DNA of 64,000 nt. Source: Actinomycetota bacterium (GTDB lineage Bacteria > Actinomycetota > Acidimicrobiia > Acidimicrobiales > Acidimicrobiaceae). Numbering within the stretch: position 1 is the stretch's first letter; the number at the start of each line of letters is the position of its first letter. The DNA lies in contig SCQM01000078.1 in assembly GCA_004298555.1 (NCBI GenBank), positions 1 through 64,000 of the forward strand, given 5' to 3'. The translations under genes and the position numbers were made by a program. Shown here piece after piece: positions 1 to 64,000 of this stretch. The notes beneath the pieces were generated by a model. That model was given only the letters and a program-made list of their open reading frames with translations, was not told the DNA's origin and searched no databases.

Positions 1-519
1 GCCGCGGACAGGAGCATAACACTGACTGCCACTGGTCTAAAAGTCGCAACTGCACTTGTCCGGCGTCACAGAATATTGGAGCGCTGGCTGACGGACGTGC
101 TAGGTTTTGATTGGGCCACAGCTGACGGAGAAGCCGATGATATTTCATCAGCAGTTTCCGATTCTGTGGTAGATCGAATATATGTCTCTATGGGGTCGCC
201 TGCCACGTGTCCTCATGGCAACGTTATTCCCGGAAGAGACGCCCCTTACGGTGAGCTGGTAGCCCTTGCAGATCTTGAGCCTGGTATGCCAGCTACCGTT
301 TGTCGCATCTCGGAGATCGCCGAACATGAAGCCCGTTCGCTTCTGCTCATGCTTGCCGAGCATGCAATCGCAGAAGGCAGCGAGGTACGGGTGGCACAAG
401 CAAACCTCGGGCCAGATGATATTGCCATCATGATTGATGGAATGTCACTCACTATGCCAATTGATGCAGCACGGCTAATTTGGGTTGAGGCTAATGGTGG
501 ACAAAAAGCCAAGGTCTGA
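1..519 (+). CDS. DtxR/IdeR-family metal-dependent regulator, 5' end missing
   Basis: The reading frame is open from the first base of the window, so only the C-terminal 172 residues are seen. The stretch LVRRHRILERWLTDVLGFDW followed by a D-rich helix and TCPHGNVIPG is characteristic of the dimerisation/metal-binding domain of DtxR, IdeR and MntR-type repressors. The last ~75 residues (from about residue 97) form the FeoA/SH3-like domain found in the longer actinobacterial members. A TTG at base 76 could be mistaken for a start, but homology clearly continues upstream of it, so the true N-terminal winged helix lies to the left of the window. These proteins bind DNA when loaded with Fe(II) or Mn(II) and repress metal uptake. 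Which metal is used here cannot be told. Confidence 0.88.
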   Translation, partial: AADRSITLTATGLKVATALVRRHRILERWLTDVLGFDWATADGEADDISSAVSDSVVDRIYVSMGSPATCPHGNVIPGRDAPYGELVALADLEPGMPATVCRISEIAEHEARSLLLMLAEHAIAEGSEVRVAQANLGPDDIAIMIDGMSLTMPIDAARLIWVEANGGQKAKV

Positions 520-595
520 TTGGTTGTATGGGCTAGGCTGCTCATTCAGCGTGTTCTTGCGACAGTTTTTGCGTGTGCCAGCAACTAACTGGAAC

Positions 596-636
596 TGGCG
601 GCCGAAGGGCCTTTATGACTGGCCGCCAAGATTTAT
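596..636 (+). terminator. stem-loop, possible terminator after the DtxR-family gene
   Basis: An 8-bp perfect stem (tggcggcc / ggccgcca) encloses a 17-base loop and is followed by the T-rich stretch atttattttg. It lies 77 bases after the stop codon. The loop is long and the T run is interrupted, so this is a weak candidate. Confidence 0.3.
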
Positions 637-886
637 TTTGCAGCTCATCTATACCGGCCTGACCACATGCGAGCATATGCACAAATTGGGCTCCGGTAAG
701 CGTGATCCCAGGTATCCTGCGTATTTGCCTTAGGAAATTCATCATGCGCCTGGATAGGTTGGTGACGCTCCGCAATCATTGTCCAGGTATGTCGGTATAG
801 TGCCATGCGCGCGCAGGAAGCTGCTGCAACAAAAAGCAGAGGCATAGGCAGCATAAGATTTTGCAAAGCGGATACCGCAGTGGCCT
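637..886. other. gap between convergent genes, no gene seen
   Basis: The whole gap between the DtxR-family gene and cobB runs from 520 to 886. Apart from the stem-loop at 596-636 it holds no reading frame with a credible protein and no RNA gene that I recognise. The flanking genes converge here. Confidence 0.5.
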
Positions 887-2266
887 CTAACTGCACTTTG
901 ACACGAAACGCTCCGCAAGGTGCTGCTGTGATCCGAGATGAATGTGCAGATAACTTGCGAATAGAGATGGGGTGGCGAATCCCTCTTTCTTGGTGCCCTC
1001 CCGGGTGGAATATTCCAGGTCTGTGCCAGCCGGGAAGCTTTGCGAATAGTGGAATTCGTGGCCGTAGATGACTTCATCTTTTTTGGTCAGGCAGTTGTCG
1101 CAGATTGCGCTAACTCTGGCGTATCCGAGTGTAAGGTGCTTACCCATCGTGACGTGGGTCGAAATTGCTCCCACCATCTGAGCTGAGTCGACCCTTTTTG
1201 ATAGCCACATCAGTCCTCCGCACTCCGCCCAGGTGGGAAGGCCGTCAGAAATTGCCTTTTTGACCTCCTGGATAAGCGGTTGGTTGAGCGATAGCTTGTC
1301 GGCGAAGACCTCTGGAAATCCACCACCGACGTAAAGGCCTTTAGAGCCCGGGGGGAGAGAGGCATCTTTGAGGGGATCAAAGAACGCTAGCTGGGCGCCG
1401 GCAGCTTCAAAGGCTCTGACGTTCTCCGGATACATGAAACTGAAGGCCGGTCCCCCGGCCACTGCAATGGTTGTTCTAGGACTCGAAATCGCCTCCCCCG
1501 TATGGTAATCCACCAGCATCGCAGGTGCCGACTTTGCTATTTCAATAATTTTGGAAACATCAAGCAAAGGGCCTATCCGGTCCTCGAGGAAGGCGATTGA
1601 CTCCCGCAGCCCGTCGGGATCTTCTATCGCGGGTATGAGTCCGAGGTGGCGGCTTCGCCAGGGAGGTACGGACCCTCGTGGAATTGCTCCGATGATCTCG
1701 ATATCTAGATGCTTAAGGGATGATTTAATCAATTCAAGGTGGGAAGCTTTACCGTAGTTGTTGATCACCACTCCTGCGATTTTTACCTGGGCCGAGAAGT
1801 TGCAAAACCCCTCCACCACTGCTGCCAGTGATGATGAGGTAGCCGTGGCATCCAGGATTAGAATCACCGGCGTACGGGTCAGCGCTGCAACTTCCGCCGT
1901 TGAGCCACCCGTCAGCTTGGGGTCGATTCCAAGGTTGTCGCCTGTTCCGTCACGCTTCATTAACGTTCCGTCAAACAGCCCCATAACTCCCTCGATGACA
2001 GTTATTTCGGCACTTCTGCTCAGATCAAAAAGAGCCGGAACAATTGCCTCGGTTCCGAGCAGAAATGTATCGAGTGTCCTTCCTCTGAGGCCGCAGGCCA
2101 ACTCATGGTAGGTGGGGTCTATGAAGTCGGGACCAACCTTTGCAGGTGACACCCTTAGTCCAGCGTGATGCAGGGCAGAAAGTATTGCCGTCGTGACAGT
2201 CGTCTTTCCGACACCTGAAGACGTCCCGGCAATGATTACTCTTGGTCCCAAGCGACCTTGTGGCAT
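887..2266 (-). CDS. cobB: cobyrinate a,c-diamide synthase
   Basis: Amidates the a and c carboxylates of cobyrinic acid using glutamine and ATP. The 459-residue protein has the normal family length. Residues 14-23 (GTSSGVGKTT) are the P-loop of the dethiobiotin-synthetase-like domain, and FIDPTYHELACG near residue 48 is typical of CobB/CbiA. The C-terminal half is a class I-like glutamine amidotransferase domain with the motif YVGGGFPE near residue 312 and nucleophile Cys349 in AECGG. The gene lies five bases downstream of cobO on the same strand, so the two form a transcription unit. The ATG at 2266 starts just before the conserved first strand. No cobalamin riboswitch is visible in front of this pair, unlike the plus-strand cob operon. 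Confidence 0.95.
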   Translation of the reverse strand: MPQGRLGPRVIIAGTSSGVGKTTVTTAILSALHHAGLRVSPAKVGPDFIDPTYHELACGLRGRTLDTFLLGTEAIVPALFDLSRSAEITVIEGVMGLFDGTLMKRDGTGDNLGIDPKLTGGSTAEVAALTRTPVILILDATATSSSLAAVVEGFCNFSAQVKIAGVVINNYGKASHLELIKSSLKHLDIEIIGAIPRGSVPPWRSRHLGLIPAIEDPDGLRESIAFLEDRIGPLLDVSKIIEIAKSAPAMLVDYHTGEAISSPRTTIAVAGGPAFSFMYPENVRAFEAAGAQLAFFDPLKDASLPPGSKGLYVGGGFPEVFADKLSLNQPLIQEVKKAISDGLPTWAECGGLMWLSKRVDSAQMVGAISTHVTMGKHLTLGYARVSAICDNCLTKKDEVIYGHEFHYSQSFPAGTDLEYSTREGTKKEGFATPSLFASYLHIHLGSQQHLAERFVSKCS

Positions 2267-2271
2267 GTCTG

Positions 2272-2796
2272 CTAGTACTCGATTCCTTTTTTGGCCTTTA
2301 TTCCCTTTTCGTAGGCATGTTTGATTTTGCGCATCTCGGTTACGGTATCGGCAATCTCAATGATCTCCTGCGGACAGTCTCGTCCGGTTATGACGACATT
2401 GGTTTTGGGACTTCGGTGCTCGAGCGCATGGACAACCTCTTCGACGGGTACCCACGCGTACTTGACGGCATAGGTGAGTTCATCGAATATCAGAAGATCG
2501 AAGTTCCCGCTTTGCAACATTGCTTTGGCGACTTCAAAGGCATGGCGGCCCTTCGCCGCTGATTCGTCAAGATCTTGTGATTCCCAGGTGAATCCATCTC
2601 CAAGGGTGTGCCATTCGATTCCCAGATGGTCTGCGAGCTTCCGCTCGCCGGTTTTCCATTTGCCGCTCTTTATGAACTGGACCACACCAACTGCCCAACC
2701 CCTTGCCCAGCCACGGGCCATGACTCCAAAAGCCGCGGAGGACTTTCCCTTCCCGTGCCCTGTGTTAACCAGAATTATTGATTCAGCATGTGCCAT
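2272..2796 (-). CDS. cobO: cob(I)yrinic acid a,c-diamide adenosyltransferase (CobO/BtuR type)
   Basis: Adds the 5'-deoxyadenosyl group of ATP to the cobalt of corrinoids. Residues 13-20 (GHGKGKSS) are the characteristic P-loop of the CobA/CobO/BtuR family, and FDELTYAVKY plus ITGRDCPQ are further family signatures. The length of 174 residues is typical. It is the first gene of a minus-strand pair with cobB. The 127-base gap to the divergent gene at 2924 must hold promoters for both directions, but no clear core promoter stands out. Confidence 0.95.
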   Translation of the reverse strand: MAHAESIILVNTGHGKGKSSAAFGVMARGWARGWAVGVVQFIKSGKWKTGERKLADHLGIEWHTLGDGFTWESQDLDESAAKGRHAFEVAKAMLQSGNFDLLIFDELTYAVKYAWVPVEEVVHALEHRSPKTNVVITGRDCPQEIIEIADTVTEMRKIKHAYEKGIKAKKGIEY

Positions 2797-2923
2797 ACCT
2801 AAGAAGGTAATATCTATTTGGCCGCAATAAGGGATTAAGGTGAAAATTTAGAATTCACCAAAGATGTGTACCCAATAAATCGGTGCAGTCCACTTTGTCC
2901 TAAATAGTCGAAGGAGGCTGAAA

Positions 2924-3391
2924 ATGCGTATCGACTATCACCAATACAATGAGATCGTCCGTCCAATGCATGCACTTTCCGAGGCCGTGAACTCCGGCAC
3001 TCTCGAACCAGCTTTACTTGAGCTAGTGAAGGTGAGAGCTTCTCAGATCAACGGGTGTGCCCACTGCCTGGAGATGCATACCAAAGATGCTCTGGCACTG
3101 GGCGAGTCCGGAGACCGCCTGAATTTGGTTGCTGTATGGCGTGAGGCACCTATGTTTAGCGGGCGTGAGCGCGCAGCCCTTCAGTGGTGCGAGGAGCTGA
3201 CTCTAATATCTCATAGACAAGTACCTGACGAACTCTATGAAGAGATGCTGCGGTTTTTCTCCGAGGACGAGATGTGGAGGCTCACACTTGCCATCACTGT
3301 CATCAACAGCTGGAATCGGCTGGCACTCGCATTCCGCGCCCCCGTTGGAGATTACATTTCAACCAAGACAGCCAATCAAGCCAAAAAATGA
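2924..3391 (+). CDS. carboxymuconolactone decarboxylase/AhpD-family protein
   Basis: A 155-residue all-helical protein with the thiol motif C45-x-x-C48 followed by His52 (NGCAHCLEMH). This is the active-site pattern of AhpD-like alkylhydroperoxidases. The C-terminal NSWNRLALAFR stretch also fits the family. These enzymes use the cysteine pair in peroxide reduction, although many members have no assigned substrate. The start is supported by a good ribosome site (aaggagg) 7 bases upstream. The stop codon overlaps the ATG of the next gene, so the two are translationally coupled. The specific function is unknown. Confidence 0.85.
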   Translation: MRIDYHQYNEIVRPMHALSEAVNSGTLEPALLELVKVRASQINGCAHCLEMHTKDALALGESGDRLNLVAVWREAPMFSGRERAALQWCEELTLISHRQVPDELYEEMLRFFSEDEMWRLTLAITVINSWNRLALAFRAPVGDYISTKTANQAKK

Positions 3392-4215
3392 CCACTTCAG
3401 AATTCCAATCTATGGCATCTTTGAAGCCTAAGGCTCAGGTTCTGCTGGATGCCCACCAAGGTCCGGACCCACTCGTGCTTCCCAATATTTGGGATGTCAC
3501 CTCCGCCCGGACCGTCGCGGCAGCGGGATTCCCTGTGATCGCTACGTCGAGCAGAGCCATAGCAGGTGTTTTTGGCTTTCAGGATAATGACTCAAGCAAC
3601 CCCGATAGTATTTTCAACTTTCTAACGCGCATCGCCGAGGCGGTTTCTCTTCCGGTGACTGCTGATCTCGAAGCAGGCTACGGATTGGTGTCGGAGGAGC
3701 TTGTTGGCCGCATCTTCGCAGCGGGTCTGGTGGGATGCAATCTCGAAGATACCGATCATCACGGTGACTCCGTGCTCATCGATGCCAATGAGCAGGCTGG
3801 GTTCATCGCCCGGGTTCGGGCAGCCTCTGATTCGGCGGGAATACACCTGGTAATCAATGCAAGAGTCGATAGCTTCATTCGTCAGGTTGGCAATGATGAC
3901 CAGCAGCTGGAGGATGCAGTTCGCCGGGGACGCCTGTATCTCGAGGCTGGCGCAGACTGCATTTATCCGATCGCGCTTGTGGATCGCGAAAGAATTGCGA
4001 GGCTCACTGATTCTCTGTCGGGACCGGTAAACGTAGTTGCTCGCAAGGGAGGCATGAGCATAAAAGAGCTTGCTTCGCTTGGCGTCCGGCGGATCAGCTT
4101 TGCTTCGGCGTTGTTTCAATCTATGAATGATCAGCTGCGGCGTGCAGCGCTTCGATTAGCTGAATCGAAAAATCTTGATTCAGTGTGGCAAGCGATGCCC
4201 GCAACATCTAGGTGA
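3388..4215 (+). CDS. isocitrate lyase/PEP phosphonomutase-superfamily protein
   Basis: A TIM-barrel protein of 275 residues. Family motifs are LPNIWDVTSAR near the N-terminus, the metal-binding DLEAGYG, the acidic NLEDTD and INARVDSF. The KKCGH catalytic loop of true isocitrate lyase is absent, so it belongs with the smaller carboxyPEP-mutase/oxaloacetase-like enzymes that cleave or form C-C or C-P bonds in 2-oxoacid substrates. I chose the ATG at 3388 because it overlaps the stop of the preceding gene in the classical ATGA arrangement. A second ATG at 3412 is possible. The substrate is not known. Its position between cobO-cobB and the riboswitch-controlled cob operon does not point to a role in cobalamin synthesis. 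Confidence 0.82.
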   Translation: MTTSEFQSMASLKPKAQVLLDAHQGPDPLVLPNIWDVTSARTVAAAGFPVIATSSRAIAGVFGFQDNDSSNPDSIFNFLTRIAEAVSLPVTADLEAGYGLVSEELVGRIFAAGLVGCNLEDTDHHGDSVLIDANEQAGFIARVRAASDSAGIHLVINARVDSFIRQVGNDDQQLEDAVRRGRLYLEAGADCIYPIALVDRERIARLTDSLSGPVNVVARKGGMSIKELASLGVRRISFASALFQSMNDQLRRAALRLAESKNLDSVWQAMPATSR

Positions 4216-4354
4216 TCGAAGCACGGTTTCAGTCAATATCCGCAGGTTCTAAAATGCGGATTGTTGAGGGCAAGCAAGCAAGTTACCGGGATTATTATTG
4301 GCTGGCTATGCCCTTAGTTGGGGGCTCAGTCAACACGTGGCTTGCTTTAGGCGG

Positions 4355-4510
4355 TAGTATCTGAGTAAGTGCATTCAGGGAATCCGGTGAAATTCCGGGG
4401 CTGTCCCGCAACTGTAACGTAGAGCCCAGTCCAACAATTGACCACTGCATCGTTTAGCGGGAAGGTCGGATGAGGCGGTGAAACGGAGCCAGGATACCTG
4501 GGCACGCTCT
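4355..4510 (+). promoter_or_regulatory. cobalamin (adenosylcobalamin) riboswitch
   Basis: The conserved core is visible: a GGTGAAATTCC-type helix at about 4379-4398, then ggctgtcccgcaactgtaa at 4399-4417, the ggatgaggcggtgaaac-like region after 4467, and the B12 box gagccaggatacctgg at 4486-4501. It ends about 30 bases before the GTG start of cobU. No T-run hairpin lies between the aptamer and the start codon, so control is probably at translation initiation: B12 binding would hide the cobU ribosome site. Exact ends are approximate. Confidence 0.93.
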
Positions 4511-4539
4511 ATAGGTCGAGACGTTCGATTGGGAGATGC

Positions 4540-5082
4540 GTGGACATCAGAAACTCGGGAAAGTATATCTTTCTCGGCGGTACCCGTTCCGGCAAGTCAT
4601 GCCTTGCCGAGCAGTGGATCGCCACGAGACACTCAGAGACTCGCTATGTGGCTACGGCCCCCAAGGCGTGGATCAAAACAGATCCCGACTTTGCCAGAAG
4701 GGTAGCTGATCACCAGAGGCGGCGCGGAGCAAATTGGCAGACCGTGGAACTGGGCAGTTCCGAGGATATTTATGGTCTTATCGAAAATGCTGAGATTCCT
4801 ACGGTTGTCGATTCGGTAGGTGGTTGGCTGGCTCACGATATCGACTTCGTTCCCGACCTGGAGCGTTTGAAGGCAGTGATTTTAAAATGCGGCGTACCCC
4901 TGTCATTTGTGGCTGAGGAGGCTGGTTTGTCTGTTCATCCAGAAACCCAGGTTGCACGCAGATATGTGGATCTTCTAGGGCAAACGAATCAGCTAATAGC
5001 CGATTGTGTGGACCGGGTATTTTTCGTTGCGGCAGGACGGGTAACTGAATTGTTTTCACCGGCTTTTCTAGGGGATAAATAA
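4540..5082 (+). CDS. cobU: adenosylcobinamide kinase / cobinamide-phosphate guanylyltransferase
   Basis: Phosphorylates adenosylcobinamide and then transfers GMP to give AdoCbi-GDP, in the nucleotide loop assembly branch. The P-loop GGTRSGKS is at residues 13-20 and is specific for CobU/CobP. The HQRRRGANW segment is the region that carries the guanylylated His. The length of 180 residues fits. The start is a GTG with the ribosome site gggag four bases upstream, directly after the cobalamin riboswitch. It is the first gene of the operon and its TAA overlaps the next ATG by one base. Confidence 0.95.
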   Translation: MDIRNSGKYIFLGGTRSGKSCLAEQWIATRHSETRYVATAPKAWIKTDPDFARRVADHQRRRGANWQTVELGSSEDIYGLIENAEIPTVVDSVGGWLAHDIDFVPDLERLKAVILKCGVPLSFVAEEAGLSVHPETQVARRYVDLLGQTNQLIADCVDRVFFVAAGRVTELFSPAFLGDK

Positions 5083-5813
5083 TGAAGGACGACCTGCTGG
5101 GAGCGGTGAGCTTTCTGACCATCTTTGGTGGGGGGCGGCAGCCTAAAGAGTCAAGCAAATACTGGTTCTCGCTTGCAGGCGTTGTGGTCGCGATTATTTC
5201 GGGACTTGTCTGGCAGCTTATGGGCCACTCTACTGCCAGGTTGCTCATCGCATCTGTTGTTGTTTTGGTGATGCTGATAATCACGGGGGCGATTCATATA
5301 GATGGCCTTGCCGATGCGGCGGACGGCCTCCTGGCTCATCTGGATGCCAGGAAGCGCTTTGAAGTCATGTCTTCGCCGGAGGTTGGGACATTTGGTATCG
5401 TGGCCGTCGTGATGGCTATCGCACTTTACGTTGTATCGATATCTGTCTTAAGGCCAAACTTGCTGTTGCTCATAGGAGTTTTCTCCTTATCGCGGGAGCT
5501 TGCAGCTTTGGTAATGGAGTCAGTGCCGTACGCCAAATCAGATGGAATCGTGAGCGCGTTCAGCAGTGGTTCCGGAGTCTTGGCTAGGGCTAAGTTGATA
5601 ATCGCAGGTGAGATGCTTCTAAGCACCTTCTTGATTCTTGTGTCATTAGGAGTGAAGGGTATCGTCCTGCCCGTGGTTATGCTTGCCGTTCAGATTGTAA
5701 TAGTGCTCAGGGCTAAATCGCTCATTGGCGGGTATACGGGCGATGTTCTCGGAGCATCAATTGTCGCAACTGAGACGTTCGCTTTGGTTGCTGGAGCACT
5801 GATGCAGAGATGA
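5082..5813 (+). CDS. cobS: adenosylcobinamide-GDP ribazoletransferase (cobalamin synthase)
   Basis: Joins AdoCbi-GDP with alpha-ribazole (or its phosphate) in the membrane to make adenosylcobalamin (phosphate). The protein is hydrophobic with several membrane segments. It carries the family motif IHIDGLADAADG at residues 71-82, FGGGRQ near the N-terminus and the C-terminal GGYTGDVLGA. The length of 243 residues is normal. It overlaps cobU by one base and cbiB by four bases, so translation is coupled through the operon. Confidence 0.95.
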   Translation: MKDDLLGAVSFLTIFGGGRQPKESSKYWFSLAGVVVAIISGLVWQLMGHSTARLLIASVVVLVMLIITGAIHIDGLADAADGLLAHLDARKRFEVMSSPEVGTFGIVAVVMAIALYVVSISVLRPNLLLLIGVFSLSRELAALVMESVPYAKSDGIVSAFSSGSGVLARAKLIIAGEMLLSTFLILVSLGVKGIVLPVVMLAVQIVIVLRAKSLIGGYTGDVLGASIVATETFALVAGALMQR

Positions 5814-6751
5814 AAGCCACCAAAAAAAAGCGGTTGGCCAGGCAGATGATGGGTGCCGGTGTGGGGCTGCTTCTTGACCGCGTTTTCGGGGAGCCACCAG
5901 CTAATGTGCACCCAGTGGCATGCTTTGGCAAAGCGATGACCAAACTGGAGACGTTTGTTTGGCGTGGCACCAAGGAATCGGGCGCCAGTTATGGATTATT
6001 CGGTCTTTCGATTGCCGCCGCGGCTTCGCAGCTTGTTTCGTCGCCCTTTGCCGGAACCGCGATAGGAACATATGTCGCGGTGGCTGAAAAATCACTCTTT
6101 GAAAACGCTTTCGCCATCGATTCGAGTCTTGAGCGCGGGGATCTTGACTCGGTTCGTCGACAGGTGCCTTCATTGGTTGGCCGCGATTCAAATGGGCTTG
6201 ATGCCTTTGGGGCAGCCAGAGCGGTGGTCGAATCGGTGGCAGAGAATTCCTCTGACGCGGTCATCGCCCCTATGTTCTATGGAGCGGTTCTAGGTGGACG
6301 TGGTTCTCTCATCTACCGGGCCATTAATACGATGGATGCCATGGTTGGATACAAGAATCTCAGATACCTGGATTTTGGATGGTTCAGCGCCAGACTCGAC
6401 GATTTTGCCAATTACCTTCCATCCCGGTTGGCGGCTCTCCTGTCATGGTTGGTTCCGACTGGACGAAGTGCCAGTCCGGGTCTGATCCTCGCCGACTCTT
6501 CCCGGCATCCCTCTCCAAACGCTGGCGTGGTTGAGGCCACCTATGCCCATAAGCTGGGAATCAGGCTTGGAGGGGTTAATTCATATGGCGGCAGAGCCGA
6601 AAGCCGTCCCGAGATGGGATACGGTCCATGCGTATCAAGGTCCGACATAAATCGGGCAGTCGAGCTATGCCGCCGGAGCGACACAATTTTTGCAGCTGTT
6701 TTGATAACTGCAGGCGCACTGCTTGAACTTTGGCCCAGCCCTAAGAGATGA
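5810..6751 (+). CDS. cbiB: adenosylcobinamide-phosphate synthase (CbiB/CobD)
   Basis: Attaches the aminopropanol arm (or its phosphate) to adenosylcobyric acid. Recognised from LLLDRVFGEPPANVHPV at the N-terminus, VVESVAENSSDAVIAP in the middle, INTMDAMVGYKN and the C-terminal GGVNSYGG. The length of 313 residues is typical. The protein has hydrophobic segments and is expected in the membrane next to CobS. It starts at an ATG overlapping the cobS stop by four bases. The basic KATKKKRLAR leader precedes the first conserved strand. Confidence 0.94.
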   Translation: MKATKKKRLARQMMGAGVGLLLDRVFGEPPANVHPVACFGKAMTKLETFVWRGTKESGASYGLFGLSIAAAASQLVSSPFAGTAIGTYVAVAEKSLFENAFAIDSSLERGDLDSVRRQVPSLVGRDSNGLDAFGAARAVVESVAENSSDAVIAPMFYGAVLGGRGSLIYRAINTMDAMVGYKNLRYLDFGWFSARLDDFANYLPSRLAALLSWLVPTGRSASPGLILADSSRHPSPNAGVVEATYAHKLGIRLGGVNSYGGRAESRPEMGYGPCVSRSDINRAVELCRRSDTIFAAVLITAGALLELWPSPKR

Positions 6752-9222
6752 AGACCCTCGGACGTATCCAATTGGGGGAGGCTAAAAGGTTTCTGTCCGC
6801 ACGCGCCCACGGTGACGGTGCAAACGCGCTCGAGCGCTTTCTTGGGCTGGATCCGGGGGAATTGCTGGACCTGTCCGCTTCGATGAATCCAGTGGCACCC
6901 AGTTACGAAGTTGTCCTGACGCGAAGGCTGGGGTCTTTGAAGAGCTATCCAGATCCCAAAGAGGCGGCTGCCTTTCTTGCCGGCGTTCTTGAGGTGGATG
7001 CAGATCAGCTGATCCTTAGCAATGGCGGAGCGGAGGCTATCGCGCTTGTAGCCCAGGTTGTGAAGGCTGGTCATGTCCGAGATCCAGAGTTTTCATTGTA
7101 TCGACGCCATATAACCAGATATAGCCAGGAGGGACCCTGGTGGGCTTCCAACCCTAATAACCCAATCGGTACCCTCCTTGAGGAGAACGAAGTCCCGTTC
7201 GTAATAGACGAAGCCTTTTACCAAATGGCGACCGGACACTGGAGCAGGCGAGACTTCGAAAGGGGAAGCTTCGTGGTTGGATCTCTCACCAAGCTCTTTG
7301 CTCTGCCCGGGCTGCGGATGGGTTACCTGATAGCGCCAAGTAGCACTGTGGCTGCCAGGTTGCGTAGACTCCAGCCCCAGTGGGCACTTAACTCTCTTGC
7401 GGCTGCCGCCTTGCCTGATCTGATTTCTGGCATTGATCTGAATGAGACCCACCTGGCCGTGTCCCGCCTCAGGGGTGATCTAATGTCTGTGCTTACAACC
7501 TACGGTGCATCTCCAAGGCCCTCTTGTGCCAACTATGTTTTTGTTCCTGACGCCAAAGACCTGTTTGACAGGCTTCTCGAACGCAAGGTGCTCGTCAGAG
7601 ATACCCATTCATTCGGGCTTAATGGCGGAGTCCGGATCGCGGTGCCAGATGACAAAGGCCTTTATCAAGTAGAGCAGGCGCTTTTTCCAAAAAAGTTGAG
7701 AAAGAGGTCGGGGGCGAATTTTAGAGGAGGGCTGATGGTTGTCGGCACCACCTCGGACTCTGGCAAATCCACTCTTGTAACGGCATTGTGTAGGGTGCTT
7801 TCTGACCGTGGCATTGCCGTGGCGCCGTTCAAGGCGCAAAACATGTCTTTGAACTCTTCGGTCACGCCGGCAGGCTATGAGATCGGCAGAGCCCAGGCAC
7901 GGCAGGCGCATGCGGCAAGGATCGATTCCGAAGCCGCGATGAATCCTATTCTCCTCAAGCCGACATCTGAGATGACTTCTCAAGTGGTGGTAATGGGGGA
8001 GCCCTTGTTCGAAACCAATGCCAGGGATTACCAGACTAAAAAAAGCGGATTGCTGGCTTCGGTTATTGAAGCATATAACGATCTGGCTTCCAGATTTGAG
8101 GTTGTGATACTCGAAGGTGCCGGTTCGCCGGCAGAGATAAACCTAATTGACAACGACCTTGTAAATCTTGGGCTTGCGCATAAGATAAATGCCAGAGCTT
8201 TACTCGTTGGCGACATCGACAGAGGCGGAGTGTTTGCGTCGCTATATGGGACTCTGCAAATCCTGTCCCCGAAACTGTCATCACTGATCTGCGGCTTTGT
8301 CATAAACAAGATCCGGGGTGATGCAACGTTGCTCGACAGCGGCATTTCCCAGTTGGAAGCTCTCACGAAAAGGCCAGTTTTCGGCGTGCTGCCGTATCTG
8401 TCTGAGTCCCTTATAGATGCCGAAGACTCACTGGGGCTGTCCAGCTACGGTGCCGAGCAATCCTCGTCCAGGGACGCTCTTGACATTGCGGTAATTTCCC
8501 TGCCGAGGATATCAAACTTCACCGACTTCGATCCTCTTGTAAACGAGCCCGGTTGTGTGCTCAGGATGATTGCGAGTCTAGGCCAACTCGGCAGCCCGGA
8601 TTTAATCATTATTCCGGGATCCAAATCGACCATCGACGATCTCAATTGGCTTAGACGCAAGGGATTCGATGAAGCAATTACGCAGCATTTGGCGCGGGGG
8701 TGCATAGTTCTTGGCATCTGCGGTGGATATCAGATCCTTGGTAAAGAGATCAATGACGAGGTTGAATCAAAGCAGGGCAGAGTCAACGGGCTCGGTCTGC
8801 TGGACGTGCAGACCTTATTCCTCGATTCGAAGGTGACGCTTCGGCGCAGCGGAGTGGCTCCGCGTTTCGGACAAGTGCCAGTATCTGGTTATCAGATCCA
8901 TAAAGGCCGGGTTACACCTCAGGGCGGCAGAACTCTGTTCGAACTTTCAAATCCGTCACGAACCTTTCAGGAGGTCGGACTCACCGATGGTGCGGTTGAT
9001 GATGCGGGACAGGTCTTTGGAACCACTCTTCACGGGGTTTTTGAAAATGACGAGTTCCGATCCGTATTCTTGTCAACCGTGGGGCGAGCGCGTTCAAAGA
9101 GTTTTGAATCCCGGTTGAACTTCGCGCAGCTGAGAGAGAGTCAGATCGACTATCTGGCCAAATTTGTGAGCAAATATATCGACATCGACGCTTTGTTTCG
9201 TGCGGCTTCGATCAACATATGA
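6748..9222 (+). CDS. cobQ: fusion of a CobC/CobD-type L-threonine-phosphate decarboxylase and cobyric acid synthase CobQ
   Basis: One uninterrupted 824-residue frame holds two enzymes. Residues 1 to about 320 are a PLP enzyme of the histidinol-phosphate-aminotransferase type, with ASNPNNPIG at 133-141, VIDEAFY at 152-158 and the PLP lysine Lys182 in GSLTKLFALPGLRMGY. This matches CobC/CobD, which makes the aminopropanol phosphate. From about residue 327 the protein is CobQ/CbiP: P-loop GTTSDSGKS at 333-341, FKAQNMSLNSS, LEGAGSPAEINL, then a class I-like amidotransferase domain with CGGYQILG and a late HGVFEN. CobQ amidates the b, d, e and g carboxylates. The aminotransferase half is slightly short and has no separate stop or start at the junction. 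The gene overlaps cbiB by four bases. Confidence 0.9.
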   Translation: MKTLGRIQLGEAKRFLSARAHGDGANALERFLGLDPGELLDLSASMNPVAPSYEVVLTRRLGSLKSYPDPKEAAAFLAGVLEVDADQLILSNGGAEAIALVAQVVKAGHVRDPEFSLYRRHITRYSQEGPWWASNPNNPIGTLLEENEVPFVIDEAFYQMATGHWSRRDFERGSFVVGSLTKLFALPGLRMGYLIAPSSTVAARLRRLQPQWALNSLAAAALPDLISGIDLNETHLAVSRLRGDLMSVLTTYGASPRPSCANYVFVPDAKDLFDRLLERKVLVRDTHSFGLNGGVRIAVPDDKGLYQVEQALFPKKLRKRSGANFRGGLMVVGTTSDSGKSTLVTALCRVLSDRGIAVAPFKAQNMSLNSSVTPAGYEIGRAQARQAHAARIDSEAAMNPILLKPTSEMTSQVVVMGEPLFETNARDYQTKKSGLLASVIEAYNDLASRFEVVILEGAGSPAEINLIDNDLVNLGLAHKINARALLVGDIDRGGVFASLYGTLQILSPKLSSLICGFVINKIRGDATLLDSGISQLEALTKRPVFGVLPYLSESLIDAEDSLGLSSYGAEQSSSRDALDIAVISLPRISNFTDFDPLVNEPGCVLRMIASLGQLGSPDLIIIPGSKSTIDDLNWLRRKGFDEAITQHLARGCIVLGICGGYQILGKEINDEVESKQGRVNGLGLLDVQTLFLDSKVTLRRSGVAPRFGQVPVSGYQIHKGRVTPQGGRTLFELSNPSRTFQEVGLTDGAVDDAGQVFGTTLHGVFENDEFRSVFLSTVGRARSKSFESRLNFAQLRESQIDYLAKFVSKYIDIDALFRAASINI

Positions 9223-9244
9223 TGATTTCGGGGGATGAATCTAA

Positions 9245-12200
9245 TTGTTCTTGTACCTAACCAATGCCGATACCGAACTCCTAACCTTGCGCAGTGTGGC
9301 AGATGACCTCTCCGACGTGGGCATCGAACTGCGAGGCCTGTCTGTATCAGCTGGCAACTGGAAAGAAGCGGCCAATTCGGCCTCTTTGATCTGTGTAAGA
9401 CTGCTAGGGGGCAAGGACGCGTTTCTAGAGGGCCTAGAGTATCTGGCGGCTCTTACAAACGCCAGAAGGATACCGCTCGTTTGTTTCTCAGGCGAGTCTA
9501 TTCCCGATCCGGAACTTGCGCTCTTTTCAAATGTCGCAAGCGGCATAGTCACGCAGGGCTTCGAATACCTGGTTAGGGGAGGCACTGCGAACTATGCGAA
9601 CTTTGTCCGATTCGTCTCTGACACATGCCTCTTAGGCGGTTACGGTTTCCAGACACCGCAAGAAGTGCCCGACGTCGGTATCTTCAAGCCCATTGAACAG
9701 GATGGATCAGCTCCCAGGGTCGCGGTCATTTTCTATAGAGCGCATTTGATTTCCGGGAATACGGTCTTCGTAGAATCTCTTGCAAGGGAGATGGCAGCGC
9801 AGGGGATTAGCGTTTACCCGGTCTTTTGCTACTCGCTTCGCAGCGGTTACGGGGAACGCTCACCAGTTTATAAGACCGTTAAAGAGATCGCTCCAGATGT
9901 AATCGTTACCACGGTCTTGGCTGGCGGATCAATGGATTCGCAAGGACAGACCTGGGATGTATCCGAGATGAAAGAGTTTGGAGTCCCAATTGTCCAGGCA
10001 ATTGTCTCGTCATCAGACAGGGAGAGCTGGCAAAAAAGGAGTTCAGGTCTTGTTCCGCTTGACGTAACCATGCAGGTTGCTATACCGGAGTTTGACGGCA
10101 GAGTGATAACTGTACCATTTTCGTTCAAAGAAGTTGTCGACTCGGACAGCGGCTTTGGCAGTGACATAAGTGCCTACCGGGCCGATCCGGAACGTACTTC
10201 TAGAGTCACCCAGGTCGTGGCACGACTTGCCAGGTTGCGCCACAAAGCCAACTATGACAAAAAGGTTGCTATCGTAATTTCTGCCTATCCCACCAAGCGA
10301 TCCCGTTTGGGAAATGCAGTGGGTCTTGATACCCCAGCGTCAGTAATCGCGCTTCTTCATAGGCTTCAAAACTCCGGTTATCGCATCGACCGGATTCCCG
10401 AGAGCGGGGACGCTCTAATGGAAGAGCTGATGGATACCTTCAATTACGACGTGCCAACGCTGAGTGTCAGCCAGGTTCAAAAGGCGCAGCTGACTCTTTC
10501 GGCACCTGAATACGCAGCTGAATTCGAGAAATTTGGCGAGGAGATCAAAGGCGGCTTGAAGAGGGCGTGGGGAGAGCCTCCTGGCTCTGTTTATTTGGAC
10601 GGCTCCAACTTTGTATTCCCTGGCATCAGCCTTGGGAACGTGTTCATCACGATCCAGCCTCCAAGGGGATTTGGTGAGAATCCGATCGCCATCTACCACT
10701 CGCCGGATCTTGCTCCGACCCATCACTATATGGCCTTCTACCGGATGCTTGACATCAAATACGACGCCGACGCGATTATACACGTAGGAAAGCACGGTAC
10801 CCTCGAGTGGTTGCCAGGCAAGAGCCTGGGGCTGTCTGAGAACTGCTACCCAGATCAGGCTTTGGGAGCTATCCCGCTGATTTATCCGTTCGTGGTGAAT
10901 GACCCAGGGGAAGGCACCCAAGCCAAGAGGCGCGCCCATGCTGTAATTATCGATCACATGGTTCCGCCCCTAACCAGAGCTGACACCTACGACGAACTCT
11001 CAAAGCTCGAATCTCTGCTCGATACCCATGCCCGGTACGCGGGAATGGATCCCTCGAAACTTCCTGGATTGCGCGAAGCGATCTGGGAGGTGCTGGTGGA
11101 TGCCCAAATTGCCAGGGAGCTGCGGCTGGGAGAGCGTCCCGACTTTGAAGACGCCGAATTCGACGTTTTGGTTTCTGAGATAGACGGTTATCTTTGCGAG
11201 ATCAAGGATGCACAGATCAGGGGAGGCCTTCATATTCTTGGTGAGATTCTCGACGGCCAAGCTGAGTTGGATATGATCGCAGCTCTGACAAGGATTGGAT
11301 CAGGGGCTGATCCATCCTTACGCCAGCTGGTGGCCGCTGAGCTTGGGATTGATTTAAAGGCCGGCCATACCAGGCAGATCGACCAGGTCGAGGAGGAGGT
11401 GCAAAGAGTGGTTGGAATTGCGCAGGCTTCCGGCTTCGACCTTCAATGCCTGAAAAAGCTTCCAAAACCGTACCGCAAAGCGATCGAAGAGGTCTGCGTC
11501 AATCTGGTGCCTAGGCTCCGTGCGACTCCCAGAGAACTTGAGGCAGTTCTGGAGGCACTTGATGGAAAGTACATAGCTTCGGGACCTTCCGGCGCACCTT
11601 CGAGAGGGATGGCGCACGTGCTTCCCACCGGACGCAACTTCTACTCTATCGATCCCAAGGCGCTTCCGTCGACTCAGTCGTGGGTTGTGGGTCAAAAACT
11701 TGCCGAGGCAATGGTCGAGAGGTATTTTTCAGAAGAGGGCAGCTATCCCAGTTCGGTCGGGATAGTGGTGTGGGGAACAGCTGCTATGAGAACTGCTGGG
11801 GATGATATTTCCCAAACTCTGGCACTGATCGGTGTGATGCCGGTATGGGATATGCAGACCGGAAGAGTGACCGGCTGCGAACTGATCAGCCGTGGGGAGT
11901 TGGGAAGGCCACGCGTCGATGTGACGCTTAGAATCTCGGGATTCTTTCGTGATGCGTTTCCTCATGTCGTCACGTTTCTTTCCCAAGCCTTTGAATTGGC
12001 GTCGCACAGCCCGGAAGCCGATAACCCTCTTGCCAAAGACGCAAGCTCGCCAAGAATCTTTGGGCCGAAGCCGGGATCGTATGGGTCAGGAATTCTGCCG
12101 CTTATCGAGGCTCGAAATTGGAGATCGAACGAAGATCTGGCCAAGGTGTATCTCACATGGTCGGGATATAGCTATACGTCCAAAAGCTTTGGAAGGTACG

Positions 12201-12766
12201 ATCCGGAGTCCATGATGGCGCGGTTCAAGGGGATCCAGGTGGCTTCGAAGAACCAGGACAACAGAGAGCACGACATTTTTGATTCTGATGACTACATGCA
12301 AGATCATGGAGGAATGATTGCAGCAGTTCGTCATCTATCCGGCAGCGAGCCAAAGTCATATTTTGGAGATTCGGCCGATCCTGGAAGGCCAAAGGTTAAG
12401 TCCCTGGCCCAAGAGGCGGCAAAGGTGGTGCGATCCAGAGTGATCAATCCGAAGTGGATTGAGGCCATGAAGCACCATGGCTATAAAGGCGCTTTCGAGA
12501 TGGCAGCTACGGTCGACTATCTGTTTGGATACGACGCAACTGCTAATATCGTCGAGGATTGGATGTATGAGAAAGTAACGCAGGCCTATGTGGCCGACGC
12601 ATCGGTTAGGAAGTTCTTTGAGCAATCCAACCCTGGTGCGCTCACCTCTATTGCGGAGCGGTTGCTCGAAGCTTCCCAGAGGGGCCTTTGGAACGCTAGT
12701 GAGGAGTCATTGGATGCCATCAGGTCCGCAATGCTCGAAGCTGAGGGCTGGGAGGAGATAAGGTGA
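9245..12766 (+). CDS. cobN: cobaltochelatase subunit CobN
   Basis: Large subunit of the ATP-dependent chelatase that inserts cobalt into hydrogenobyrinate diamide in the aerobic pathway. At 1173 residues it has the usual length. Signatures are [10 protein letters not shown] at the start, the middle block [11 protein letters not shown] with [15 protein letters not shown], and the C-terminal [25 protein letters not shown]. The start is TTG at 9245: an in-frame TAA lies immediately before it, and the ribosome site cgggggga is about 9 bases upstream. The last bases overlap the GTG of the next gene. The presence of CobN suggests the late-insertion (aerobic-type) route. Confidence 0.95.
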
Positions 12767-14634
12767 GAGAGTTTCCCTTTGTGGCGGTGGTCGGGCAGGA
12801 CCAGCTAAAAATGTCTCTTTTGCTAAACGCCATAGACCCAAGGATCGGCGGAGTGCTAATCCGAGGCGACAAGGGATCTGGAAAGTCAACCCTGGCTCGC
12901 GCTCTGGCGGACCTTTTGCCTGATGGCGCTCCGTTCATAGAGGTGCCAGCCGGAGCCACAGAAGATAGGGTCAAGGGATCGGTGGATCTGGCTCAGATGG
13001 TTTCCGACGGAACGGTAGCTTCAACTGGCGGTCTTTTGGCCGAGGCCAACGGTGGCGTTCTGTATGTCGACGAAGTAAATCTCCTTGCTGACCATATCGT
13101 AGATCTCCTTCTCGATGCTGCGGCATCAGGGGTGAACCGCATAGAGAGAGACGGCGTTTCCGCTGTGTTTCCGGCAAAGTTTGTGCTCATTGGATCGATG
13201 AATCCAGAAGAGGGTGAACTCAGGCCGCAGCTATTGGACAGGTTTGGACTCTCGGTCCAAAGTGATGGAATCGTTGATCCGGAATACCGAAGCCTTGCGC
13301 TATTTAGACGGCTCGAATTCGACAGCGACCCTGACTCTTTTTGCAATTCCTTTGACGCCGAAAAAGAAGGCATCAAACAGAGACTTAGTGCAGCCAGAAG
13401 CGCGAATTTAAACCATTCCCTCGGACTTAGCGCGCATATCTCAAAGGAGCTCTTCAAGGTAATAACGCAGTTGTGCATCAGCTATGGAGCACAGGGCTTG
13501 AGGGCTGATCTCACCATGGCTAGAAGCGCGGCAGCTCACGCATCACTTGACGGCCGTTCTGACGTAGAGGCTAGAGACATCGAAGCTGTGGCGCCCCTCG
13601 TATTGTCGCATCGGGCGCGCAAGGATCCGCTGCAGGAGTACGAATCACGAAGCGTCTCCGAGGTGATTGAGAAAATCCAAAGGATGGGTCACGAAGAAGG
13701 CGACGAAGTGCCTGCCTCAAAGTCTGAGGGATCAAGAAGCGATAATGGAGATCTGCCTCCTGACGTCCCCCGTGCTCCTAAAGGGCAAAGTGAGTCTGCG
13801 GGATCAGCTTTGACTTTTGGAAATGGGGGAGTGCAGATAATGGGCGCCGTAACAAATTTGGGTGCAAAGGGGGTCTACTCAGAAAGAGTGGGCGGAGGCC
13901 CAAAGGGGGCGACGCCAATAGGATACCGTAAGAGTGTGGAGGGTGTCGTTGATCGGCGCGGAGTCGGCCTGAATGTGGTTGGAACCCTCACCTCTGCTGT
14001 TACGCGGCGGAGCAGCGAAGCAGAAGTCGCAACAGGCACTTTTGTCGACGCACAAGATATTGTCATGTCGGAGAAAATTGCCAGACAGGGAAGGACGATC
14101 CTTGTAGGACTTGATCTCTCAGGATCGATTGGCATGAATTCCAGAACCGAATTGGCCTCTACGGTGATTGAGTCTCTCCTGCTTGATGCATACCAAACGA
14201 GGGACCGGGTTGGCGTAATAGTGATTGCTGAGGGAACCGCCAGGTTATTGCAGAAACCAACTCGGTCAGTTGAGATTATTAGGGCAAAGCTTGCAACGCT
14301 GGTCACTGGGGGAGTCACTCCACTGGCCAAAGGAATCGACCTGTTAGCGTTGCAAGCCAAAGAATGCAGATTCAAGGGGGAGCACCCGTTTTGTATCCTC
14401 ATCACTGATGGCAGAGCCACCGGCGGCGAATTTGCATTTCAGGAGGCGATTCAGGCTGCTGAGAATTTCAGTTCAGAGGAGATCCAGAGTTGCCTGATCG
14501 ATATCGAGGATTCACAGGTACCAATTGGCCTCGCCGGCAAGATTGCCAAGGCAATGGGAAGCCAAATTATTTCTAATACTGCTTTGTTCGAATTGATTGG
14601 CAGGTCACAACTGCGCGATGCCTTGTTTGGGTAG
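12763..14634 (+). CDS. fused ChlI-ChlD-type AAA+/VWA chelatase subunit, probable motor for CobN
   Basis: A 623-residue protein with an N-terminal AAA+ domain (P-loop GDKGSGKST at 35-43, Walker [11 protein letters not shown] near 105, sensor IGSMNPEEG near 145), a polar linker at about 305-420, and a C-terminal von Willebrand A domain. The VWA domain has the metal-site motif D451-L-S-G-S455 and a late [10 protein letters not shown]. This is the layout of magnesium chelatase ChlI plus ChlD in one chain. Its GTG overlaps the cobN stop and no chlorophyll genes are near, so it most likely replaces CobS and CobT as the ATPase partner of CobN. It is the last gene of the riboswitch-led operon. Confidence 0.9.
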
Positions 14635-14710
14635 ATGCTCTGTAGTGCCGCAAGTGGCCATGCCAGACCTGGCATAAATGCCTCGATTTGCTGATTGGCT
14701 CCGCGAAGTG

Positions 14711-14739
14711 TTCAGACAACCCTCTTTAGATGCTATGAT
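14711..14739 (+). promoter_or_regulatory. sigma-70-like promoter of the cold-shock gene
   Basis: A -35 box ttcaga at 14711-14716 and a -10 box tatgat at 14734-14739 are separated by exactly 17 bases. Transcription from here would give a leader of about 115 bases before the cold-shock gene, which is typical of cold-shock mRNAs. Confidence 0.6.
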
Positions 14740-14859
14740 AACTAGTTAGGAAGGGGTAGCCAGTCCGCTTGAACGCTGTCTTAATTGAGGCATCATTCGT
14801 TGGAACTAGGAGTTTCCCTTCTGATTCGCAGCAGTTTTTAAGGAAGGGAGGTCGCCACT

Positions 14860-15060
14860 GTGGCGACCGGTACGGTAAAGTGGTTCAACTCTGAGAAGGG
14901 CTTCGGTTTTATTTCTCAGGATAATGGAGATGATGTTTTCGTTCATTTCAGTGCAATTCAAATGAACGGCTACAAAGGTCTTGAAGAAGGACAGGCTGTA
15001 GAGTTTGGGACGCAAAATGGACCCAAGGGCCTGCAGGCTGTAGACGTACGACTCCTCTAA
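14860..15060 (+). CDS. cold-shock domain protein (CspA family)
   Basis: A single cold-shock domain of 66 residues. Both RNA-binding motifs are intact: KGFGFI (RNP1) near residue 15 and DVFVHF (RNP2) near residue 28. The start [12 protein letters not shown] is canonical. These proteins bind single-stranded RNA or DNA and melt mRNA structures. The start is GTG with the strong ribosome site aggaagggaggt. The gene stands alone with its own promoter and long leader and is followed by a stem-loop, so it is a monocistronic unit. Confidence 0.96.
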
Positions 15061-15095
15061 GCATTTGAAAATTCAATAATTGCGAGGAGAAGTTG

Positions 15096-15136
15096 AGGCA
15101 AGCTGAACCAGTAATAATCTGTATTCAGCTTGCTTT
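15096..15136 (+). terminator. stem-loop after the cold-shock gene
   Basis: A perfect 10-bp stem (gcaagctgaa at 15098-15107 and ttcagcttgc at 15124-15133), extendable by a G-T and an A-T pair, encloses a 16-base loop. A short T run follows. It lies about 37 bases after the stop codon. The T tract is weak, so efficiency is uncertain. Confidence 0.45.
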
Positions 15137-15434
15137 GAGGATTGACTAACTACTTTACCGATTAGCGCATCTGTATTCAGGTGTTGCTGCCGTAGAGTAG
15201 TTTGTCATCGAGTTTCATTGTTCGTTTTCATGAATGCACGCGGCTTGGCCGATGAACCTGGTCAGTATTGGGTCAATGGATCATTGATTGCTGGGTATCC
15301 GACGTCCCGGTCTAAGCCAAGATTGGCTATGGCAACTATGCTGCGTTGCACTTCTCAAAATATTCTCCGTCAAATTGTGGCCTGCCACTTTTGTACGTGG
15401 GCGGCTGCGGAGAATAATCATCTCTGCGTGCCGG
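15137..15434. other. gap, no gene seen
   Basis: Short reading frames exist but none has a recognisable protein or ribosome site. The cold-shock gene and the GH130 gene converge here. Nothing else is supported. Confidence 0.5.
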
Positions 15435-16910
15435 CTAAGTGAGTCTCTCTAACAGCTTTGGGACATCTACGAAGGCGAAGCCAACAGAAGAGTCACTAAT
15501 TCCGTATGGCAGCAGGAGATGGTCTCCATAGGCCATGGCGCCACAGGAGTAGAGGACATTGGGCACGTATCCGTCACGTTCGTTTTCCTCGGGGCGCATG
15601 AGGGGTTCGTCCAAACTTCCAATGATCTTGCCGGGGTCGTCTATATCGAGAAGGACGGCGCCAAGAGCGTATTCTCGCATCGGCCCCACCCCGTGTGTGA
15701 TCAAGAGCCATCCGGCCTCGGTTTCAATTGGTGAGCCTGAGTTGCCGAGTTGAATAACTTCCCATGGCTGAACTGGAGAGTGCAATGTTGAGGGAGTACC
15801 CCAAATTCGTCCGTCGGCAGACGTTGCGATAGCGTTGTTCTCACGGTCCCAGCGCGACAAGGCGAAGAAGAGGCCGTTGATTTTTCTCGGGAAAAGTGCC
15901 ATACCTTTATTTTTTGCGGCCGGCCCTGACAGCTGGCCAATACTGAACCGCTGGAAGTCCCGCGTTTCAATCAGGTTGGGTGTTACTTGCTCACCATCAA
16001 ATGCAGTGTAAGTTGCATAGTAGACCTTTGTACCGTCATCCTCGATGAATTGCACAAAGCGTGCATCTTCGATTCCATGTGATTCCGAAGGGGAATATGG
16101 CCAAAGAATTCGTTCGGAGAGCAAGGTCCCGTCATCGAACTCCACCTCGTAGTTGCATGCTGCAATGCGACGCACTATTTCTTTAAATCGAACACCGCTT
16201 CGCCGGGTATCGCTTTGGTCAGCCAGGTCAGAGAGTGCCGTTTCCAACATATCGTTATCGAAGTGTGCTTGAAGCTGCCGCATCAGGAAGCCGGAGCTAT
16301 CTCTATCGTTACCGGTTTCAGCGAGCTTATCCAGGAAAAGATCCCGGTCATGAATTGCTGGGCTATGGCGCCCAGCCTCAAGGTATCTTCCATGATTGTC
16401 GAGATGGAGGTTATGTCCGGGACCGACAATTCCCGTGCGGAACTCGACACTGGAAATGTGCCCTTCGCCGACAGCTCTTAGGCTCATGATGAATCGGACT
16501 GATCCGGTTTCGACGTCCGACTGGTCGGGATGAGGTACGACTGAAGGATTGAAAAGCGCCGCTGACTCAACTGAAAATTCCTTTGTGAAGGATGCTCCGA
16601 TAAGAAGCTGACGTGCCGCTGTTAGTGTCGTTCCAGGTGACACCCTATGCATGACTCGATTGTAGTTCTCCTGCAGGATTGAATCGAGGTTCCGGTGCCG
16701 CTTTGTGAAACGCTCATGAAGCGTTTCAAGGGTTGCTGTCACAGCTACTTCTGGCAGTGCGAGAAGACGATACAGCACTCCCGTGGCGCGGGACTCGCGG
16801 TCCAAGGAAAGCTCGAGACCTGGGACAAACAACTGGGCTAGCACTCGGGATGTATCAGGATAAAGGCGTAAGTTGGAGCGTGTCACGAGGTCGGCGTTGA
16901 GATTATTCAT
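15435..16910 (-). CDS. glycoside hydrolase family 130-type protein (glycoside phosphorylase-like)
   Basis: A 491-residue protein whose C-terminal ~300 residues form a five-bladed propeller of the GH130 type. Key segments are SHGIEDARFV, TYTAFDG, NKGMALFPRKINGLF, SRWDREN and PIETEAGWLLITHGV. Characterised GH130 enzymes phosphorolyse or hydrolyse beta-mannosides. Members with a long N-terminal extension like this one (about 180 residues) are common in actinobacteria and often lack an assigned substrate. It is the last gene of a three-gene minus-strand operon. Its ATG overlaps the upstream gene by eight bases, which suggests translational coupling. The protein has no signal peptide and should be cytoplasmic. 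Confidence 0.83.
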   Translation of the reverse strand: MNNLNADLVTRSNLRLYPDTSRVLAQLFVPGLELSLDRESRATGVLYRLLALPEVAVTATLETLHERFTKRHRNLDSILQENYNRVMHRVSPGTTLTAARQLLIGASFTKEFSVESAALFNPSVVPHPDQSDVETGSVRFIMSLRAVGEGHISSVEFRTGIVGPGHNLHLDNHGRYLEAGRHSPAIHDRDLFLDKLAETGNDRDSSGFLMRQLQAHFDNDMLETALSDLADQSDTRRSGVRFKEIVRRIAACNYEVEFDDGTLLSERILWPYSPSESHGIEDARFVQFIEDDGTKVYYATYTAFDGEQVTPNLIETRDFQRFSIGQLSGPAAKNKGMALFPRKINGLFFALSRWDRENNAIATSADGRIWGTPSTLHSPVQPWEVIQLGNSGSPIETEAGWLLITHGVGPMREYALGAVLLDIDDPGKIIGSLDEPLMRPEENERDGYVPNVLYSCGAMAYGDHLLLPYGISDSSVGFAFVDVPKLLERLT

Positions 16911-17928
16911 AAAACTCTTTCAGTAGTGAGCGGCCCTGTTGCAAAGCCGAAAGTGCCGCCAGGGTCGACTCGGCACCTTGATTTTCGTTGCGGCCATTTG
17001 GCTCGAGGCCATCGCAGCATCCTCCGCCAAATGGATCGTAAAGGGGTGTGTTTCCATCATTGAAGCCAAGGAACCACTTGATTGCCAGTTCAAGCCCATT
17101 GGCCCATCGGAGGTCTCGTGTGACCTTAAATGCCCTGGCGCAGGCATCTGCAAGCGCCGCAACCTCTATTGGTTGCTGATCGAAGGCAGGGGAGATATTA
17201 TTTGGTCCGCGGCCTCCGACCGGAGTGACAGAGAGATGTCCGTTACACGTTTCAAGGTCGAGCAGCCAGCCCAAAAGAAGTAGGCCATCTTCTTGAAGCG
17301 CGGCGTCATTTAGTGCAGTTCCTGCACCCAGCAGGACATCGGGCAGAATCGCGTTTGCATATTGCAGTCGGTCCTCAGGCCAAGGCCAGGACTTTGAGGA
17401 GCGCGGCCGGCCCACGCGCTTTGCTGTATCCTTCAGGAGTGAGATCGCTTCGCGATGGCGGGGGATAACCTGAAGCACCTCGATTGCACCCAATGCAGCG
17501 AATGCCATTGAGCGCAGCCAGGGAGACCGTTGAACGGCACCAAGGGTAAAGGCTTGGAGTGCCGCTTCGCCGGGTTCAACTTCCGAATTGGCGGAAACGT
17601 ATGTTCCTAATCCCCAAAGTGCGCGTCCCCAGCAGTCCTCGACCGAAGGCTGATCCTGCCAGAGGCGATTGAGGCCGAGGCGGTTGTGGAATTGTCCCTG
17701 CCTATCTTGTGCGCTGAGCAGAAACGACAGGTAAACATCCCGTAATCTATGCTGTCCTGTATTCGTCAAAAACGCCGGATCCCTGCTTACAACTATGAGG
17801 GCGCGCGCCACGTCATCAACGCAGTAGCCGTGGCTGGAGCGGGGAATTGTGCCTTTTGCGTGTTCAAAGAGCCCTTTGTCGTCGGTAAGGCGGCTTAGGT
17901 GCGCAAAAGAGGGATTGGGGAACCTCAT
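16903..17928 (-). CDS. alpha/alpha-toroid (six-hairpin glycosidase-like) protein
   Basis: A 341-residue helical protein with repeated Trp/Gly-rich helices such as WGRALWGLGTY, SWPWPEDRLQYANAILPDVLL and GRGPNNISPAFDQQPIEVAALADA. The pattern suggests an alpha/alpha toroid as in many glycosidases and epimerases. I cannot name a catalytic pair. I chose the ATG at 17928 because it overlaps the stop of the glycosyltransferase gene by four bases; a longer frame reaches 17997 but would sit inside that gene. Proteins of this type regularly lie between a glycosyltransferase and a GH130 gene. The trio probably builds or remodels one oligosaccharide or storage glycan. Confidence 0.75.
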   Translation of the reverse strand: MRFPNPSFAHLSRLTDDKGLFEHAKGTIPRSSHGYCVDDVARALIVVSRDPAFLTNTGQHRLRDVYLSFLLSAQDRQGQFHNRLGLNRLWQDQPSVEDCWGRALWGLGTYVSANSEVEPGEAALQAFTLGAVQRSPWLRSMAFAALGAIEVLQVIPRHREAISLLKDTAKRVGRPRSSKSWPWPEDRLQYANAILPDVLLGAGTALNDAALQEDGLLLLGWLLDLETCNGHLSVTPVGGRGPNNISPAFDQQPIEVAALADACARAFKVTRDLRWANGLELAIKWFLGFNDGNTPLYDPFGGGCCDGLEPNGRNENQGAESTLAALSALQQGRSLLKEFYE

Positions 17929-19313
17929 GAGGGGACTAATCGCGCAATGACCAAACGTGCCGCTACCGCCCGATAGCGCTTTGCCACTGCGCCCCACCGG
18001 AGGGCAGGAGCCTCGATTGCCGCATGATTGGCCATGTCTTCTGCAAGTCCCGGCTCAGTTAGTATCCGACGCAATGCTGAGGCAATTCCTTCTGGATCTT
18101 GCCGTTGGACTATGATTCCAGAACCGCTAGTCAACAGCTCGACGGCATGTGGAAAACCTGTCGACACAACCGGCCGACCGGCCGCGATTGCTTCGATTAG
18201 AACACCCGACGTAACCTGGTCCGGAGAGTCATAGGGTAACAGTACGACGTCAGCGCTCTCGACCAGCCTGGCCAACTCTGCGAGTTCGAGATAACTTGGG
18301 TCGATATCTACAATATCTGTGACCTCATTCCTCAGGACACGTGCAGCTAGGCTTAGCCTGTACTCCTCGCCATCACGTTCCAGGACCTTAGGGTGGGTTT
18401 TGCCGATCACAAGATAGTGGGGTTTTAGATCACGCAGGCTTGACATGGCATCGATAGCCCACTCGATGCCCTTTCCCGGGCCGAGAAGACCCCAGGTCAG
18501 GATAATCGGGCGGGTATTGGCGGAGTTTACACGGTCATGAACGTGGCGGGGATTTAGAAAGGTGCGGTGGTCGATAGCTCCGTGGGGAATCACTGTGATC
18601 TTTTCCGGGTCGACACCGTAGTTCTGGATTAAGCGGAGTTTTGCAGTCTCAGTCATTGTAACCACCAAATCACTGACACTGACAAGCCTGTCTAGAATAT
18701 TGCGCTGCCTTGGTGTTGGATCCAGTAGAACTGTATGTGGGACCAATACTGATGGGACGGTGAGGGACTCTGCAATTTTTAACACGTCTTCACCATCTGC
18801 GCCCCCGTAGATTCCGTACTCATGTTGGATAACCACGACGTCATTGAGATTCAAGATGCTTATAACGGATTCGGTACTGGCGTCTGATCCATTGACCAGA
18901 TTTGTGATGACTTCTGGTCGGTCGCGTTGTGTCTCAGAATTGTCTCGTACTCTCACGATTGTAACGTTGCACGATATTTGACTGAGTTGTTCATAAAGTG
19001 CAGAAGTAAACGTCGCTAATCCACACTGCGTAGGAGGATAAGTGCTCAGCATCGCAATGGAAGGAGAAGCTATAGGGCTGATTGGTTCAAAATGGACTTT
19101 TGTGGCAGATGCCGGGAAGTCAATTTCTTGAGGGTGATTCACAAAAGAACCAAGATTCCACCATCTGAATGCGTGATCGAAGATAAAGCTTGAAGTGTGG
19201 TTAGCCGAGGTCGGACAACTAAATGGTGAGACTTGCCTCGGGAGACTATGGAGACTGTTATCAATGTGGCCATTTTTTCGCTGGCTGTTGAATGGCGAGG
19301 TTGGGTGACGCAA
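17925..19313 (-). CDS. GT4-type glycosyltransferase
   Basis: Two Rossmann-like domains of the GT-B fold. The N-terminal domain begins at MLSTYPPTQCGLATFT. The C-terminal donor-binding domain carries TWGLLGPGKGIEWAI, LLPYDSPDQVTSGVLIEAIAAGRPVVST and an E-x7-E-like GVLIEAIAAG region typical of retaining GT4 enzymes. The acceptor and sugar donor are unknown. The frame reaches a TTG at 19313, but the first ~70 residues are Ser/Pro/His-rich and unlike the family. The true start may be the GTG at 19142 or the ATG at 19052. It leads the operon with the toroid protein and the GH130 protein. Confidence 0.8.
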   Translation of the reverse strand: MRHPTSPFNSQRKNGHIDNSLHSLPRQVSPFSCPTSANHTSSFIFDHAFRWWNLGSFVNHPQEIDFPASATKVHFEPISPIASPSIAMLSTYPPTQCGLATFTSALYEQLSQISCNVTIVRVRDNSETQRDRPEVITNLVNGSDASTESVISILNLNDVVVIQHEYGIYGGADGEDVLKIAESLTVPSVLVPHTVLLDPTPRQRNILDRLVSVSDLVVTMTETAKLRLIQNYGVDPEKITVIPHGAIDHRTFLNPRHVHDRVNSANTRPIILTWGLLGPGKGIEWAIDAMSSLRDLKPHYLVIGKTHPKVLERDGEEYRLSLAARVLRNEVTDIVDIDPSYLELAELARLVESADVVLLPYDSPDQVTSGVLIEAIAAGRPVVSTGFPHAVELLTSGSGIIVQRQDPEGIASALRRILTEPGLAEDMANHAAIEAPALRWGAVAKRYRAVAARLVIARLVPS

Positions 19314-20315
19314 TTTAATAGAGTTGGTCCGGAGCCTTTTTGTTGTCGATCCTGAAGTATGGTTTTGCTGGCTTGTAATCGGTCTTGCTCATCAAAATCC
19401 ATTTGAAAATATCCGCGGGTTTGACGGCCGTTGTGAGAGCCGGCGTGTTTGCCAACGGCCCGATCCTGTAACGGCAAGGTGGACCTGATTCCGATGGTTT
19501 CTTTCCGAAAAAGCGGGTTGGCTGGCTTGCGTATGGTAATACCTCTTTGGCAGAAGGTGATCGAACGATTTAAAGGTGGTAATGCTTGATAATCGGGGGG
19601 GCTCATGAATAAAGTCTAGTCTTACGAGGGGTTTTCCGGGGAGTAGAGTTGGGATAAACGGCTAAAGAGGCAAATTGTTTGGGAAATGGCGAGATGAAGA
19701 TGCCCGGCCCTTCAGTGGTGTGTCTTTAGAAGGCTCATAATTACACGAGCAGGCATCATGTTAAGCCATGCCCGCCACCGCCCGGGTGCCACCGCACTGC
19801 AGAGCCCGTATGGATCAGATGGCCATAAGTGACCTCTGGCAAGTTTTGCATGACACGGTTCCGTATTCGAGCTTCTTGCGACCTACGTTGGACTTAAGGG
19901 ATCTGCGAGTACCTGCTTTGCCTAAAAGATATCTGACATGCCCAGCGGTATGGCGAGCCAGAGTTACGCCGACTGCGTTTCTATTTGCCAAGTGTCGGTC
20001 TGATTCCTGGAGTCGCCGTCTTGTCGGGGTGATTAAATCAAATATCCGAGTTGCTGAGCTCCAGCCGCGAAATTCAATGTTCTTGATGCTGAGATGCACG
20101 GTAATGGGCAGAGACGACCGCAGTCACTGGAGTTGCGAGATTTTTGATAGTACACGATCTGAAATTACCACTGCGCGAACGCTTCTTACAGTGAAATCCG
20201 ACCACTGCAGGGAAAATATAACTCTATGGCTGTCAGCTGAAGTGGAATTCCCACTAGTCACAGCAATTGTGATGCTTCCAAAATTAGAAATAGCTACAAA
20301 TGCATTATTTTGTGG
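19314..20315. other. 1-kb stretch without a supported gene
   Basis: No frame here gives a recognisable protein. The longest, on the plus strand from 19768, has an irregular composition and no ribosome site. An 8-bp inverted repeat (ggccgttg at 19426-19433, caacggcc at 19453-19460) is present. The stretch turns A/T-rich towards the promoter at 20316. It may contain eroded genes, but I cannot identify any. Confidence 0.45.
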
Positions 20316-20344
20316 TTGACAATAGTGCCAAATGTCGCTATTCT
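20316..20344 (+). promoter_or_regulatory. sigma-70-like promoter of the amino-acid-type ABC operon
   Basis: A perfect -35 box ttgaca (20316-20321) and a -10 box tattct (20339-20344) are separated by 17 bases. The predicted leader to the start codon at 20512 is about 160 bases and contains short G/C hairpins around 20366-20397 (cggct / agccg), so some leader-based control is possible. Confidence 0.6.
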
Positions 20345-20511
20345 ATTTTGTGGAGTATCCAAGGTTCGCCGAGTGCGGCTTTTTTGCAGCCGGTATCGAC
20401 GAAGGTTTGGATCTGGAACCAAATTGAGTTGATCGGCCCAATCACCTAAAGGTCAATCTTCTTAAGCTTCAAAGCAATACTGTGGCATGAAATCACAGAT
20501 ACGGGGGAAAC

Positions 20512-21480
20512 ATGATGCGAACAGTACGATCGATGAAGCTATTCCGCGTCAGCGGAATGGTGGCAGTCACTTCACTTGGAGGGGCAGTTCTCGCTAGTTG
20601 TTCTAATGGGACAAATTCCGCCTCGACCACATCAACCGTTGCAAGCGCCGGGAGTTCTACTACCGTGTCTGCGAGCAATGCCTTTCTCCAAGACATAAAG
20701 CAGCGAGGGGCAGTTCGCCTTGGAGTGATTCCCGACCCACCCTTCATGTATCTAGACTCAAAGACCAACTTGTGGAGTGGTCCATATATAGCAGTTATAC
20801 AGAACTGGGCTAAGAGTCTTGGTGTAAAGGTTGATTACGTGCCGACCACCTACGCTACCGTAATCGCCGCAGTGCAGGCTCACAAGATCGATCTGGCGGC
20901 GGGGATCTCGTACACCGCAGCGCGCGCAGCGGTAGTAAGGTACTCGGTCCCGACATGGACCGAACTCCAGTCGGTGGCCATCAATACTTCATCGACACGG
21001 GCAACGACATGGGACGAAATTAATAGCCCGAATTACACGATCTGCGTTGTCCAAGGTGCGGAGCAGGCCGTCCTAATGTCTGCCAACCCTAGCCTTTTCA
21101 AATTTAAAACTTTGACGGCCCCAAATGTAACGACCTGCCAATTGCAGGTAACGTCTGGAAGAGCTAATGGATTCTTCTATTCTTGGCTTCCCAACGGCAA
21201 CTTCGCATCCACGAGCCCAAATATCAAGCTCATCTTTGCATCCTCATCCGTTCCTACCACAACGGCTGGTTCATATGTGATCGACAATAGCTACCCCAAG
21301 AACGACCTTGATCCATTGAACACCGCTATAACTAATGCTCTGAATACGGGCGTGTTTGCCACCGCTGAGAAGGCTGCAGGAGTTGTAAACCCCTTGGATT
21401 ACGCTGCCTCTCAATCTGCGATACCGGCCTATGTTAAGACTGCCGCAGCAAAGATGTTCACCGCTGGCAACCAATCGTGA
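20512..21480 (+). CDS. ABC transporter substrate-binding lipoprotein (family 3, polar amino acid type)
   Basis: Binds a solute outside the membrane for the permease and ATPase encoded next. The lipobox LASC ends at Cys30, followed by a flexible Ser/Thr linker. The mature domain starts at IKQRGAVRLGVIPDPPFMY, the classic opening of family 3 binding proteins for amino acids, opines and related compounds, and continues with DLAAGISYTAARAAVVRYSVP. The length of 322 residues fits. The start is ATG with gggggaaac upstream; a second ATG follows directly. The ligand is unknown. The downstream genes suggest an amino-acid-like or cyclic nitrogen compound that is then degraded. Confidence 0.9.
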   Translation: MMRTVRSMKLFRVSGMVAVTSLGGAVLASCSNGTNSASTTSTVASAGSSTTVSASNAFLQDIKQRGAVRLGVIPDPPFMYLDSKTNLWSGPYIAVIQNWAKSLGVKVDYVPTTYATVIAAVQAHKIDLAAGISYTAARAAVVRYSVPTWTELQSVAINTSSTRATTWDEINSPNYTICVVQGAEQAVLMSANPSLFKFKTLTAPNVTTCQLQVTSGRANGFFYSWLPNGNFASTSPNIKLIFASSSVPTTTAGSYVIDNSYPKNDLDPLNTAITNALNTGVFATAEKAAGVVNPLDYAASQSAIPAYVKTAAAKMFTAGNQS

Positions 21481-21484
21481 TCTC

Positions 21485-22381
21485 ATGGGTCGTGAATTAT
21501 TGAGCGCGAAGAACTCCACCGTGAATTCGGGTCGAAATCCATTAACTGATACCCGCCAAAACAGCATTAATCTGCCAGAAAGACCGACGATTCTGGGCTG
21601 GGCGCGGTCAAGTGTGGGGTCAAAAGGACGTCAAGCTGGGGGAGTAATTGTATTCCTTGCCGTACTTGGGGCACTTGTCCTACTGTTTCACTTCACGCGA
21701 GAATCTGCTCCCCCTTATCACTGGGAGTTTGGGGTGGTCTGGTCATTCCTGCCCACTCTCCTTCGAGGGTTGCTATTAACCTTAGAGATTACGGTTCTCA
21801 GTATTGTATTCGGAATGTTCCTCGGAATTTTCGTGGCTGCAGCCCGTCTATCAGGTAATCTATTGATTCGAGTTCCGGTAACCGGCTATATCGAAGTAAT
21901 GCGTGGCACCCCAGTTCTTGTGCAGCTTATTTGGATCTTCTATGTCCTGCCGATATTGGCTGGAATCAAGCTATCGGGGCTTGAGTCCGCAGTCGTGGCT
22001 TTCAGCCTGAACCTGGGGGCGTTTTACGGTGAGGCTTTCAGGGCAGGAATCCAATCAGTGCCCAAAGAGCAGGTTGAGACTGCAGAAGTGCTAGGGCTCA
22101 CCTACTCACAAAGAATGCATTATGTTGTTCTGCCCCAGGCGGCTCGCAACGTTCTTCCGGTGCTGTTATCAATAAGCGTTAATCTTTTCAAGGATACGTC
22201 TTTAGTGTCGGCCCTCGGTGTGAGCGATCTGATGTTTCTTGGAGAGTCGGTAGCCACAAACGTGTTCAGGCCACTAGAGATCTTGACCACCGTGGCCGTA
22301 ATCTATTTCCTAGTCGCCTTCCCAATTACGATTTTGGTTCGCCGCTTGGAGCTGCACCTCAATCGGCATCGAAGGAAATGA
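21485..22381 (+). CDS. ABC transporter permease (amino-acid type, HisM/GlnP-like)
   Basis: Membrane subunit of the importer. The N-terminal ~60 residues are polar, then a first membrane helix ([17 protein letters not shown]) precedes the conserved core with [35 protein letters not shown] and the ATPase-contact loop [21 protein letters not shown] chose the ATG at 21485, four bases after the stop of the binding protein; a longer frame would overlap that gene. The stop overlaps the next ATG by four bases. Confidence 0.9.
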
Positions 22382-23187
22382 GTTTCTCTATGGATTCTTC
22401 AGTCACATCTTCCGCCTTCGAAATCGAATTAGTGGATTTAGCCAAGTATTACGGGACCAGCCGAGTGTTTGAACACTTCAATCTTGCCGTAAAGAACGGG
22501 GAGGTTGTCTCCATCATTGGTCCAAGTGGTTCAGGCAAGAGCACTTTATGCAGGGTAGCAGTGGGGCTTGAGCCATTTCAGGAAGGGAGGATTCTGGTAC
22601 GGGGCGAACTTTACAAGTCGGCCGACGGAAAAGAGGCATCACTTAGAGGTCGTGAAGCACGTGCGGTTCGGCGCGAACTCGGGATGGTTTTTCAGCACTT
22701 CACGCTGTTTCCACAGCTGAAAGTCATTGACAATATAATGCTGGGACCGCTCAAGGTTCTTGGCCTCCCGAAGGACGAAGCGCGCAAGAGGGCAGAGACT
22801 GTGCTGGCGCGGGTTGGCATGGCAGAGAAAGCGGATTCATATCCGGGGCACCTTTCAGGTGGCCAACAGCAGCGCACTGCGATTGCACGGGAACTCGCTA
22901 TGGATCGTCGGGTGATTTTCTTTGACGAGGTCACTTCGGCACTCGATCCGGAGCTTGCAGGTGAGGTCTTGAAGGCGATGCATGATCTTGCTTTGACTGG
23001 CATCACAATGGTCGTGGTAACACACGAGATGGGTTTCGCTCGCAACGTTTCTGATCGGGTGGTATTTATGGACCAGGGCCAAATAGTCGAAATTGGTGCG
23101 CCTGATGCAATATTTTCAAATCCTTCTGAACCACGAACGCGAGAGTTTCTCGACAGAGTTCTGGCAGAACGTTCGAGGAGGGACTAG
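22378..23187 (+). CDS. ABC transporter ATP-binding protein (GlnQ/HisP type)
   Basis: ATPase of the amino-acid-type importer. Walker [10 protein letters not shown] is near residue 48, the Q-loop is in [11 protein letters not shown], the signature motif is LSGGQQQR, Walker B is [14 protein letters not shown] and the switch His is in [10 protein letters not shown]. The length of 269 residues is normal. The gene overlaps the permease by four bases. The importer is therefore a complete three-gene set. Confidence 0.94.
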
Positions 23188-23227
23188 GTATGAAAACGAT
23201 CGATCTTCTCAAGGGGGCAGCTTTACC

Positions 23228-24136
23228 ATGAACTTGCCCCCGACACAGCTCGGACCTCCCGATAGTCTGTTTGCCGATAGTCTATTTGTCGATGCAGAGG
23301 CGCGGCTGCCACAGCTTCCTCGGAGGCAACGTGAATTGACACAAGCTCTGCTAGCGGAACCGGAAACTTTTGCGTTCGGTTCCGTTCGGGAGGTGTCTGA
23401 CAAATATGGTGTCAACACTGCCACCGTGTTGAGGTTTGCCCGTTCTCTGGGATTTTCCGGATATCAGGCGCTTCAGGAGGCAGTCCGCCTTGCTTATCTC
23501 CGTTACACCGGCCTGCAGGTTCCCGAGGTGTCAGCGGGCGAAGGGCTTGGAGCTCTAAGGGATCACCATCATGGAAATATTGATCGGGCTTACGAAACAG
23601 CCGGTGATCTCGATGCTGTTTGCCAAGCTTTACTTCGCGCCAGACGGGTGATAGTTACTGGCGAGAGCATATCTGCTTCTCTGGCACAACTCTTTGTGCG
23701 TATGCTGCGATTTGCAAATTTGCGTGCAGAGTTTGTGAGCGCCAGTGGAGTCGATCGTACGATCGGTTTGAGCGACATTGACTCAAGAGATGTGGTAGTC
23801 GGATTTGGACTGTGGCTGCAGTTCAAGCCGACACTTGAAGCCATGGCAATTGCTAGACGCAGGGGCGCAGTGACCATAGTGATTTCGGGCTCAGCCTCGA
23901 GTCCATTGGCACGTCACGCGATGTATGTGCTCCCAGCACCTGCTCAGGGCCAGGCACTCTCGTTTTCGGTGGTTCCAAATGTGGCTTTGATGGAACTCAT
24001 TGCCGATCAATTGGTTCGTTCGAGGCGTGCGGCGGGGCACAGGGATGACGAACTTCTCCATGACAGGTTTGTAGAGGAGAACATGCTTGCACCGCTTGTC
24101 GAAAAGGGAGGAAGTGGCCCGCTTTCGAAGAATTGA
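23228..24136 (+). CDS. RpiR/MurR-family transcriptional regulator
   Basis: An N-terminal helix-turn-helix domain (SVREVSDKYGVNTATVLRFA) is followed by a SIS sugar-isomerase domain (RRVIVTGESISASLAQLF and VVVGFGLWLQFKPTLEAMAIA). Such regulators usually sense phosphosugars, but many sit in amino-acid or nitrogen-compound clusters. I chose the ATG at 23228, preceded by aaggggg about 12 bases upstream; a longer frame overlaps the ATPase gene. Near the N-terminus residues DSLFADSLFVD come from an imperfect 15-base tandem repeat. It lies between the importer and the catabolic genes and probably controls both. Confidence 0.87.
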   Translation: MNLPPTQLGPPDSLFADSLFVDAEARLPQLPRRQRELTQALLAEPETFAFGSVREVSDKYGVNTATVLRFARSLGFSGYQALQEAVRLAYLRYTGLQVPEVSAGEGLGALRDHHHGNIDRAYETAGDLDAVCQALLRARRVIVTGESISASLAQLFVRMLRFANLRAEFVSASGVDRTIGLSDIDSRDVVVGFGLWLQFKPTLEAMAIARRRGAVTIVISGSASSPLARHAMYVLPAPAQGQALSFSVVPNVALMELIADQLVRSRRAAGHRDDELLHDRFVEENMLAPLVEKGGSGPLSKN

Positions 24137-24193
24137 CCAATTTTTTGGCACATGAGACTACTAATTGCGAAAAATAAATAAAGGAGACGAGTT

Positions 24194-25450
24194 ATGGTGT
24201 CGAAAGGTGAGAACATCACGCGAACGAGCGTCCAGCCCGAAGAAGATCTAAGCCTCAAAGACATTCTGGAAATTGAAGTGCCGGATGAGAGGGTGAACCG
24301 CCTGAAGAAGCTGACCCATCCTGATGACGAGCTGAGCGACGAGGTCGAAACCTGGGTGGCCCGGAAACAGGTGCAGTGGGCAAATATTCAGTATGCGCGT
24401 TTTCTGGCAGGGGCTAAATACACTGAGCAAGATGTTGATGACGTCCTTACCAATTCTATCGACATCCACGCCCATGGAGGATCGGATCCCTTTGAACGTC
24501 TGATGTTGGAGGATGATCTTGCTTATGACTATACCGATGCAGGCATGCGGGCAATGGTTGTTAAGACTTGGTATACCCCGTCTGCATCACGCAATGCTCT
24601 GGTACAGAAACTCGTAGATCGATATGCCGAAGAGCGCAACCTCAGAGCAGTGCAGTGCTTCGGTGGTGTAACTCTGAACTACTCGCAGGGCGGTCTAAAT
24701 CCTGAGGCGGTAAAAAAATGTCTTGGATTTCCAGGAATGAAATACGTCTGGATGCCGATGGTGGACTCATATCATCATCGCAAGGTAGTTTACGATGACA
24801 CTTCAGGTCATGGAATCGAACTTCTCGATGAAAGAGGGCGCGTAGTTCCTGAGCTGCGAGAGATTATCAAGATCGCTGCTGAAAATGACCTAGTTCTCGC
24901 ATGCGGACACTATCCCTTCGAAGACACATACCGGCTTTTCCAGGAGGCCAAGGACGCAGGTGTGATTCATATGGAAGTTGTTCATCCCGCGCACATCCAT
25001 TCCAAGCACTCGATTAAACAGATGCAAATGCAAGCTGAGTTAGGGGTAAAGCTGATGCTTTCAGGTCTTGGCGCGGAAGCCTTTCCGCTCCACGAATCCG
25101 GACCTCTATATGCCGCCAGGCAGATAAAGGAAGTTGGGGCTGAGAACTGTGTTTATGGTTCCGACTATGGCCAGCTTCAAAACTTTCCTCATGTCGTAGG
25201 AACCCGTTGGATGATAAAGCTGCTTTTCAGTTACGGATGCACGAAAGAGGAGCTTTACAAAGTCTTTCAGGTATCTCCAGCGGCGCACTTGGGAATAGAG
25301 CCACCTCCGCCACTTGGAGTTCCGGCACATCCAAATTGGCCGAAGCACTCATCTTTCAGCAAATACGCTGGACATCCCCAAGGGGATCCTCAGGCCCGAG
25401 AGCGCTCTCATGGACGGTGGACGCCCCCTCTTAATGGAAATAATGGCTGA
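24194..25450 (+). CDS. DUF6282-like metal-dependent hydrolase (amidohydrolase superfamily)
   Basis: A 418-residue protein with the metal-binding opening SIDIHAHGGSDPF near residue 94, the histidine cluster DSYHHRKVV, LACGHYPFED and VVHPAHIHSKHS, and a late acidic VYGSDYGQ. This is the pattern of a TIM-barrel amidohydrolase-type metal enzyme. The N-terminal ~90 residues are an extra helical domain. A strong ribosome site (aaaggagacgag) precedes the ATG. The substrate is unknown. Together with the FAD enzyme and SDR downstream it probably degrades the compound brought in by the importer. Confidence 0.75.
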   Translation: MVSKGENITRTSVQPEEDLSLKDILEIEVPDERVNRLKKLTHPDDELSDEVETWVARKQVQWANIQYARFLAGAKYTEQDVDDVLTNSIDIHAHGGSDPFERLMLEDDLAYDYTDAGMRAMVVKTWYTPSASRNALVQKLVDRYAEERNLRAVQCFGGVTLNYSQGGLNPEAVKKCLGFPGMKYVWMPMVDSYHHRKVVYDDTSGHGIELLDERGRVVPELREIIKIAAENDLVLACGHYPFEDTYRLFQEAKDAGVIHMEVVHPAHIHSKHSIKQMQMQAELGVKLMLSGLGAEAFPLHESGPLYAARQIKEVGAENCVYGSDYGQLQNFPHVVGTRWMIKLLFSYGCTKEELYKVFQVSPAAHLGIEPPPPLGVPAHPNWPKHSSFSKYAGHPQGDPQARERSHGRWTPPLNGNNG

Positions 25451-25459
25451 GGTGGCGAT

Positions 25460-26908
25460 ATGGAGAATCAAATCGAAGTGGTAGACGTTGTAGTCGTCGG
25501 TGGTGGCGGGGCTGGTCTGGCTGCCGCAGTGGCATCGGCGGTTCGAGGAATGAAGACTGTTTTGCTCGAGAAGGAGCCAATTCTTGGTGGGACGACGAGA
25601 CGGTCTGTGGGTTCATTTTCCGCCGCAGGCACCCGTCTTCAAAGACGTGCCGGAATCACCGACAGTCCCGATGATTTCAAGGAAGACATGGTGGCATTTG
25701 CACCTGCCTTAGCATCACGTGATAACAGCGCGCTGAGGGCTATGCTTGCCGCGGAGGCCTCCGTCACTCTGGCATGGCTGGAGGATCTGGGCGTCGTATT
25801 CGTCGGACCCTTTCCCGAACCTCCACACCGGGTCAGTCGGATGCATAACGTCATACCCAACTCGCAGGCATACATCGATGTTCTTGGATCCGCGGCTCGC
25901 AGTTTCGGGGTGAAGATCTACCTGGGTGCACAGGTACGATCGATAATCGAAGATAATGGCCATGTCACTGGCGTCAGGTATTCAAGGAGTGGCGGCGACG
26001 AGATTGCGGCTGTGGCCCGCCGTGGAGTGATTCTGGCCAGTGGCGATTTTTCGGGAAATGCGGAACTTCGGAAGAGGTATCTCGAGCCTGCAGCTGCGTC
26101 TGCAATACCCGTCAACTCGGAAAGTAACGGGGACGGTTTTGTAATGACGAAGTCTTTGGGTGCTGCGCAACGCAATATGGATATGATATTTGGACCTCAA
26201 CTCCGCTTTCCAACGTCTCCGAAGCCCGGATTTACTGAGCGCCTTCCCAAGTGGAAATGGGTCAATCGGTTGGGAGGACTATACATGAGCAAGGCCCCAT
26301 CCTGGGCTTTGAAGCCGCTTGTCACGTCGTTGCTGATTACCCACATGTCTCCGTCGGAAAGCCTTTTCGAAGAAGGCGCCATACTGGTGGATCTTGACGG
26401 CAACCTCGTGACCGGCAAGACACCTGCTGCCGGACTTGCAATGGTGCGGGACTCAACGGGATATATCGTTTTCGATGATGTGGTCGCAAAGAAATTTGCA
26501 GCCTTTCCATACTTTATTTCAACTGCGCCCGGTATTGCTTATGCCTATTTTGCTGATTATTCGCGGGGAAGACCAGATCTGGTGCACAACGGCACTTCCT
26601 TGGAGGAACTTGGAAACACTATTGGAGTACCGGCTGCCCAGCTACGGATGACCGCAGAGAATCTTCGTCAGCCTCCTTTCCATGCAATGGGGCCCGTTCG
26701 CGCGATGCTCACAGTGACTGAGGGGTCTCTTGCTGTAGATACCGAATGCCGTGTGCTTTCAGAGGATGGAACACCCATAGAAGGTCTATATGCAGTGGGA
26801 GGCATTGGACAAGGTGGGATGATGCTTAAAGGACACGGCCTTCACATTGCTTGGGCACTCACTTCAGGTCGAATAGCAGGGGAATCAGCTGCAAGGAGAG
26901 AAGCATGA
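25460..26908 (+). CDS. FAD-dependent oxidoreductase (fumarate reductase/3-ketosteroid dehydrogenase-like)
   Basis: The N-terminal FAD-binding motif VVVVGGGGAGLAAAVASA is followed by the family's KTVLLEKEPILGGTTRRS. The second FAD-contact region is GVILASGDFSGN and the C-terminal one is GLYAVGGIGQGG...KGHGLHIAWALTSGRIAG. The length of 482 residues matches soluble flavoproteins that reduce or desaturate C=C bonds in acids or ketones. It lacks the heme and FMN domains of fumarate reductase. It lies nine bases after the hydrolase gene and overlaps the SDR gene by four bases, so the three act in one pathway. Confidence 0.87.
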   Translation: MENQIEVVDVVVVGGGGAGLAAAVASAVRGMKTVLLEKEPILGGTTRRSVGSFSAAGTRLQRRAGITDSPDDFKEDMVAFAPALASRDNSALRAMLAAEASVTLAWLEDLGVVFVGPFPEPPHRVSRMHNVIPNSQAYIDVLGSAARSFGVKIYLGAQVRSIIEDNGHVTGVRYSRSGGDEIAAVARRGVILASGDFSGNAELRKRYLEPAAASAIPVNSESNGDGFVMTKSLGAAQRNMDMIFGPQLRFPTSPKPGFTERLPKWKWVNRLGGLYMSKAPSWALKPLVTSLLITHMSPSESLFEEGAILVDLDGNLVTGKTPAAGLAMVRDSTGYIVFDDVVAKKFAAFPYFISTAPGIAYAYFADYSRGRPDLVHNGTSLEELGNTIGVPAAQLRMTAENLRQPPFHAMGPVRAMLTVTEGSLAVDTECRVLSEDGTPIEGLYAVGGIGQGGMMLKGHGLHIAWALTSGRIAGESAARREA

Positions 26909-27687
26909 ATTTCGAAGGTGGAGTAGTCGCAGTCACAGGCGGCGCAAGCGGGATTGGCTTTGCCACAGCTTCTCAGTTGGCGTCGCTTGGAGCCAGCGTC
27001 GCGCTAATTGACCTGAATAAGGATCTTTTGCAGCAGTCAGCAAAAGTGATTAGCGACTTAGGCCAGACAGTGATGACGGTAAGTGCTGACGTAACTAATA
27101 CGGACGAAACGAATAGCGCGATAGCTGCAATAGTAGATAAGTTTGGCCGACTTGACGGGTTTGTAGCTTGTGCAGGCATCCGAATGGTATCTGCACAGAC
27201 TATAGATCTTGATGACGAGGCGTGGGACAATATTATTCGTGTCAACCTGCGCGGAATGTTCGTCAGCCTGAGAGCTGCTGCGCGGCAGATGGCTTCAGTA
27301 GGATCAGGTGTAATCGTCACCATCGGCTCACTCTCAGGGCATGCTCCGCGAGTCGGCCAGAGTGCCTATTCGGTTAGCAAGGCTGGCGTGATTCAGCTGA
27401 CCCGCGTGCTTGCCCTTGAACTTGCTGAGAAGGGAATTCGGGTAAATACCGTGTGCCCGGGTGTAGTAAATACAGCGATGATGAAGCTTTCACGTGCCCA
27501 GGATGGAGAAGACGTGGTGAACCGCAAGTTATACGGTTCTCTTCCTGAGTTCAGAGTTGGAATTCCTCTCAGGCGTTACGCCGAGCCGGAGGATGTTGCG
27601 GATGCCGTGGTTTACCTTCTCTCGCCTGGCGCCAGACACATAACAGGTCAGAGCTTTTTCGTGGACGGCGGAGAATCGATAGTTTAA
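26905..27687 (+). CDS. short-chain dehydrogenase/reductase (SDR)
   Basis: A classical SDR of 260 residues. The cofactor motif TGGASGIG is at 11-18, the acidic residue in ALIDLN suggests NAD preference, and the catalytic residues are Ser (IGSLSG) with the YSVSK Tyr/Lys pair. The C-terminus ITGQSFFVDGG is typical. The ATG at 26905 overlaps the stop of the flavoprotein gene. The enzyme probably oxidises an alcohol intermediate. The gene ends in a stem-loop, which marks the end of the cluster. Confidence 0.93.
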   Translation: MNFEGGVVAVTGGASGIGFATASQLASLGASVALIDLNKDLLQQSAKVISDLGQTVMTVSADVTNTDETNSAIAAIVDKFGRLDGFVACAGIRMVSAQTIDLDDEAWDNIIRVNLRGMFVSLRAAARQMASVGSGVIVTIGSLSGHAPRVGQSAYSVSKAGVIQLTRVLALELAEKGIRVNTVCPGVVNTAMMKLSRAQDGEDVVNRKLYGSLPEFRVGIPLRRYAEPEDVADAVVYLLSPGARHITGQSFFVDGGESIV

Positions 27688-27702
27688 CCTATCGATCTTT
27701 TC
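27675..27702 (+). terminator. terminator-like hairpin at the end of the SDR gene
   Basis: A perfect 8-bp stem (atcgatag / ctatcgat) with a 6-base loop includes the SDR stop codon and is followed by ctttt. The A/T-rich stem and short T run make it moderate. Confidence 0.45.
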
Positions 27703-28068
27703 CAGGATTTAAAGATTTGACTAATTGAGATAAATAAGGGAGCGCGTTGAGGCAAAAGTTTATCAGATGGTAAGAGAAATAAAGGACCCCTGGAAGATTG
27801 CTAGCGGTACCCTTGCCGAGGTCCAGATCATACTCTTCCAGATTGCTTAATTTGCGGTTCCTACCAGCATCTTGATGTCGAAAGACTCAAGGGCGGGGTT
27901 GGGATCACTAGAGCCGTTCGATTGCTCGCAGCGCCATGGAGTCGTCATCGGGAAGCCATCGAGCAGTGAGCAGCCCAAGTGGCAACCGGGTCAATGAGTT
28001 TTCCTATTTATGAAGATCAATAAGCAGCTAATATCTCCTTGTTGATGATCTAGGAGCTGGTTTCGAAC
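27703..28068. other. gap before the glutamate dehydrogenase gene, no gene seen
   Basis: No frame of useful length is present. A short open stretch after 27767 encodes about 27 residues before a stop and was not accepted as a gene. The ribosome site for the next gene (taggagctgg) is at the right end. Confidence 0.5.
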
Positions 28069-31000
28069 GTGGAGCAAAGAACTTCAAAGGGTCATGCGTT
28101 GGATCCGGAATGGATTGAAGCGCTTGCTGACATTCTCGGAGGGCCGGATGCCTACAAGGAGGCGGCATGGTTTGCTAAACGCGTGCCATCTGGCTATATC
28201 GACCATAACCCGCTTATTGTCGTAGGGTTCGATGCTGTCCACGTCGCTGCGTTGGAACTCGGTGGCCAGGGACAGCCCGAACAGGATGTGGCTAAAAATT
28301 CAAGTGTCAGTGCACCTCCAGTGCGTCGCGGTTCCACTTTCGGCGGGATCTATTCCCTGGCAGTGCCGCCACAGGCCCTCGATGACCTTGGGCATTTTCA
28401 GCTTCGGCGCTACGGGTTCTCAAGCGTCGAGCTGAGTGAAATGGTGCCGGTATTTGAGAGTTTCGGTTTTAAAGTGGTGGAAGTCCTGCCCACACTGTTC
28501 CAACCGGTTGAGTCAACCGAAAAGCTGATTCATTTAGATGACATCAGACTCAGATGGGCTGACAAGACCCAGGTGAATTTTTCAATCGATTCAGAGGCAG
28601 ACAGTCAGAGGCTGATCGATGCTTTGAACGCGGTCGATAGAGGTCGTTGTGAGGTTGACCTGCTAAACCGGCTTGTACTAGGTGCCGGGCTTCACTGGCA
28701 GCAGGTGGAGATTTTCCGCGCATATCGTCAGTATCGTCTTCAGATCAGTAAACGTTTTTCCAATGAAGAGCTCGACGAAGCTCTCTATGCCTTTCCTTCG
28801 GTTGCCTCAGCTCTGGTGGCCATCTTTGAGGCAAAATTTGATCCAGCGATCTCTTCTCGTGATGAGGTTATCTCCAATGCCAGGAATCAGTTAATTCATG
28901 AGTTGAGCCTGGTATCTGACTTCGACCATGATCAGATATTGCGCGGCTATTTAGAACTTATCGATGCCACGGTCAGAACGAGCTATTATCTTCGGGACTC
29001 GAGTGGCCAACCATTGCCGGCGCTAGTTCTCAAGTTGGCTGCATCCAGGTTGCCGGGCGGGATCTTATCGCATCCGCTCCTCGAATCCTTTGTCTACAGT
29101 CCTGATCTTGAGGCAGTGCATCTTCGCGCTGGGTTAGTCGCTCGTGGAGGGATCCGTTGGAGCGAGCGGATTGCCGACTTTCGCACAGAAGTTCTTGGCC
29201 TGGCTCAAGCTCAAATCAAAAAGAATGCAGTCATTGTGCCTACGGGAGCTAAGGGCGGCTTTGTGATTCGGGACAGCCTTGACCCCGGGCCCGAAGAGGT
29301 TCTCGATGCTTATAAGACCTTTATACGGTCATTGCTGGATATCACCGATAACCTGATAGATGGCCATGTTGTAACCCCTGGAGGAGTGGTTGCATTCGAT
29401 GGGGATGACCACTATTTGGTGGTAGCGGCCGACAAAGGGACATCCAGCTTCTCTGATATTGCTAACGCCATCAGCATTGAGAACGGTTTTTGGCTTGGAG
29501 ATGCTTTTGCTTCTGGGGGAACGCATGGATACGACCATAAGGCAATGCGCATCACGGCCCGAGGCGCCTGGATTGCGGTACGGCGCCATTTCGAGCAGCT
29601 GGAAATGGACGTTCAGAACGACACTATAAAGGTTGTGGGCGTCGGGGACATGTCAGGGGATGTTTTCGGCAATGGCATGCTGCAGAGTCAATCCATAGCT
29701 TTGGTCGCTGCGTTTGATCATCGCCACATTTTCGTTGATCCAGACCCAGATCCTCTTATCTCTTTCCGAGAAAGGCAACGTCTCGCTGGGCTCGAAAGAT
29801 CATCATGGAATGATTATGATCGCGGAGTCCTTTCATTGGGAGGTGGCGTGTGGTCCCGCGACTCTAAAGAGATTCCTCTGCATCCTCGGGTAAGGGAGCT
29901 GCTGGGGCTGTCGGCGGAGTCCCTTAGTCCACCGGAACTAATTGCTGCGATCTTAGAAGCTTCCGTTGACCTGATTTGGTTTGGAGGTATCGGCACATAT
30001 TTGAAGGATCGTGACGAGTCTGACGCAGATATCGGGGACCCAGAAAATGACTTGGTCAGGATCACAGCAGATAAGGTCAGGGCCCGGGTAGTCGCCGAAG
30101 GTGCAAATCTCGCTGTGACTCAGAAGGCCCGGATGCGCTATGCCCGCCGCGGTGGTCGCATCAACACTGATTTCATCGATAATGCTGCAGGCGTAGCGAT
30201 TTCAGACCGAGAGGTGAATCTGAAAATTCTTCTTGATCTCGCTATCAAAGAGCAGCTAATGGACAACCAGGGCCGGAACTCTATTTTGGCTGAAGCTTCA
30301 GACGAGGTTGCTAACGGAGTGCTGCGGCAAGTCGATCTAAGCCTTGGCGCGATCACAAGCGCGGTTCCATTGAGCGTTTCCGAACTTGACGCATTTGAGG
30401 CCTTAATCCAAGAGTTAGTAAGTTCAAATCGTTTGGACAGAACTGGCGAGTCACTTCCAAGCTCAGAGGAGTTCGCGCGGCGTAGGGAAAACGGAGCAGG
30501 ACTGATCCGTCCTGAGCTGGCAATACTTCTGTCGTATTCAAAGCTGGACCTAAAGTCTGCCCTGGTAGATGATCCGCTGGTTGATGACCCGACGCTGTTG
30601 GAATTGGCCCATTCATATTTCCCAGGGTCGGTCACTCAACGCTTTGCTGGTCTGATTTCCAGGCACGCGTTGTACCGCCAACTCATTGCGACCAGCCTTG
30701 CGGGCGAGATAGTTGACCGCATGGGTATTATATGGGCCCGAGAGACATCGGCAGAGTTCAACTGCACCTTGACTGAGGTGGGTGGTGCATTCTGGGCAAG
30801 TTGCAAAGTTTTAGGTGCAACAGAGCTTTGGCTCATGGCTGAGAATCCAGATTTATTGCCTGGGCATCAAACAAGGTTTACATTCAACCAAATTGTTGCA
30901 AATGCGGTCAATGAGCTGGCCAGAATCTATCTCCGCCGTGGCGAAACGATGAATCCCGTTTCAGTCATTTCCCGCGATTTGGCACCGACCGCGGCTGCGG

Positions 31001-31506
31001 CCAGTTCCGGTAAATTGTCGAGCTGGGAAGTTGTGTACAATGCGCAGCCAGTGGGCCTGTTGAGCGATGCCTTACTCACTCCGGAAATGTCGGAAAACCT
31101 TGCAAATCTCGCGAAGGTTCCTCGGCTTGTCGAGGCATTGGAGGTAAGCCGAAGTTCGGGGAGGTCTCTTGATGAGGTAATGGTTGCATTTGAAGAGGTC
31201 GATCTTGTTGCCCATTCTGCTGCTTTGAGTCACCTTTTAGACGATGTTGGAGCCAATGGGCGTTGGATGTCATGGCAGATTCGGGGCCTGCGCGACGATC
31301 TTGCGAATTGGCGGGTTAGGGCATGTGATGCCGCATTGGCTGCAGATTTGTCACTTAGTCCGAAAGACGCGATCCACAATTGGCAGGCTGGGCAATCGGG
31401 GAATCTGGCGCAGGTCCACAGACTCATCAATGATGCTCCCAAGTATCCAAAAGACCGCATTACTCTTGCATCACTGGCTCTTCGGGTGCTGCAAAACGCT
31501 ATTTAA
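28069..31506 (+). CDS. large NAD-specific glutamate dehydrogenase, N-terminally short
   Basis: Oxidatively deaminates glutamate to 2-oxoglutarate. The catalytic half is clear: RAGLVARGGIRWSERIADFR, KKNAVIVPTGAKGGFV (substrate lysines), the cofactor domain with VVGVGDMSGDVFGNGML and LIWFGGIGTYLK, and VVAEGANLAVTQKARMRYA. At 1145 residues it is about 400-450 shorter than the usual ~1600-residue enzymes, and most of the missing part corresponds to their N-terminal ACT-type regulatory region. The GTG start with aggagctgg upstream looks genuine. The gene stands alone between two non-coding gaps. Confidence 0.88.
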   Translation: MEQRTSKGHALDPEWIEALADILGGPDAYKEAAWFAKRVPSGYIDHNPLIVVGFDAVHVAALELGGQGQPEQDVAKNSSVSAPPVRRGSTFGGIYSLAVPPQALDDLGHFQLRRYGFSSVELSEMVPVFESFGFKVVEVLPTLFQPVESTEKLIHLDDIRLRWADKTQVNFSIDSEADSQRLIDALNAVDRGRCEVDLLNRLVLGAGLHWQQVEIFRAYRQYRLQISKRFSNEELDEALYAFPSVASALVAIFEAKFDPAISSRDEVISNARNQLIHELSLVSDFDHDQILRGYLELIDATVRTSYYLRDSSGQPLPALVLKLAASRLPGGILSHPLLESFVYSPDLEAVHLRAGLVARGGIRWSERIADFRTEVLGLAQAQIKKNAVIVPTGAKGGFVIRDSLDPGPEEVLDAYKTFIRSLLDITDNLIDGHVVTPGGVVAFDGDDHYLVVAADKGTSSFSDIANAISIENGFWLGDAFASGGTHGYDHKAMRITARGAWIAVRRHFEQLEMDVQNDTIKVVGVGDMSGDVFGNGMLQSQSIALVAAFDHRHIFVDPDPDPLISFRERQRLAGLERSSWNDYDRGVLSLGGGVWSRDSKEIPLHPRVRELLGLSAESLSPPELIAAILEASVDLIWFGGIGTYLKDRDESDADIGDPENDLVRITADKVRARVVAEGANLAVTQKARMRYARRGGRINTDFIDNAAGVAISDREVNLKILLDLAIKEQLMDNQGRNSILAEASDEVANGVLRQVDLSLGAITSAVPLSVSELDAFEALIQELVSSNRLDRTGESLPSSEEFARRRENGAGLIRPELAILLSYSKLDLKSALVDDPLVDDPTLLELAHSYFPGSVTQRFAGLISRHALYRQLIATSLAGEIVDRMGIIWARETSAEFNCTLTEVGGAFWASCKVLGATELWLMAENPDLLPGHQTRFTFNQIVANAVNELARIYLRRGETMNPVSVISRDLAPTAAAASSGKLSSWEVVYNAQPVGLLSDALLTPEMSENLANLAKVPRLVEALEVSRSSGRSLDEVMVAFEEVDLVAHSAALSHLLDDVGANGRWMSWQIRGLRDDLANWRVRACDAALAADLSLSPKDAIHNWQAGQSGNLAQVHRLINDAPKYPKDRITLASLALRVLQNAI

Positions 31507-31561
31507 CAGATGGTGCTTGATAATGCAAGCGGCATTTAGGTGAGTGCGAAAGATTTAATCC

Positions 31562-32427
31562 TTGCTCGAATGCAGCGAGGTCAAGCTATTTCTGGCACAG
31601 GGCGGATCTGCCCACGCTACGCCAAAGGCTAGAAATACTCGCTCGAGATGTGGCGGGATGTTCCCCTTACCGGGTCATGGGGCACCACGGAAACTTCCCC
31701 AGCGGCTACCTCAGCACGTTTTTAATTTACCTATGCAAGGAGCATTGGAGTGCCGCTTCCCGGAGTAACGCCCAAACTCGTGCCTTCGAGCGACGGTGAA
31801 GATACCTACGGGCTACGGGTGCGAGGCCGTTCAATCACACCGGGCTTCCTCCGGAGACCTGATCTGACCTGCGCTGCTTTTGATCTTGAAGGCTACTATC
31901 GACCCGGAGATGCGGTGAGCATTGCCGACCCAAATGATGACAACAAGGGTCTGCTCTTTCGTGGCCGGATTGTGGAGGAGTTCAAGTTATCCACTGGCAC
32001 CTTTGTCCATGTGGGCGCCCTAAGGACGGCGCTCCTTTCCGCAGCACCGGTTCTGTCAGATGTCGTTATCACGGGTGAGGGGCTTGGTGAGGTTGGCGCC
32101 ATGGCATCGTTCAATGAAGCCGAGGTCCGACGCTTGTTTGCCTGGTCACCAAGTTCTGATGACGAGATTATTAATTTTGATGAGCTGGCCGTCCACCTTT
32201 TGGAGGTTCTTCGTGAATTCAATCGTGGCTCCGGGTCGTCCGGAAGGGTCGAACGGCTATTGGTACTGGGTCGCCCACCAAGCCTCGACCTGGGTGAGGT
32301 TACTGATAAGGGATCTATTAATCAGCGGCAGGTTCTTTCCAATCGTGCCAAACTGGTCGAGTTGCTTAATGCTGACCCTCCGATACCGCACGTGATCCTT
32401 GCGCATGTTGGAGGCTCCAGCGGGTGA
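31562..32427 (+). pseudogene. feruloyl-CoA-synthetase-like (acyl-CoA synthetase) remnant
   Basis: The frame ending at 32427 encodes the C-terminal third of a feruloyl-CoA-synthetase-type enzyme: PLPGVTPKLVP, RVRGRSITPGFLRRPDLT, FDLEGYYRPGDAV, GRIVEEFKLSTGTFVHVG, EVTDKGSINQR. Upstream in the same frame VPLTGSWGTTETSPAATSA (31657-31713, the ATP-contact TETS region) is separated from it by an in-frame TAA at 31723-31725. Further upstream, recognisable segments continue in other frames (DLPTLRQRLEILARDVAG from 31605; LFLAQGGSA from 31583), so there are frameshifts too. The first ~350 residues of the enzyme are absent. A GTG at 31750 could start a 225-residue product, but such a piece could not be an active synthetase. 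Confidence 0.82.
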
Positions 32428-33030
32428 GTGCCGGCATGGCATGAAGCTCTGGCCAATCACGATTAGAGGCTGGGTTGTTAGGTGAATCGTTTTGCTTACC
32501 GTCTTCGTCCGAGGACAAATAAGCAAATGTCAGTTGAGAAACTCGACTGACAAGTCGAGCATGGGTTCCGCAATGGGGCTGCCTGATGCCCTCGTTGTTC
32601 AGGTTTACCGCTGCCGGCTGCTTAAAGTACACCACGACAGTGTCTGGTTGAATCTAGCCGGAAGATCAGCGTAGCCCAGTGAAGACGAGCACGGCCCGCG
32701 AAAGGTCAGGAACTGAATGCGGCTTCAGTTCACAGCAACCCCTACTTACGGGGGCTCGGCATATCTGGGTAACACTCAGTTGCTTGCCGCGGTACTCGCT
32801 TCGATGCCATGGCTGTTTTGCCACTATCGCCAGATGGGTAAGTATGAATCCTCATGTCACTGTTGCCTGCTTGAGCCTTGTGAGTGGCCCATAGGCCCCT
32901 GCTTGGGAGATTGCCAACTATGACGTCCACAGTTGCATGCGGCAGAGCCAGCAGTTCGATTGTTGCTGAGCTAGGCTGAGCACACCTGGGGGATGCAGCA
33001 ATGTACACCGGCCTAGCTCGTCAACCCCTG
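32428..33030. other. 600-base stretch without a supported gene
   Basis: It holds a perfect 6-bp hairpin (ctcgac at 32542-32547, gtcgag at 32554-32559) and several short frames with no recognisable product. It lies between a pseudogene and the convergent bioY gene and may be eroded coding DNA. Confidence 0.45.
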
Positions 33031-33627
33031 TTACAGAGTGAACTTCTTAACTCCGTACCAGGTCGCCGGGAGAATGATTGCCGCGATTGCCAGCTTGAAT
33101 ATGTCACCGGGAATGAATGGGAGCATTCCTAGGGCAATCGCCTTTGAGGCCGATACGTGAATTGAAGCAGCAAGCCAAGTGACGCCGAAGGCGTAGATGA
33201 TTACGCTTCCGAGGGCCATGATCACGGCAGTTCCAAGAAAATTGCGGTCCAGCCCCTTTTTTGCCAGCACACCAATGACAGCTGATGCAAATACGTAAGA
33301 AATGATGTATCCAAAGGTTGGACCTGCCGCGACGTGCCAGCCGCTACTGGCGCCCGCAAACCAAGGCACGCCGGCAACTCCTGCAACCGCGTAAAGGGCC
33401 GCACCAGCCGCAGATCTGGCCCAACCAAGACTGGCCGCTCCAAGAAGAACAGCGAAAGTTTGCCCCGTAATGGGAACCGGAGTAAACGCAAGGTGGAAAC
33501 TGATTTGCGCAAACAGACCGATAAAGGCTGCGTAGCCCACCACTAGCACGATGTCGCGTACGAGGCTTCCCTCGATCAAATCAGCCAATACCTGCGGCTT
33601 GCGTACTGCCAAAGCTGAAGTAGACAA
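33031..33627 (-). CDS. bioY: biotin transporter BioY (S component of ECF importer)
   Basis: A 198-residue membrane protein with about six hydrophobic helices. Typical BioY segments are FTPVPITGQTFAVLLGAASLG, GVPWFAGASSGWHVAAGPTFGYIISY and LPFIPGDIFKLAIAA. BioY binds biotin and works alone or with the EcfA/A'/T module, which is not encoded nearby. The start is a TTG with the ribosome site aaaggaag upstream. The biotin supply role fits the island of biotin-dependent carboxylase genes at 34.4-57.8 kb. Confidence 0.94.
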   Translation of the reverse strand: MSTSALAVRKPQVLADLIEGSLVRDIVLVVGYAAFIGLFAQISFHLAFTPVPITGQTFAVLLGAASLGWARSAAGAALYAVAGVAGVPWFAGASSGWHVAAGPTFGYIISYVFASAVIGVLAKKGLDRNFLGTAVIMALGSVIIYAFGVTWLAASIHVSASKAIALGMLPFIPGDIFKLAIAAIILPATWYGVKKFTL

Positions 33628-33658
33628 AATGACTTCCTTTCAAGATGTTATTTATTAG

Positions 33659-33678
33659 TTGTATATCGTGAACTACAA
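33659..33678 (-). promoter_or_regulatory. possible operator/promoter of bioY
   Basis: An inverted repeat ttgta-N10-tacaa lies 32-51 bases upstream of the bioY start and overlaps a plausible core promoter read on the minus strand (ttgtag and an A/T-rich -10). The outer half sites recall the TTGT...ACAA ends of BirA operators, but the spacing is shorter than in characterised BirA sites, so the regulator is uncertain. Confidence 0.3.
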
Positions 33679-33751
33679 AATTTAACCTTTTTGAATTGCC
33701 CCGGATTTACGACTGTGTGGAAGGAGGAACCGGACGCCAGCCTCCCAATTT

Positions 33752-34228
33752 TCAATCCTCTGATGCAAGAAGCACTTCATGGTTTACTTTCCAGATCCTG
33801 TCGCGTACTTCGATCTCACCCCCTCTGATGACATCAGCTCTTAATCCGCCTCGCATGCCTCGAAGGTCGGCTCGAAGATTGCTGCGAACCTGTTCTTCGA
33901 GATAGCGGCATGGAAGACATGGCCTGATTCCAATGCAGTGCACGTTGCCGATCCGGAATTGCTTCCCGATCAACGATTCAAGGCGGATTCCTTTCGTAAC
34001 GATATTGCGGCGCGTTTGTGTGGCATCGAGGCCAATCTCGTCGAGAATCTCTAGTTCAATCAGTGTTAGAGCCATGCCGGTACGGTCGGTCCAGTCCGAC
34101 CAATGTCCAGACCCGGTTAAATAGCGGTCTTGATCCAGTCCTCTCCGGGTCACGGCCGCTTTGGAAAGGATTTCCATTTGTGCTCCTTGCCTGGTGGACC
34201 TCATTATCGCATGGACGAGTCCGCTCAT
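33752..34228 (-). CDS. MOSC-domain protein
   Basis: A 158-residue protein made of a MOSC (molybdenum cofactor sulfurase C-terminal) domain. The pattern RRGLDQDRY, ALTLIELEILDEIG, RRNIVTKGIRLESLIGKQF, the Cys motif RPCLPC and the ending RGGLRADVIRGGEIEVRD is typical. Such proteins bind molybdenum cofactor or transfer sulfur. I chose the ATG at 34228 because homologues begin at this point; an ATG at 34279 gives a 17-residue extension without similarity. No molybdoenzyme gene is adjacent. Confidence 0.82.
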   Translation of the reverse strand: MSGLVHAIMRSTRQGAQMEILSKAAVTRRGLDQDRYLTGSGHWSDWTDRTGMALTLIELEILDEIGLDATQTRRNIVTKGIRLESLIGKQFRIGNVHCIGIRPCLPCRYLEEQVRSNLRADLRGMRGGLRADVIRGGEIEVRDRIWKVNHEVLLASED

Positions 34229-34381
34229 TGATGTGGACCAGGCAGATAGGGGATTGTCACAAAAGATACTAAAGCGCAACAGTGATCCGGCCGCCGTATA
34301 GGAGCCTCGGCAAGGCTCTTTTCAGCATTGATGGATATGTCAGACATTCTTTTAGCGCCCCATTTCAATTAAATTCAAGAC

Positions 34382-35557
34382 TTAGCTTATGACGCGATCG
34401 TTTCGCAATTGAGCAATCTCACCTGTAGTAATTCCAATCTCGGCCAAAATGTCTTCGGTGTTGGCGGCAAGCAGTGGAGCAGGTGATTTCGCGCCGAGAT
34501 GTTTGCGTTCTACGGCAATCGGCGAATTGATTCGCGGGCCACCTGCCGCGGACATATCTATAATCCCTAGTGCCTTGACCTGAGGATGCACTACGGCTTC
34601 TTGCAGTGTGAGTATCGGAGCCGATGGAACATCGTGCGCTCGCAAATTCTCCAGCCACCACTCCCGTTCCTGGCCAGAGGCTGCCTCCTGCAATATCTGG
34701 CGGAGCAATTCATAATTTTTCACCCGCTCACGCTTAGAGGAGAAACGAGGATCTGATATGAGTTCTGGTTTGCCAATTACCTGGCACAAACCCTCCCAAA
34801 ACTTCTGTGGCGTCGAAAGGTGTATGGCGAAGGGAAGGCCGTCCCGGCTGACCAGCGCATATGATTGGGACATTTCCGCTCGCGTCCTTTTGCTCACTGG
34901 CTCGCCCTCGTAGAGAAAAGATGCCAAATTCGATCCCTGGAAAGCCACGCAGGCGGCCAGCATGGATATCTCCAGTTTCGTCCCGGTACCAGTCCGCCTG
35001 GAATTTTGGATTCCGGCGAGTATTGCAAATGCTGCATACAAGCCTGTTAGCTGATCAGCCATTGCCGGGCCAACTGGTTCAGGCGCACTCATGTCTGTAA
35101 ACTGGCTCCACAAACCACTCATGGCCTGGGCGACGGCATCATAGGTAGGCTGGCTGCTCAATGGACCCCAGCTACCAAGGCCTGACACGTAACAGTAGAC
35201 TAGGGACGGATTGTGCCGTTTTAGTTCGTCCCAGCCGAGCCCCAATCTGTCCATGGCTCCGGGCCTGGAATTTTCTATCATTGCGTCGGCAGATTCTACT
35301 AAACGCTTAAAAACAGCTTTCCCCGCATCCTTCTTGAGGTCCAGAACTATGCTTCGTTTGCCACTGTTATAAACCTCGAAACTGGGCGTCACCGCCTTTT
35401 TGGCGGGATCCCATCCGCGAAACCTGTCGCCACCTGGAGCCTCAACCTTGATAACATCCGCCCCCATATGGGATAAGAGGCCCCCAGCGAAGGGGCCACT
35501 TATGACGCTTGCCGATTCGATAACCTTTATGCCTTCTAACAGTTTGGGGGGCTCCAC
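34382..35557 (-). CDS. CaiB/BaiF-type (class III) CoA-transferase, copy 1
   Basis: Moves CoA between carboxylic acids. Family signatures are the N-terminal GADVIKVEAPGGDRFRGW, NSGKRSIVLDLKK, MIENSRPGAMDRLGLGW, the region ADQLTGLYAAFAILAGI that carries the catalytic Asp, and the C-terminal LRAHDVPSAPILTLQE. The length of 391 residues is usual. The GTG start has the ribosome site aaaggag. It is the last gene of the minus-strand arm after the biotin-dependent carboxylase genes. A related copy lies at 49243-50424; both share an SQSYA...RDG...HLS-P-KFW block. Confidence 0.92.
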   Translation of the reverse strand: MEPPKLLEGIKVIESASVISGPFAGGLLSHMGADVIKVEAPGGDRFRGWDPAKKAVTPSFEVYNSGKRSIVLDLKKDAGKAVFKRLVESADAMIENSRPGAMDRLGLGWDELKRHNPSLVYCYVSGLGSWGPLSSQPTYDAVAQAMSGLWSQFTDMSAPEPVGPAMADQLTGLYAAFAILAGIQNSRRTGTGTKLEISMLAACVAFQGSNLASFLYEGEPVSKRTRAEMSQSYALVSRDGLPFAIHLSTPQKFWEGLCQVIGKPELISDPRFSSKRERVKNYELLRQILQEAASGQEREWWLENLRAHDVPSAPILTLQEAVVHPQVKALGIIDMSAAGGPRINSPIAVERKHLGAKSPAPLLAANTEDILAEIGITTGEIAQLRNDRVIS

Positions 35558-35711
35558 TAAATCTCCTTTGTCATTTTCCGCAAATCATCTGTTACAAGTG
35601 CTGGGACAAATTCCTGTCCGGCCATGTGGTCTCGCGCCGCAAGTAGCTGTGGCTATCCCGATGCGTAGATTAGCTGAGTCGCCGGTGGTTTGAGCACTTC
35701 CTTCAAAATCC

Positions 35712-36272
35712 TCAGGTCTCCCCGATCGTCAGGATCGGAGCGTCAAGTTCGAGCATTTGGCCGTTGTCTGCCAATATTTCTTTAATAATTCCCCGCTTGC
35801 CAGCCTGAACTGCAGTAAACACCTTCATGGTCTCAAGCAGCCCGATAGTCGTTTCTGGATCGACCTTCTGATTGGTCTCGACAAAAGGAGGAGCCCCCGG
35901 AGCTGAGGCCCGGTAGAAGATACCTACCAAGGGCGCTCTAACAATGTGAGGCGCAAGAGAGTCGTTGGTTCTGACGAGTTCAGCGGGGTTGGGGGCCAAT
36001 TCTGGACTTAGGATCGAGTGAGGTGCCAAAACCTCGTCCGTCTGTAACGCGTCTGCTTCGCTGATCAATATTTGGCTGGTGAAATCAGCGGTCTGCGCAG
36101 GGCTAGGCGCCTCTTTGATCTGCGGCGTGAATTCTCCAGCCTTGTCATCGAAATTCGATAGAAGCTCACGCGACAGAACGATTTCAAAATCCTGCGATTT
36201 TATCGTAACGACGCCTATGTCGGTTTGACCCAACATGGCAATCAATGCGTTGACGTCTATGTCTTTGAACAT
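35712..36272 (-). CDS. biotin carboxyl carrier protein (AccB-type), copy 1
   Basis: A 186-residue carrier with an AccB-like N-terminal segment (ALIAMLGQTDIGVVTIKSQD), an acidic Ala/Pro/Ser-rich linker at about 45-110, and a C-terminal biotinyl domain starting at APLVGIFY. The biotinylation motif is ETMK, with Lys150 as acceptor; Thr replaces the Ala usual in AMKM. It should shuttle carboxybiotin between the biotin carboxylase and the carboxyltransferase of the same operon. The ATG has gagggg upstream. Confidence 0.9.
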   Translation of the reverse strand: MFKDIDVNALIAMLGQTDIGVVTIKSQDFEIVLSRELLSNFDDKAGEFTPQIKEAPSPAQTADFTSQILISEADALQTDEVLAPHSILSPELAPNPAELVRTNDSLAPHIVRAPLVGIFYRASAPGAPPFVETNQKVDPETTIGLLETMKVFTAVQAGKRGIIKEILADNGQMLELDAPILTIGET

Positions 36273-36375
36273 TCGTTCCCCTCATATGAACTAATTTTCA
36301 ATAGTCTGCTTAATAATCTTGCTGGACGTCGTCACAGCGTTTGAAAAAGCTCAACCAAAAACTGATTTGCCACTG

Positions 36376-37863
36376 TTAGCTGCGTATTTTTTCAACCAAC
36401 ATGTCGCCTTCAGGAGAGCTGTAGCGCAGATGACGTACGTCATTTGCCTTGGAGAACTGCTGGAGCATAGCAGTTAGAGGATGACGGCTTGCTTTGTACT
36501 CTTCGTAGGTTCGCGGTATGTTCGCTCCGCGATCGAGGTTGAGTTCCGAGTCACCGACTCCTGCATAGACTCTTGCAATCAACTCGTCGTCCGAGCAGTT
36601 GCCTCCGTACTGTTTGCGCACTTCTTCGAGAGTTGGTTCTTCCTGGACTTGCGAGATCCGTGCCCGCACCTCGTCTGCCCGGCTCCTACTTAGGATGAGG
36701 TCCCGGATGTTTGGATCCATGGCCTCTACCGCCTCGCGGCCCTTGTTTCCAAGCGCATATTCAATCGCTTCATCGGTGACGATCCCGTAGCGTTCTCCGG
36801 TCATTATATTGATTGCAGCCTGAGTGCCCACGAATTGAGACAGGGGAGTCACCATGATCGGATATCCGAACTCTTCCCTTACTCTGGCGGTTTCCTCCAA
36901 TGTTTCTGGGATCCGGTCGCCCATTCCTACTTTTTCCAATTGGAAATATAGATTTGATATCATTCCGCCCGGCACCTGGTGCAGGTAAAGGCCCTGTTCG
37001 AATTCAGTGGGCTTGCCTTCCGGAAGGCCCTCTTCCCGCGCGATGGAATAAAAATGTTCACTTACCCTTTCCAGGGGAGCCAAGTCCACGGGAACGTCAA
37101 ACCCCTTGTTCCTAAGATTCTGGACTACATTGAATACTGAGGGCTGGGAAGATCCATTTGCCAAAGGGGGGATCGCGGTATGAATCGTCCTGATGCCAAG
37201 TTCAGCAGCGATCGTCACCGTGTAAGGGGCTAGACCATTGTTGCAATGGGCATGGAACTCCACAGGAACGCGACCTGCTTCGCGCAGGATTACCGGTATA
37301 ACCTGGCGGGCTGCCTCGGGAGTTAGTAATCCGCCGACATCTTTAAAGCAAATAGCCTCTGGGTCAAGAACGAGTGCTTTGCGCGTCCGCTCAGCGTAGT
37401 AGTCAAGGGTGTGCCTTGGAGATACCGAGTAGATGAGGTTTATAACAGCCTTGAAACCTTTGCGATGATAAAGATTGAACTCCGCGACGCTGTTGTCGAA
37501 GTCGTTCCAAGGGTCCGATGTCCTTGTCGTCGAAATTCCTATTTCCCTAAGCTTTTCCAGGAACAGTTCCTGTATGCACATAGGAACCTTTAAAAAGGTT
37601 GAGCCAACGCTTCCATGAAGCCGAAGGGGGGTATTTTTGACTCGTGCGGAACCCTGCCTCAGCCATACCCAGGGATCCTCATTGAGATCCCGCACGATTC
37701 GCGGAAACTGTGCCGAGGGGACTACGAATTCAATCCCTTCAAATCCCGCTGCGTCGATATCGCCTATCGCCGGAATCATCATTCCAGACCGCATTCGAAG
37801 TGCCCATAGACTTTGTGAGCCATCGCGGAGGGTAGTGTCAACCAATTTGACGGTTTCAGCCAT
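36376..37863 (-). CDS. carboxyltransferase subunit (pyruvate carboxylase B/oxaloacetate decarboxylase alpha type), copy 1
   Basis: A 495-residue TIM-barrel carboxyltransferase. Metal and catalytic residues are present: Asp9 in LVDTTLRDG, Lys174 in ICFKDVGGLL (the lysine that is carboxylated in transcarboxylase 5S), and the metal histidines His204 and His206 in HAHCNNG. The usual GQN-x-x-GYR block is replaced by HGSVGSTFLK, and SDPWND stands for FDALND, so the acceptor pocket differs from pyruvate enzymes. The C-terminal part (PGGMISNLYFQLEK, VTPLSQFVGTQAAINI) is normal. It uses a carboxybiotin carrier to carboxylate or decarboxylate an acid that need not be pyruvate. Confidence 0.88.
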   Translation of the reverse strand: MAETVKLVDTTLRDGSQSLWALRMRSGMMIPAIGDIDAAGFEGIEFVVPSAQFPRIVRDLNEDPWVWLRQGSARVKNTPLRLHGSVGSTFLKVPMCIQELFLEKLREIGISTTRTSDPWNDFDNSVAEFNLYHRKGFKAVINLIYSVSPRHTLDYYAERTRKALVLDPEAICFKDVGGLLTPEAARQVIPVILREAGRVPVEFHAHCNNGLAPYTVTIAAELGIRTIHTAIPPLANGSSQPSVFNVVQNLRNKGFDVPVDLAPLERVSEHFYSIAREEGLPEGKPTEFEQGLYLHQVPGGMISNLYFQLEKVGMGDRIPETLEETARVREEFGYPIMVTPLSQFVGTQAAINIMTGERYGIVTDEAIEYALGNKGREAVEAMDPNIRDLILSRSRADEVRARISQVQEEPTLEEVRKQYGGNCSDDELIARVYAGVGDSELNLDRGANIPRTYEEYKASRHPLTAMLQQFSKANDVRHLRYSSPEGDMLVEKIRS

Positions 37864-37937
37864 TTTTGAAAAGCCCCTTCATTGTTAAATCAAAACCCGA
37901 TCGATAAATTTGGCAGCTATGCAATCCGCTTCCTTCC

Positions 37938-39305
37938 TCATGCGTCATCTTCAGATTTGTCTTTGAGGAGGTTCTCCAGCCAGGATGTGCTTATATTTCC
38001 AGACTGAAAATCAGGATGAGAAATCACTGATTTCAGGAATGGAATTGTTGTACTGATTCCCGATACTTGAAAGTTTTCCAATGCAAGCTGCAGGCGCTTA
38101 AGGGTTTCTTCGCGATCGGCGCCATGGACGATTAGTTTTCCAATCATTGAATCGTAAAATGGCGGGACAATGTAGCCATCGAAGCAGTGGCTGTCAAGTC
38201 TGATACCTTCGCCATTCGGAGCGCTCCACTCCTTGATACGCCCCGGCGAAGGCCGGAAGTTTTCTGCCGGATCTTCGGCATTGATTCGGCATTCCATCGC
38301 GTGACCCGTCAGAACAACGTCGGACTGTGTAAACCAAAGGGGCTCGCCCGAGGCGACACGCAGCTGAGCCTGCACCAAATCAATTCCCGTGACCAATTCC
38401 GTTACCGGGTGCTCAACCTGGATGCGTGCATTCACTTCCAAAAAATAGAATTTCTGCGCTTCCGGATCGACGAGGAATTCCACAGTTCCGGCATTTTCGT
38501 AGGCAAGGTTGCGGGCTATGGAGAGGGCGGCTTGTCTGAGGCCGTCTCTAAGTTCCGGAAAGAGAATGTCTGCCGGTGCCTCTTCGATAAGTTTTTGGTA
38601 CCTTCGCTGGACCGAGCAGTCCCGTTCACCAAGATGAACGACATTGCCGTGCGAATCACCCAGGATCTGGACCTCAACGTGATGAGCCTTGGGCACGTAA
38701 TGCTCGAGATAGAGCGAGCCGTCACCAAAGGCGGCCTGAGCTTCTGCAGCGGCGGAGGCGAGAGCCGGCTCCAATTGATCATGAGTGAACACCAGTTTCA
38801 TCCCCCTGCCGCCTCCGCCCGCAGCCGCTTTGATGAGAAGCGGCCAACCGATTGACTCAGCGACAAGCTCAGCGTGGGCGGCGCTGGTCATCAGCTTTGA
38901 TCCTGGCAAAAGTGGTACGCCCAGCTCTTTCGCTTCTTCACGGGCTTGGAGCTTATTTGCCATTCGCCGCATCGTTTCGCCCTGGGGACCGACGAAGACC
39001 AATCCTTGGGAGCGGGTCATGTCCGCTAGCTCCGGTGATTCTGCTCTAAACCCATATCCGGGATGGATGGCGTCGCATCCCGACCCAAGTGCCACTCCAA
39101 CCAGAGTGTCAATCCTCAGATAGCTCTGGGTTGCCGAGGGGGGACCAATACATATAGCCCGATCGGCCAGTTGAGCGGCCATGCTTTCACGGTCTGCGGA
39201 GGAAACCGCCACAACGGTTTCAAGGCCCAGGCTTCTGCAGGCTCGGATAATCCTCACCGCTATTTCGCCTCTATTTGCCACAAGTACTCTAGATATGTTT
39301 TTCAT
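37938..39305 (-). CDS. accC: biotin carboxylase (AccC-type)
   Basis: Carboxylates biotin on its carrier with ATP and bicarbonate. Domains are complete in 455 residues: N-terminal RVLVANRGEIAVRIIRAC, ATP-grasp loop KAAAGGGGRGMKLV, HVEVQILGD, GERDCSVQRRYQKLIEEAP, FLEVNARIQVEHPVTE and the C-terminal barrel. It is the only biotin carboxylase in the window and must serve the carriers in this operon and perhaps the one at 55.7 kb. It sits 25 bases after the BCCP-like gene and 74 before the carboxyltransferase gene. Confidence 0.95.
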   Translation of the reverse strand: MKNISRVLVANRGEIAVRIIRACRSLGLETVVAVSSADRESMAAQLADRAICIGPPSATQSYLRIDTLVGVALGSGCDAIHPGYGFRAESPELADMTRSQGLVFVGPQGETMRRMANKLQAREEAKELGVPLLPGSKLMTSAAHAELVAESIGWPLLIKAAAGGGGRGMKLVFTHDQLEPALASAAAEAQAAFGDGSLYLEHYVPKAHHVEVQILGDSHGNVVHLGERDCSVQRRYQKLIEEAPADILFPELRDGLRQAALSIARNLAYENAGTVEFLVDPEAQKFYFLEVNARIQVEHPVTELVTGIDLVQAQLRVASGEPLWFTQSDVVLTGHAMECRINAEDPAENFRPSPGRIKEWSAPNGEGIRLDSHCFDGYIVPPFYDSMIGKLIVHGADREETLKRLQLALENFQVSGISTTIPFLKSVISHPDFQSGNISTSWLENLLKDKSEDDA

Positions 39306-39329
39306 TTCAGGGCCTCATAAGGTTTTTCG

Positions 39330-39803
39330 TCACGGGAGTTCCAATACTTGTATCTTGAACAATTCCTGCTGGTATTCGACTAGCTGGTCCGCTTCAGCGC
39401 AGATCTCCGCAACTCGGCCGGGTTGTCCAGGCGTTACTGGAGTCAGGGTGCCCAGCAGGTCAAGGAATGCCAGTGTGTCATTCACGGACACCTCATCGCC
39501 AGCCTCGACCAGAGGCAGTTCGTCGAAAGGTGATGATCTGCGGAAAACTCCCAGTGCTGGGGCCGCAACGGTGATGTATCTCGTGGGTTGCTCTTGCGGC
39601 TCCAGCGGGTGAGGGGTTGTGCTCTGTAGCAGTTCCAGGGATTGTGTGCTTCGCTCGGACTCACCACTCGGAGGTGTAGCGTTGTGAGTGCTTGTCTTTT
39701 TCAGGTCGAGGACAGTGTCACCGCTCTTGATGTGGAGGTCCGCGAAATGCGATTCCTCGAACGTCCGCAATATCTGTGATATTTCGTATCTGCTTAGTCC
39801 CAA
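39330..39803 (-). CDS. BCCP-like protein lacking the biotin-accepting lysine
   Basis: A 157-residue protein with the AccB layout: N-terminal helix (ISQILRTFEESHFADLHIKSGD), a polar linker to about residue 75, and a C-terminal lipoyl/biotinyl-like fold starting at APALGVF. Aligning it with the carriers at 35.7 and 55.7 kb puts Leu117-Gly118 (in LDLLGTLTP) where they have Met-Lys. It therefore cannot be biotinylated at the normal place. It is the first gene of the minus-strand arm, with a TTG start and the ribosome site aaggaa. It may be a structural or regulatory partner of the carboxylase complex. Confidence 0.8.
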   Translation of the reverse strand: MGLSRYEISQILRTFEESHFADLHIKSGDTVLDLKKTSTHNATPPSGESERSTQSLELLQSTTPHPLEPQEQPTRYITVAAPALGVFRRSSPFDELPLVEAGDEVSVNDTLAFLDLLGTLTPVTPGQPGRVAEICAEADQLVEYQQELFKIQVLELP

Positions 39804-40656
39804 TGTTAGATTTCCTTAATTGAAAAATGTGATGATGCTGCGGGCACGGCGCCAGGCCGCGAAGGTGATGTGATCATGCCAGGGTTCCAGGCGGTCGGTT
39901 CTAGGCAGCGGTCAAATGGGCGGGCATGCTGGCCTTGTAGATCTCTTGGTCTAGAGTTTCTCGCTGCCATCGTACGAATGTGTCCATGCTGATTTGTGCG
40001 AACTAGGACATAGTTCTGGTGCGTTGCAGCAATGAAGACGCTGTTGCATAGCGTGAAAGACACCTGAAACTGACGCATTTCCCCCCTCTAGTATTTCTGG
40101 ACCGGTTTTATCCGGTGCATTTCCTGGAGACTGTTTCCAGCCGCCAGCAGTTCTAGCGTGAAACACTTCCGGGGCTGGTCAGTTATTGACTAGCCTCTCC
40201 TGGACAGGCGCGGCGCCAGGCCGGGCAGAGCAATTTCCGGCTATGCCAAAACCAAACTCCGAGACTAATCCCAGAATGCTGCCCTCTCAGAGGCGGTGGA
40301 TGCGGAACATTCTCCCAAAAGAGCCAACAAGGCAGTCCCGCTGCAAGTTGGCAACCTCGCTGCCACCAAGACTCCTGGTTTCGACAATCGGCACAAATCG
40401 TTGCCACTATTACGAGAATCGAAGCTCCACATTTCGGCGGCGGTTCGGTATATGAACCCCAATCACTAAAACTGAAATGATTGTAAGCTCCCAGGGCCTG
40501 GCTGTCAAGAGATTCAGAACGATTTGACTCATGTCTTAGGAAAGACCAGTTCAAATGGTATGCCGGGCAACAAATCTGATTTCTAGAAGTCCAAAAAATA
40601 GGTAAGTCTTTCCTGAAAATGGATATTGCCGATACGGAAATACTTTCATAAGTGGC
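39804..40656. other. 850-base divergent regulatory region
   Basis: Lies between the minus-strand carboxylase operon and the IclR gene. It contains an inverted repeat accgg-N6-ccggt at 40101-40116 and two copies of a cggcgccaggccg-like block near 39845 and 40210. Small frames on the minus strand, one with a G-rich leader at 40079, give no recognisable protein. Promoters and IclR sites for the minus arm are expected here, but I cannot place them. Confidence 0.5.
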
Positions 40657-40686
40657 TTGACAGCCCAAGATTGATGAATTTATGAT
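40657..40686 (+). promoter_or_regulatory. sigma-70-like promoter of the IclR gene
   Basis: A perfect -35 box ttgaca (40657-40662) and a -10 box tatgat (40681-40686) are 18 bases apart. The start codon follows at 40714, leaving a leader of about 20 bases with the ribosome site aaaggcg. Confidence 0.65.
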
Positions 40687-40713
40687 GCACTATAAGAAAG
40701 GCGAGTCCGTATA

Positions 40714-41517
40714 ATGAACCAATACCAAAACGGGTCAGACAAGGATCAGACTAGGGGGACGCTTGCGCGCGGGCTTCGTTTGATGGCTGTTCTGGCAAGC
40801 GCCGAAAGGGCGGTTGGGCTGTCGGAGCTGACGGCGCTTACGGGTTTTTCCAAGCCGACCGTTCACAGGCTCGCCCGGGCGCTTGTTGATCTCGGATACG
40901 TCGAGCAATCCGATCCGCCATCCTCTCGCTATTCGCTCCGGCCACGAGTGCTCGAGCTTGGCTACACATATCTCGCCGGGCTGCAGATACGTGAGCTTGC
41001 CCGCCGAGCTATGAGGACCTTGGCGGATCAGTTTGGTGAGAACGTGACGCTTTCGGTTTTGGACGGTTCTGATGTCGTGTATGTGGAGCGCCATGAGGCC
41101 CGGCCAACAGGATTGGTTTTCAAGACATCTGTCGGGTCGCGCATGCCCGTTTACTGCTCGTCGCTGGGCAAAGCGATCCTCGCTTGGCTGCCTGAGCCAC
41201 AGAGGTCGGCAGTAATCGAGGGTTGTCGTTTTGAACGGTATACCGAGTTTACGATAGCCGGAAGGTTGCAGCTTGAGGAGGAGCTCAAGAAGGTTAGGCA
41301 AAAGGGGTTCGCTATCAACGACCAGGAGATGGAAGTCGGCGTCCGTTCAGTGGGTGCGCCAATCTTTGGAGACAGAGGCGTGCCTATCGGAGCACTCAAT
41401 ATTTCGGTTCCGTCTGTCAGGCTATCGAGGCGGATTCTAGAGGAGGAAATTGCGCCTGTCTTGGTCAAGTGTGCTTTGGAGATTTCATTGAGCAGGCCAA
41501 ATCTGGATTTGGACTAG
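40714..41517 (+). CDS. IclR-family transcriptional regulator
   Basis: A 267-residue regulator. The N-terminal winged helix has LSELTALTGFSKPTVHRLARALVDLGYV (about 36-63), and the C-terminal effector domain has VGSRMPVYCSSLGKAILAWL and GFAINDQEMEVGVRSVGAPIF. IclR proteins usually control catabolism of aromatic or short acids and bind a pathway metabolite. The gene lies between two divergent sets of carboxylase and CoA-transferase genes, so I infer that it controls both arms. Confidence 0.94.
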   Translation: MNQYQNGSDKDQTRGTLARGLRLMAVLASAERAVGLSELTALTGFSKPTVHRLARALVDLGYVEQSDPPSSRYSLRPRVLELGYTYLAGLQIRELARRAMRTLADQFGENVTLSVLDGSDVVYVERHEARPTGLVFKTSVGSRMPVYCSSLGKAILAWLPEPQRSAVIEGCRFERYTEFTIAGRLQLEEELKKVRQKGFAINDQEMEVGVRSVGAPIFGDRGVPIGALNISVPSVRLSRRILEEEIAPVLVKCALEISLSRPNLDLD

Positions 41518-41528
41518 CTGGTAAAGCC

Positions 41529-41560
41529 GAGCCATGGCATGATCCGGCTCAGTTTGTTTG
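41529..41560 (+). terminator. weak terminator-like hairpin after the IclR gene
   Basis: A 5-bp stem (gagcc / ggctc) with a 12-base loop is followed by agtttgtttg. It would separate the IclR gene from the operon that starts at 41773. Low strength. Confidence 0.28.
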
Positions 41561-41772
41561 TGGGTTTCGCAGTTTTAGTTTGATCTGACGCCAGCAGGGG
41601 GCGGGTTGTCGCGGTGCTTTGTTACCGCTGCAGCTCATTTGGAAATGGGGGATTAGTTGTTGCGTCGCATCTTCTTTGAATTTCGTGAATATTTGGCATT
41701 GCGGCGAATTGCAGCCGCCTCAGGCCACCCCTTTTGCAGATTGCTCGACTGTTATCCGGGAGGGCGGCAGGT

Positions 41773-42132
41773 ATGAGGGTCAGCATCACTGAATACCTTG
41801 ACATAGAGCTTCCGTCTCGACGATGGCTTTGCAACCGGTGCGATGCAGATTTGGGTCCGGCAGATCGCTCTTACAAAGAGGGATGTCTGATAGCGAATCG
41901 AAACCCTCAGGAGGTGCATCCTGTCATTGGGACCGATGCCCATTTCAATTTTTCCTTTGACCCGGAGTGGATTCGCCTAATCGAGTTCTATTGCCCGGGA
42001 TGTGGAACACTCGTTGAGACGGAATATCTGCCACCTGGGCATCCACTGACCTGGGATATCGAGCTTGATCTTGACGCATTTGAACGCCGGCACCTGCCAG
42101 GCCAAATAAGTGGCGGGGAGATGCCGCTATGA
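41773..42132 (+). CDS. acetone/acetophenone carboxylase gamma-subunit-like protein
   Basis: A 119-residue protein with two Cys pairs, C20-x-x-C23 and C74-x-x-C77 (FYCPGCGTLVETEYLPPGHP), probably one zinc site. Together with ITEYLDIELPSRRWLCNRC, LGPADRSYKEG and DPEWIRLIE this matches the gamma subunit of acetone carboxylase and Apc2 of acetophenone carboxylase. I chose the ATG at 41773, with the ribosome site ggagggcggcaggt, because family members start here; a longer frame begins at 41734. The stop overlaps the next ATG (ATGA). Confidence 0.83.
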   Translation: MRVSITEYLDIELPSRRWLCNRCDADLGPADRSYKEGCLIANRNPQEVHPVIGTDAHFNFSFDPEWIRLIEFYCPGCGTLVETEYLPPGHPLTWDIELDLDAFERRHLPGQISGGEMPL

Positions 42133-44267
42133 ACGGGCAGCTGCGAATAGGCGTTGACGTCGGAGGCACTTTCACTGATGTCGTGGTATCCCGTGGCGGG
42201 ACCATGGTGCATGGCAAGTCAGATACAACTGCATTTGATTTGAGGGTCGGCGTCACAAATGCCATTGAGGAGGCGGCACGGCTTTTTGACATGACGGTGA
42301 ATGAATTGCTTGGTTCTGCGCAGTCGATGGTTTATTCGACAACGGTTGGCACCAACGCGCTGATCGAACATAAGGGTCCGGTCCTTGGCTTGATTACCAC
42401 GCATGGATTTGAAGACGCACTGCTTGTGGGTCGCGGCCGCAACTGGGCTGATGGCCTGTCCGTCGAAGAGCGCTATGACCGCGGCCGTGCCCGGCGCCCT
42501 CGGCCCCTGATCCCTCGCGACCTCGTCGTCGGGGTCCACGAACGCCTTGGCAATAAAGGCGAAGTGCTCGTTCCGCTGAGAGACGAGGAAGTTCTGCGCA
42601 AGATTCAGTACCTGGTTGACCGAGGTGTGCGAGGGATTGTCGTGGTCCTTCTGTATTCATATGTTAATCCGGCCCATGAAAACCGTATCCGGAATCTGAT
42701 TCTTGAGCAGTATCCAGATGTGTACCTGGGCCACATGCCGGTTTTTCTTTCCTCTGAGCTCAGCCCTCAAATGGGGGAATATCGGCGCATGACCACCTGC
42801 ATTCTTGATGCATTCCTAAGGCTGGAGACCGAGGAGCATCTTGTTGCGTTGAATGAGGATCTCCGAGACTATGGGTATACAAAGCCCCTGCTCATTGCAA
42901 AGTGCACAGGTGGTGCCTCCTCGCTTTCGCGAACGCGGCCGATTCAGCAGTTTGGTTCGGGGCCCGTGTCGGGCATCATCGGTGCAACCTCCATAAGCCG
43001 GGATTACAAGCTACCCAGCGTGTTTCTGACTGATATGGGCGGCACGAGTTTCGATCTCGGACTGGTTCTGGAAGGTCATGAGAGGATTTATGAGTACGAC
43101 CCGGTAATCGACCGGTGGCGGGTGCAAGTTCCACTGGTCGCACACTGGTCCATAGGTGCCGGCGGAGGAAGCATCGCCAGCGTGCAGGATGGGATTTTAA
43201 AGGTCGGACCCCAAAGCGCACACTCCCTTCCAGGACCGGCCTGTTATGCCAGAGGAGGGGTGGAACCCACAGTCACCGATGCCGATGTGGTGCTTGGATA
43301 TATTGATCCGGATTATTTTCTGGGCGGGCGGATTCTCCTCGATAAGTCAAAGGCAGCATCGGCCGTTACCGAGCGCATTGCGAATCCACTTGGCATAAGC
43401 ACATATGAGGCAGCGTGGAACATCAAGAGGCTAGTCGACGGCATGATGGGTCAGGAAATATATCGCATAGCGGCCCAGATGTCCGGCTTGGACCCACGGG
43501 AGTTTGTGGCATTTGCATATGGAGGCGCAGGTCCCGTGCATGCAGCCGGATATGCCGACGCGGCAGACGTTTCGAAGGTTGCCACCTTTGAGTTCGGGAG
43601 CGTAGGTGGAGCATACGGCACCTTGAGCCTGGATATAGTCCAGGTTTACGAAAGGACGCATTCCGATATCCTCTACTCAGGCGGTAATTACAGCCAGTCC
43701 TCGATTACTCCCATAAATGATGTCATGCAGCTCCTTTTGAAGGAGGCAGAGCGCGATATGGATGAGGAGGGTTTCGATCTGTCCCAAATCCGCTTTGAAT
43801 TTGAAATGTTGCTCCGTTTTGGCCAACAGCGCCATGTTCTTCCTATTCCCTGGTCCGAAGCTGGATTTTCCGATGTCGCGCAGATTCAAGAGGTTGTCGA
43901 GGCTTTTGTCAAGGCTTACGGGGATGCTTACGGCAAGGGCGCCGTATTTCTCGAGGCCGGAGTGGAGGTGCTTGGGATACGGTTAAGCGCGATTGGGGAA
44001 ACGCAGCGTCCACAAACCGCAGGTCATAGAGCAACCGGAGTGATTCAAACCACCGCGCCCCATGGACACCGCTTTGCATACTGGGGTTTTGATCACGGGG
44101 AAATTGAAACGCCGGTATATCGCAGGGATGAGCTGCCAGATGATTTCCAAATTTGTGGTCCTGCGTTGATCGAGAGTATCGATACGGTTTGTGTTCTGCC
44201 GCCGGGCTGGACTTTCCAGCTGGACAAGCGCAGGGTCGGTTGGCTGGAGCGGGGGGAGGTTTTATAG
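42129..44267 (+). CDS. HyuA-like ATP-dependent carboxylase/hydantoinase subunit, copy 1
   Basis: A 712-residue protein of the hydantoinase A/oxoprolinase/acetone carboxylase beta family. The ATP-binding motifs of the acetate-kinase-like fold are IGVDVGGTFTDVVV, STTVGTNALIEHKG, LTDMGGTSFDLGLV, SIGAGGGSIASV and PGPACYARGG. The late GPALIES segment is also typical. In acetone and acetophenone carboxylases such subunits phosphorylate the substrate and/or bicarbonate. True hydantoinases share the fold, so the assignment rests on the gamma subunit encoded just upstream. Overlaps its neighbours on both sides. Confidence 0.9.
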   Translation: MNGQLRIGVDVGGTFTDVVVSRGGTMVHGKSDTTAFDLRVGVTNAIEEAARLFDMTVNELLGSAQSMVYSTTVGTNALIEHKGPVLGLITTHGFEDALLVGRGRNWADGLSVEERYDRGRARRPRPLIPRDLVVGVHERLGNKGEVLVPLRDEEVLRKIQYLVDRGVRGIVVVLLYSYVNPAHENRIRNLILEQYPDVYLGHMPVFLSSELSPQMGEYRRMTTCILDAFLRLETEEHLVALNEDLRDYGYTKPLLIAKCTGGASSLSRTRPIQQFGSGPVSGIIGATSISRDYKLPSVFLTDMGGTSFDLGLVLEGHERIYEYDPVIDRWRVQVPLVAHWSIGAGGGSIASVQDGILKVGPQSAHSLPGPACYARGGVEPTVTDADVVLGYIDPDYFLGGRILLDKSKAASAVTERIANPLGISTYEAAWNIKRLVDGMMGQEIYRIAAQMSGLDPREFVAFAYGGAGPVHAAGYADAADVSKVATFEFGSVGGAYGTLSLDIVQVYERTHSDILYSGGNYSQSSITPINDVMQLLLKEAERDMDEEGFDLSQIRFEFEMLLRFGQQRHVLPIPWSEAGFSDVAQIQEVVEAFVKAYGDAYGKGAVFLEAGVEVLGIRLSAIGETQRPQTAGHRATGVIQTTAPHGHRFAYWGFDHGEIETPVYRRDELPDDFQICGPALIESIDTVCVLPPGWTFQLDKRRVGWLERGEVL

Positions 44268-46399
44268 TGGGCGAACTCATGAACAAGATCCGGCTGCATG
44301 ATGGGCTGGTCTATGACCGCCATGCATACGGAATGGGGCCTGGCCGTGATCCGGAACTATTGGCCGGCGGACTCGAGCCGCCTTCCGAGCTTGAGCTGAA
44401 GGGGATGGAATCGCTGAGCCCCGTGGAACTTGAGGTGTTCCAACACAAGATGACCTCGATTGTTGAAGAGGCCCGGGACGTTTATATGGCGCTGTCCATA
44501 TCCGAAGGAATCATCACAGGTGACATGAACACCAGCATATTTACCGCGGAGGGAGATCCAGCGGTAGTGGCGACGGGCATTTTCTTCCACACCCTTTTGA
44601 ACTATCCGCAGGTGAAATACATACTCAAGTACTACAGGAACGATCCGACCGTAGGCCTCCGAGACGGTGACGTCTTTTTCTTCAATGACCCGACTTGCGG
44701 CGGGGTCCACACATTTGACATGTTCGTCAGTTCTCCGATATTTCACAAAGATGAGTTGATCGGCTGGGCGGAGGTAGGCGGCCATCAAGGTGAATGCGGT
44801 TCAATCTCGCCGGGCGGTTTCAGTCCAACAGCGACTACCCGATGGGAAGAGGGGCTTCATGTCGGTGCGTTGCGTATTGGCGACAACTGGGAGTTGCGCC
44901 AGGACATCCTGGATTTTTTCCTGAATTCCGTTCGTAATCCGTTTGTGTTTGCAAGCGATCTCAAAGCCCGTGTTGCTACTTGCAAGAGGATTCGGGACCG
45001 GGTGCTCCGGGAAGTGGAGCGTCGTGGAGATGCACAGGTTGCCGGTGGATTGCGTAAGATCCTTTCTGCAAGTGCTGATCTTGCGCGACTTCGCATCAGC
45101 CAGCTGAATGACGGAATTTACCGGTCTGTGATATTCAATGACGGAGTTGGCCTGGAAAGCGGATTGATTCGCTTGCCAACCACGGTGGTAAAAGAAGGCG
45201 ATCAGCTTACCGTAATCAATCAGGGTGTTTCTCCCGAAAATGACAAAGGACCCCAGCACGCTACCTGGCACCTGATGCGCGCCTCCATGGGTGTCTATCT
45301 CTTCACTTACTTTTTTAGGGGACTGTCACCCAACATCGGGCTGCTGGAACCGATCCGTACCCTGGTGGAGGGGCCTTCCGTCGCAAACTGCGGAGCTGAG
45401 GTTGCCCATGGCGAGGGGACCACGATTTCGGCCATGAATGTGCAAAATCTTCACGTGATCGGTTCAAAGATGATGTTTGACAGTATTTACAAGATGTCGG
45501 TTTCTGCGCCGTTTTCCCGGAATGTGATGATATATGTTTACGCTGGAACCAATAGCTACGGTTATAGAGCTGCGAATTTCACAGGAACTCAGAATCTTGC
45601 AGGTCAGGGTGCAAGATTCGACATGGATGGTGAGCACGCCAGCGGATTTTACTGGGCATCTGTAACCGATGCGGGCGAAGTCGAGGAATCTGATATGAGA
45701 TTGCCGATGGTGACTTTGGCTCGAATGGTCGACAAGGATATACATGGTTTCGGCAAATACCGGGGTGGCACGCCGGCGGTGGAGATCTCGAGCGCGCCAG
45801 TCCAGGGGTGCGAACTGACCACGCGCGGCGCGTCGGACCGGCTGAGCCACAATCCCGGACTCTTCGGCGGCTATTCCGGACCACCAAATCCCCGATTTGT
45901 GATCAAAAACGTCGATGTGTTTGGCCAACTTTCTAACCGGGAGGACGAGGTCGATCTGAGTCAGTATTCACTTGCCAAAAGCCATGTTTTGGAAGGTGAC
46001 TATCAGTTCAGCTATTCGAGCAAGCCAACCGAGCATTTTAAATATGGTGACTTGTTCATACACAGCGTCGGAGGAGGAGGCGGATACGGTGACGTTTTGG
46101 AGCGTGAGCCTGAAGACGTCATGGCCGATCTGAGGGACAATGTGATATCGGTCGAAGTGGCCCGCCGTGTTTACCGGGTTGTTTTTGACCAGGAAACTTT
46201 CAGAGTTGATGACGAGGCGACTCTGGCCGACCGTCAACTTGCCCGCGAAGAGCGGAAACGGCGCGGCATGCCCTTTGAAAAATTTATTGCAGAATGGTCG
46301 AAGCTTCGCCCCAGCGAGGAAAAGCTGCGATTCTACGGCGAGTGGCCGGAGCCAAATGCTCCTGGTTACAGCAGGCTATTTTGGGGGTTGTTCGTGTGA
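44267..46399 (+). CDS. HyuB-like carboxylase/hydantoinase subunit
   Basis: A 710-residue hydantoinase B-type protein. Recognised from SPVELEVFQHKMTSIVEEA, SISEGIITGDMNTSIFTAEG, FFFNDPTCGGVHTFDMFV and the C-terminal HSVGGGGGYGDVLEREPE. In acetone carboxylase the corresponding alpha subunit holds the carboxylation site with a metal ion. I chose GTG at 44267, which overlaps the previous stop (TAGTG) and has the excellent ribosome site ggggggaggt; ATG at 44279 is possible. The C-terminus is followed by an overlap of four bases with the next gene. Confidence 0.9.
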   Translation: MGELMNKIRLHDGLVYDRHAYGMGPGRDPELLAGGLEPPSELELKGMESLSPVELEVFQHKMTSIVEEARDVYMALSISEGIITGDMNTSIFTAEGDPAVVATGIFFHTLLNYPQVKYILKYYRNDPTVGLRDGDVFFFNDPTCGGVHTFDMFVSSPIFHKDELIGWAEVGGHQGECGSISPGGFSPTATTRWEEGLHVGALRIGDNWELRQDILDFFLNSVRNPFVFASDLKARVATCKRIRDRVLREVERRGDAQVAGGLRKILSASADLARLRISQLNDGIYRSVIFNDGVGLESGLIRLPTTVVKEGDQLTVINQGVSPENDKGPQHATWHLMRASMGVYLFTYFFRGLSPNIGLLEPIRTLVEGPSVANCGAEVAHGEGTTISAMNVQNLHVIGSKMMFDSIYKMSVSAPFSRNVMIYVYAGTNSYGYRAANFTGTQNLAGQGARFDMDGEHASGFYWASVTDAGEVEESDMRLPMVTLARMVDKDIHGFGKYRGGTPAVEISSAPVQGCELTTRGASDRLSHNPGLFGGYSGPPNPRFVIKNVDVFGQLSNREDEVDLSQYSLAKSHVLEGDYQFSYSSKPTEHFKYGDLFIHSVGGGGGYGDVLEREPEDVMADLRDNVISVEVARRVYRVVFDQETFRVDDEATLADRQLAREERKRRGMPFEKFIAEWSKLRPSEEKLRFYGEWPEPNAPGYSRLFWGLFV

Positions 46400-47214
46400 A
46401 CGCCTTTCAAAGTGCACTTTTGCGTCCTGCTCACACTCTGTTCGCGCCAATCGTCTATCGGTTAGCGGCGCGCCTCGATCAACTCGATGTTGCCGAGATG
46501 ATAGGCGATCCTGCTATCTCAGCGTATGCGCTTCGAAACGCGCAAAAGCTATTCGAGCTTCCCATGGTGGTAAACCATTTCCAGCTGGGAATAGAGTTGG
46601 AGAGCTCCGATTCCTTTGTGAGCAGAGACCAGTACGGTGTTCCAACCGAGGTGACGGGTTCGCCAACTTTGGGACGCGCTAGCGCGGATTTGCTTGATGG
46701 GCTCATCGATACCGCTGCGAGGCTTAGTGCCGAGTTCATGGACCGGGCCGGCGTTGTGGGAGTTTTGACTGGGCCGAATACCTTATCCTCACTTGGGAAA
46801 GTGTCTCCAGCTGCAATTTCGGAGCTTTACGTGGCCATGGCGGGCAAATATGCTGAAGCCCGTGTCTCGGCAATTATGCTCGCGGAAGCCCCCGAAATTC
46901 CAATTGATGACTTGCTGGTGGCATCGGCCACGCGGGAGCTCGTTAATATATGCCGGTTTTATAGGCTGAAGTCAATCCTTTTGGCGCCGTTCGGTGCGGA
47001 AACGGGGCCGAGCCCGGTTGACCTCCAGTTCGGTCGGAGGCGGCTTTTTCCTTTGGACCTTTTAGAGAGCCAAGCTCCGGCAGATGTTTCCGGATGGGCC
47101 GGACATTTGGGTGTGTTGACAACTGCCGGAGAAGTCCCGGAGACGTTACCCCCTGAGTCGTTGAAGTCCTGGATGAATGCTTTCGCCCACAGTTCAAAAG
47201 GGGGTGGCCGATGA
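46396..47214 (+). CDS. small subunit of the carboxylase operon, weakly uroporphyrinogen-decarboxylase-like
   Basis: A 272-residue protein that begins at a GTG overlapping the hyuB stop (GTGA) and overlaps the next ATG by four bases. The segments RLAARLDQLDVAEMIGDPAISAYALRN, ELPMVVNHFQLGIELES and GVVGVLTGPNTLSSLGK resemble the first half of the uroporphyrinogen decarboxylase/corrinoid methyltransferase barrel, but the similarity is faint and typical catalytic residues cannot be assigned. By position and size it corresponds to the fifth (epsilon) protein of acetophenone carboxylase. Its role is not established. Confidence 0.6.
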   Translation: MNAFQSALLRPAHTLFAPIVYRLAARLDQLDVAEMIGDPAISAYALRNAQKLFELPMVVNHFQLGIELESSDSFVSRDQYGVPTEVTGSPTLGRASADLLDGLIDTAARLSAEFMDRAGVVGVLTGPNTLSSLGKVSPAAISELYVAMAGKYAEARVSAIMLAEAPEIPIDDLLVASATRELVNICRFYRLKSILLAPFGAETGPSPVDLQFGRRRLFPLDLLESQAPADVSGWAGHLGVLTTAGEVPETLPPESLKSWMNAFAHSSKGGGR

Positions 47215-49253
47215 GTACGATCGAGCGCAAGTTGTACACCGCCGATTTCGATATTGGCGGCACGTTTACTGACGGTTTCTTCACTGATGGCACACTGGCC
47301 CACAGGGCAAAGGTCTTTACCACCCCCCATGACTTGACTGAGGGATTTCTTGGTTGCCTGCAGCTCGGGGCTGAAGCTTTCGGTGAATCTCTGAATGGCT
47401 TTTTGGGATTCACCCATGTGGTGCGGCTCTCCACCACGCTGGGCACGAACACTCTGCTTCAGAGGCGTGGACCCAAAGTTGGTCTGATCGTGACTGCCGG
47501 CTCGGAAGCCAACCTTTACGCTCCAGACGGTAATCCGGGTGCTTTTGAATCAATACTCGATCCCCGGTTTGTGAGGGGACTGAATGAAGCAGTTGACGAA
47601 ACTGGAAAGGAGTCGGTTTTTCCTCCCTCATCCGAGGTTCTCACTGCAGTGCGCGAGTTGCTTGAAATGGGTGCTCGCATTATAGCCGTAAGCCTTAGGA
47701 ACAGTTGGCGTAACCCGATTCATGAGAAGAGGGTGCGCGAGATAGTTCTCGAAAGGTATCCGGTTCATTATATGCGGTCAGTCCCTTTGCAGCTTGCACA
47801 TGAGATCACTTCGAGTGATGACGATCATTCGCGTACCAACACAGTTGTGCTCAATGCGTACCTGCATCGAGACCTGTCGCGCGGCCTGTACAAAGCAGAC
47901 GATTTGGCCCGTCAGAATGGGATGCGGCATCCGCTCCTGGTAGTAAATGCTGCCGGCGGCTCGGCGCGTGTTGCCAAGACTGTTGCTGTGCAGACCATGT
48001 CGAGCGGTCCGGCCGTAGCAGTCCGCGGAGCAGCAATAATTGCCAAGCAGCTGAAGTTGGATCACGTGGTATGTGCCGATATGGGGGGCACAAGCCTGGA
48101 TGTCGCGGTCATAGATGGCGCCGAGCCTTCGCTTGTGGAAATGCCCGAAATCCACGGAATGAAGATTGCCGTGCCGGTGATATCTACGGAATCCATTGGT
48201 GCCGGCGGCGGGAGCATCGCCAGGGTGGTTGATGGCAAACTGAGAGTTGGGCCAGACAGTGCAGGCTCAGTACCGGGTCCTGCGTGTTACGGTAAAGGAG
48301 GTCAAAATCCGACAGTCACCGATGCAAATCTTGTACTGGGTCTTATAGAGCCCGCCAACTTTCTTGGTGGAAGAATGCGCCTGGATTTAGATCGTGCCAG
48401 GGAGGTCTTGGCGAAACGTATCGGAGCTCCGCTTGGAGTGGATGTGGAATCGGCGGCTGCCATGATCCGTGCGTGCGTGAACACAACGATGGCAGATGAG
48501 ATTCGCAAACGCATAGATTTGAGCGCCACATCTCCATCGCAGTACGCATTCTTTGCATTTGGAGGCGGCGGCATGCTGCACGCTTGTGACATAGCCGAAG
48601 AAGCGGGAATCACCAAGGTGGTTGGTTTTCCATTCGGATCAGTTTTTAGCGCATTTGGATCTTCGACAGTGGACGTTTGGCACAGATATCCGAGAAGTCT
48701 TGCACTTCAAATTGACAACCCCTGGTCGGAAAGTGTCCTTATCAATACCGTGGAAGGACTGCTAACCCAGGGAAGGCTGGACATGAAAGGCGAGGGATTT
48801 GAGGAGCCAGAGCTGTCGGAGTCGTTTCAGCTTGTGGTTGAGACGGCGGATGGCCGTGAAGACTTTGTCTTCAAATCAATTCATGATGTGCCTGGGATAT
48901 ATGATGCCGTGCGAACAAGCCACCCAGGTTCTGAGTTGCGCGAGGTGGTATTCGATATCCGGGCCGAAATGCCTACCTGGCTTCCTGCTCCGGGATATGC
49001 GGGTCCGGGCGAAATGCCTGGTTCAACAGTCAGAAAAGTTCGATGGTCCAAGGACGGACCTGCCGTGGCGACTCCGGTTTTCAAGTTAGAGAATTTGGGT
49101 AAAGGTTCCTCGATGTCAGGTCCGGCACTAATCGAGACAAAGGACACGGTATTTGCAGTGAAGTCGGGATGGTCGAGCCGGATCGACCAATTTGGCAACA
49201 TTGTCATGGAGTCCAATTCCTCCAGCGGGGAGGGTCAGTTAATTGACAGGTAA
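47211..49253 (+). CDS. HyuA-like ATP-dependent carboxylase/hydantoinase subunit, copy 2
   Basis: A 680-residue paralogue of the gene at 42129. Motifs are DFDIGGTFTDGF near the start, STTLGTNTLLQRRG, CADMGGTSLDVAV, SIGAGGGSIARV, PGPACYGKGG and the late GPALIETKD. Acetophenone carboxylase also contains two different HyuA-type subunits, unlike acetone carboxylase with one. The C-terminus is Ser-rich. The stop lies 11 bases inside the next gene, which starts at a TTG. Confidence 0.89.
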   Translation: MSTIERKLYTADFDIGGTFTDGFFTDGTLAHRAKVFTTPHDLTEGFLGCLQLGAEAFGESLNGFLGFTHVVRLSTTLGTNTLLQRRGPKVGLIVTAGSEANLYAPDGNPGAFESILDPRFVRGLNEAVDETGKESVFPPSSEVLTAVRELLEMGARIIAVSLRNSWRNPIHEKRVREIVLERYPVHYMRSVPLQLAHEITSSDDDHSRTNTVVLNAYLHRDLSRGLYKADDLARQNGMRHPLLVVNAAGGSARVAKTVAVQTMSSGPAVAVRGAAIIAKQLKLDHVVCADMGGTSLDVAVIDGAEPSLVEMPEIHGMKIAVPVISTESIGAGGGSIARVVDGKLRVGPDSAGSVPGPACYGKGGQNPTVTDANLVLGLIEPANFLGGRMRLDLDRAREVLAKRIGAPLGVDVESAAAMIRACVNTTMADEIRKRIDLSATSPSQYAFFAFGGGGMLHACDIAEEAGITKVVGFPFGSVFSAFGSSTVDVWHRYPRSLALQIDNPWSESVLINTVEGLLTQGRLDMKGEGFEEPELSESFQLVVETADGREDFVFKSIHDVPGIYDAVRTSHPGSELREVVFDIRAEMPTWLPAPGYAGPGEMPGSTVRKVRWSKDGPAVATPVFKLENLGKGSSMSGPALIETKDTVFAVKSGWSSRIDQFGNIVMESNSSSGEGQLIDR

Positions 49254-50424
49254 AAGTGGACCTCTCGCCGATATAAAGGTAGTGGAAATAGCGAGTTTTA
49301 TCGCGGGCCCCTATGCCGGCCAGCTTCTGGCTGATTTAGGAGCTGACGTCGTCAAAGTGGAGCCGCCGGGCAAAGGCGACCCATTCAGAGCGTTTGCAGG
49401 TCAAAACTATTCTCCCAATTTCGTCGGTTACAACAGGAACAAGAGGAGCATCGAGGCGGATATCCGAAGCGAGGCCGGTCAGGAAATAGTCAGAGGTCTC
49501 GTGCAGCGTTCCGATGTCCTGGTTGAGAACTTCCGGCCTGGAGTAATGAGGCGCTTCGGCCTCGACTACCCAGCCATGAGACGGTTGCGCCCGCAGATAA
49601 TTTATTGTTCAGTGTCTGGTTTCGGCCAGGATGGACCTTCGGCTGGCCGGCCGGTTTATGACACCGTCGGCCAGGCACTTGGCGGATTGCTGAGCCAGCT
49701 GATCGACCCAGAGCATCCGCGCATTATCGGTCCCGCTTTTACTGATGGTTTAGCTGGGCTTACTGCGGCCTACGGGATACTTGCTGCGATTCACGCGCGC
49801 GACTTGAGCGGTGTCGGCCAACATGTTGATGTTTCGATGTTCGCCTCCACGATTGCTTTTTTGTCCTCGGAGGTGGCCAGATACTACCGTACCGGAGAAC
49901 TGGGAGGACCTCGCAGCCGTCCGAGCATCAGCCAGTCCTATGCCTTCACGTGCAGAGATGGCCGGGTGATAACAGTGCACCTGTCGTCGCCACTAAAGTT
50001 CTGGCAGGCCTTTGTGGCTGCTATTGATAGGCCTGATTTGCTCGATGATCCACGGTTTGATACTCGTGAAGGCCGAATACACAATTTTGAGGAATTGCAT
50101 GAGCTTCTTGCTCCTTTGTTCCGCACAAGGGATCTAGACGACTGGCGCAGAAGCTTCTCTGCTTTCGACGTTCCCCACGCGCAAGTGAATACAATCCAGG
50201 ATGTCTTTCTGGAACCCCAGGCAAGGCATTTAGGTTTGGAACTTCGCATGAAGCATCCGAGCGAGGGCGAAGTCGTGACTGTGGCACCTCCAGTGATATT
50301 TTCAGATACTCCTGTGGCCAATTTAAGTCCGCCGCCAAGCCTTGGGGAGCACACGCGGGAAGTACTTGGTGAACTCGGTTTCACGCTGGCAGATCCTCAT
50401 GAATCTCAAAAAGAAGGAAATTAG
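49243..50424 (+). CDS. CaiB/BaiF-type (class III) CoA-transferase, copy 2
   Basis: A 393-residue CoA-transferase. Signatures are GADVVKVEPPGKGDPFRAF, NRNKRSIEADI, LVENFRPGVMRRFGLDY, the catalytic Asp region FTDGLAGLTAAYGILAAI and a late FDVPHAQVNTIQD. The start is TTG with the ribosome site ggggagggtcag, inside the last codons of the HyuA gene, so translation is coupled. It may activate the carboxylated product as a CoA thioester. Related to the copy at 34.4 kb through shared SQSYA and HLS-P-KFW blocks. Confidence 0.92.
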   Translation: MTGKSGPLADIKVVEIASFIAGPYAGQLLADLGADVVKVEPPGKGDPFRAFAGQNYSPNFVGYNRNKRSIEADIRSEAGQEIVRGLVQRSDVLVENFRPGVMRRFGLDYPAMRRLRPQIIYCSVSGFGQDGPSAGRPVYDTVGQALGGLLSQLIDPEHPRIIGPAFTDGLAGLTAAYGILAAIHARDLSGVGQHVDVSMFASTIAFLSSEVARYYRTGELGGPRSRPSISQSYAFTCRDGRVITVHLSSPLKFWQAFVAAIDRPDLLDDPRFDTREGRIHNFEELHELLAPLFRTRDLDDWRRSFSAFDVPHAQVNTIQDVFLEPQARHLGLELRMKHPSEGEVVTVAPPVIFSDTPVANLSPPPSLGEHTREVLGELGFTLADPHESQKEGN

Positions 50425-50426
50425 AA

Positions 50427-51281
50427 ATGATCAAGGCAATCGATATTCATGTGCATGGACATGACGAAGCTGCAATTCAAGCTATGGGTGCACGGAATGC
50501 CCAGATGGGAAAGTATTTTGGCAAGGAAATGGAGCCCGTATCCCTGGATGAGCTTGCGGACCGCTACAGGCAAAAGGAGATGATGGCGGTTCTGGTAAAT
50601 ACCACCGACGTTAGTTCCACTGGAATTCCACCGGTCCCAAACGACCATATCGCACAAGCCGTCAAGCGCAATCCGGATGTTTTCATAGGCTTCGGCGCTG
50701 TTGATCCATGGCAGGGGAAGCTTGCCGTTGACGAAGCGAAACGGTGTGCAGAAGAACTTGGCCTCAGGGGGCTTGGCGAGCTAAACCCGGGACGCCAGGG
50801 TTTTTATCCCAACGACCCGCGCTTCTATCCGTTGTGGGAAATGGCCAGCGACCAGGGACTGGTAGTTCTGCTGCACGGAGGGATGATGGGTGCGGGTGCA
50901 GGTACACCCGGGGGTATGGGTTTTAAACTCAAATACACCCGGCCAATTCCGTATATCGATGATGTTGCAGCCGACTTTCCAAAGCTCAAGATCATTGCTG
51001 CGCATCCTTCATGGCCATGGCAGGAGGAGAGCTTGGCGGTGGCGAGACACAAAAGCAATGTTTATATAGATTTGAGCGGATGGGCGCCGAAGTACTTTCC
51101 AGAAAGCCTTGTGCATTACGTCGACACCATATTGCAGGATCGTGCGCTCTTCGGTTCGGATTGGCCGGTCCTTGATCCGGACAGATGGTTGGCCGAATTT
51201 GCCGAGTTGCCAATTCGCGAAACCTCTCGGCAAAAAATTTTACTCGACAACGCATGTGCGTTATTTGGCATTCAGGTATGA
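50427..51281 (+). CDS. amidohydrolase-2-type metal-dependent hydrolase/decarboxylase
   Basis: A 284-residue TIM-barrel protein of the group that contains ACMSD and gamma-resorcylate decarboxylase. The metal motif DIHVHGH is at residues 6-12, a second His is in VLLHGGMMG, a third in IAAHPSWPWQEE, and the acidic residue in ALFGSDWPVLDPDRW. The family catalyses C-C or C-N cleavage, including non-oxidative decarboxylation and lactone hydrolysis. The gene begins two bases after the CoA-transferase gene and is the last of the tightly packed operon that starts at 41773. Confidence 0.86.
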   Translation: MIKAIDIHVHGHDEAAIQAMGARNAQMGKYFGKEMEPVSLDELADRYRQKEMMAVLVNTTDVSSTGIPPVPNDHIAQAVKRNPDVFIGFGAVDPWQGKLAVDEAKRCAEELGLRGLGELNPGRQGFYPNDPRFYPLWEMASDQGLVVLLHGGMMGAGAGTPGGMGFKLKYTRPIPYIDDVAADFPKLKIIAAHPSWPWQEESLAVARHKSNVYIDLSGWAPKYFPESLVHYVDTILQDRALFGSDWPVLDPDRWLAEFAELPIRETSRQKILLDNACALFGIQV

Positions 51282-51485
51282 GGCACTCTCTTGGAGCTAG
51301 GCGGGAGAGTCGGATTGGGGGGGGAAGATAAGGGTAGTTACTCGAAGCAAGTGAGAAATGGCAAGGCCTTGAATCAATGCCGGAATTGGCAGACTGCGAA
51401 AGCGCCAGAGGCTTGACAAAGGGGTTTCAGACATCAGTTACAGGAAACATGTATAAGTATTGGATCTCCGAATTGGGGGAAGCAA

Positions 51486-52772
51486 ATGAGTGTTTGGTTT
51501 CGAAACCATAGAGTTTCGATAGATAAGAAGAGCGGCGGCCCGGGTTTGCAGAGTGAATCGGAACTTGGGGGTTCCAAGAGAGGCCGCGGCATAATTACCG
51601 GCCGGAGGCTGCTTCTGGGAGCGCCTCTGATGTCAGTTGCACTTTTGGCTGGCGCTTGCGGAAGTTCAAGCACAGCGTCAAACTCTTCGCAGAGTTCGGG
51701 TTCTGGCGCCACGGCTACAACTGCTTCGGGCAACTCGAACGCGGCATTGAAGGCGAGTCTTGACAAATTGACTGGTGTTCCCACCTTCAAGGCTCCCGGT
51801 CCGGCGTTCGACGCTTCGAAGCTGGCAGGCGGCAAGATCGTGTCTATCGACTGTGCACCTTCTGCTGCGCCGCCGGCTCAGACCACTGCAGCCACCGTGG
51901 CAGCAGGAAAGGCGGCAGGGCTCAACGTGACAGTGCTTGCAGGAGGGAACGAGGATATTCCACTTGATACGCAGTTCATTGATCAGGCTATCAACCTCAA
52001 ACCCATTGCAATAATCACTGTTGGATGCACTCCGCCTCTGCTGACTGTGCCTCTTCAGGCGGCAAAGAATGCAGGTATTCCGGTTGTCTGCGCGAATTAC
52101 ATCCCGCCTGTGGTCGGAGCTCCTGGCCAAGGTTGTGGTCCGCTGGCATTTGGCGACGCCATGCAGCCCGCTTCTGAGGGAACTGTCCTGGCGGAAGAGA
52201 TTGCGCTGAATGGTCCAAAGAACGCAAAGATCGGGTTTCTTTCTGCAGACGAAATAGCCGGTTCACCTGCCGTTGAGAAGACCTTCAAGGCGGGGCTGGC
52301 CAAGTACTGCCCGAGCTGTCAGCTCGTAGACGTCCAAAATGTCAATCCTGGCAACTGGGTAACGTCACTTACCCCGACGATTACCTCAATGTTGACGGCG
52401 CATCCTGATCTGAACTATCTGATACCTGTGTTTGACGGCATGACACCGTTTGTTAGCGCAGCGATGAAGAGTTCAGGCAAGGCATCTTCGGTCAAGGTGC
52501 TCACGACCCAGGGAAGCACAGGCGCCGCAATGACCAACATCTCTAATGGCACATTTATGGCAGATGTCGGCTCATCGGATACTTGGGTTGGATGGACTGC
52601 AATTGACCAGGCGATGCGTGCGGCATTGAAGTTGCCACCGGAAGCGAACCCAGCGGTACCCATAAGGTTGGAGACAGCCGCATCGATACAAGGCGAGGAT
52701 CCAAAGAGTGATTCAGCAATATATGGCGATAGCTATGTGCAGGGCTTCAAGACTCTATGGGGTCTGGGTTGA
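51486..52772 (+). CDS. ABC transporter substrate-binding lipoprotein (sugar/ribose type)
   Basis: A 428-residue lipoprotein. The N-terminal signal includes a twin-arginine-like TGRRLLLG and ends at the lipobox LAGAC with Cys58, followed by a Ser/Thr/Ala linker. The mature part resembles periplasmic-binding protein type 1/4 (ribose-binding-like), with VGCTPPLLTVPLQAAKNAGIPVVC, NAKIGFLSADEIAGSPAVEKTF and SWVGW-like tail segments. The ligand need not be a sugar, because this family also serves nucleosides, autoinducers and other compounds. The gap before it (51282-51485) contains a ttgaca box at 51413, but I see no -10 box at the right distance. Confidence 0.86.
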   Translation: MSVWFRNHRVSIDKKSGGPGLQSESELGGSKRGRGIITGRRLLLGAPLMSVALLAGACGSSSTASNSSQSSGSGATATTASGNSNAALKASLDKLTGVPTFKAPGPAFDASKLAGGKIVSIDCAPSAAPPAQTTAATVAAGKAAGLNVTVLAGGNEDIPLDTQFIDQAINLKPIAIITVGCTPPLLTVPLQAAKNAGIPVVCANYIPPVVGAPGQGCGPLAFGDAMQPASEGTVLAEEIALNGPKNAKIGFLSADEIAGSPAVEKTFKAGLAKYCPSCQLVDVQNVNPGNWVTSLTPTITSMLTAHPDLNYLIPVFDGMTPFVSAAMKSSGKASSVKVLTTQGSTGAAMTNISNGTFMADVGSSDTWVGWTAIDQAMRAALKLPPEANPAVPIRLETAASIQGEDPKSDSAIYGDSYVQGFKTLWGLG

Positions 52773-52840
52773 TGATGAAATTCATGGGCATGCGGAGCGA
52801 AACCGGCCGCGAGCATGAGAATGAAATTCAGGGAGATCCG

Positions 52841-53875
52841 ATGAGCAAGCCATCAGGTCAAGCTGTTAGCCCCGCCGGGAGGGCGGGGCTAACAGCCGCA
52901 TCCGGCCAGGGGGGCCAGCAAGCGGTTCGATCATTTCTAAAGCGCTACCTCGTCGCCATTCTCGTTCCCCTTCTCCTGATTCTGTTTTCAATTTTGGCCC
53001 CATCGACTTTTCTGACCGCCAACAACTTTCAGACGATTCTGACGACCAATGCAGTCTTGATAATCCTTGCAGTTGGCGAAACTATCGTCTTGGTGACCGG
53101 AGAGTTTGATTTCAGCTTCGGTGGAACTCTGGGAATTTCCGCAGCCATCGTAGTGATGATGATCACCAATATGCACGGGGTAAACAGCGCGGAGGCAATA
53201 ACGGTGTCATTCTTGGCAGCCCTGTTTATCGGGATTTTGAATGCCTTCTTTGTAATCGTCTTGCGCGTCAAGTCCTTCATTGTGACGCTCGGAATGGGAA
53301 CGTTGACTACCGGAATTGGGCTTGGAATAACTGGTTCGCAGACCGTTTCCAATCCTTCGAAGTTCTTGACAACCGTGATGACAAAGCATATTTTCGGCGT
53401 GGGTCTGCCCTTTTTCTACGGTTTGATCATGGTGATTGGGCTGTGGGTGGTCTTTGAGTTCGTAAAGACCGGGCGGAACATGTATTTCGTCGGCGAAGGA
53501 CGAAAAGCAGCGTTTCTCGCCGGCATACACGTGAACCGGATTCGGGCCGGGGTATTAATCCTGTCGTCGGTGTGCGCATGGCTGGCAGGGATGGTGATGC
53601 TTGGCCAGACCACTGCGGTTGATGCCACATATGGCGGCCCGTATCTGTTGCCGGTGTTTGCGGCGGTGTTTCTAGGGTTCACCACGATACGATCCGGCCG
53701 GTTCAATGCGCTCGGAACATTTGTCGGAGTGCTCGTGCTTGCAATTGGCAGTACGGGTCTGGAAGTGCTTTCCGTGCCGTCGTGGATCACCCAGGTGTTC
53801 GATGGTGGGGTTCTTGTCATTGCCGTAGCGCTTGCCAACATCCTTGGTGGCGAGAGGATTGATCAGTGGGCGTAG
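52841..53875 (+). CDS. ABC transporter permease (RbsC type)
   Basis: A 344-residue permease with about 8-10 membrane helices. Typical RbsC segments are LILFSILAPSTFLTANNF, ILAVGETIVLVTGEFDFSFGG, VIVLRVKSFIVTLGMGTLTTG and the ATPase contact GEGRKAAFLAGIHVNRIR. I chose the ATG at 52841 with gggaga upstream; an ATG at 52772 would add 23 residues. The first ~30 codons contain a very strong hairpin (52862-52896), described separately. The first predicted membrane helix begins after about residue 32. Confidence 0.9.
   Translation: MSKPSGQAVSPAGRAGLTAASGQGGQQAVRSFLKRYLVAILVPLLLILFSILAPSTFLTANNFQTILTTNAVLIILAVGETIVLVTGEFDFSFGGTLGISAAIVVMMITNMHGVNSAEAITVSFLAALFIGILNAFFVIVLRVKSFIVTLGMGTLTTGIGLGITGSQTVSNPSKFLTTVMTKHIFGVGLPFFYGLIMVIGLWVVFEFVKTGRNMYFVGEGRKAAFLAGIHVNRIRAGVLILSSVCAWLAGMVMLGQTTAVDATYGGPYLLPVFAAVFLGFTTIRSGRFNALGTFVGVLVLAIGSTGLEVLSVPSWITQVFDGGVLVIAVALANILGGERIDQWA
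52862..52896 (+). repeat. 15-bp perfect inverted repeat in the first codons of the permease gene
   Basis: The arms gctgttagccccgcc (52862-52876) and ggcggggctaacagc (52882-52896) are fully complementary around a 5-base loop. In RNA this is a very stable G/C-rich hairpin, seven codons after the start. It lies between the binding-protein gene and the main body of the permease gene, where hairpins often protect upstream mRNA and lower downstream translation. Confidence 0.9.
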
Positions 53876-53950
53876 CCGAGGCCATGTATTGGGTCTACGT
53901 GAGTGCGCGCCATGGTCGGCGGATTTGCGTTGGAATTGAAAGGGAGAGAG

Positions 53951-55546
53951 ATGGTTGCCGGACAAGTTGCCCTTGAAGTCAAAGGTCTTAGCATGCGATT
54001 CGGTCCCGTGACAGCGCTTGATGGATTGTCGCTCAAGATCGAACAGGGTGAAATCCATGGCGTGGTTGGTCATAACGGATCTGGCAAGTCCACTTTCGTG
54101 GAGGTCCTTGCGGGGAGCCATGTCCCTAACGACGGACAGATGGAGCTCTTTGGCAATCCAGCCGACTTCCCAGGTGCTTCACGAGCGAGAGAGAAGTACC
54201 CTTTGATAGTGGTCCATCAGGACGTGGGTCTTGTGGGTTCTATGTCGGTGGTAGACAATTTCAGGGTCAACCGCTTCAAACGCGGAGCTGCGGGAGCCAT
54301 CCGCTGGCACGCCGAGCATGAGCTTACCCGCCAGCGCCTTTTGGCACTTGGTGTTGACATAGATCCAAAGACGCTAGTTGAGGACTTGAGTTCCTCAGAT
54401 CAGATGTTGATCAGCGTTGCCAGGGCACTTATGGATTTGGAGGAGATTCGTGAAAGGGCGGTTCACAAGGATCAGGCAATCCTGATATTGGATGAGCCGA
54501 CGTCGAGCCTTCCTTCTGGAACTGTCGATTCATTTCTGGACACGATCCGCGATGTCAATCGCAATCTGGGCACGACAGTGATAATTGTAAGTCATAACCC
54601 CAGGGAAATCATGAGCCTTAGCCACAGGTTCTCGGCTCTAAAGAACGGGCTTTTGGTTGGGACATATGTGACCGGGCAGGTGAACTATCCTGAACTTGCC
54701 GCACTGATGGCGGGGCAAAGCGGGAAAGACTTCGAAGCGTCGGGTCATGCTGGAGAGCTGAGATCAAGGGCCAGAATCAGCAATTCGCAGGAGCCAGCCA
54801 AGGTATTGAGCGTCTCAAACCTCATTGGACGCCGGGTCAAAGGCATAGATTTCGAGGTCTCAGCGGGTGAGATTGTTGGCATTACCGGACTTTTGGGTTC
54901 GGGATATGAGGACATCCCTTATCTATTGTGTGGATCGCAGGCCAGAGAATCGGGCCAGGTGGTGCTCAAGGACAAGGAACTCCATAAAACCAATCCCCGC
55001 AGTTTCAAAGAAGCCGGCGCTGTGCTGCTTCCAGGCGATCGCCAGCTGACAAGTGGAATTCAGACTGCTACCGTGCGCGAGAATATGACAATGGGTCATT
55101 TGAGCCCCTTTACTAAGCGCGGGCTCCTGAGGCACCGCAAAGAGCGCCATACTGTTGCGGGAATGATGGGCAGGCTGCGCATCAGCCCGGAAAACCCTGA
55201 TCGTCCCCTAAATGAGTTCAGTGGCGGGCAGCAGCAAAAGTCGCTGATAGGAAGATGCCTGCTCAGGTCGGCAAGCCTGATTGTAATCGATGAACCGTGT
55301 ACAGGAATTGATGTCGGTGCACGGAACGAGATCCATTCGACCTTGAGGGAGATCACAAACTCAGGTTCTGCAGTGGTTATTACCTCTTGCCAGTATGAAG
55401 AGTTGCCGATGATCTGTGACCGGGTTGTCGTTCTACAGAGTGGCCAGGTTGTCGGCGAGCTGTCTGGCGACGAAGTCACTGAGGAGAGGATCCTCAAGCT
55501 TTGCTATATGGATGCACCACAATCAAGCCAGGAGTCCAAGGTCTAG
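53951..55546 (+). CDS. ABC transporter tandem ATPase (RbsA type)
   Basis: A 531-residue protein with two ABC domains. The first has an intact Walker A (GHNGSGKST) and Walker B (AILILDEPTSSLP), but its signature motif reads LSSSDQML, which departs from LSGGQ. The second has the relaxed Walker A typical of RbsA-type second halves (GLLGSGYEDI), a good signature motif (FSGGQQQKSL) and LIVIDEPCTGIDVGARNE. I chose the ATG at 53951 with aaagggagag upstream; a longer frame from 53903 adds 16 residues. It completes the importer with the two preceding genes. Confidence 0.9.
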   Translation: MVAGQVALEVKGLSMRFGPVTALDGLSLKIEQGEIHGVVGHNGSGKSTFVEVLAGSHVPNDGQMELFGNPADFPGASRAREKYPLIVVHQDVGLVGSMSVVDNFRVNRFKRGAAGAIRWHAEHELTRQRLLALGVDIDPKTLVEDLSSSDQMLISVARALMDLEEIRERAVHKDQAILILDEPTSSLPSGTVDSFLDTIRDVNRNLGTTVIIVSHNPREIMSLSHRFSALKNGLLVGTYVTGQVNYPELAALMAGQSGKDFEASGHAGELRSRARISNSQEPAKVLSVSNLIGRRVKGIDFEVSAGEIVGITGLLGSGYEDIPYLLCGSQARESGQVVLKDKELHKTNPRSFKEAGAVLLPGDRQLTSGIQTATVRENMTMGHLSPFTKRGLLRHRKERHTVAGMMGRLRISPENPDRPLNEFSGGQQQKSLIGRCLLRSASLIVIDEPCTGIDVGARNEIHSTLREITNSGSAVVITSCQYEELPMICDRVVVLQSGQVVGELSGDEVTEERILKLCYMDAPQSSQESKV

Positions 55547-55682
55547 TACCTGGGGATTGAACAGGTGCGCCTAGCCAGCCCGGGGGATCCTGCCGTGCTC
55601 AATGCGGGGAGTAGACGCCAAATGGGAGATCTTGTAAATCGCGTGATCTGTATTGTTTCAATGCATAACAGGAGGTACGGGC

Positions 55683-56228
55683 TTGACAGAGAAACATTTG
55701 TTGTGCAGCAAAGATCTGACATTCCAGGAGGTGCTGGAGATCTTGGAGGTGGTAAAGAACAGTGATTGGGGGGATGTTGAAATAGAGTCTGGAGGTTCCA
55801 GCCTCAAAATCGCCCGATCAAATCGGCCTATGCGGGTCAGCGAAGGTTCCGCCGCTGATGCAGAAAGAATTGTAAGTAGGACCGATGAGAGAAAAGAGCC
55901 GGTGAATGAGGACATCGGGAATTCGAGCCCTGCCAAGCCACCCTCCCGGCCCCATGGTCGCCAGGTGGACCTGACGACTGGGGTGCCTGTAACACCACCT
56001 ATGGCTGGCATCTTTTACAATGCCCCTTCTCCCGGTGCCCCGGCTTTTGTTAACGAAGGCGACAGTGTCAAAAAAGGCCAGCAAGTTGGCATAGTCGAGG
56101 TCATGAAGCTATTCACGCCTGTCATTGCTCCATGTGCCGGAACTGTCAGGAAAGTTCTCGTCAAGAATGAGGAATTTGTTCACAATGACGAGATCATCAT
56201 GGTCATAGAGACATTGGAAGAATCATGA
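55683..56228 (+). CDS. biotin carboxyl carrier protein (AccB-type), copy 2
   Basis: A 181-residue carrier. The N-terminal AccB helix (FQEVLEILEVVKNSDWGDVE), a polar linker and a biotinyl domain with the acceptor Lys142 in EVMKLF are all present. The start is TTG with a near-perfect ribosome site (aggaggt) seven bases upstream; a longer frame reaches 55653. Its stop overlaps the ATG of the carboxyltransferase gene by four bases. No biotin carboxylase gene is adjacent, so it may be charged by the enzyme encoded at 37.9 kb or accept carboxyl groups from its partner. Confidence 0.91.
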   Translation: MTEKHLLCSKDLTFQEVLEILEVVKNSDWGDVEIESGGSSLKIARSNRPMRVSEGSAADAERIVSRTDERKEPVNEDIGNSSPAKPPSRPHGRQVDLTTGVPVTPPMAGIFYNAPSPGAPAFVNEGDSVKKGQQVGIVEVMKLFTPVIAPCAGTVRKVLVKNEEFVHNDEIIMVIETLEES

Positions 56229-57772
56229 CAGTTTTGGAATCAGAAGGGATCACCGCGGCTGCAATCGCGGCAGGCAAAGACCCAGATGCCCGTGTCTGCG
56301 CCAAGCCCCTGCGCTTTCTCGATGAAACGCTTCGCAACGGCCAGCAATCGTTATGGGCTACGCGCATGAAGACGAAGTCCATGCTGCCGATAGCACCAGT
56401 AATGAACGAGGCTGGTTTTGACGAGATCTGCGCAATGGCGGGCGTGTCATTTGAGACGTCTGCAATGTACCTCTTTGAGGATCCATGGGAGAGGATTAGG
56501 CTCCTGCATCAGCTAATGCCTTCGACAAGGCTCGACGGACTCGTCCGCGCCAGGAACCTCTGGGGTTGGCGGAGCCAGCCATATGACGTGCAGGAGCTTT
56601 TTCTGAAGACTCTGCTACGCAACGGCATGGACAGTATCAAGGTGTTCGATGGACTGAACGATTACCGAAACCTGGCATGGCTTGTCAATAAGGCCAAGGA
56701 TCTAGGTTTCAAGGTGAAGGGGCTGGTCGGGTTCGCGCTGACCCCGGCTCACACCGATGAGTACCTGGCTAAAAAGGCGTCAGAACTCATGGATCTAAAT
56801 GTGGATGCGCTGGTTTTCACTGACTCGGCTGGCCTTCTGTATCCGGAGCGCTGCAAAAGTGCGGTCACCGCAATTAGGGAGGTGATCGGCGAAACTGAGA
56901 TGCACTTTCACTCTCATACGATTACTGGATTGGCAAATGACTGTTACAGAGAGGCGATTCGTGCGGGGGTGGATGTAGTGTGGACCGCCGCCAGGCCGCT
57001 CGCCTATGGCAAGGCAGTTCCCTGGACCATGGACGTGTTGCAAATGGCCATGGACGAGGGCCGGGAGACGATGCTTGATGAGAGCAAGATTCGTGAGATC
57101 GATGACTGGTTCTACTGGGTTGCTCACGAAGAGGGCAAGCCCATTCCTGAGGAGGTACGTTTCGATCCTGCCTTCTATCAGCAGTACGCCGGGCATCAAA
57201 TTCCGGGAGGAATGTTCTCGAACATGGTTAAACAGCTCGCCGATCTCGGCATTGAGCACCGTTTGCCAGAGGTGTTGGAGGAAACCGCCCGAGTGCGAGC
57301 CGAGTTGGGACACCCGCACATGGTTACCCCTTTCTCACAGTTTGTTGGGGTTCAGGCAGTTCTAAATGTCATGGAAGGCAAGCGGTACTCCAAAGTTCCC
57401 GAGGAGGTGCGTTTGTACGCCCGCGGCTACTATGGGCTTCCCATCCATCCCCTGGATCCCAATATTCAGGATCAGCTGATAGCGGGAGAGAGTCTGCTCG
57501 ACCCGCTGGAAGGGCTCGATGAGCCCAGTCTGCCAAGGATACGGGCAGAGCATGGGCCATTTGATTCCGACGAGGATCTTCTGCAATTTTTGTTCCTCAA
57601 TCCGAATGCATATAACAACTTCCGGAAGTATCGAAAGCCGATCACCTGGAATCCTACCCGGTCTCCACTCGTGTCTTTGATAAAGGAGCTTTCTAAAGAG
57701 ACCGGCCTTAGTTCTGTTCAGTTCTCCCGCGGCTCACTGAAATTGAAACTCACTGCAGCAAAAGATGCATGA
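56225..57772 (+). CDS. carboxyltransferase-like subunit, copy 2, with an altered active site
   Basis: A 515-residue carboxyltransferase of the pyruvate carboxylase B/oxaloacetate decarboxylase type. The metal residues are conserved: Asp33 in FLDETLRNGQQSLW and His229/His231 in HFHSHTITG. At the position of the carboxylated lysine (Lys174 in copy 1) it has Thr199 in LVFTDSAGLL, and the DG after Arg is NG. KVFDGLND, PGGMFSNMVKQL and VTPFSQFVGVQAVLNV are normal. The loss of the lysine suggests another reaction, a different lysine, or a non-enzymatic role. Coupled to the BCCP gene upstream. Confidence 0.86.
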   Translation: MTVLESEGITAAAIAAGKDPDARVCAKPLRFLDETLRNGQQSLWATRMKTKSMLPIAPVMNEAGFDEICAMAGVSFETSAMYLFEDPWERIRLLHQLMPSTRLDGLVRARNLWGWRSQPYDVQELFLKTLLRNGMDSIKVFDGLNDYRNLAWLVNKAKDLGFKVKGLVGFALTPAHTDEYLAKKASELMDLNVDALVFTDSAGLLYPERCKSAVTAIREVIGETEMHFHSHTITGLANDCYREAIRAGVDVVWTAARPLAYGKAVPWTMDVLQMAMDEGRETMLDESKIREIDDWFYWVAHEEGKPIPEEVRFDPAFYQQYAGHQIPGGMFSNMVKQLADLGIEHRLPEVLEETARVRAELGHPHMVTPFSQFVGVQAVLNVMEGKRYSKVPEEVRLYARGYYGLPIHPLDPNIQDQLIAGESLLDPLEGLDEPSLPRIRAEHGPFDSDEDLLQFLFLNPNAYNNFRKYRKPITWNPTRSPLVSLIKELSKETGLSSVQFSRGSLKLKLTAAKDA

Positions 57773-57823
57773 TCAGAATATTCGCTGGAAAACAGGGGGC
57801 TATCCCCGGTTTGCTTTTAGAGA

Positions 57824-58897
57824 TTGGATGACTCGCAAATGGAAATGATTGCCCGATATGGAGCTCCTGCTACGCGGCTGATTACGCTTCTGAAGTCGCT
57901 TGACTACCCTTTGCGTGATGTTCGCGAGGGAGACAATTTCGTAATATTGACTGATGATGCCATGGATCCGCTTATCTGGCAGGCGACGATGGCTGGCCTG
58001 CATTCACGTGGTGCAGAAGCCCTCCTTTGTCTTTATCCCCGGCGAAGATACCACTGCGCGGATCCATCACCATTGGCGGTCGCTGCAGCCAAGGAGGCAG
58101 ACGTTGTAATTGCACTGACAACCACGGCCTTGAACAGCGGTACTCCCGGTTTGCGCGCCATACGCTCCGAGGGCGGCGGCCGGGGTAAAACGCCGATTTG
58201 GCTCTGGGAGGAGCTGAACCAGGAGATTTTAATAGAAGGCGGAGGAAGTGCGACTGCGGATGAAGTAGCAGAGATGTGCGAAATCCAGCGTCGAGTTGGA
58301 GCCGTATATGACCGGGGCACGACGATCCACGTAACGTCTGCGAGCGGTACCGACCTTGAAGCGGATATCTCTGGTTACCCTGCTGATTCGCTGGCGGATC
58401 GCTGGGGCAAGATCCCATTTGGGCGTGACCCCGAAACCAGAAAACTTGGCGGGGGCACGTGGCCATTTGGGGAGGTCCACGTTGAGCCGAAGCCGGGCTC
58501 GGCCAATGGCGTCGTGGTATGGGATCAGACTGCGCATTACCCTGCGGGCCAATGGCGCAATTCTGTGCGGCTGCAGGTTGAAAACGGTCGGGTCGTAGAT
58601 ATAAGTGGCGGAATCGAAGCGAGAGAGGTCCGCTATTACCTTGAGACCTATGGAGATGCGAACACCCTGAAGCTTGGCGGTGAGATTGCTCTTGGTACAA
58701 ATCGTCGCTGCCCGCCGCTGACGGGAGCCATGCGAAGCGAAAAAAAGCGCTACGGAGCCATGCATCTGGGTATCGGTCACGGGGCCGACCGGGGCGAAGT
58801 TAACAGCACTTTGCGTTTGGAAGGCATCATCGACCAGGTGACAATTGTGGTCGATGGAGAGCATGTGGTGGCTAAAGATGGGGACATACTGGTCTAG
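57824..58897 (+). CDS. aminopeptidase M29-like protein 1 (COG2309 / dihydroxypyridine-dioxygenase-like fold)
   Basis: A 357-residue protein whose second half looks like leucyl aminopeptidase T/AmpS and the related 2,5-dihydroxypyridine dioxygenase NicX. Similar segments are PFGEVHVEPKPGSANGVVVWD, LKLGGEIALGTN and GAMHLGIGHGADRGEVNST. The usual late His-x-Asp of the metal site appears as RLEG, so the metal centre is altered or the reaction differs. The start may be TTG at 57824 or ATG at 57839. It lies 51 bases after the carboxyltransferase gene and is followed by a distant paralogue. Confidence 0.6.
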   Translation: MDDSQMEMIARYGAPATRLITLLKSLDYPLRDVREGDNFVILTDDAMDPLIWQATMAGLHSRGAEALLCLYPRRRYHCADPSPLAVAAAKEADVVIALTTTALNSGTPGLRAIRSEGGGRGKTPIWLWEELNQEILIEGGGSATADEVAEMCEIQRRVGAVYDRGTTIHVTSASGTDLEADISGYPADSLADRWGKIPFGRDPETRKLGGGTWPFGEVHVEPKPGSANGVVVWDQTAHYPAGQWRNSVRLQVENGRVVDISGGIEAREVRYYLETYGDANTLKLGGEIALGTNRRCPPLTGAMRSEKKRYGAMHLGIGHGADRGEVNSTLRLEGIIDQVTIVVDGEHVVAKDGDILV

Positions 58898-58936
58898 ACC
58901 TCTGGTCTTTTACGTGTTTGCAAGGAAGGATTTGCA

Positions 58937-60322
58937 GTGTGTGATGAAGCTTCGGAGGGTACGGTCATTCCTCCAGATGTATCTGTTGAACGGCCTCCGG
59001 CTGCTCTTGGCGTGACGGAGATTAATGGAGAGACTGAATTGCAGAGCGTCGCGCGTCACCTAATGGATATACCTGAACAGCGGTCTGCACATCTGGGTTC
59101 GATTGGCTATGGCGGGACCCGCCCTGGGGATAAGGTTCTCGTGGCTGTTGACAGATCCTATGATCCCGAGGTTGTGAGCGCCGTCGTTGGGGCTCTTCGT
59201 GAGAGAGGTGCACTAGTCGACGTGATGTGGAAGGACTCTGGACCGGACCGTTTATTCGATGAAGTGGACGAATTGGAGGTTGCTATCCGCTATGAGCCTT
59301 GGCGTGATCGCCCGCGTCGATGGGAAGGTGATCCCAAAATTGAGGACATGGCCGTGCATGAAGGTTATGATCTGCTGGTTCACGGCCGTGGAGGTCCAAC
59401 GGGAGCAACTTCTTTCCGCTACGAGCAGATTCCCTGGTTGTCAAAAGATCATTTCAGCCGCGAAATCATTAATTATCCGTCAGAAATTATCGCCCTTTCG
59501 TCTCAGATCACATGGGATGCGATTTGGAATCGCGGCCGTGGCGGACGCGTCAGGCTGACAGATTTAGAAGGTACGGACATCTCGTATACCCTCGACGAGA
59601 CTTACTGGGACGGAACTCATCACGGATGGATACCTGAACCCAAGAGATGGTACGGACACCTCTTTGGTCACCCGACACCGCCGCTACCCTACGCTGATGC
59701 TGCAGGCATCGTCAAAGGCACTACTTCACATTTCAGCCGCGCTTTTCCTCAGATAAATCTACAGATCGAGGATGGCCAAGTCCGTTCTGTCGAAGGGGGA
59801 GGACGGTATGGGTTGGCTTGGGCGGAGAAGTTGGAGGAGACCAAGGGCATCAACTATCCCGGTTTTGTCCGTCCCGGACTTTTCAATCTTTGGGAGGCGG
59901 CAATAGGGGGCCATCCCAAGGTCAGGCGCGCCGAGTCAATCGAATGGTGGAGTTCGGGTGGATTCGAATGGGAGCGGAGACGTTCGGGAGTAATCCATCT
60001 TGGATTTGGGACATTCTGGCGTGGCCCAGATGAAGCATGGGCGGCAGAAAGGGGCTTGGCCTATGGTCATTTGCACGTTCACCTGCTGTTCCCAACTTTC
60101 GTTGTCGAAACACTTGACGGTGAGCAGATAACCCTGGTTTCGCGAGGCCGTCTTTCCGCACTTGATGATCCACGCGTACGCCATCTGGCGGAAAGATATG
60201 GCGATCCGGATGAACTACTCCGTGAGAGTTGGATTCCCAGCATTCCAGGCCTGACTGCTCCGGGGGACTATGAGAATTACGGCGCGGACCCAGCCTCCCA
60301 CATTTATGGGGCCATTTCATAG
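58937..60322 (+). CDS. aminopeptidase M29-like protein 2
   Basis: A 461-residue protein with a GTG start and the ribosome site aaggaagga. The N-terminal part has a nucleotide-fold-like stretch (GDKVLVAVDRSYDPEVVSAVVGALRERGALVDVMW), as in the first domain of M29 aminopeptidases. The second half has GTTSHFSRAFPQINLQIEDG, VIHLGFGTF and a histidine-rich HLHVHLLFP. It is a distant paralogue of the preceding protein, about 100 residues longer. Function unknown; it may act on a non-peptide amide or ring. Confidence 0.55.
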   Translation: MCDEASEGTVIPPDVSVERPPAALGVTEINGETELQSVARHLMDIPEQRSAHLGSIGYGGTRPGDKVLVAVDRSYDPEVVSAVVGALRERGALVDVMWKDSGPDRLFDEVDELEVAIRYEPWRDRPRRWEGDPKIEDMAVHEGYDLLVHGRGGPTGATSFRYEQIPWLSKDHFSREIINYPSEIIALSSQITWDAIWNRGRGGRVRLTDLEGTDISYTLDETYWDGTHHGWIPEPKRWYGHLFGHPTPPLPYADAAGIVKGTTSHFSRAFPQINLQIEDGQVRSVEGGGRYGLAWAEKLEETKGINYPGFVRPGLFNLWEAAIGGHPKVRRAESIEWWSSGGFEWERRRSGVIHLGFGTFWRGPDEAWAAERGLAYGHLHVHLLFPTFVVETLDGEQITLVSRGRLSALDDPRVRHLAERYGDPDELLRESWIPSIPGLTAPGDYENYGADPASHIYGAIS

Positions 60323-60456
60323 GGGATGGTTTGAAACGATTTATAGAAGAGCCGGTCATTTGTGTTGATTTCCAGGCGGCGACTTAAAACAGAGGCCTCC
60401 TGCCTCTGACAAAGCGACTTAGCCTAGACAGCGAATATGTGAAAGAAGGTGCGAAT

Positions 60457-61770
60457 ATGAGCAAGTTGAGCTGGGAAGGATTTCCAATTGGCGCTGCTCC
60501 CACCAGGGAACTGCTGCAGTATATTCCACAACTATCGTTGGCGGAACGCGACAGACGATGGAGCGAAGTCCGGACCCGGATGGCGTCTAAGGGGATAGAC
60601 GCATTGCTATTGGTTGGAAATGACAGTTTCTTCGGCATGGGAACAGTGAATCTTAGATACCTCACTCAGGTGGGTTCTGTCTTTGGCGGTTACGCGTTGT
60701 TTCAGGCCGATGATGACCCGGTCGTCTGGAACAGCAATCAGCCCCAGATGCAAAGACCGACGAATCCCTACCTGGGAACGCAGGAGTGGGTTTCGGATAT
60801 TCGAATCAATCATGGCGTGGAGGCAGTAGCTGGAGAGTTGCGCGACAGGGGCCTTGAAAAGGCAACTATCGGCCTTGCTCCTTTTAGCTCGACTTTGGTT
60901 ACGATTCCGCTCATTTTTCAAGCTGAAATGGAGTCGCTCCGCCGCGAGCTTCCCAGTGCGCGCGTGTTGGACGCAGCTAGCATTCTCCAGGAGTTAAGGC
61001 AGATCAAGAGCCCGGAAGAAATCAGCCTTCTCACCAGTGCTGCGCAAATAGCCCGCAAGGCGGTTGATGCAATGATCACAACTGCCAAGCCGGGCATGAC
61101 CGAGGCCCAGGTATATGCGGAGATGGTAAAGGCCCAGATTGTAAATGGTGCTGAACCATCAGTATTCAATCTTCTTTCTTCTGGTCCAGTCGACCATAGT
61201 GAAAGCGAGATCTGGCACTTGCTTCACGGCGCTGAGCAGCCTGCGGCACCAAGCATGCGTCCGCTGTCAAAAGGAGATGTGGTCATTAGCGAGTTCCATA
61301 CCCAGTATGGCGGATATCTCGCAGCAACCGAGTTTTCTGTTTATGTGGGGCAAAATGCGCCTGAGAAGCTAAAGGATGTTTGGAAGGTCTGTGTTGAATG
61401 TTTTGACGCCACCCTGGAGGTCATGAAGCCCGGTAAGACTCTAGAAGAAGTGTGGAAAGCAGTGAGGCGCCCTGCTGAAGTGGCAGGCATGGACTTTGTG
61501 GAACTTGGTTTTCATGGACACGGAATGGCCTCACCCGAGTTCCCTACCGTGGTTCACCGGCCGGAAATGGGTGGTCCAAAATCCATGTGCGGTGAAGGGA
61601 TCGAAGAGGTCGAAATCCAGGAGGGCATGGTTTTCGGAAACAACATTGATGTCTACAATCCGAAATGGAAGATGGATGTCGGATGCATGTATGGCGATTT
61701 GGTCGTAGTCGGGCCAAGCGGTGCGGAACCGCTCGTTCACGTGCCGCGGGAACTCCCGGAATCTGTTTGA
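60457..61770 (+). CDS. peptidase M24/creatinase-like protein
   Basis: A 437-residue two-domain protein: an N-terminal creatinase-type domain (MASKGIDALLLVGNDSFFGMGTVNLRYLT) and a C-terminal pita-bread fold (RQIKSPEEISLLTSAAQIARKAV, KPGMTEAQVYAEM). The five metal ligands of aminopeptidases are largely missing: the first Asp region reads VVISEFHTQYGGYLAATEF, and the last Glu region MYGDLVVV. The His in GFHGHGMASPEF is kept. This pattern fits creatinase-type C-N hydrolases that work without metal, rather than an Xaa-Pro peptidase. The ATG at 60457 has agaaggtg upstream. Confidence 0.8.
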   Translation: MSKLSWEGFPIGAAPTRELLQYIPQLSLAERDRRWSEVRTRMASKGIDALLLVGNDSFFGMGTVNLRYLTQVGSVFGGYALFQADDDPVVWNSNQPQMQRPTNPYLGTQEWVSDIRINHGVEAVAGELRDRGLEKATIGLAPFSSTLVTIPLIFQAEMESLRRELPSARVLDAASILQELRQIKSPEEISLLTSAAQIARKAVDAMITTAKPGMTEAQVYAEMVKAQIVNGAEPSVFNLLSSGPVDHSESEIWHLLHGAEQPAAPSMRPLSKGDVVISEFHTQYGGYLAATEFSVYVGQNAPEKLKDVWKVCVECFDATLEVMKPGKTLEEVWKAVRRPAEVAGMDFVELGFHGHGMASPEFPTVVHRPEMGGPKSMCGEGIEEVEIQEGMVFGNNIDVYNPKWKMDVGCMYGDLVVVGPSGAEPLVHVPRELPESV

Positions 61771-62163
61771 CATCTTCTCGGCGCTTACCGCCATTTTCTG
61801 GAGCCGAAGGAAAAATCCATTCCAAAAACCTTTAGCTCACTTAAATGGATTTTTAGATGCGATTGAGGGGTCAATTGTTGCCTCGTTTGTCAGGGGCAAA
61901 AGGCAATAGTTTGCAAAAGGGTTGGAAGTACTTAGAACTGTGGCCCAAACTATAGCCAGGACTCAGAGTTGCCCGGCGCCAAATTCAGCGGCTTTCTCAG
62001 AAGCGTCGGCTTAGGCTGTTGGCAAGGGTGATATGCCCGGGAGCGGGTTTTCGGCCCAGATGTGCTTTGTATATGCCCGAGTCTTGGTAAGAAGGATTTT
62101 CGATGAGAATATATGGCCTGAACAGTATTGCGATGTCTTCAGGCGCTATGGAGGCAGTTGCCC
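61771..62163. other. gap, no gene seen
   Basis: The end of the long plus-strand arm is followed by about 390 bases without a recognisable gene or strong hairpin. The ribosome site of the next gene (tggaggcag) is at the right end. Confidence 0.5.
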
Positions 62164-62895
62164 ATGTCCTATAAGGGCATTGGCTTTACGGTACTGTTTG
62201 TGGCGATTCTCTTTGCAGCCGAATTGAGCCATGTCATTAGCCCGGACTCCCTCGTGTTGCTAGTAGTGCTGGTACCTTCGATAATTCTTCACGAGGTATC
62301 CCATGGTTTTGTCGCCCTCTTATTTGGCGATGAGACAGCTAGAAGGGCAGGGCGGCTGACTCTTAATCCATTTGCGCATATCGATCCCGTAGGTTCGGTT
62401 TTGCTTCCGGCGCTTCTGATCTTTGCAGGCCTGACACCCATAGGGTATGCCAAGCCGGTTCCTGTAAACGTATCGAGACTTCGTTCTCCTCGAAATCAGT
62501 CAGTGCTCGTTTCACTGGCAGGCCCGGCAGTCAATTTTATCCTTGCTGTAATTGCTGGATTGATGCTGCATTTCAAACTCAGCCATGAGCTTTCGCAGGT
62601 TGGCGTGTATTCCGCTAGCCAAATCACCATAGATCCATCCCTGGTGGATCGGATATTGTTCTATATGGGTTCTATCAACCTTCTTCTTGGGGTTTTTAAC
62701 ATGATTCCGATCCCTCCGCTCGATGGCTCTGCGCTCATCGAGAGGCTGCTTCCCGCTGGTGCCCTGCCTGGTTATTTCCGCCTACGTGGCGTCATGCTGC
62801 CGGTCGTGTTGTTGTTGTTTCTATTCTTTCCTGGGGCGCTGGCAAGGGTTTTCACTCCCATTATTGACCTCTGGTCGAGGGTTTTCGTTCCTTAG
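62164..62895 (+). CDS. site-2 protease-family membrane metalloprotease (M50)
   Basis: A 243-residue membrane protein with about six hydrophobic helices. The zinc motif HEVSH is at residues 43-47, and the third ligand is in NMIPIPPLDGS about 150 residues later. These proteases cut membrane proteins within the bilayer. Small members without a PDZ domain such as this are common, and their substrates are unknown. I chose the ATG at 62164 because ggagg lies 8 bases upstream; the longer frame from 62128 adds a polar segment. Confidence 0.86.
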   Translation: MSYKGIGFTVLFVAILFAAELSHVISPDSLVLLVVLVPSIILHEVSHGFVALLFGDETARRAGRLTLNPFAHIDPVGSVLLPALLIFAGLTPIGYAKPVPVNVSRLRSPRNQSVLVSLAGPAVNFILAVIAGLMLHFKLSHELSQVGVYSASQITIDPSLVDRILFYMGSINLLLGVFNMIPIPPLDGSALIERLLPAGALPGYFRLRGVMLPVVLLLFLFFPGALARVFTPIIDLWSRVFVP

Positions 62896-62969
62896 CCGGG
62901 TGCAAGCCGCTGGCTGTCCGCAGAAGATTTGGGAGGGTTGCGGTGTAGCTCTCTGTTGTCTTGGTCAGG

Positions 62970-63113
62970 TCATTGTGGGACCATGGCGACGCAGCAGAGA
63001 TGCCTCAATAGCGCTGACAATGCTATTTACGATCAACGCAAGCATACCAGCAACCAGGAAAAGCGCATAGACCTCTGCTGAATCGAAGTTTTGCTGCAGA
63101 AATTTGGCTTTGT
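62970..63113 (-). pseudogene. C-terminal fragment of an ABC transporter permease gene
   Basis: On the minus strand the frame that ends at 62970 encodes AKFLQQNFDSAEVYALFLVA, then GMLALIVNSIVSAIEASLLR and RHGPTMT. This looks like the last transmembrane helix and tail of SsuC/TauC/ThiX-type permeases (NFD-x-x-x-VYA, then a hydrophobic helix and E-x-x-LLRRH). Upstream of about 63113 the similarity stops and no start codon in a good position is seen. It is therefore a 47-residue remnant. Confidence 0.5.
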
Positions 63114-63207
63114 GCAGAGCCCGCAACGCCTGCGGAATGCCGGAGTTGTGGGCTCTGCAAGTACAGGCATATGCGTGTCGTGAAGCCGGAGATTGGCGCT
63201 TGGAATG

Positions 63208-64000
63208 TCATGAATATATTTCGCTGGTAATCGAGGAGATTGGCAAGGTCAAGGAGCCTGGTGAGGTGAACAGTCCGCTAAGTGTTCCTGACGCGCCGGC
63301 CAATGTCCATGAAGCACTCCATGTCTCTTTTATTGAGACTGTAGCCGAGCCTTTATTCTCGTAAACATGGGAAATGGTTCCATTGGGCCATGGGAGGCCA
63401 CAGGAGCTGTATGGTCCCGACCATCCATCGTTGCTGTCCCATTTGACCCAAAGTTCACCTGTCGCTTGGATGTCTGCCGTTCCAATGGGTGTGGTGTCGT
63501 AGAACGATATCGAAGTGTTACAGTTTGCCGTAAGAAATGCAGGCAGGCCCGTGAGGGCAAATCCTGGCGGAACCGTGAATTGGGGGACTGGGAGTTCGTT
63601 CTGAACGGTATCATCCCAGTAGTTCGTCACCTCCTGGACCGGAGTTAGGTGAGCCTTAGCCGATGATTCTTGGGAGGCATAGGTGCAGTTAGGATAGGTT
63701 CCAGCAAGGCTGCTCCAGGTTTGAGCCGCCGAAAACTGGAGTTGATACGCCTCGGAGTATGAATAGATCGGCGAACTAGTTGAAACCGCAAGGCAGGGCT
63801 CATTGGAATAAGCTGGGTTACCCGTCACTACCTCAGGCGTATATACGTAATAAACTGGAACGACCTCTTGTATTGGCCATCCGTTGTAGTAGATAGTACG
63901 GGTGGTTGACGAGGTTGTGATTCCCCCCGGTGACACCGAGCTATTCGAACCTGATGAATCTACGATAATGGTTCCGCCCGATCCGTTGACAGAACTGGCG
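63208..64000 (-). CDS. exported or surface protein, 5' end outside the window
   Basis: The frame is open on the minus strand from the right edge to the stop at 63208, giving 263 residues, so the N-terminus lies beyond the window. A GTG at 63936 lies inside the frame and is not a convincing start. The sequence is rich in Ser, Thr, Gly and Tyr with few charges, and the last ~60 residues (ISHVYENKGSATVSIKETWSASW) resemble a PKD-like beta-sandwich domain. This suggests an exported, possibly cell-surface protein. I cannot name a function. Confidence 0.7.
   Translation of the reverse strand, partial: ASSVNGSGGTIIVDSSGSNSSVSPGGITTSSTTRTIYYNGWPIQEVVPVYYVYTPEVVTGNPAYSNEPCLAVSTSSPIYSYSEAYQLQFSAAQTWSSLAGTYPNCTYASQESSAKAHLTPVQEVTNYWDDTVQNELPVPQFTVPPGFALTGLPAFLTANCNTSISFYDTTPIGTADIQATGELWVKWDSNDGWSGPYSSCGLPWPNGTISHVYENKGSATVSIKETWSASWTLAGASGTLSGLFTSPGSLTLPISSITSEIYS

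Follow-up and report, generated by a model that had tools for sequence, protein, structure and literature searches.

Pyruvate carboxylase, OadA and transcarboxylase 5S are described as having a carboxyltransferase (CT) site built around a carboxylated lysine and a metal. In the 2.1-Å cryo-EM structure of L. lactis pyruvate carboxylase (LlPC), the metal ligands are His732, His734, Arg533, Asp534 and carboxylysine 703, the substrate is held by Arg606, and biotin is met by Thr867 and Ser870 (PMC9581989). Among characterised enzymes, the phosphophenylethanone carboxylase HpeCBA (and XccBCA, the form in Aromatoleum) has the layout closest to that of the locus described here (PMC9618137). The open-access literature searched, subscription papers being outside its scope, contained no description of CTs that lack the lysine. 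In the window (the whole 64,000-nucleotide stretch analysed), we investigated the second of two CT genes, copy 2. At a little below even confidence, we regard its product as the CT of a three-component carboxylase (biotin carboxylase (BC), BCCP and CT) in which the carboxylysine metal site has been dismantled and which is likely metal-free or has a non-essential metal.

Copy 2 scored above the Pfam cut-offs for PF02436 (PYC_OADA; 111.7 bits, cut-off 27) and PF00682 (HMGL-like; 35.4, cut-off 29). It fell under the NCBIfam equivalog cut-offs for PRK09282.1 (domain model; 391 vs. 402), oadA (346 vs. 756) and PRK12330.1 (5S; 268 vs. 827). The PDB relatives matching it best were 5ks8 (two-subunit pyruvate carboxylase), 2nx9 (OadA) and 1rqb (transcarboxylase 5S). 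An AlphaFold model, computed with the window proteins and related loci as input (only 10 sequences; mean pLDDT 81), superposed on 5ks8_D with Z 45.5 over 434 residues at 2.1 Å, and on 5S with pyruvate (1rqh) with Z 40.8. By its predicted TIM-barrel-plus-funnel fold and its aligned catalytic Arg, Thr and Ser, copy 2 is a PycB-type CT, and by the same alignment the canonical metal site is absent.

Table 1. Features of the window and lysine-less biotinyl-domain proteins of related loci.
Feature	Sequence	Position	Strand	Remarks
CT, copy 1	window	36376-37863	-	canonical D/K/H/H ligands
BC of the copy-1 operon	window	37938-39305	-	motifs intact; closest BC that could partner the copy-2 BCCP
Pseudo-BCCP	window	39330-39803	-	lysine-less biotinyl-domain protein
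CaiB-type (class III) CoA-transferase	window	49243-50424	+	head of the gene run
Amidohydrolase_2 family protein	window	50427-51281	+	upstream; conserved in one congener contig
ABC-transporter periplasmic substrate-binding protein	window	51486-52772	+	
ABC permease	window	52757-53875	+	
ABC ATPase	window	53903-55546	+	two ABC_tran matches
BCCP, AccB-type, 191 aa	window	55653-56228	+	biotinyl Lys152 (EVMKLF); stop codon overlapping the start of CT copy 2
CT, copy 2, 515 aa	window	56225-57772	+	PycB/OadA/5S fold; ligand columns N38 T199 H229 H231
Asn38 (codon AAC)	window	56336-56338	+	metal-ligand Asp column (LlPC Asp534); by alignment and spacing
Thr199 (codon ACT)	window	56819-56821	+	carboxylated-Lys column (LlPC carboxylysine 703); by alignment and spacing
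M29-like protein	window	57824-58897	+	distant relative of 2,5-dihydroxypyridine dioxygenase NicX
461-aa protein	window	58937-60322	+	no family assigned; conserved in congeners
M24/creatinase-fold hydrolase-like protein	window	60439-61770	+	
Pseudo-BCCP	L034	5657-6100		
Pseudo-BCCP	L035	~5597-6010		
Pseudo-BCCP	L036	~2692-3084		
Pseudo-BCCP	L094	~5333-5692		
Pseudo-BCCP	L041	9771-10127		

Ligand columns were assigned in the alignment by residue spacing and cross-checked against LlPC numbering. Full-length pyruvate carboxylases in the alignment carried Asp/Arg/Lys/His/His/Thr/Ser at offsets 0/72/169/198/200/333/336, which are exactly those of LlPC D534/R606/K703/H732/H734/T867/S870. The Asp-to-Lys distance in the OadA row was 161, the same as from Asn38 to Thr199 in copy 2. 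The copy-2 site read by these columns is Arg37, Asn38, Arg108, Thr199, His229, His231, Thr368 and Ser371, with R108, T368 and S371 at the columns of LlPC R606, T867 and S870. Half of the four side-chain metal ligands are thus replaced (Asp by Asn, carboxy-Lys by Thr), and both His stay. The original prediction had placed Thr199, in LVFTDSAGLL, at the carboxylated-lysine position and the two metal His as kept, and the alignment with PycB, OadA and 5S bore this out: the Thr aligns gap-free to their Lys and occupies that column in its stead. Judged by this alignment, copy 2 is a genuine CT homologue in which the carboxylated lysine is replaced. The metal Asp, which had also been described as kept, is not, because the ligand column after the Arg reads LRNGQQ and falls on Asn38. 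Asp33 of LDETLRN, probably the residue that had been taken for the ligand, was rejected because the metal ligand follows an Arg (Arg533-Asp534 in LlPC) and the spacing to the Lys, His and Thr columns fits residue 38 only.

Conservation was examined in a core family of 10 intact members, comprising copy 2, three actinobacterial sequences and six proteobacterial sequences. The three congener orthologues came from two genomes of its genus and were 84% identical to copy 2. The six proteobacterial orthologues (56–65%) came from Xanthobacter, Maricaulis, Lutimaribacter, Sulfitobacter, a Burkholderiaceae MAG and another genome from the Lutimaribacter family. Asn38, His229 and His231 were present in all ten, and R37, Q41, R108, T368 and S371 were invariant across the core clade. 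At position 199 the four actinobacterial members carried Thr and the six proteobacterial ones Ser. The Thr itself is therefore shared only with the congeners, and what is conserved throughout is the replacement of the lysine. Synonymous sites between copy 2 and its congeners were saturated (pS 0.79–0.81) at a pN of 0.11–0.13; going by these values, the gene is under strong purifying selection. A sequencing error or pseudogene was rejected on the same values and on the agreement of the 10 sequences. The family is rare: counting the seed genomes, it was found in 2 of 346 sampled genomes of the Lutimaribacter family and in 1 of 385 of the Xanthobacter class. One congener genome (G003) contained two copy-2-type CTs (L009 and L015), both N/T, on separate contigs.

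The wider family was investigated using 67 CT rows, 42 with the canonical D/K/H/H ligands and 25 degenerate. Copy 2 fell in a clade of 13 rows (SH-aLRT 98) with zero canonical members. Its ligand columns read N-T-H-H or N-S-H-H, and three deeper relatives read M-A-S-H (Rhodoferax, L039), N-A-Y-H (L077) and D-Y-N-H (L064, on a long branch), so the whole clade lies off the canonical site. A second, separate clade of 11 rows carried D-Y-H-N, D-E-H-H or D-G-H-H ligands; its loci were L086 (G146), L047 (on a Rhodococcus pyridinivorans plasmid), L083, L084, L066–L070, L049, L012 and L085. The Glu at the carboxy-Lys position in this second clade is a natural carboxylate mimic. In L086 and L047 the CT adjoins genes for a PPDK-type kinase, an AMP-ligase and a thiolase, which suggests phosphorylation and carboxylation of a ketone. 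An extra D-E-H-H row (L021/L095, on contig C10 of G003) had an in-frame TGA, with its CT beside a BC and a BCCP, and may be a decaying gene. A single origin for all 25 degenerate sites was rejected (joint clade, AU p = 0.0014).

The rest of the catalytic machinery persisted in the degenerate rows. Specifically, R37, R108 and T368 were kept in 25 of 25, Q41 in 24 and S371 in 23; R108 was kept in just 18 of the 42 canonical rows. An Arg or Lys at position 257 occurred in 20 of the 25 degenerate rows vs. 1 of the 42 canonical ones. Relocated Lys or Arg residues (K165, R110, R257) were considered as a metal substitute and set aside; for 257 there are only two to three independent pairs, with which no test has power, and K165, which L077 and L064 lack, begins strand 163–169 and is not at the catalytic end.

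The strongest competing explanation, in our estimate unlikely but well short of negligible, is an active carboxylase with a rearranged site, in which a metal would be held by His229, His231, Asn38 and Thr/Ser199 together with water or the substrate. It stays a strong rival mainly because the H-H-N-T/S set is fixed in the core family; the invariant His together with the fixed Asn and Thr/Ser fit it as well as they fit our favoured view. The related DRE-TIM aldolases hold their metal with an Asp and two His and no carboxy-Lys, and one of them, 1nvm, was also among the structural matches of the copy-2 model (Z 31.7). Serine as a metal ligand is documented in NicX (PMC7910607), which likewise counts for the rearranged site. 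However, Asn and Thr, both neutral, bind metal only weakly, and the sister branches reading M-A-S-H and N-A-Y-H retain at most two ligands, yet have not lost BC, BCCP or the catalytic Thr. A dispensable metal is favoured mainly because different ligands have eroded in each relative and the remaining machinery was kept. The bridging ligand of another kind that had been proposed for copy 2 survives as one option, but metal loss is at least as likely, since the Asp is also replaced and the nearest relatives lose further ligands. On our best reading, copy 2 is a new PycB/HpeB-type CT variant with its metal centre rearranged or absent.

The gene run around copy 2 was also compared with those of its relatives. 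The window and congeners share the order ABC transporter, BCCP, CT, M29-like protein, 461-aa protein and M24-like protein, with BC absent; in one congener (L032) an OCD/mu-crystallin family gene lies between the M29-like and 461-aa genes. All intact core-clade loci whose sequence extends far enough contain an M29-like gene. The partner BCCP has its biotinylation lysine intact, as first described, and the biotinyl Lys was present in all 11 partner BCCPs. It also holds that no BC adjoins copy 2: none lies beside the copy-2-type CT in the window gene run or in the congener contigs L031 and L032, and the nearest is that of the copy-1 operon, 17 kb off. The genome has two BCs, this one and another, fused to a BCCP, on contig C139. 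A congener genome (G001, 94% complete) yielded one BC, of the fused type, so the BC partner of the actinobacterial copy 2 is uncertain. Among the genes from 49243 to 61770, no Pfam or NCBIfam match to OadB or OadG, the partner subunits of Na+-pump oxaloacetate decarboxylase, was found. The genome's three canonical D/K/H/H CT paralogues (copy 1 and those on contigs C138 (L002) and C196 (L004)) all lack the substrate-carboxylate Arg, its column being a gap, G or S; pyruvate-like acids are therefore probably not their substrates.

The proteobacterial loci differ in having their BC at hand. Five intact loci (L034, L035, L036, L094 and L041) share the fixed order M29-like protein, lysine-less biotinyl-domain protein, BC, BCCP and CT. 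These five are the intact proteobacterial orthologues whose contigs reach far enough, and each has BC and CT in one gene run; the relative L039 does as well. The BCs read keep the ATP-grasp and ERDC..QRR motifs, the partner BCCPs keep their Lys, and the copy-2-type CT is the sole CT of the operon. At the Sulfitobacter locus, annotated TRAP-transporter genes come next; reading of the sequences gave putative DctP/TRAP-like frames near L036 and L094, and an ABC ATPase-like gene lies upstream in L034. A conserved biotinyl-domain protein without the biotinylated Lys immediately precedes BC in the copy-1 operon as well as in the five intact proteobacterial operons, with G, R, D, C, R and N at the lost column in these six pseudo-BCCPs. 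The most divergent clade-I CT (D-Y-N-H; L089 on contig C6 of G185) has a paired BCCP and no BC nearby, like the actinobacterial operon. Two plasmid loci (L042 and L043, of Caballeronia and Cnuibacter) carry canonical CT-BCCP-BC operons whose neighbours encode either acetoacetate decarboxylase plus carbonic anhydrase or BioY, 3-oxoacid CoA-transferase and thiolase; these operons look like biotin-dependent ketone carboxylases.

The fixed proteobacterial gene order, with its intact-looking BC and BCCP, points to an ATP-dependent carboxylase rather than to a decarboxylase or a transcarboxylase. One of the latter two was the original prediction, drawn from the missing adjacent BC, and the intact BC in the proteobacterial gene runs speaks against it. 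A BC-less role, in which the actinobacterial BCCP and CT would take CO2 from a donor acid or pass it between two CTs, seems to us improbable. The empty neighbourhoods of the window, L031 and L032 and the single, fused BC detected in G001 fit it, and any of the three canonical paralogues could supply the partner half. Against it stand the BC-bearing loci (the five proteobacterial ones and L039), the BC within the window itself and the lack of an OadB/OadG-type partner among the nearby proteins examined. Least probable is a catalytically dead CT that scaffolds or regulates, for instance, the canonical paralogues: two of four ligands are replaced and relatives lose more, but no core-clade member deviates at R37, Q41, R108, T368 or S371, a biotinylatable BCCP of its own is always paired, and the protein is the only CT in the proteobacterial operon.

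In the three-component carboxylase that we favour, BC would charge the BCCP biotin with CO2 at the expense of ATP, and BCCP would swing the charged biotin into the CT barrel. The CT would pass the CO2 to a small acidic substrate, presumably a carboxylate, held by Arg108. Thr368 would shuttle the substrate proton to biotin and Ser371 would contact biotin, as in pyruvate carboxylase. Lewis-acid activation by a carboxylysine-bound metal would be lost, leaving a site that is most likely metal-free or has a loosely bound, non-essential metal. With less help toward an enolate, the CT may depend on a substrate that is acidic in itself or that reacts as a nitrogen nucleophile. Since BC is intact in all five proteobacterial operons, the ancestral activity would most simply be ATP-dependent carboxylation. 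The constant M29-like partner could, speculatively, act on the carboxylated product. The actinobacterial operon without a BC, and the fused BC as the only one found in G001, count against the three-component reading.

Extended to the family, the proposal would be that carboxyl transfer proceeds without a carboxylysine metal centre, and conceivably with no metal at all, throughout one PycB-type clade and in another, unrelated one whose Lys was lost independently. A sufficiently acidic substrate, or a nitrogen nucleophile needing no metal-stabilised enolate, could be the reason; we advance this slightly more hesitantly than the assignment of copy 2. A CT type with a dismantled site may, going by these alignments, sometimes work without the textbook metal centre. 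Natural CTs that keep all the other catalytic residues, BCCP and BC but not the metal site offer a direct test of the metal's part in CO2 transfer from carboxybiotin. They are also a warning that annotations as 'pyruvate carboxylase subunit B' cover enzymes with differing active sites and unassigned substrates.

Compared with known systems, the copy-2 family resembles HpeCBA/XccBCA in its separate BCCP, its PycB-like CT without a fused BCCP and its BC, in a catabolic operon. CT rows from loci of HpeCBA-like layout (kinase, BCCP, BC, CT, HAD) belong to the same large family as copy 2. These rows, assigned by locus layout (L044, L046 and L048), keep D/K/H/H and lack the substrate Arg. The HpeCBA operon includes a PPDK-type kinase and a phosphatase; the copy-2 family has the M29-like gene instead. 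NicX (7cn3) is a distant relative of that M29-like neighbour (E = 9.9e-9). The neighbour is probably not a NicX-type dioxygenase, because the NicX iron ligand His265 aligns with Glu282 of its family; its AlphaFold model (pLDDT 51) was too poor to use. 5S (1rqb/1rqh) and OadA (2nx9) have the barrel and the ligand spacing in common with copy 2, but they have the canonical metal site and are partnered by 12S or OadB/OadG, not by BC. PycAB (5ks8) was the best solved-structure match by both structure and sequence and shares the catalytic Arg, Thr and Ser, but Thr and Asn in copy 2 stand in place of PycB's carboxylated Lys and its Asp.
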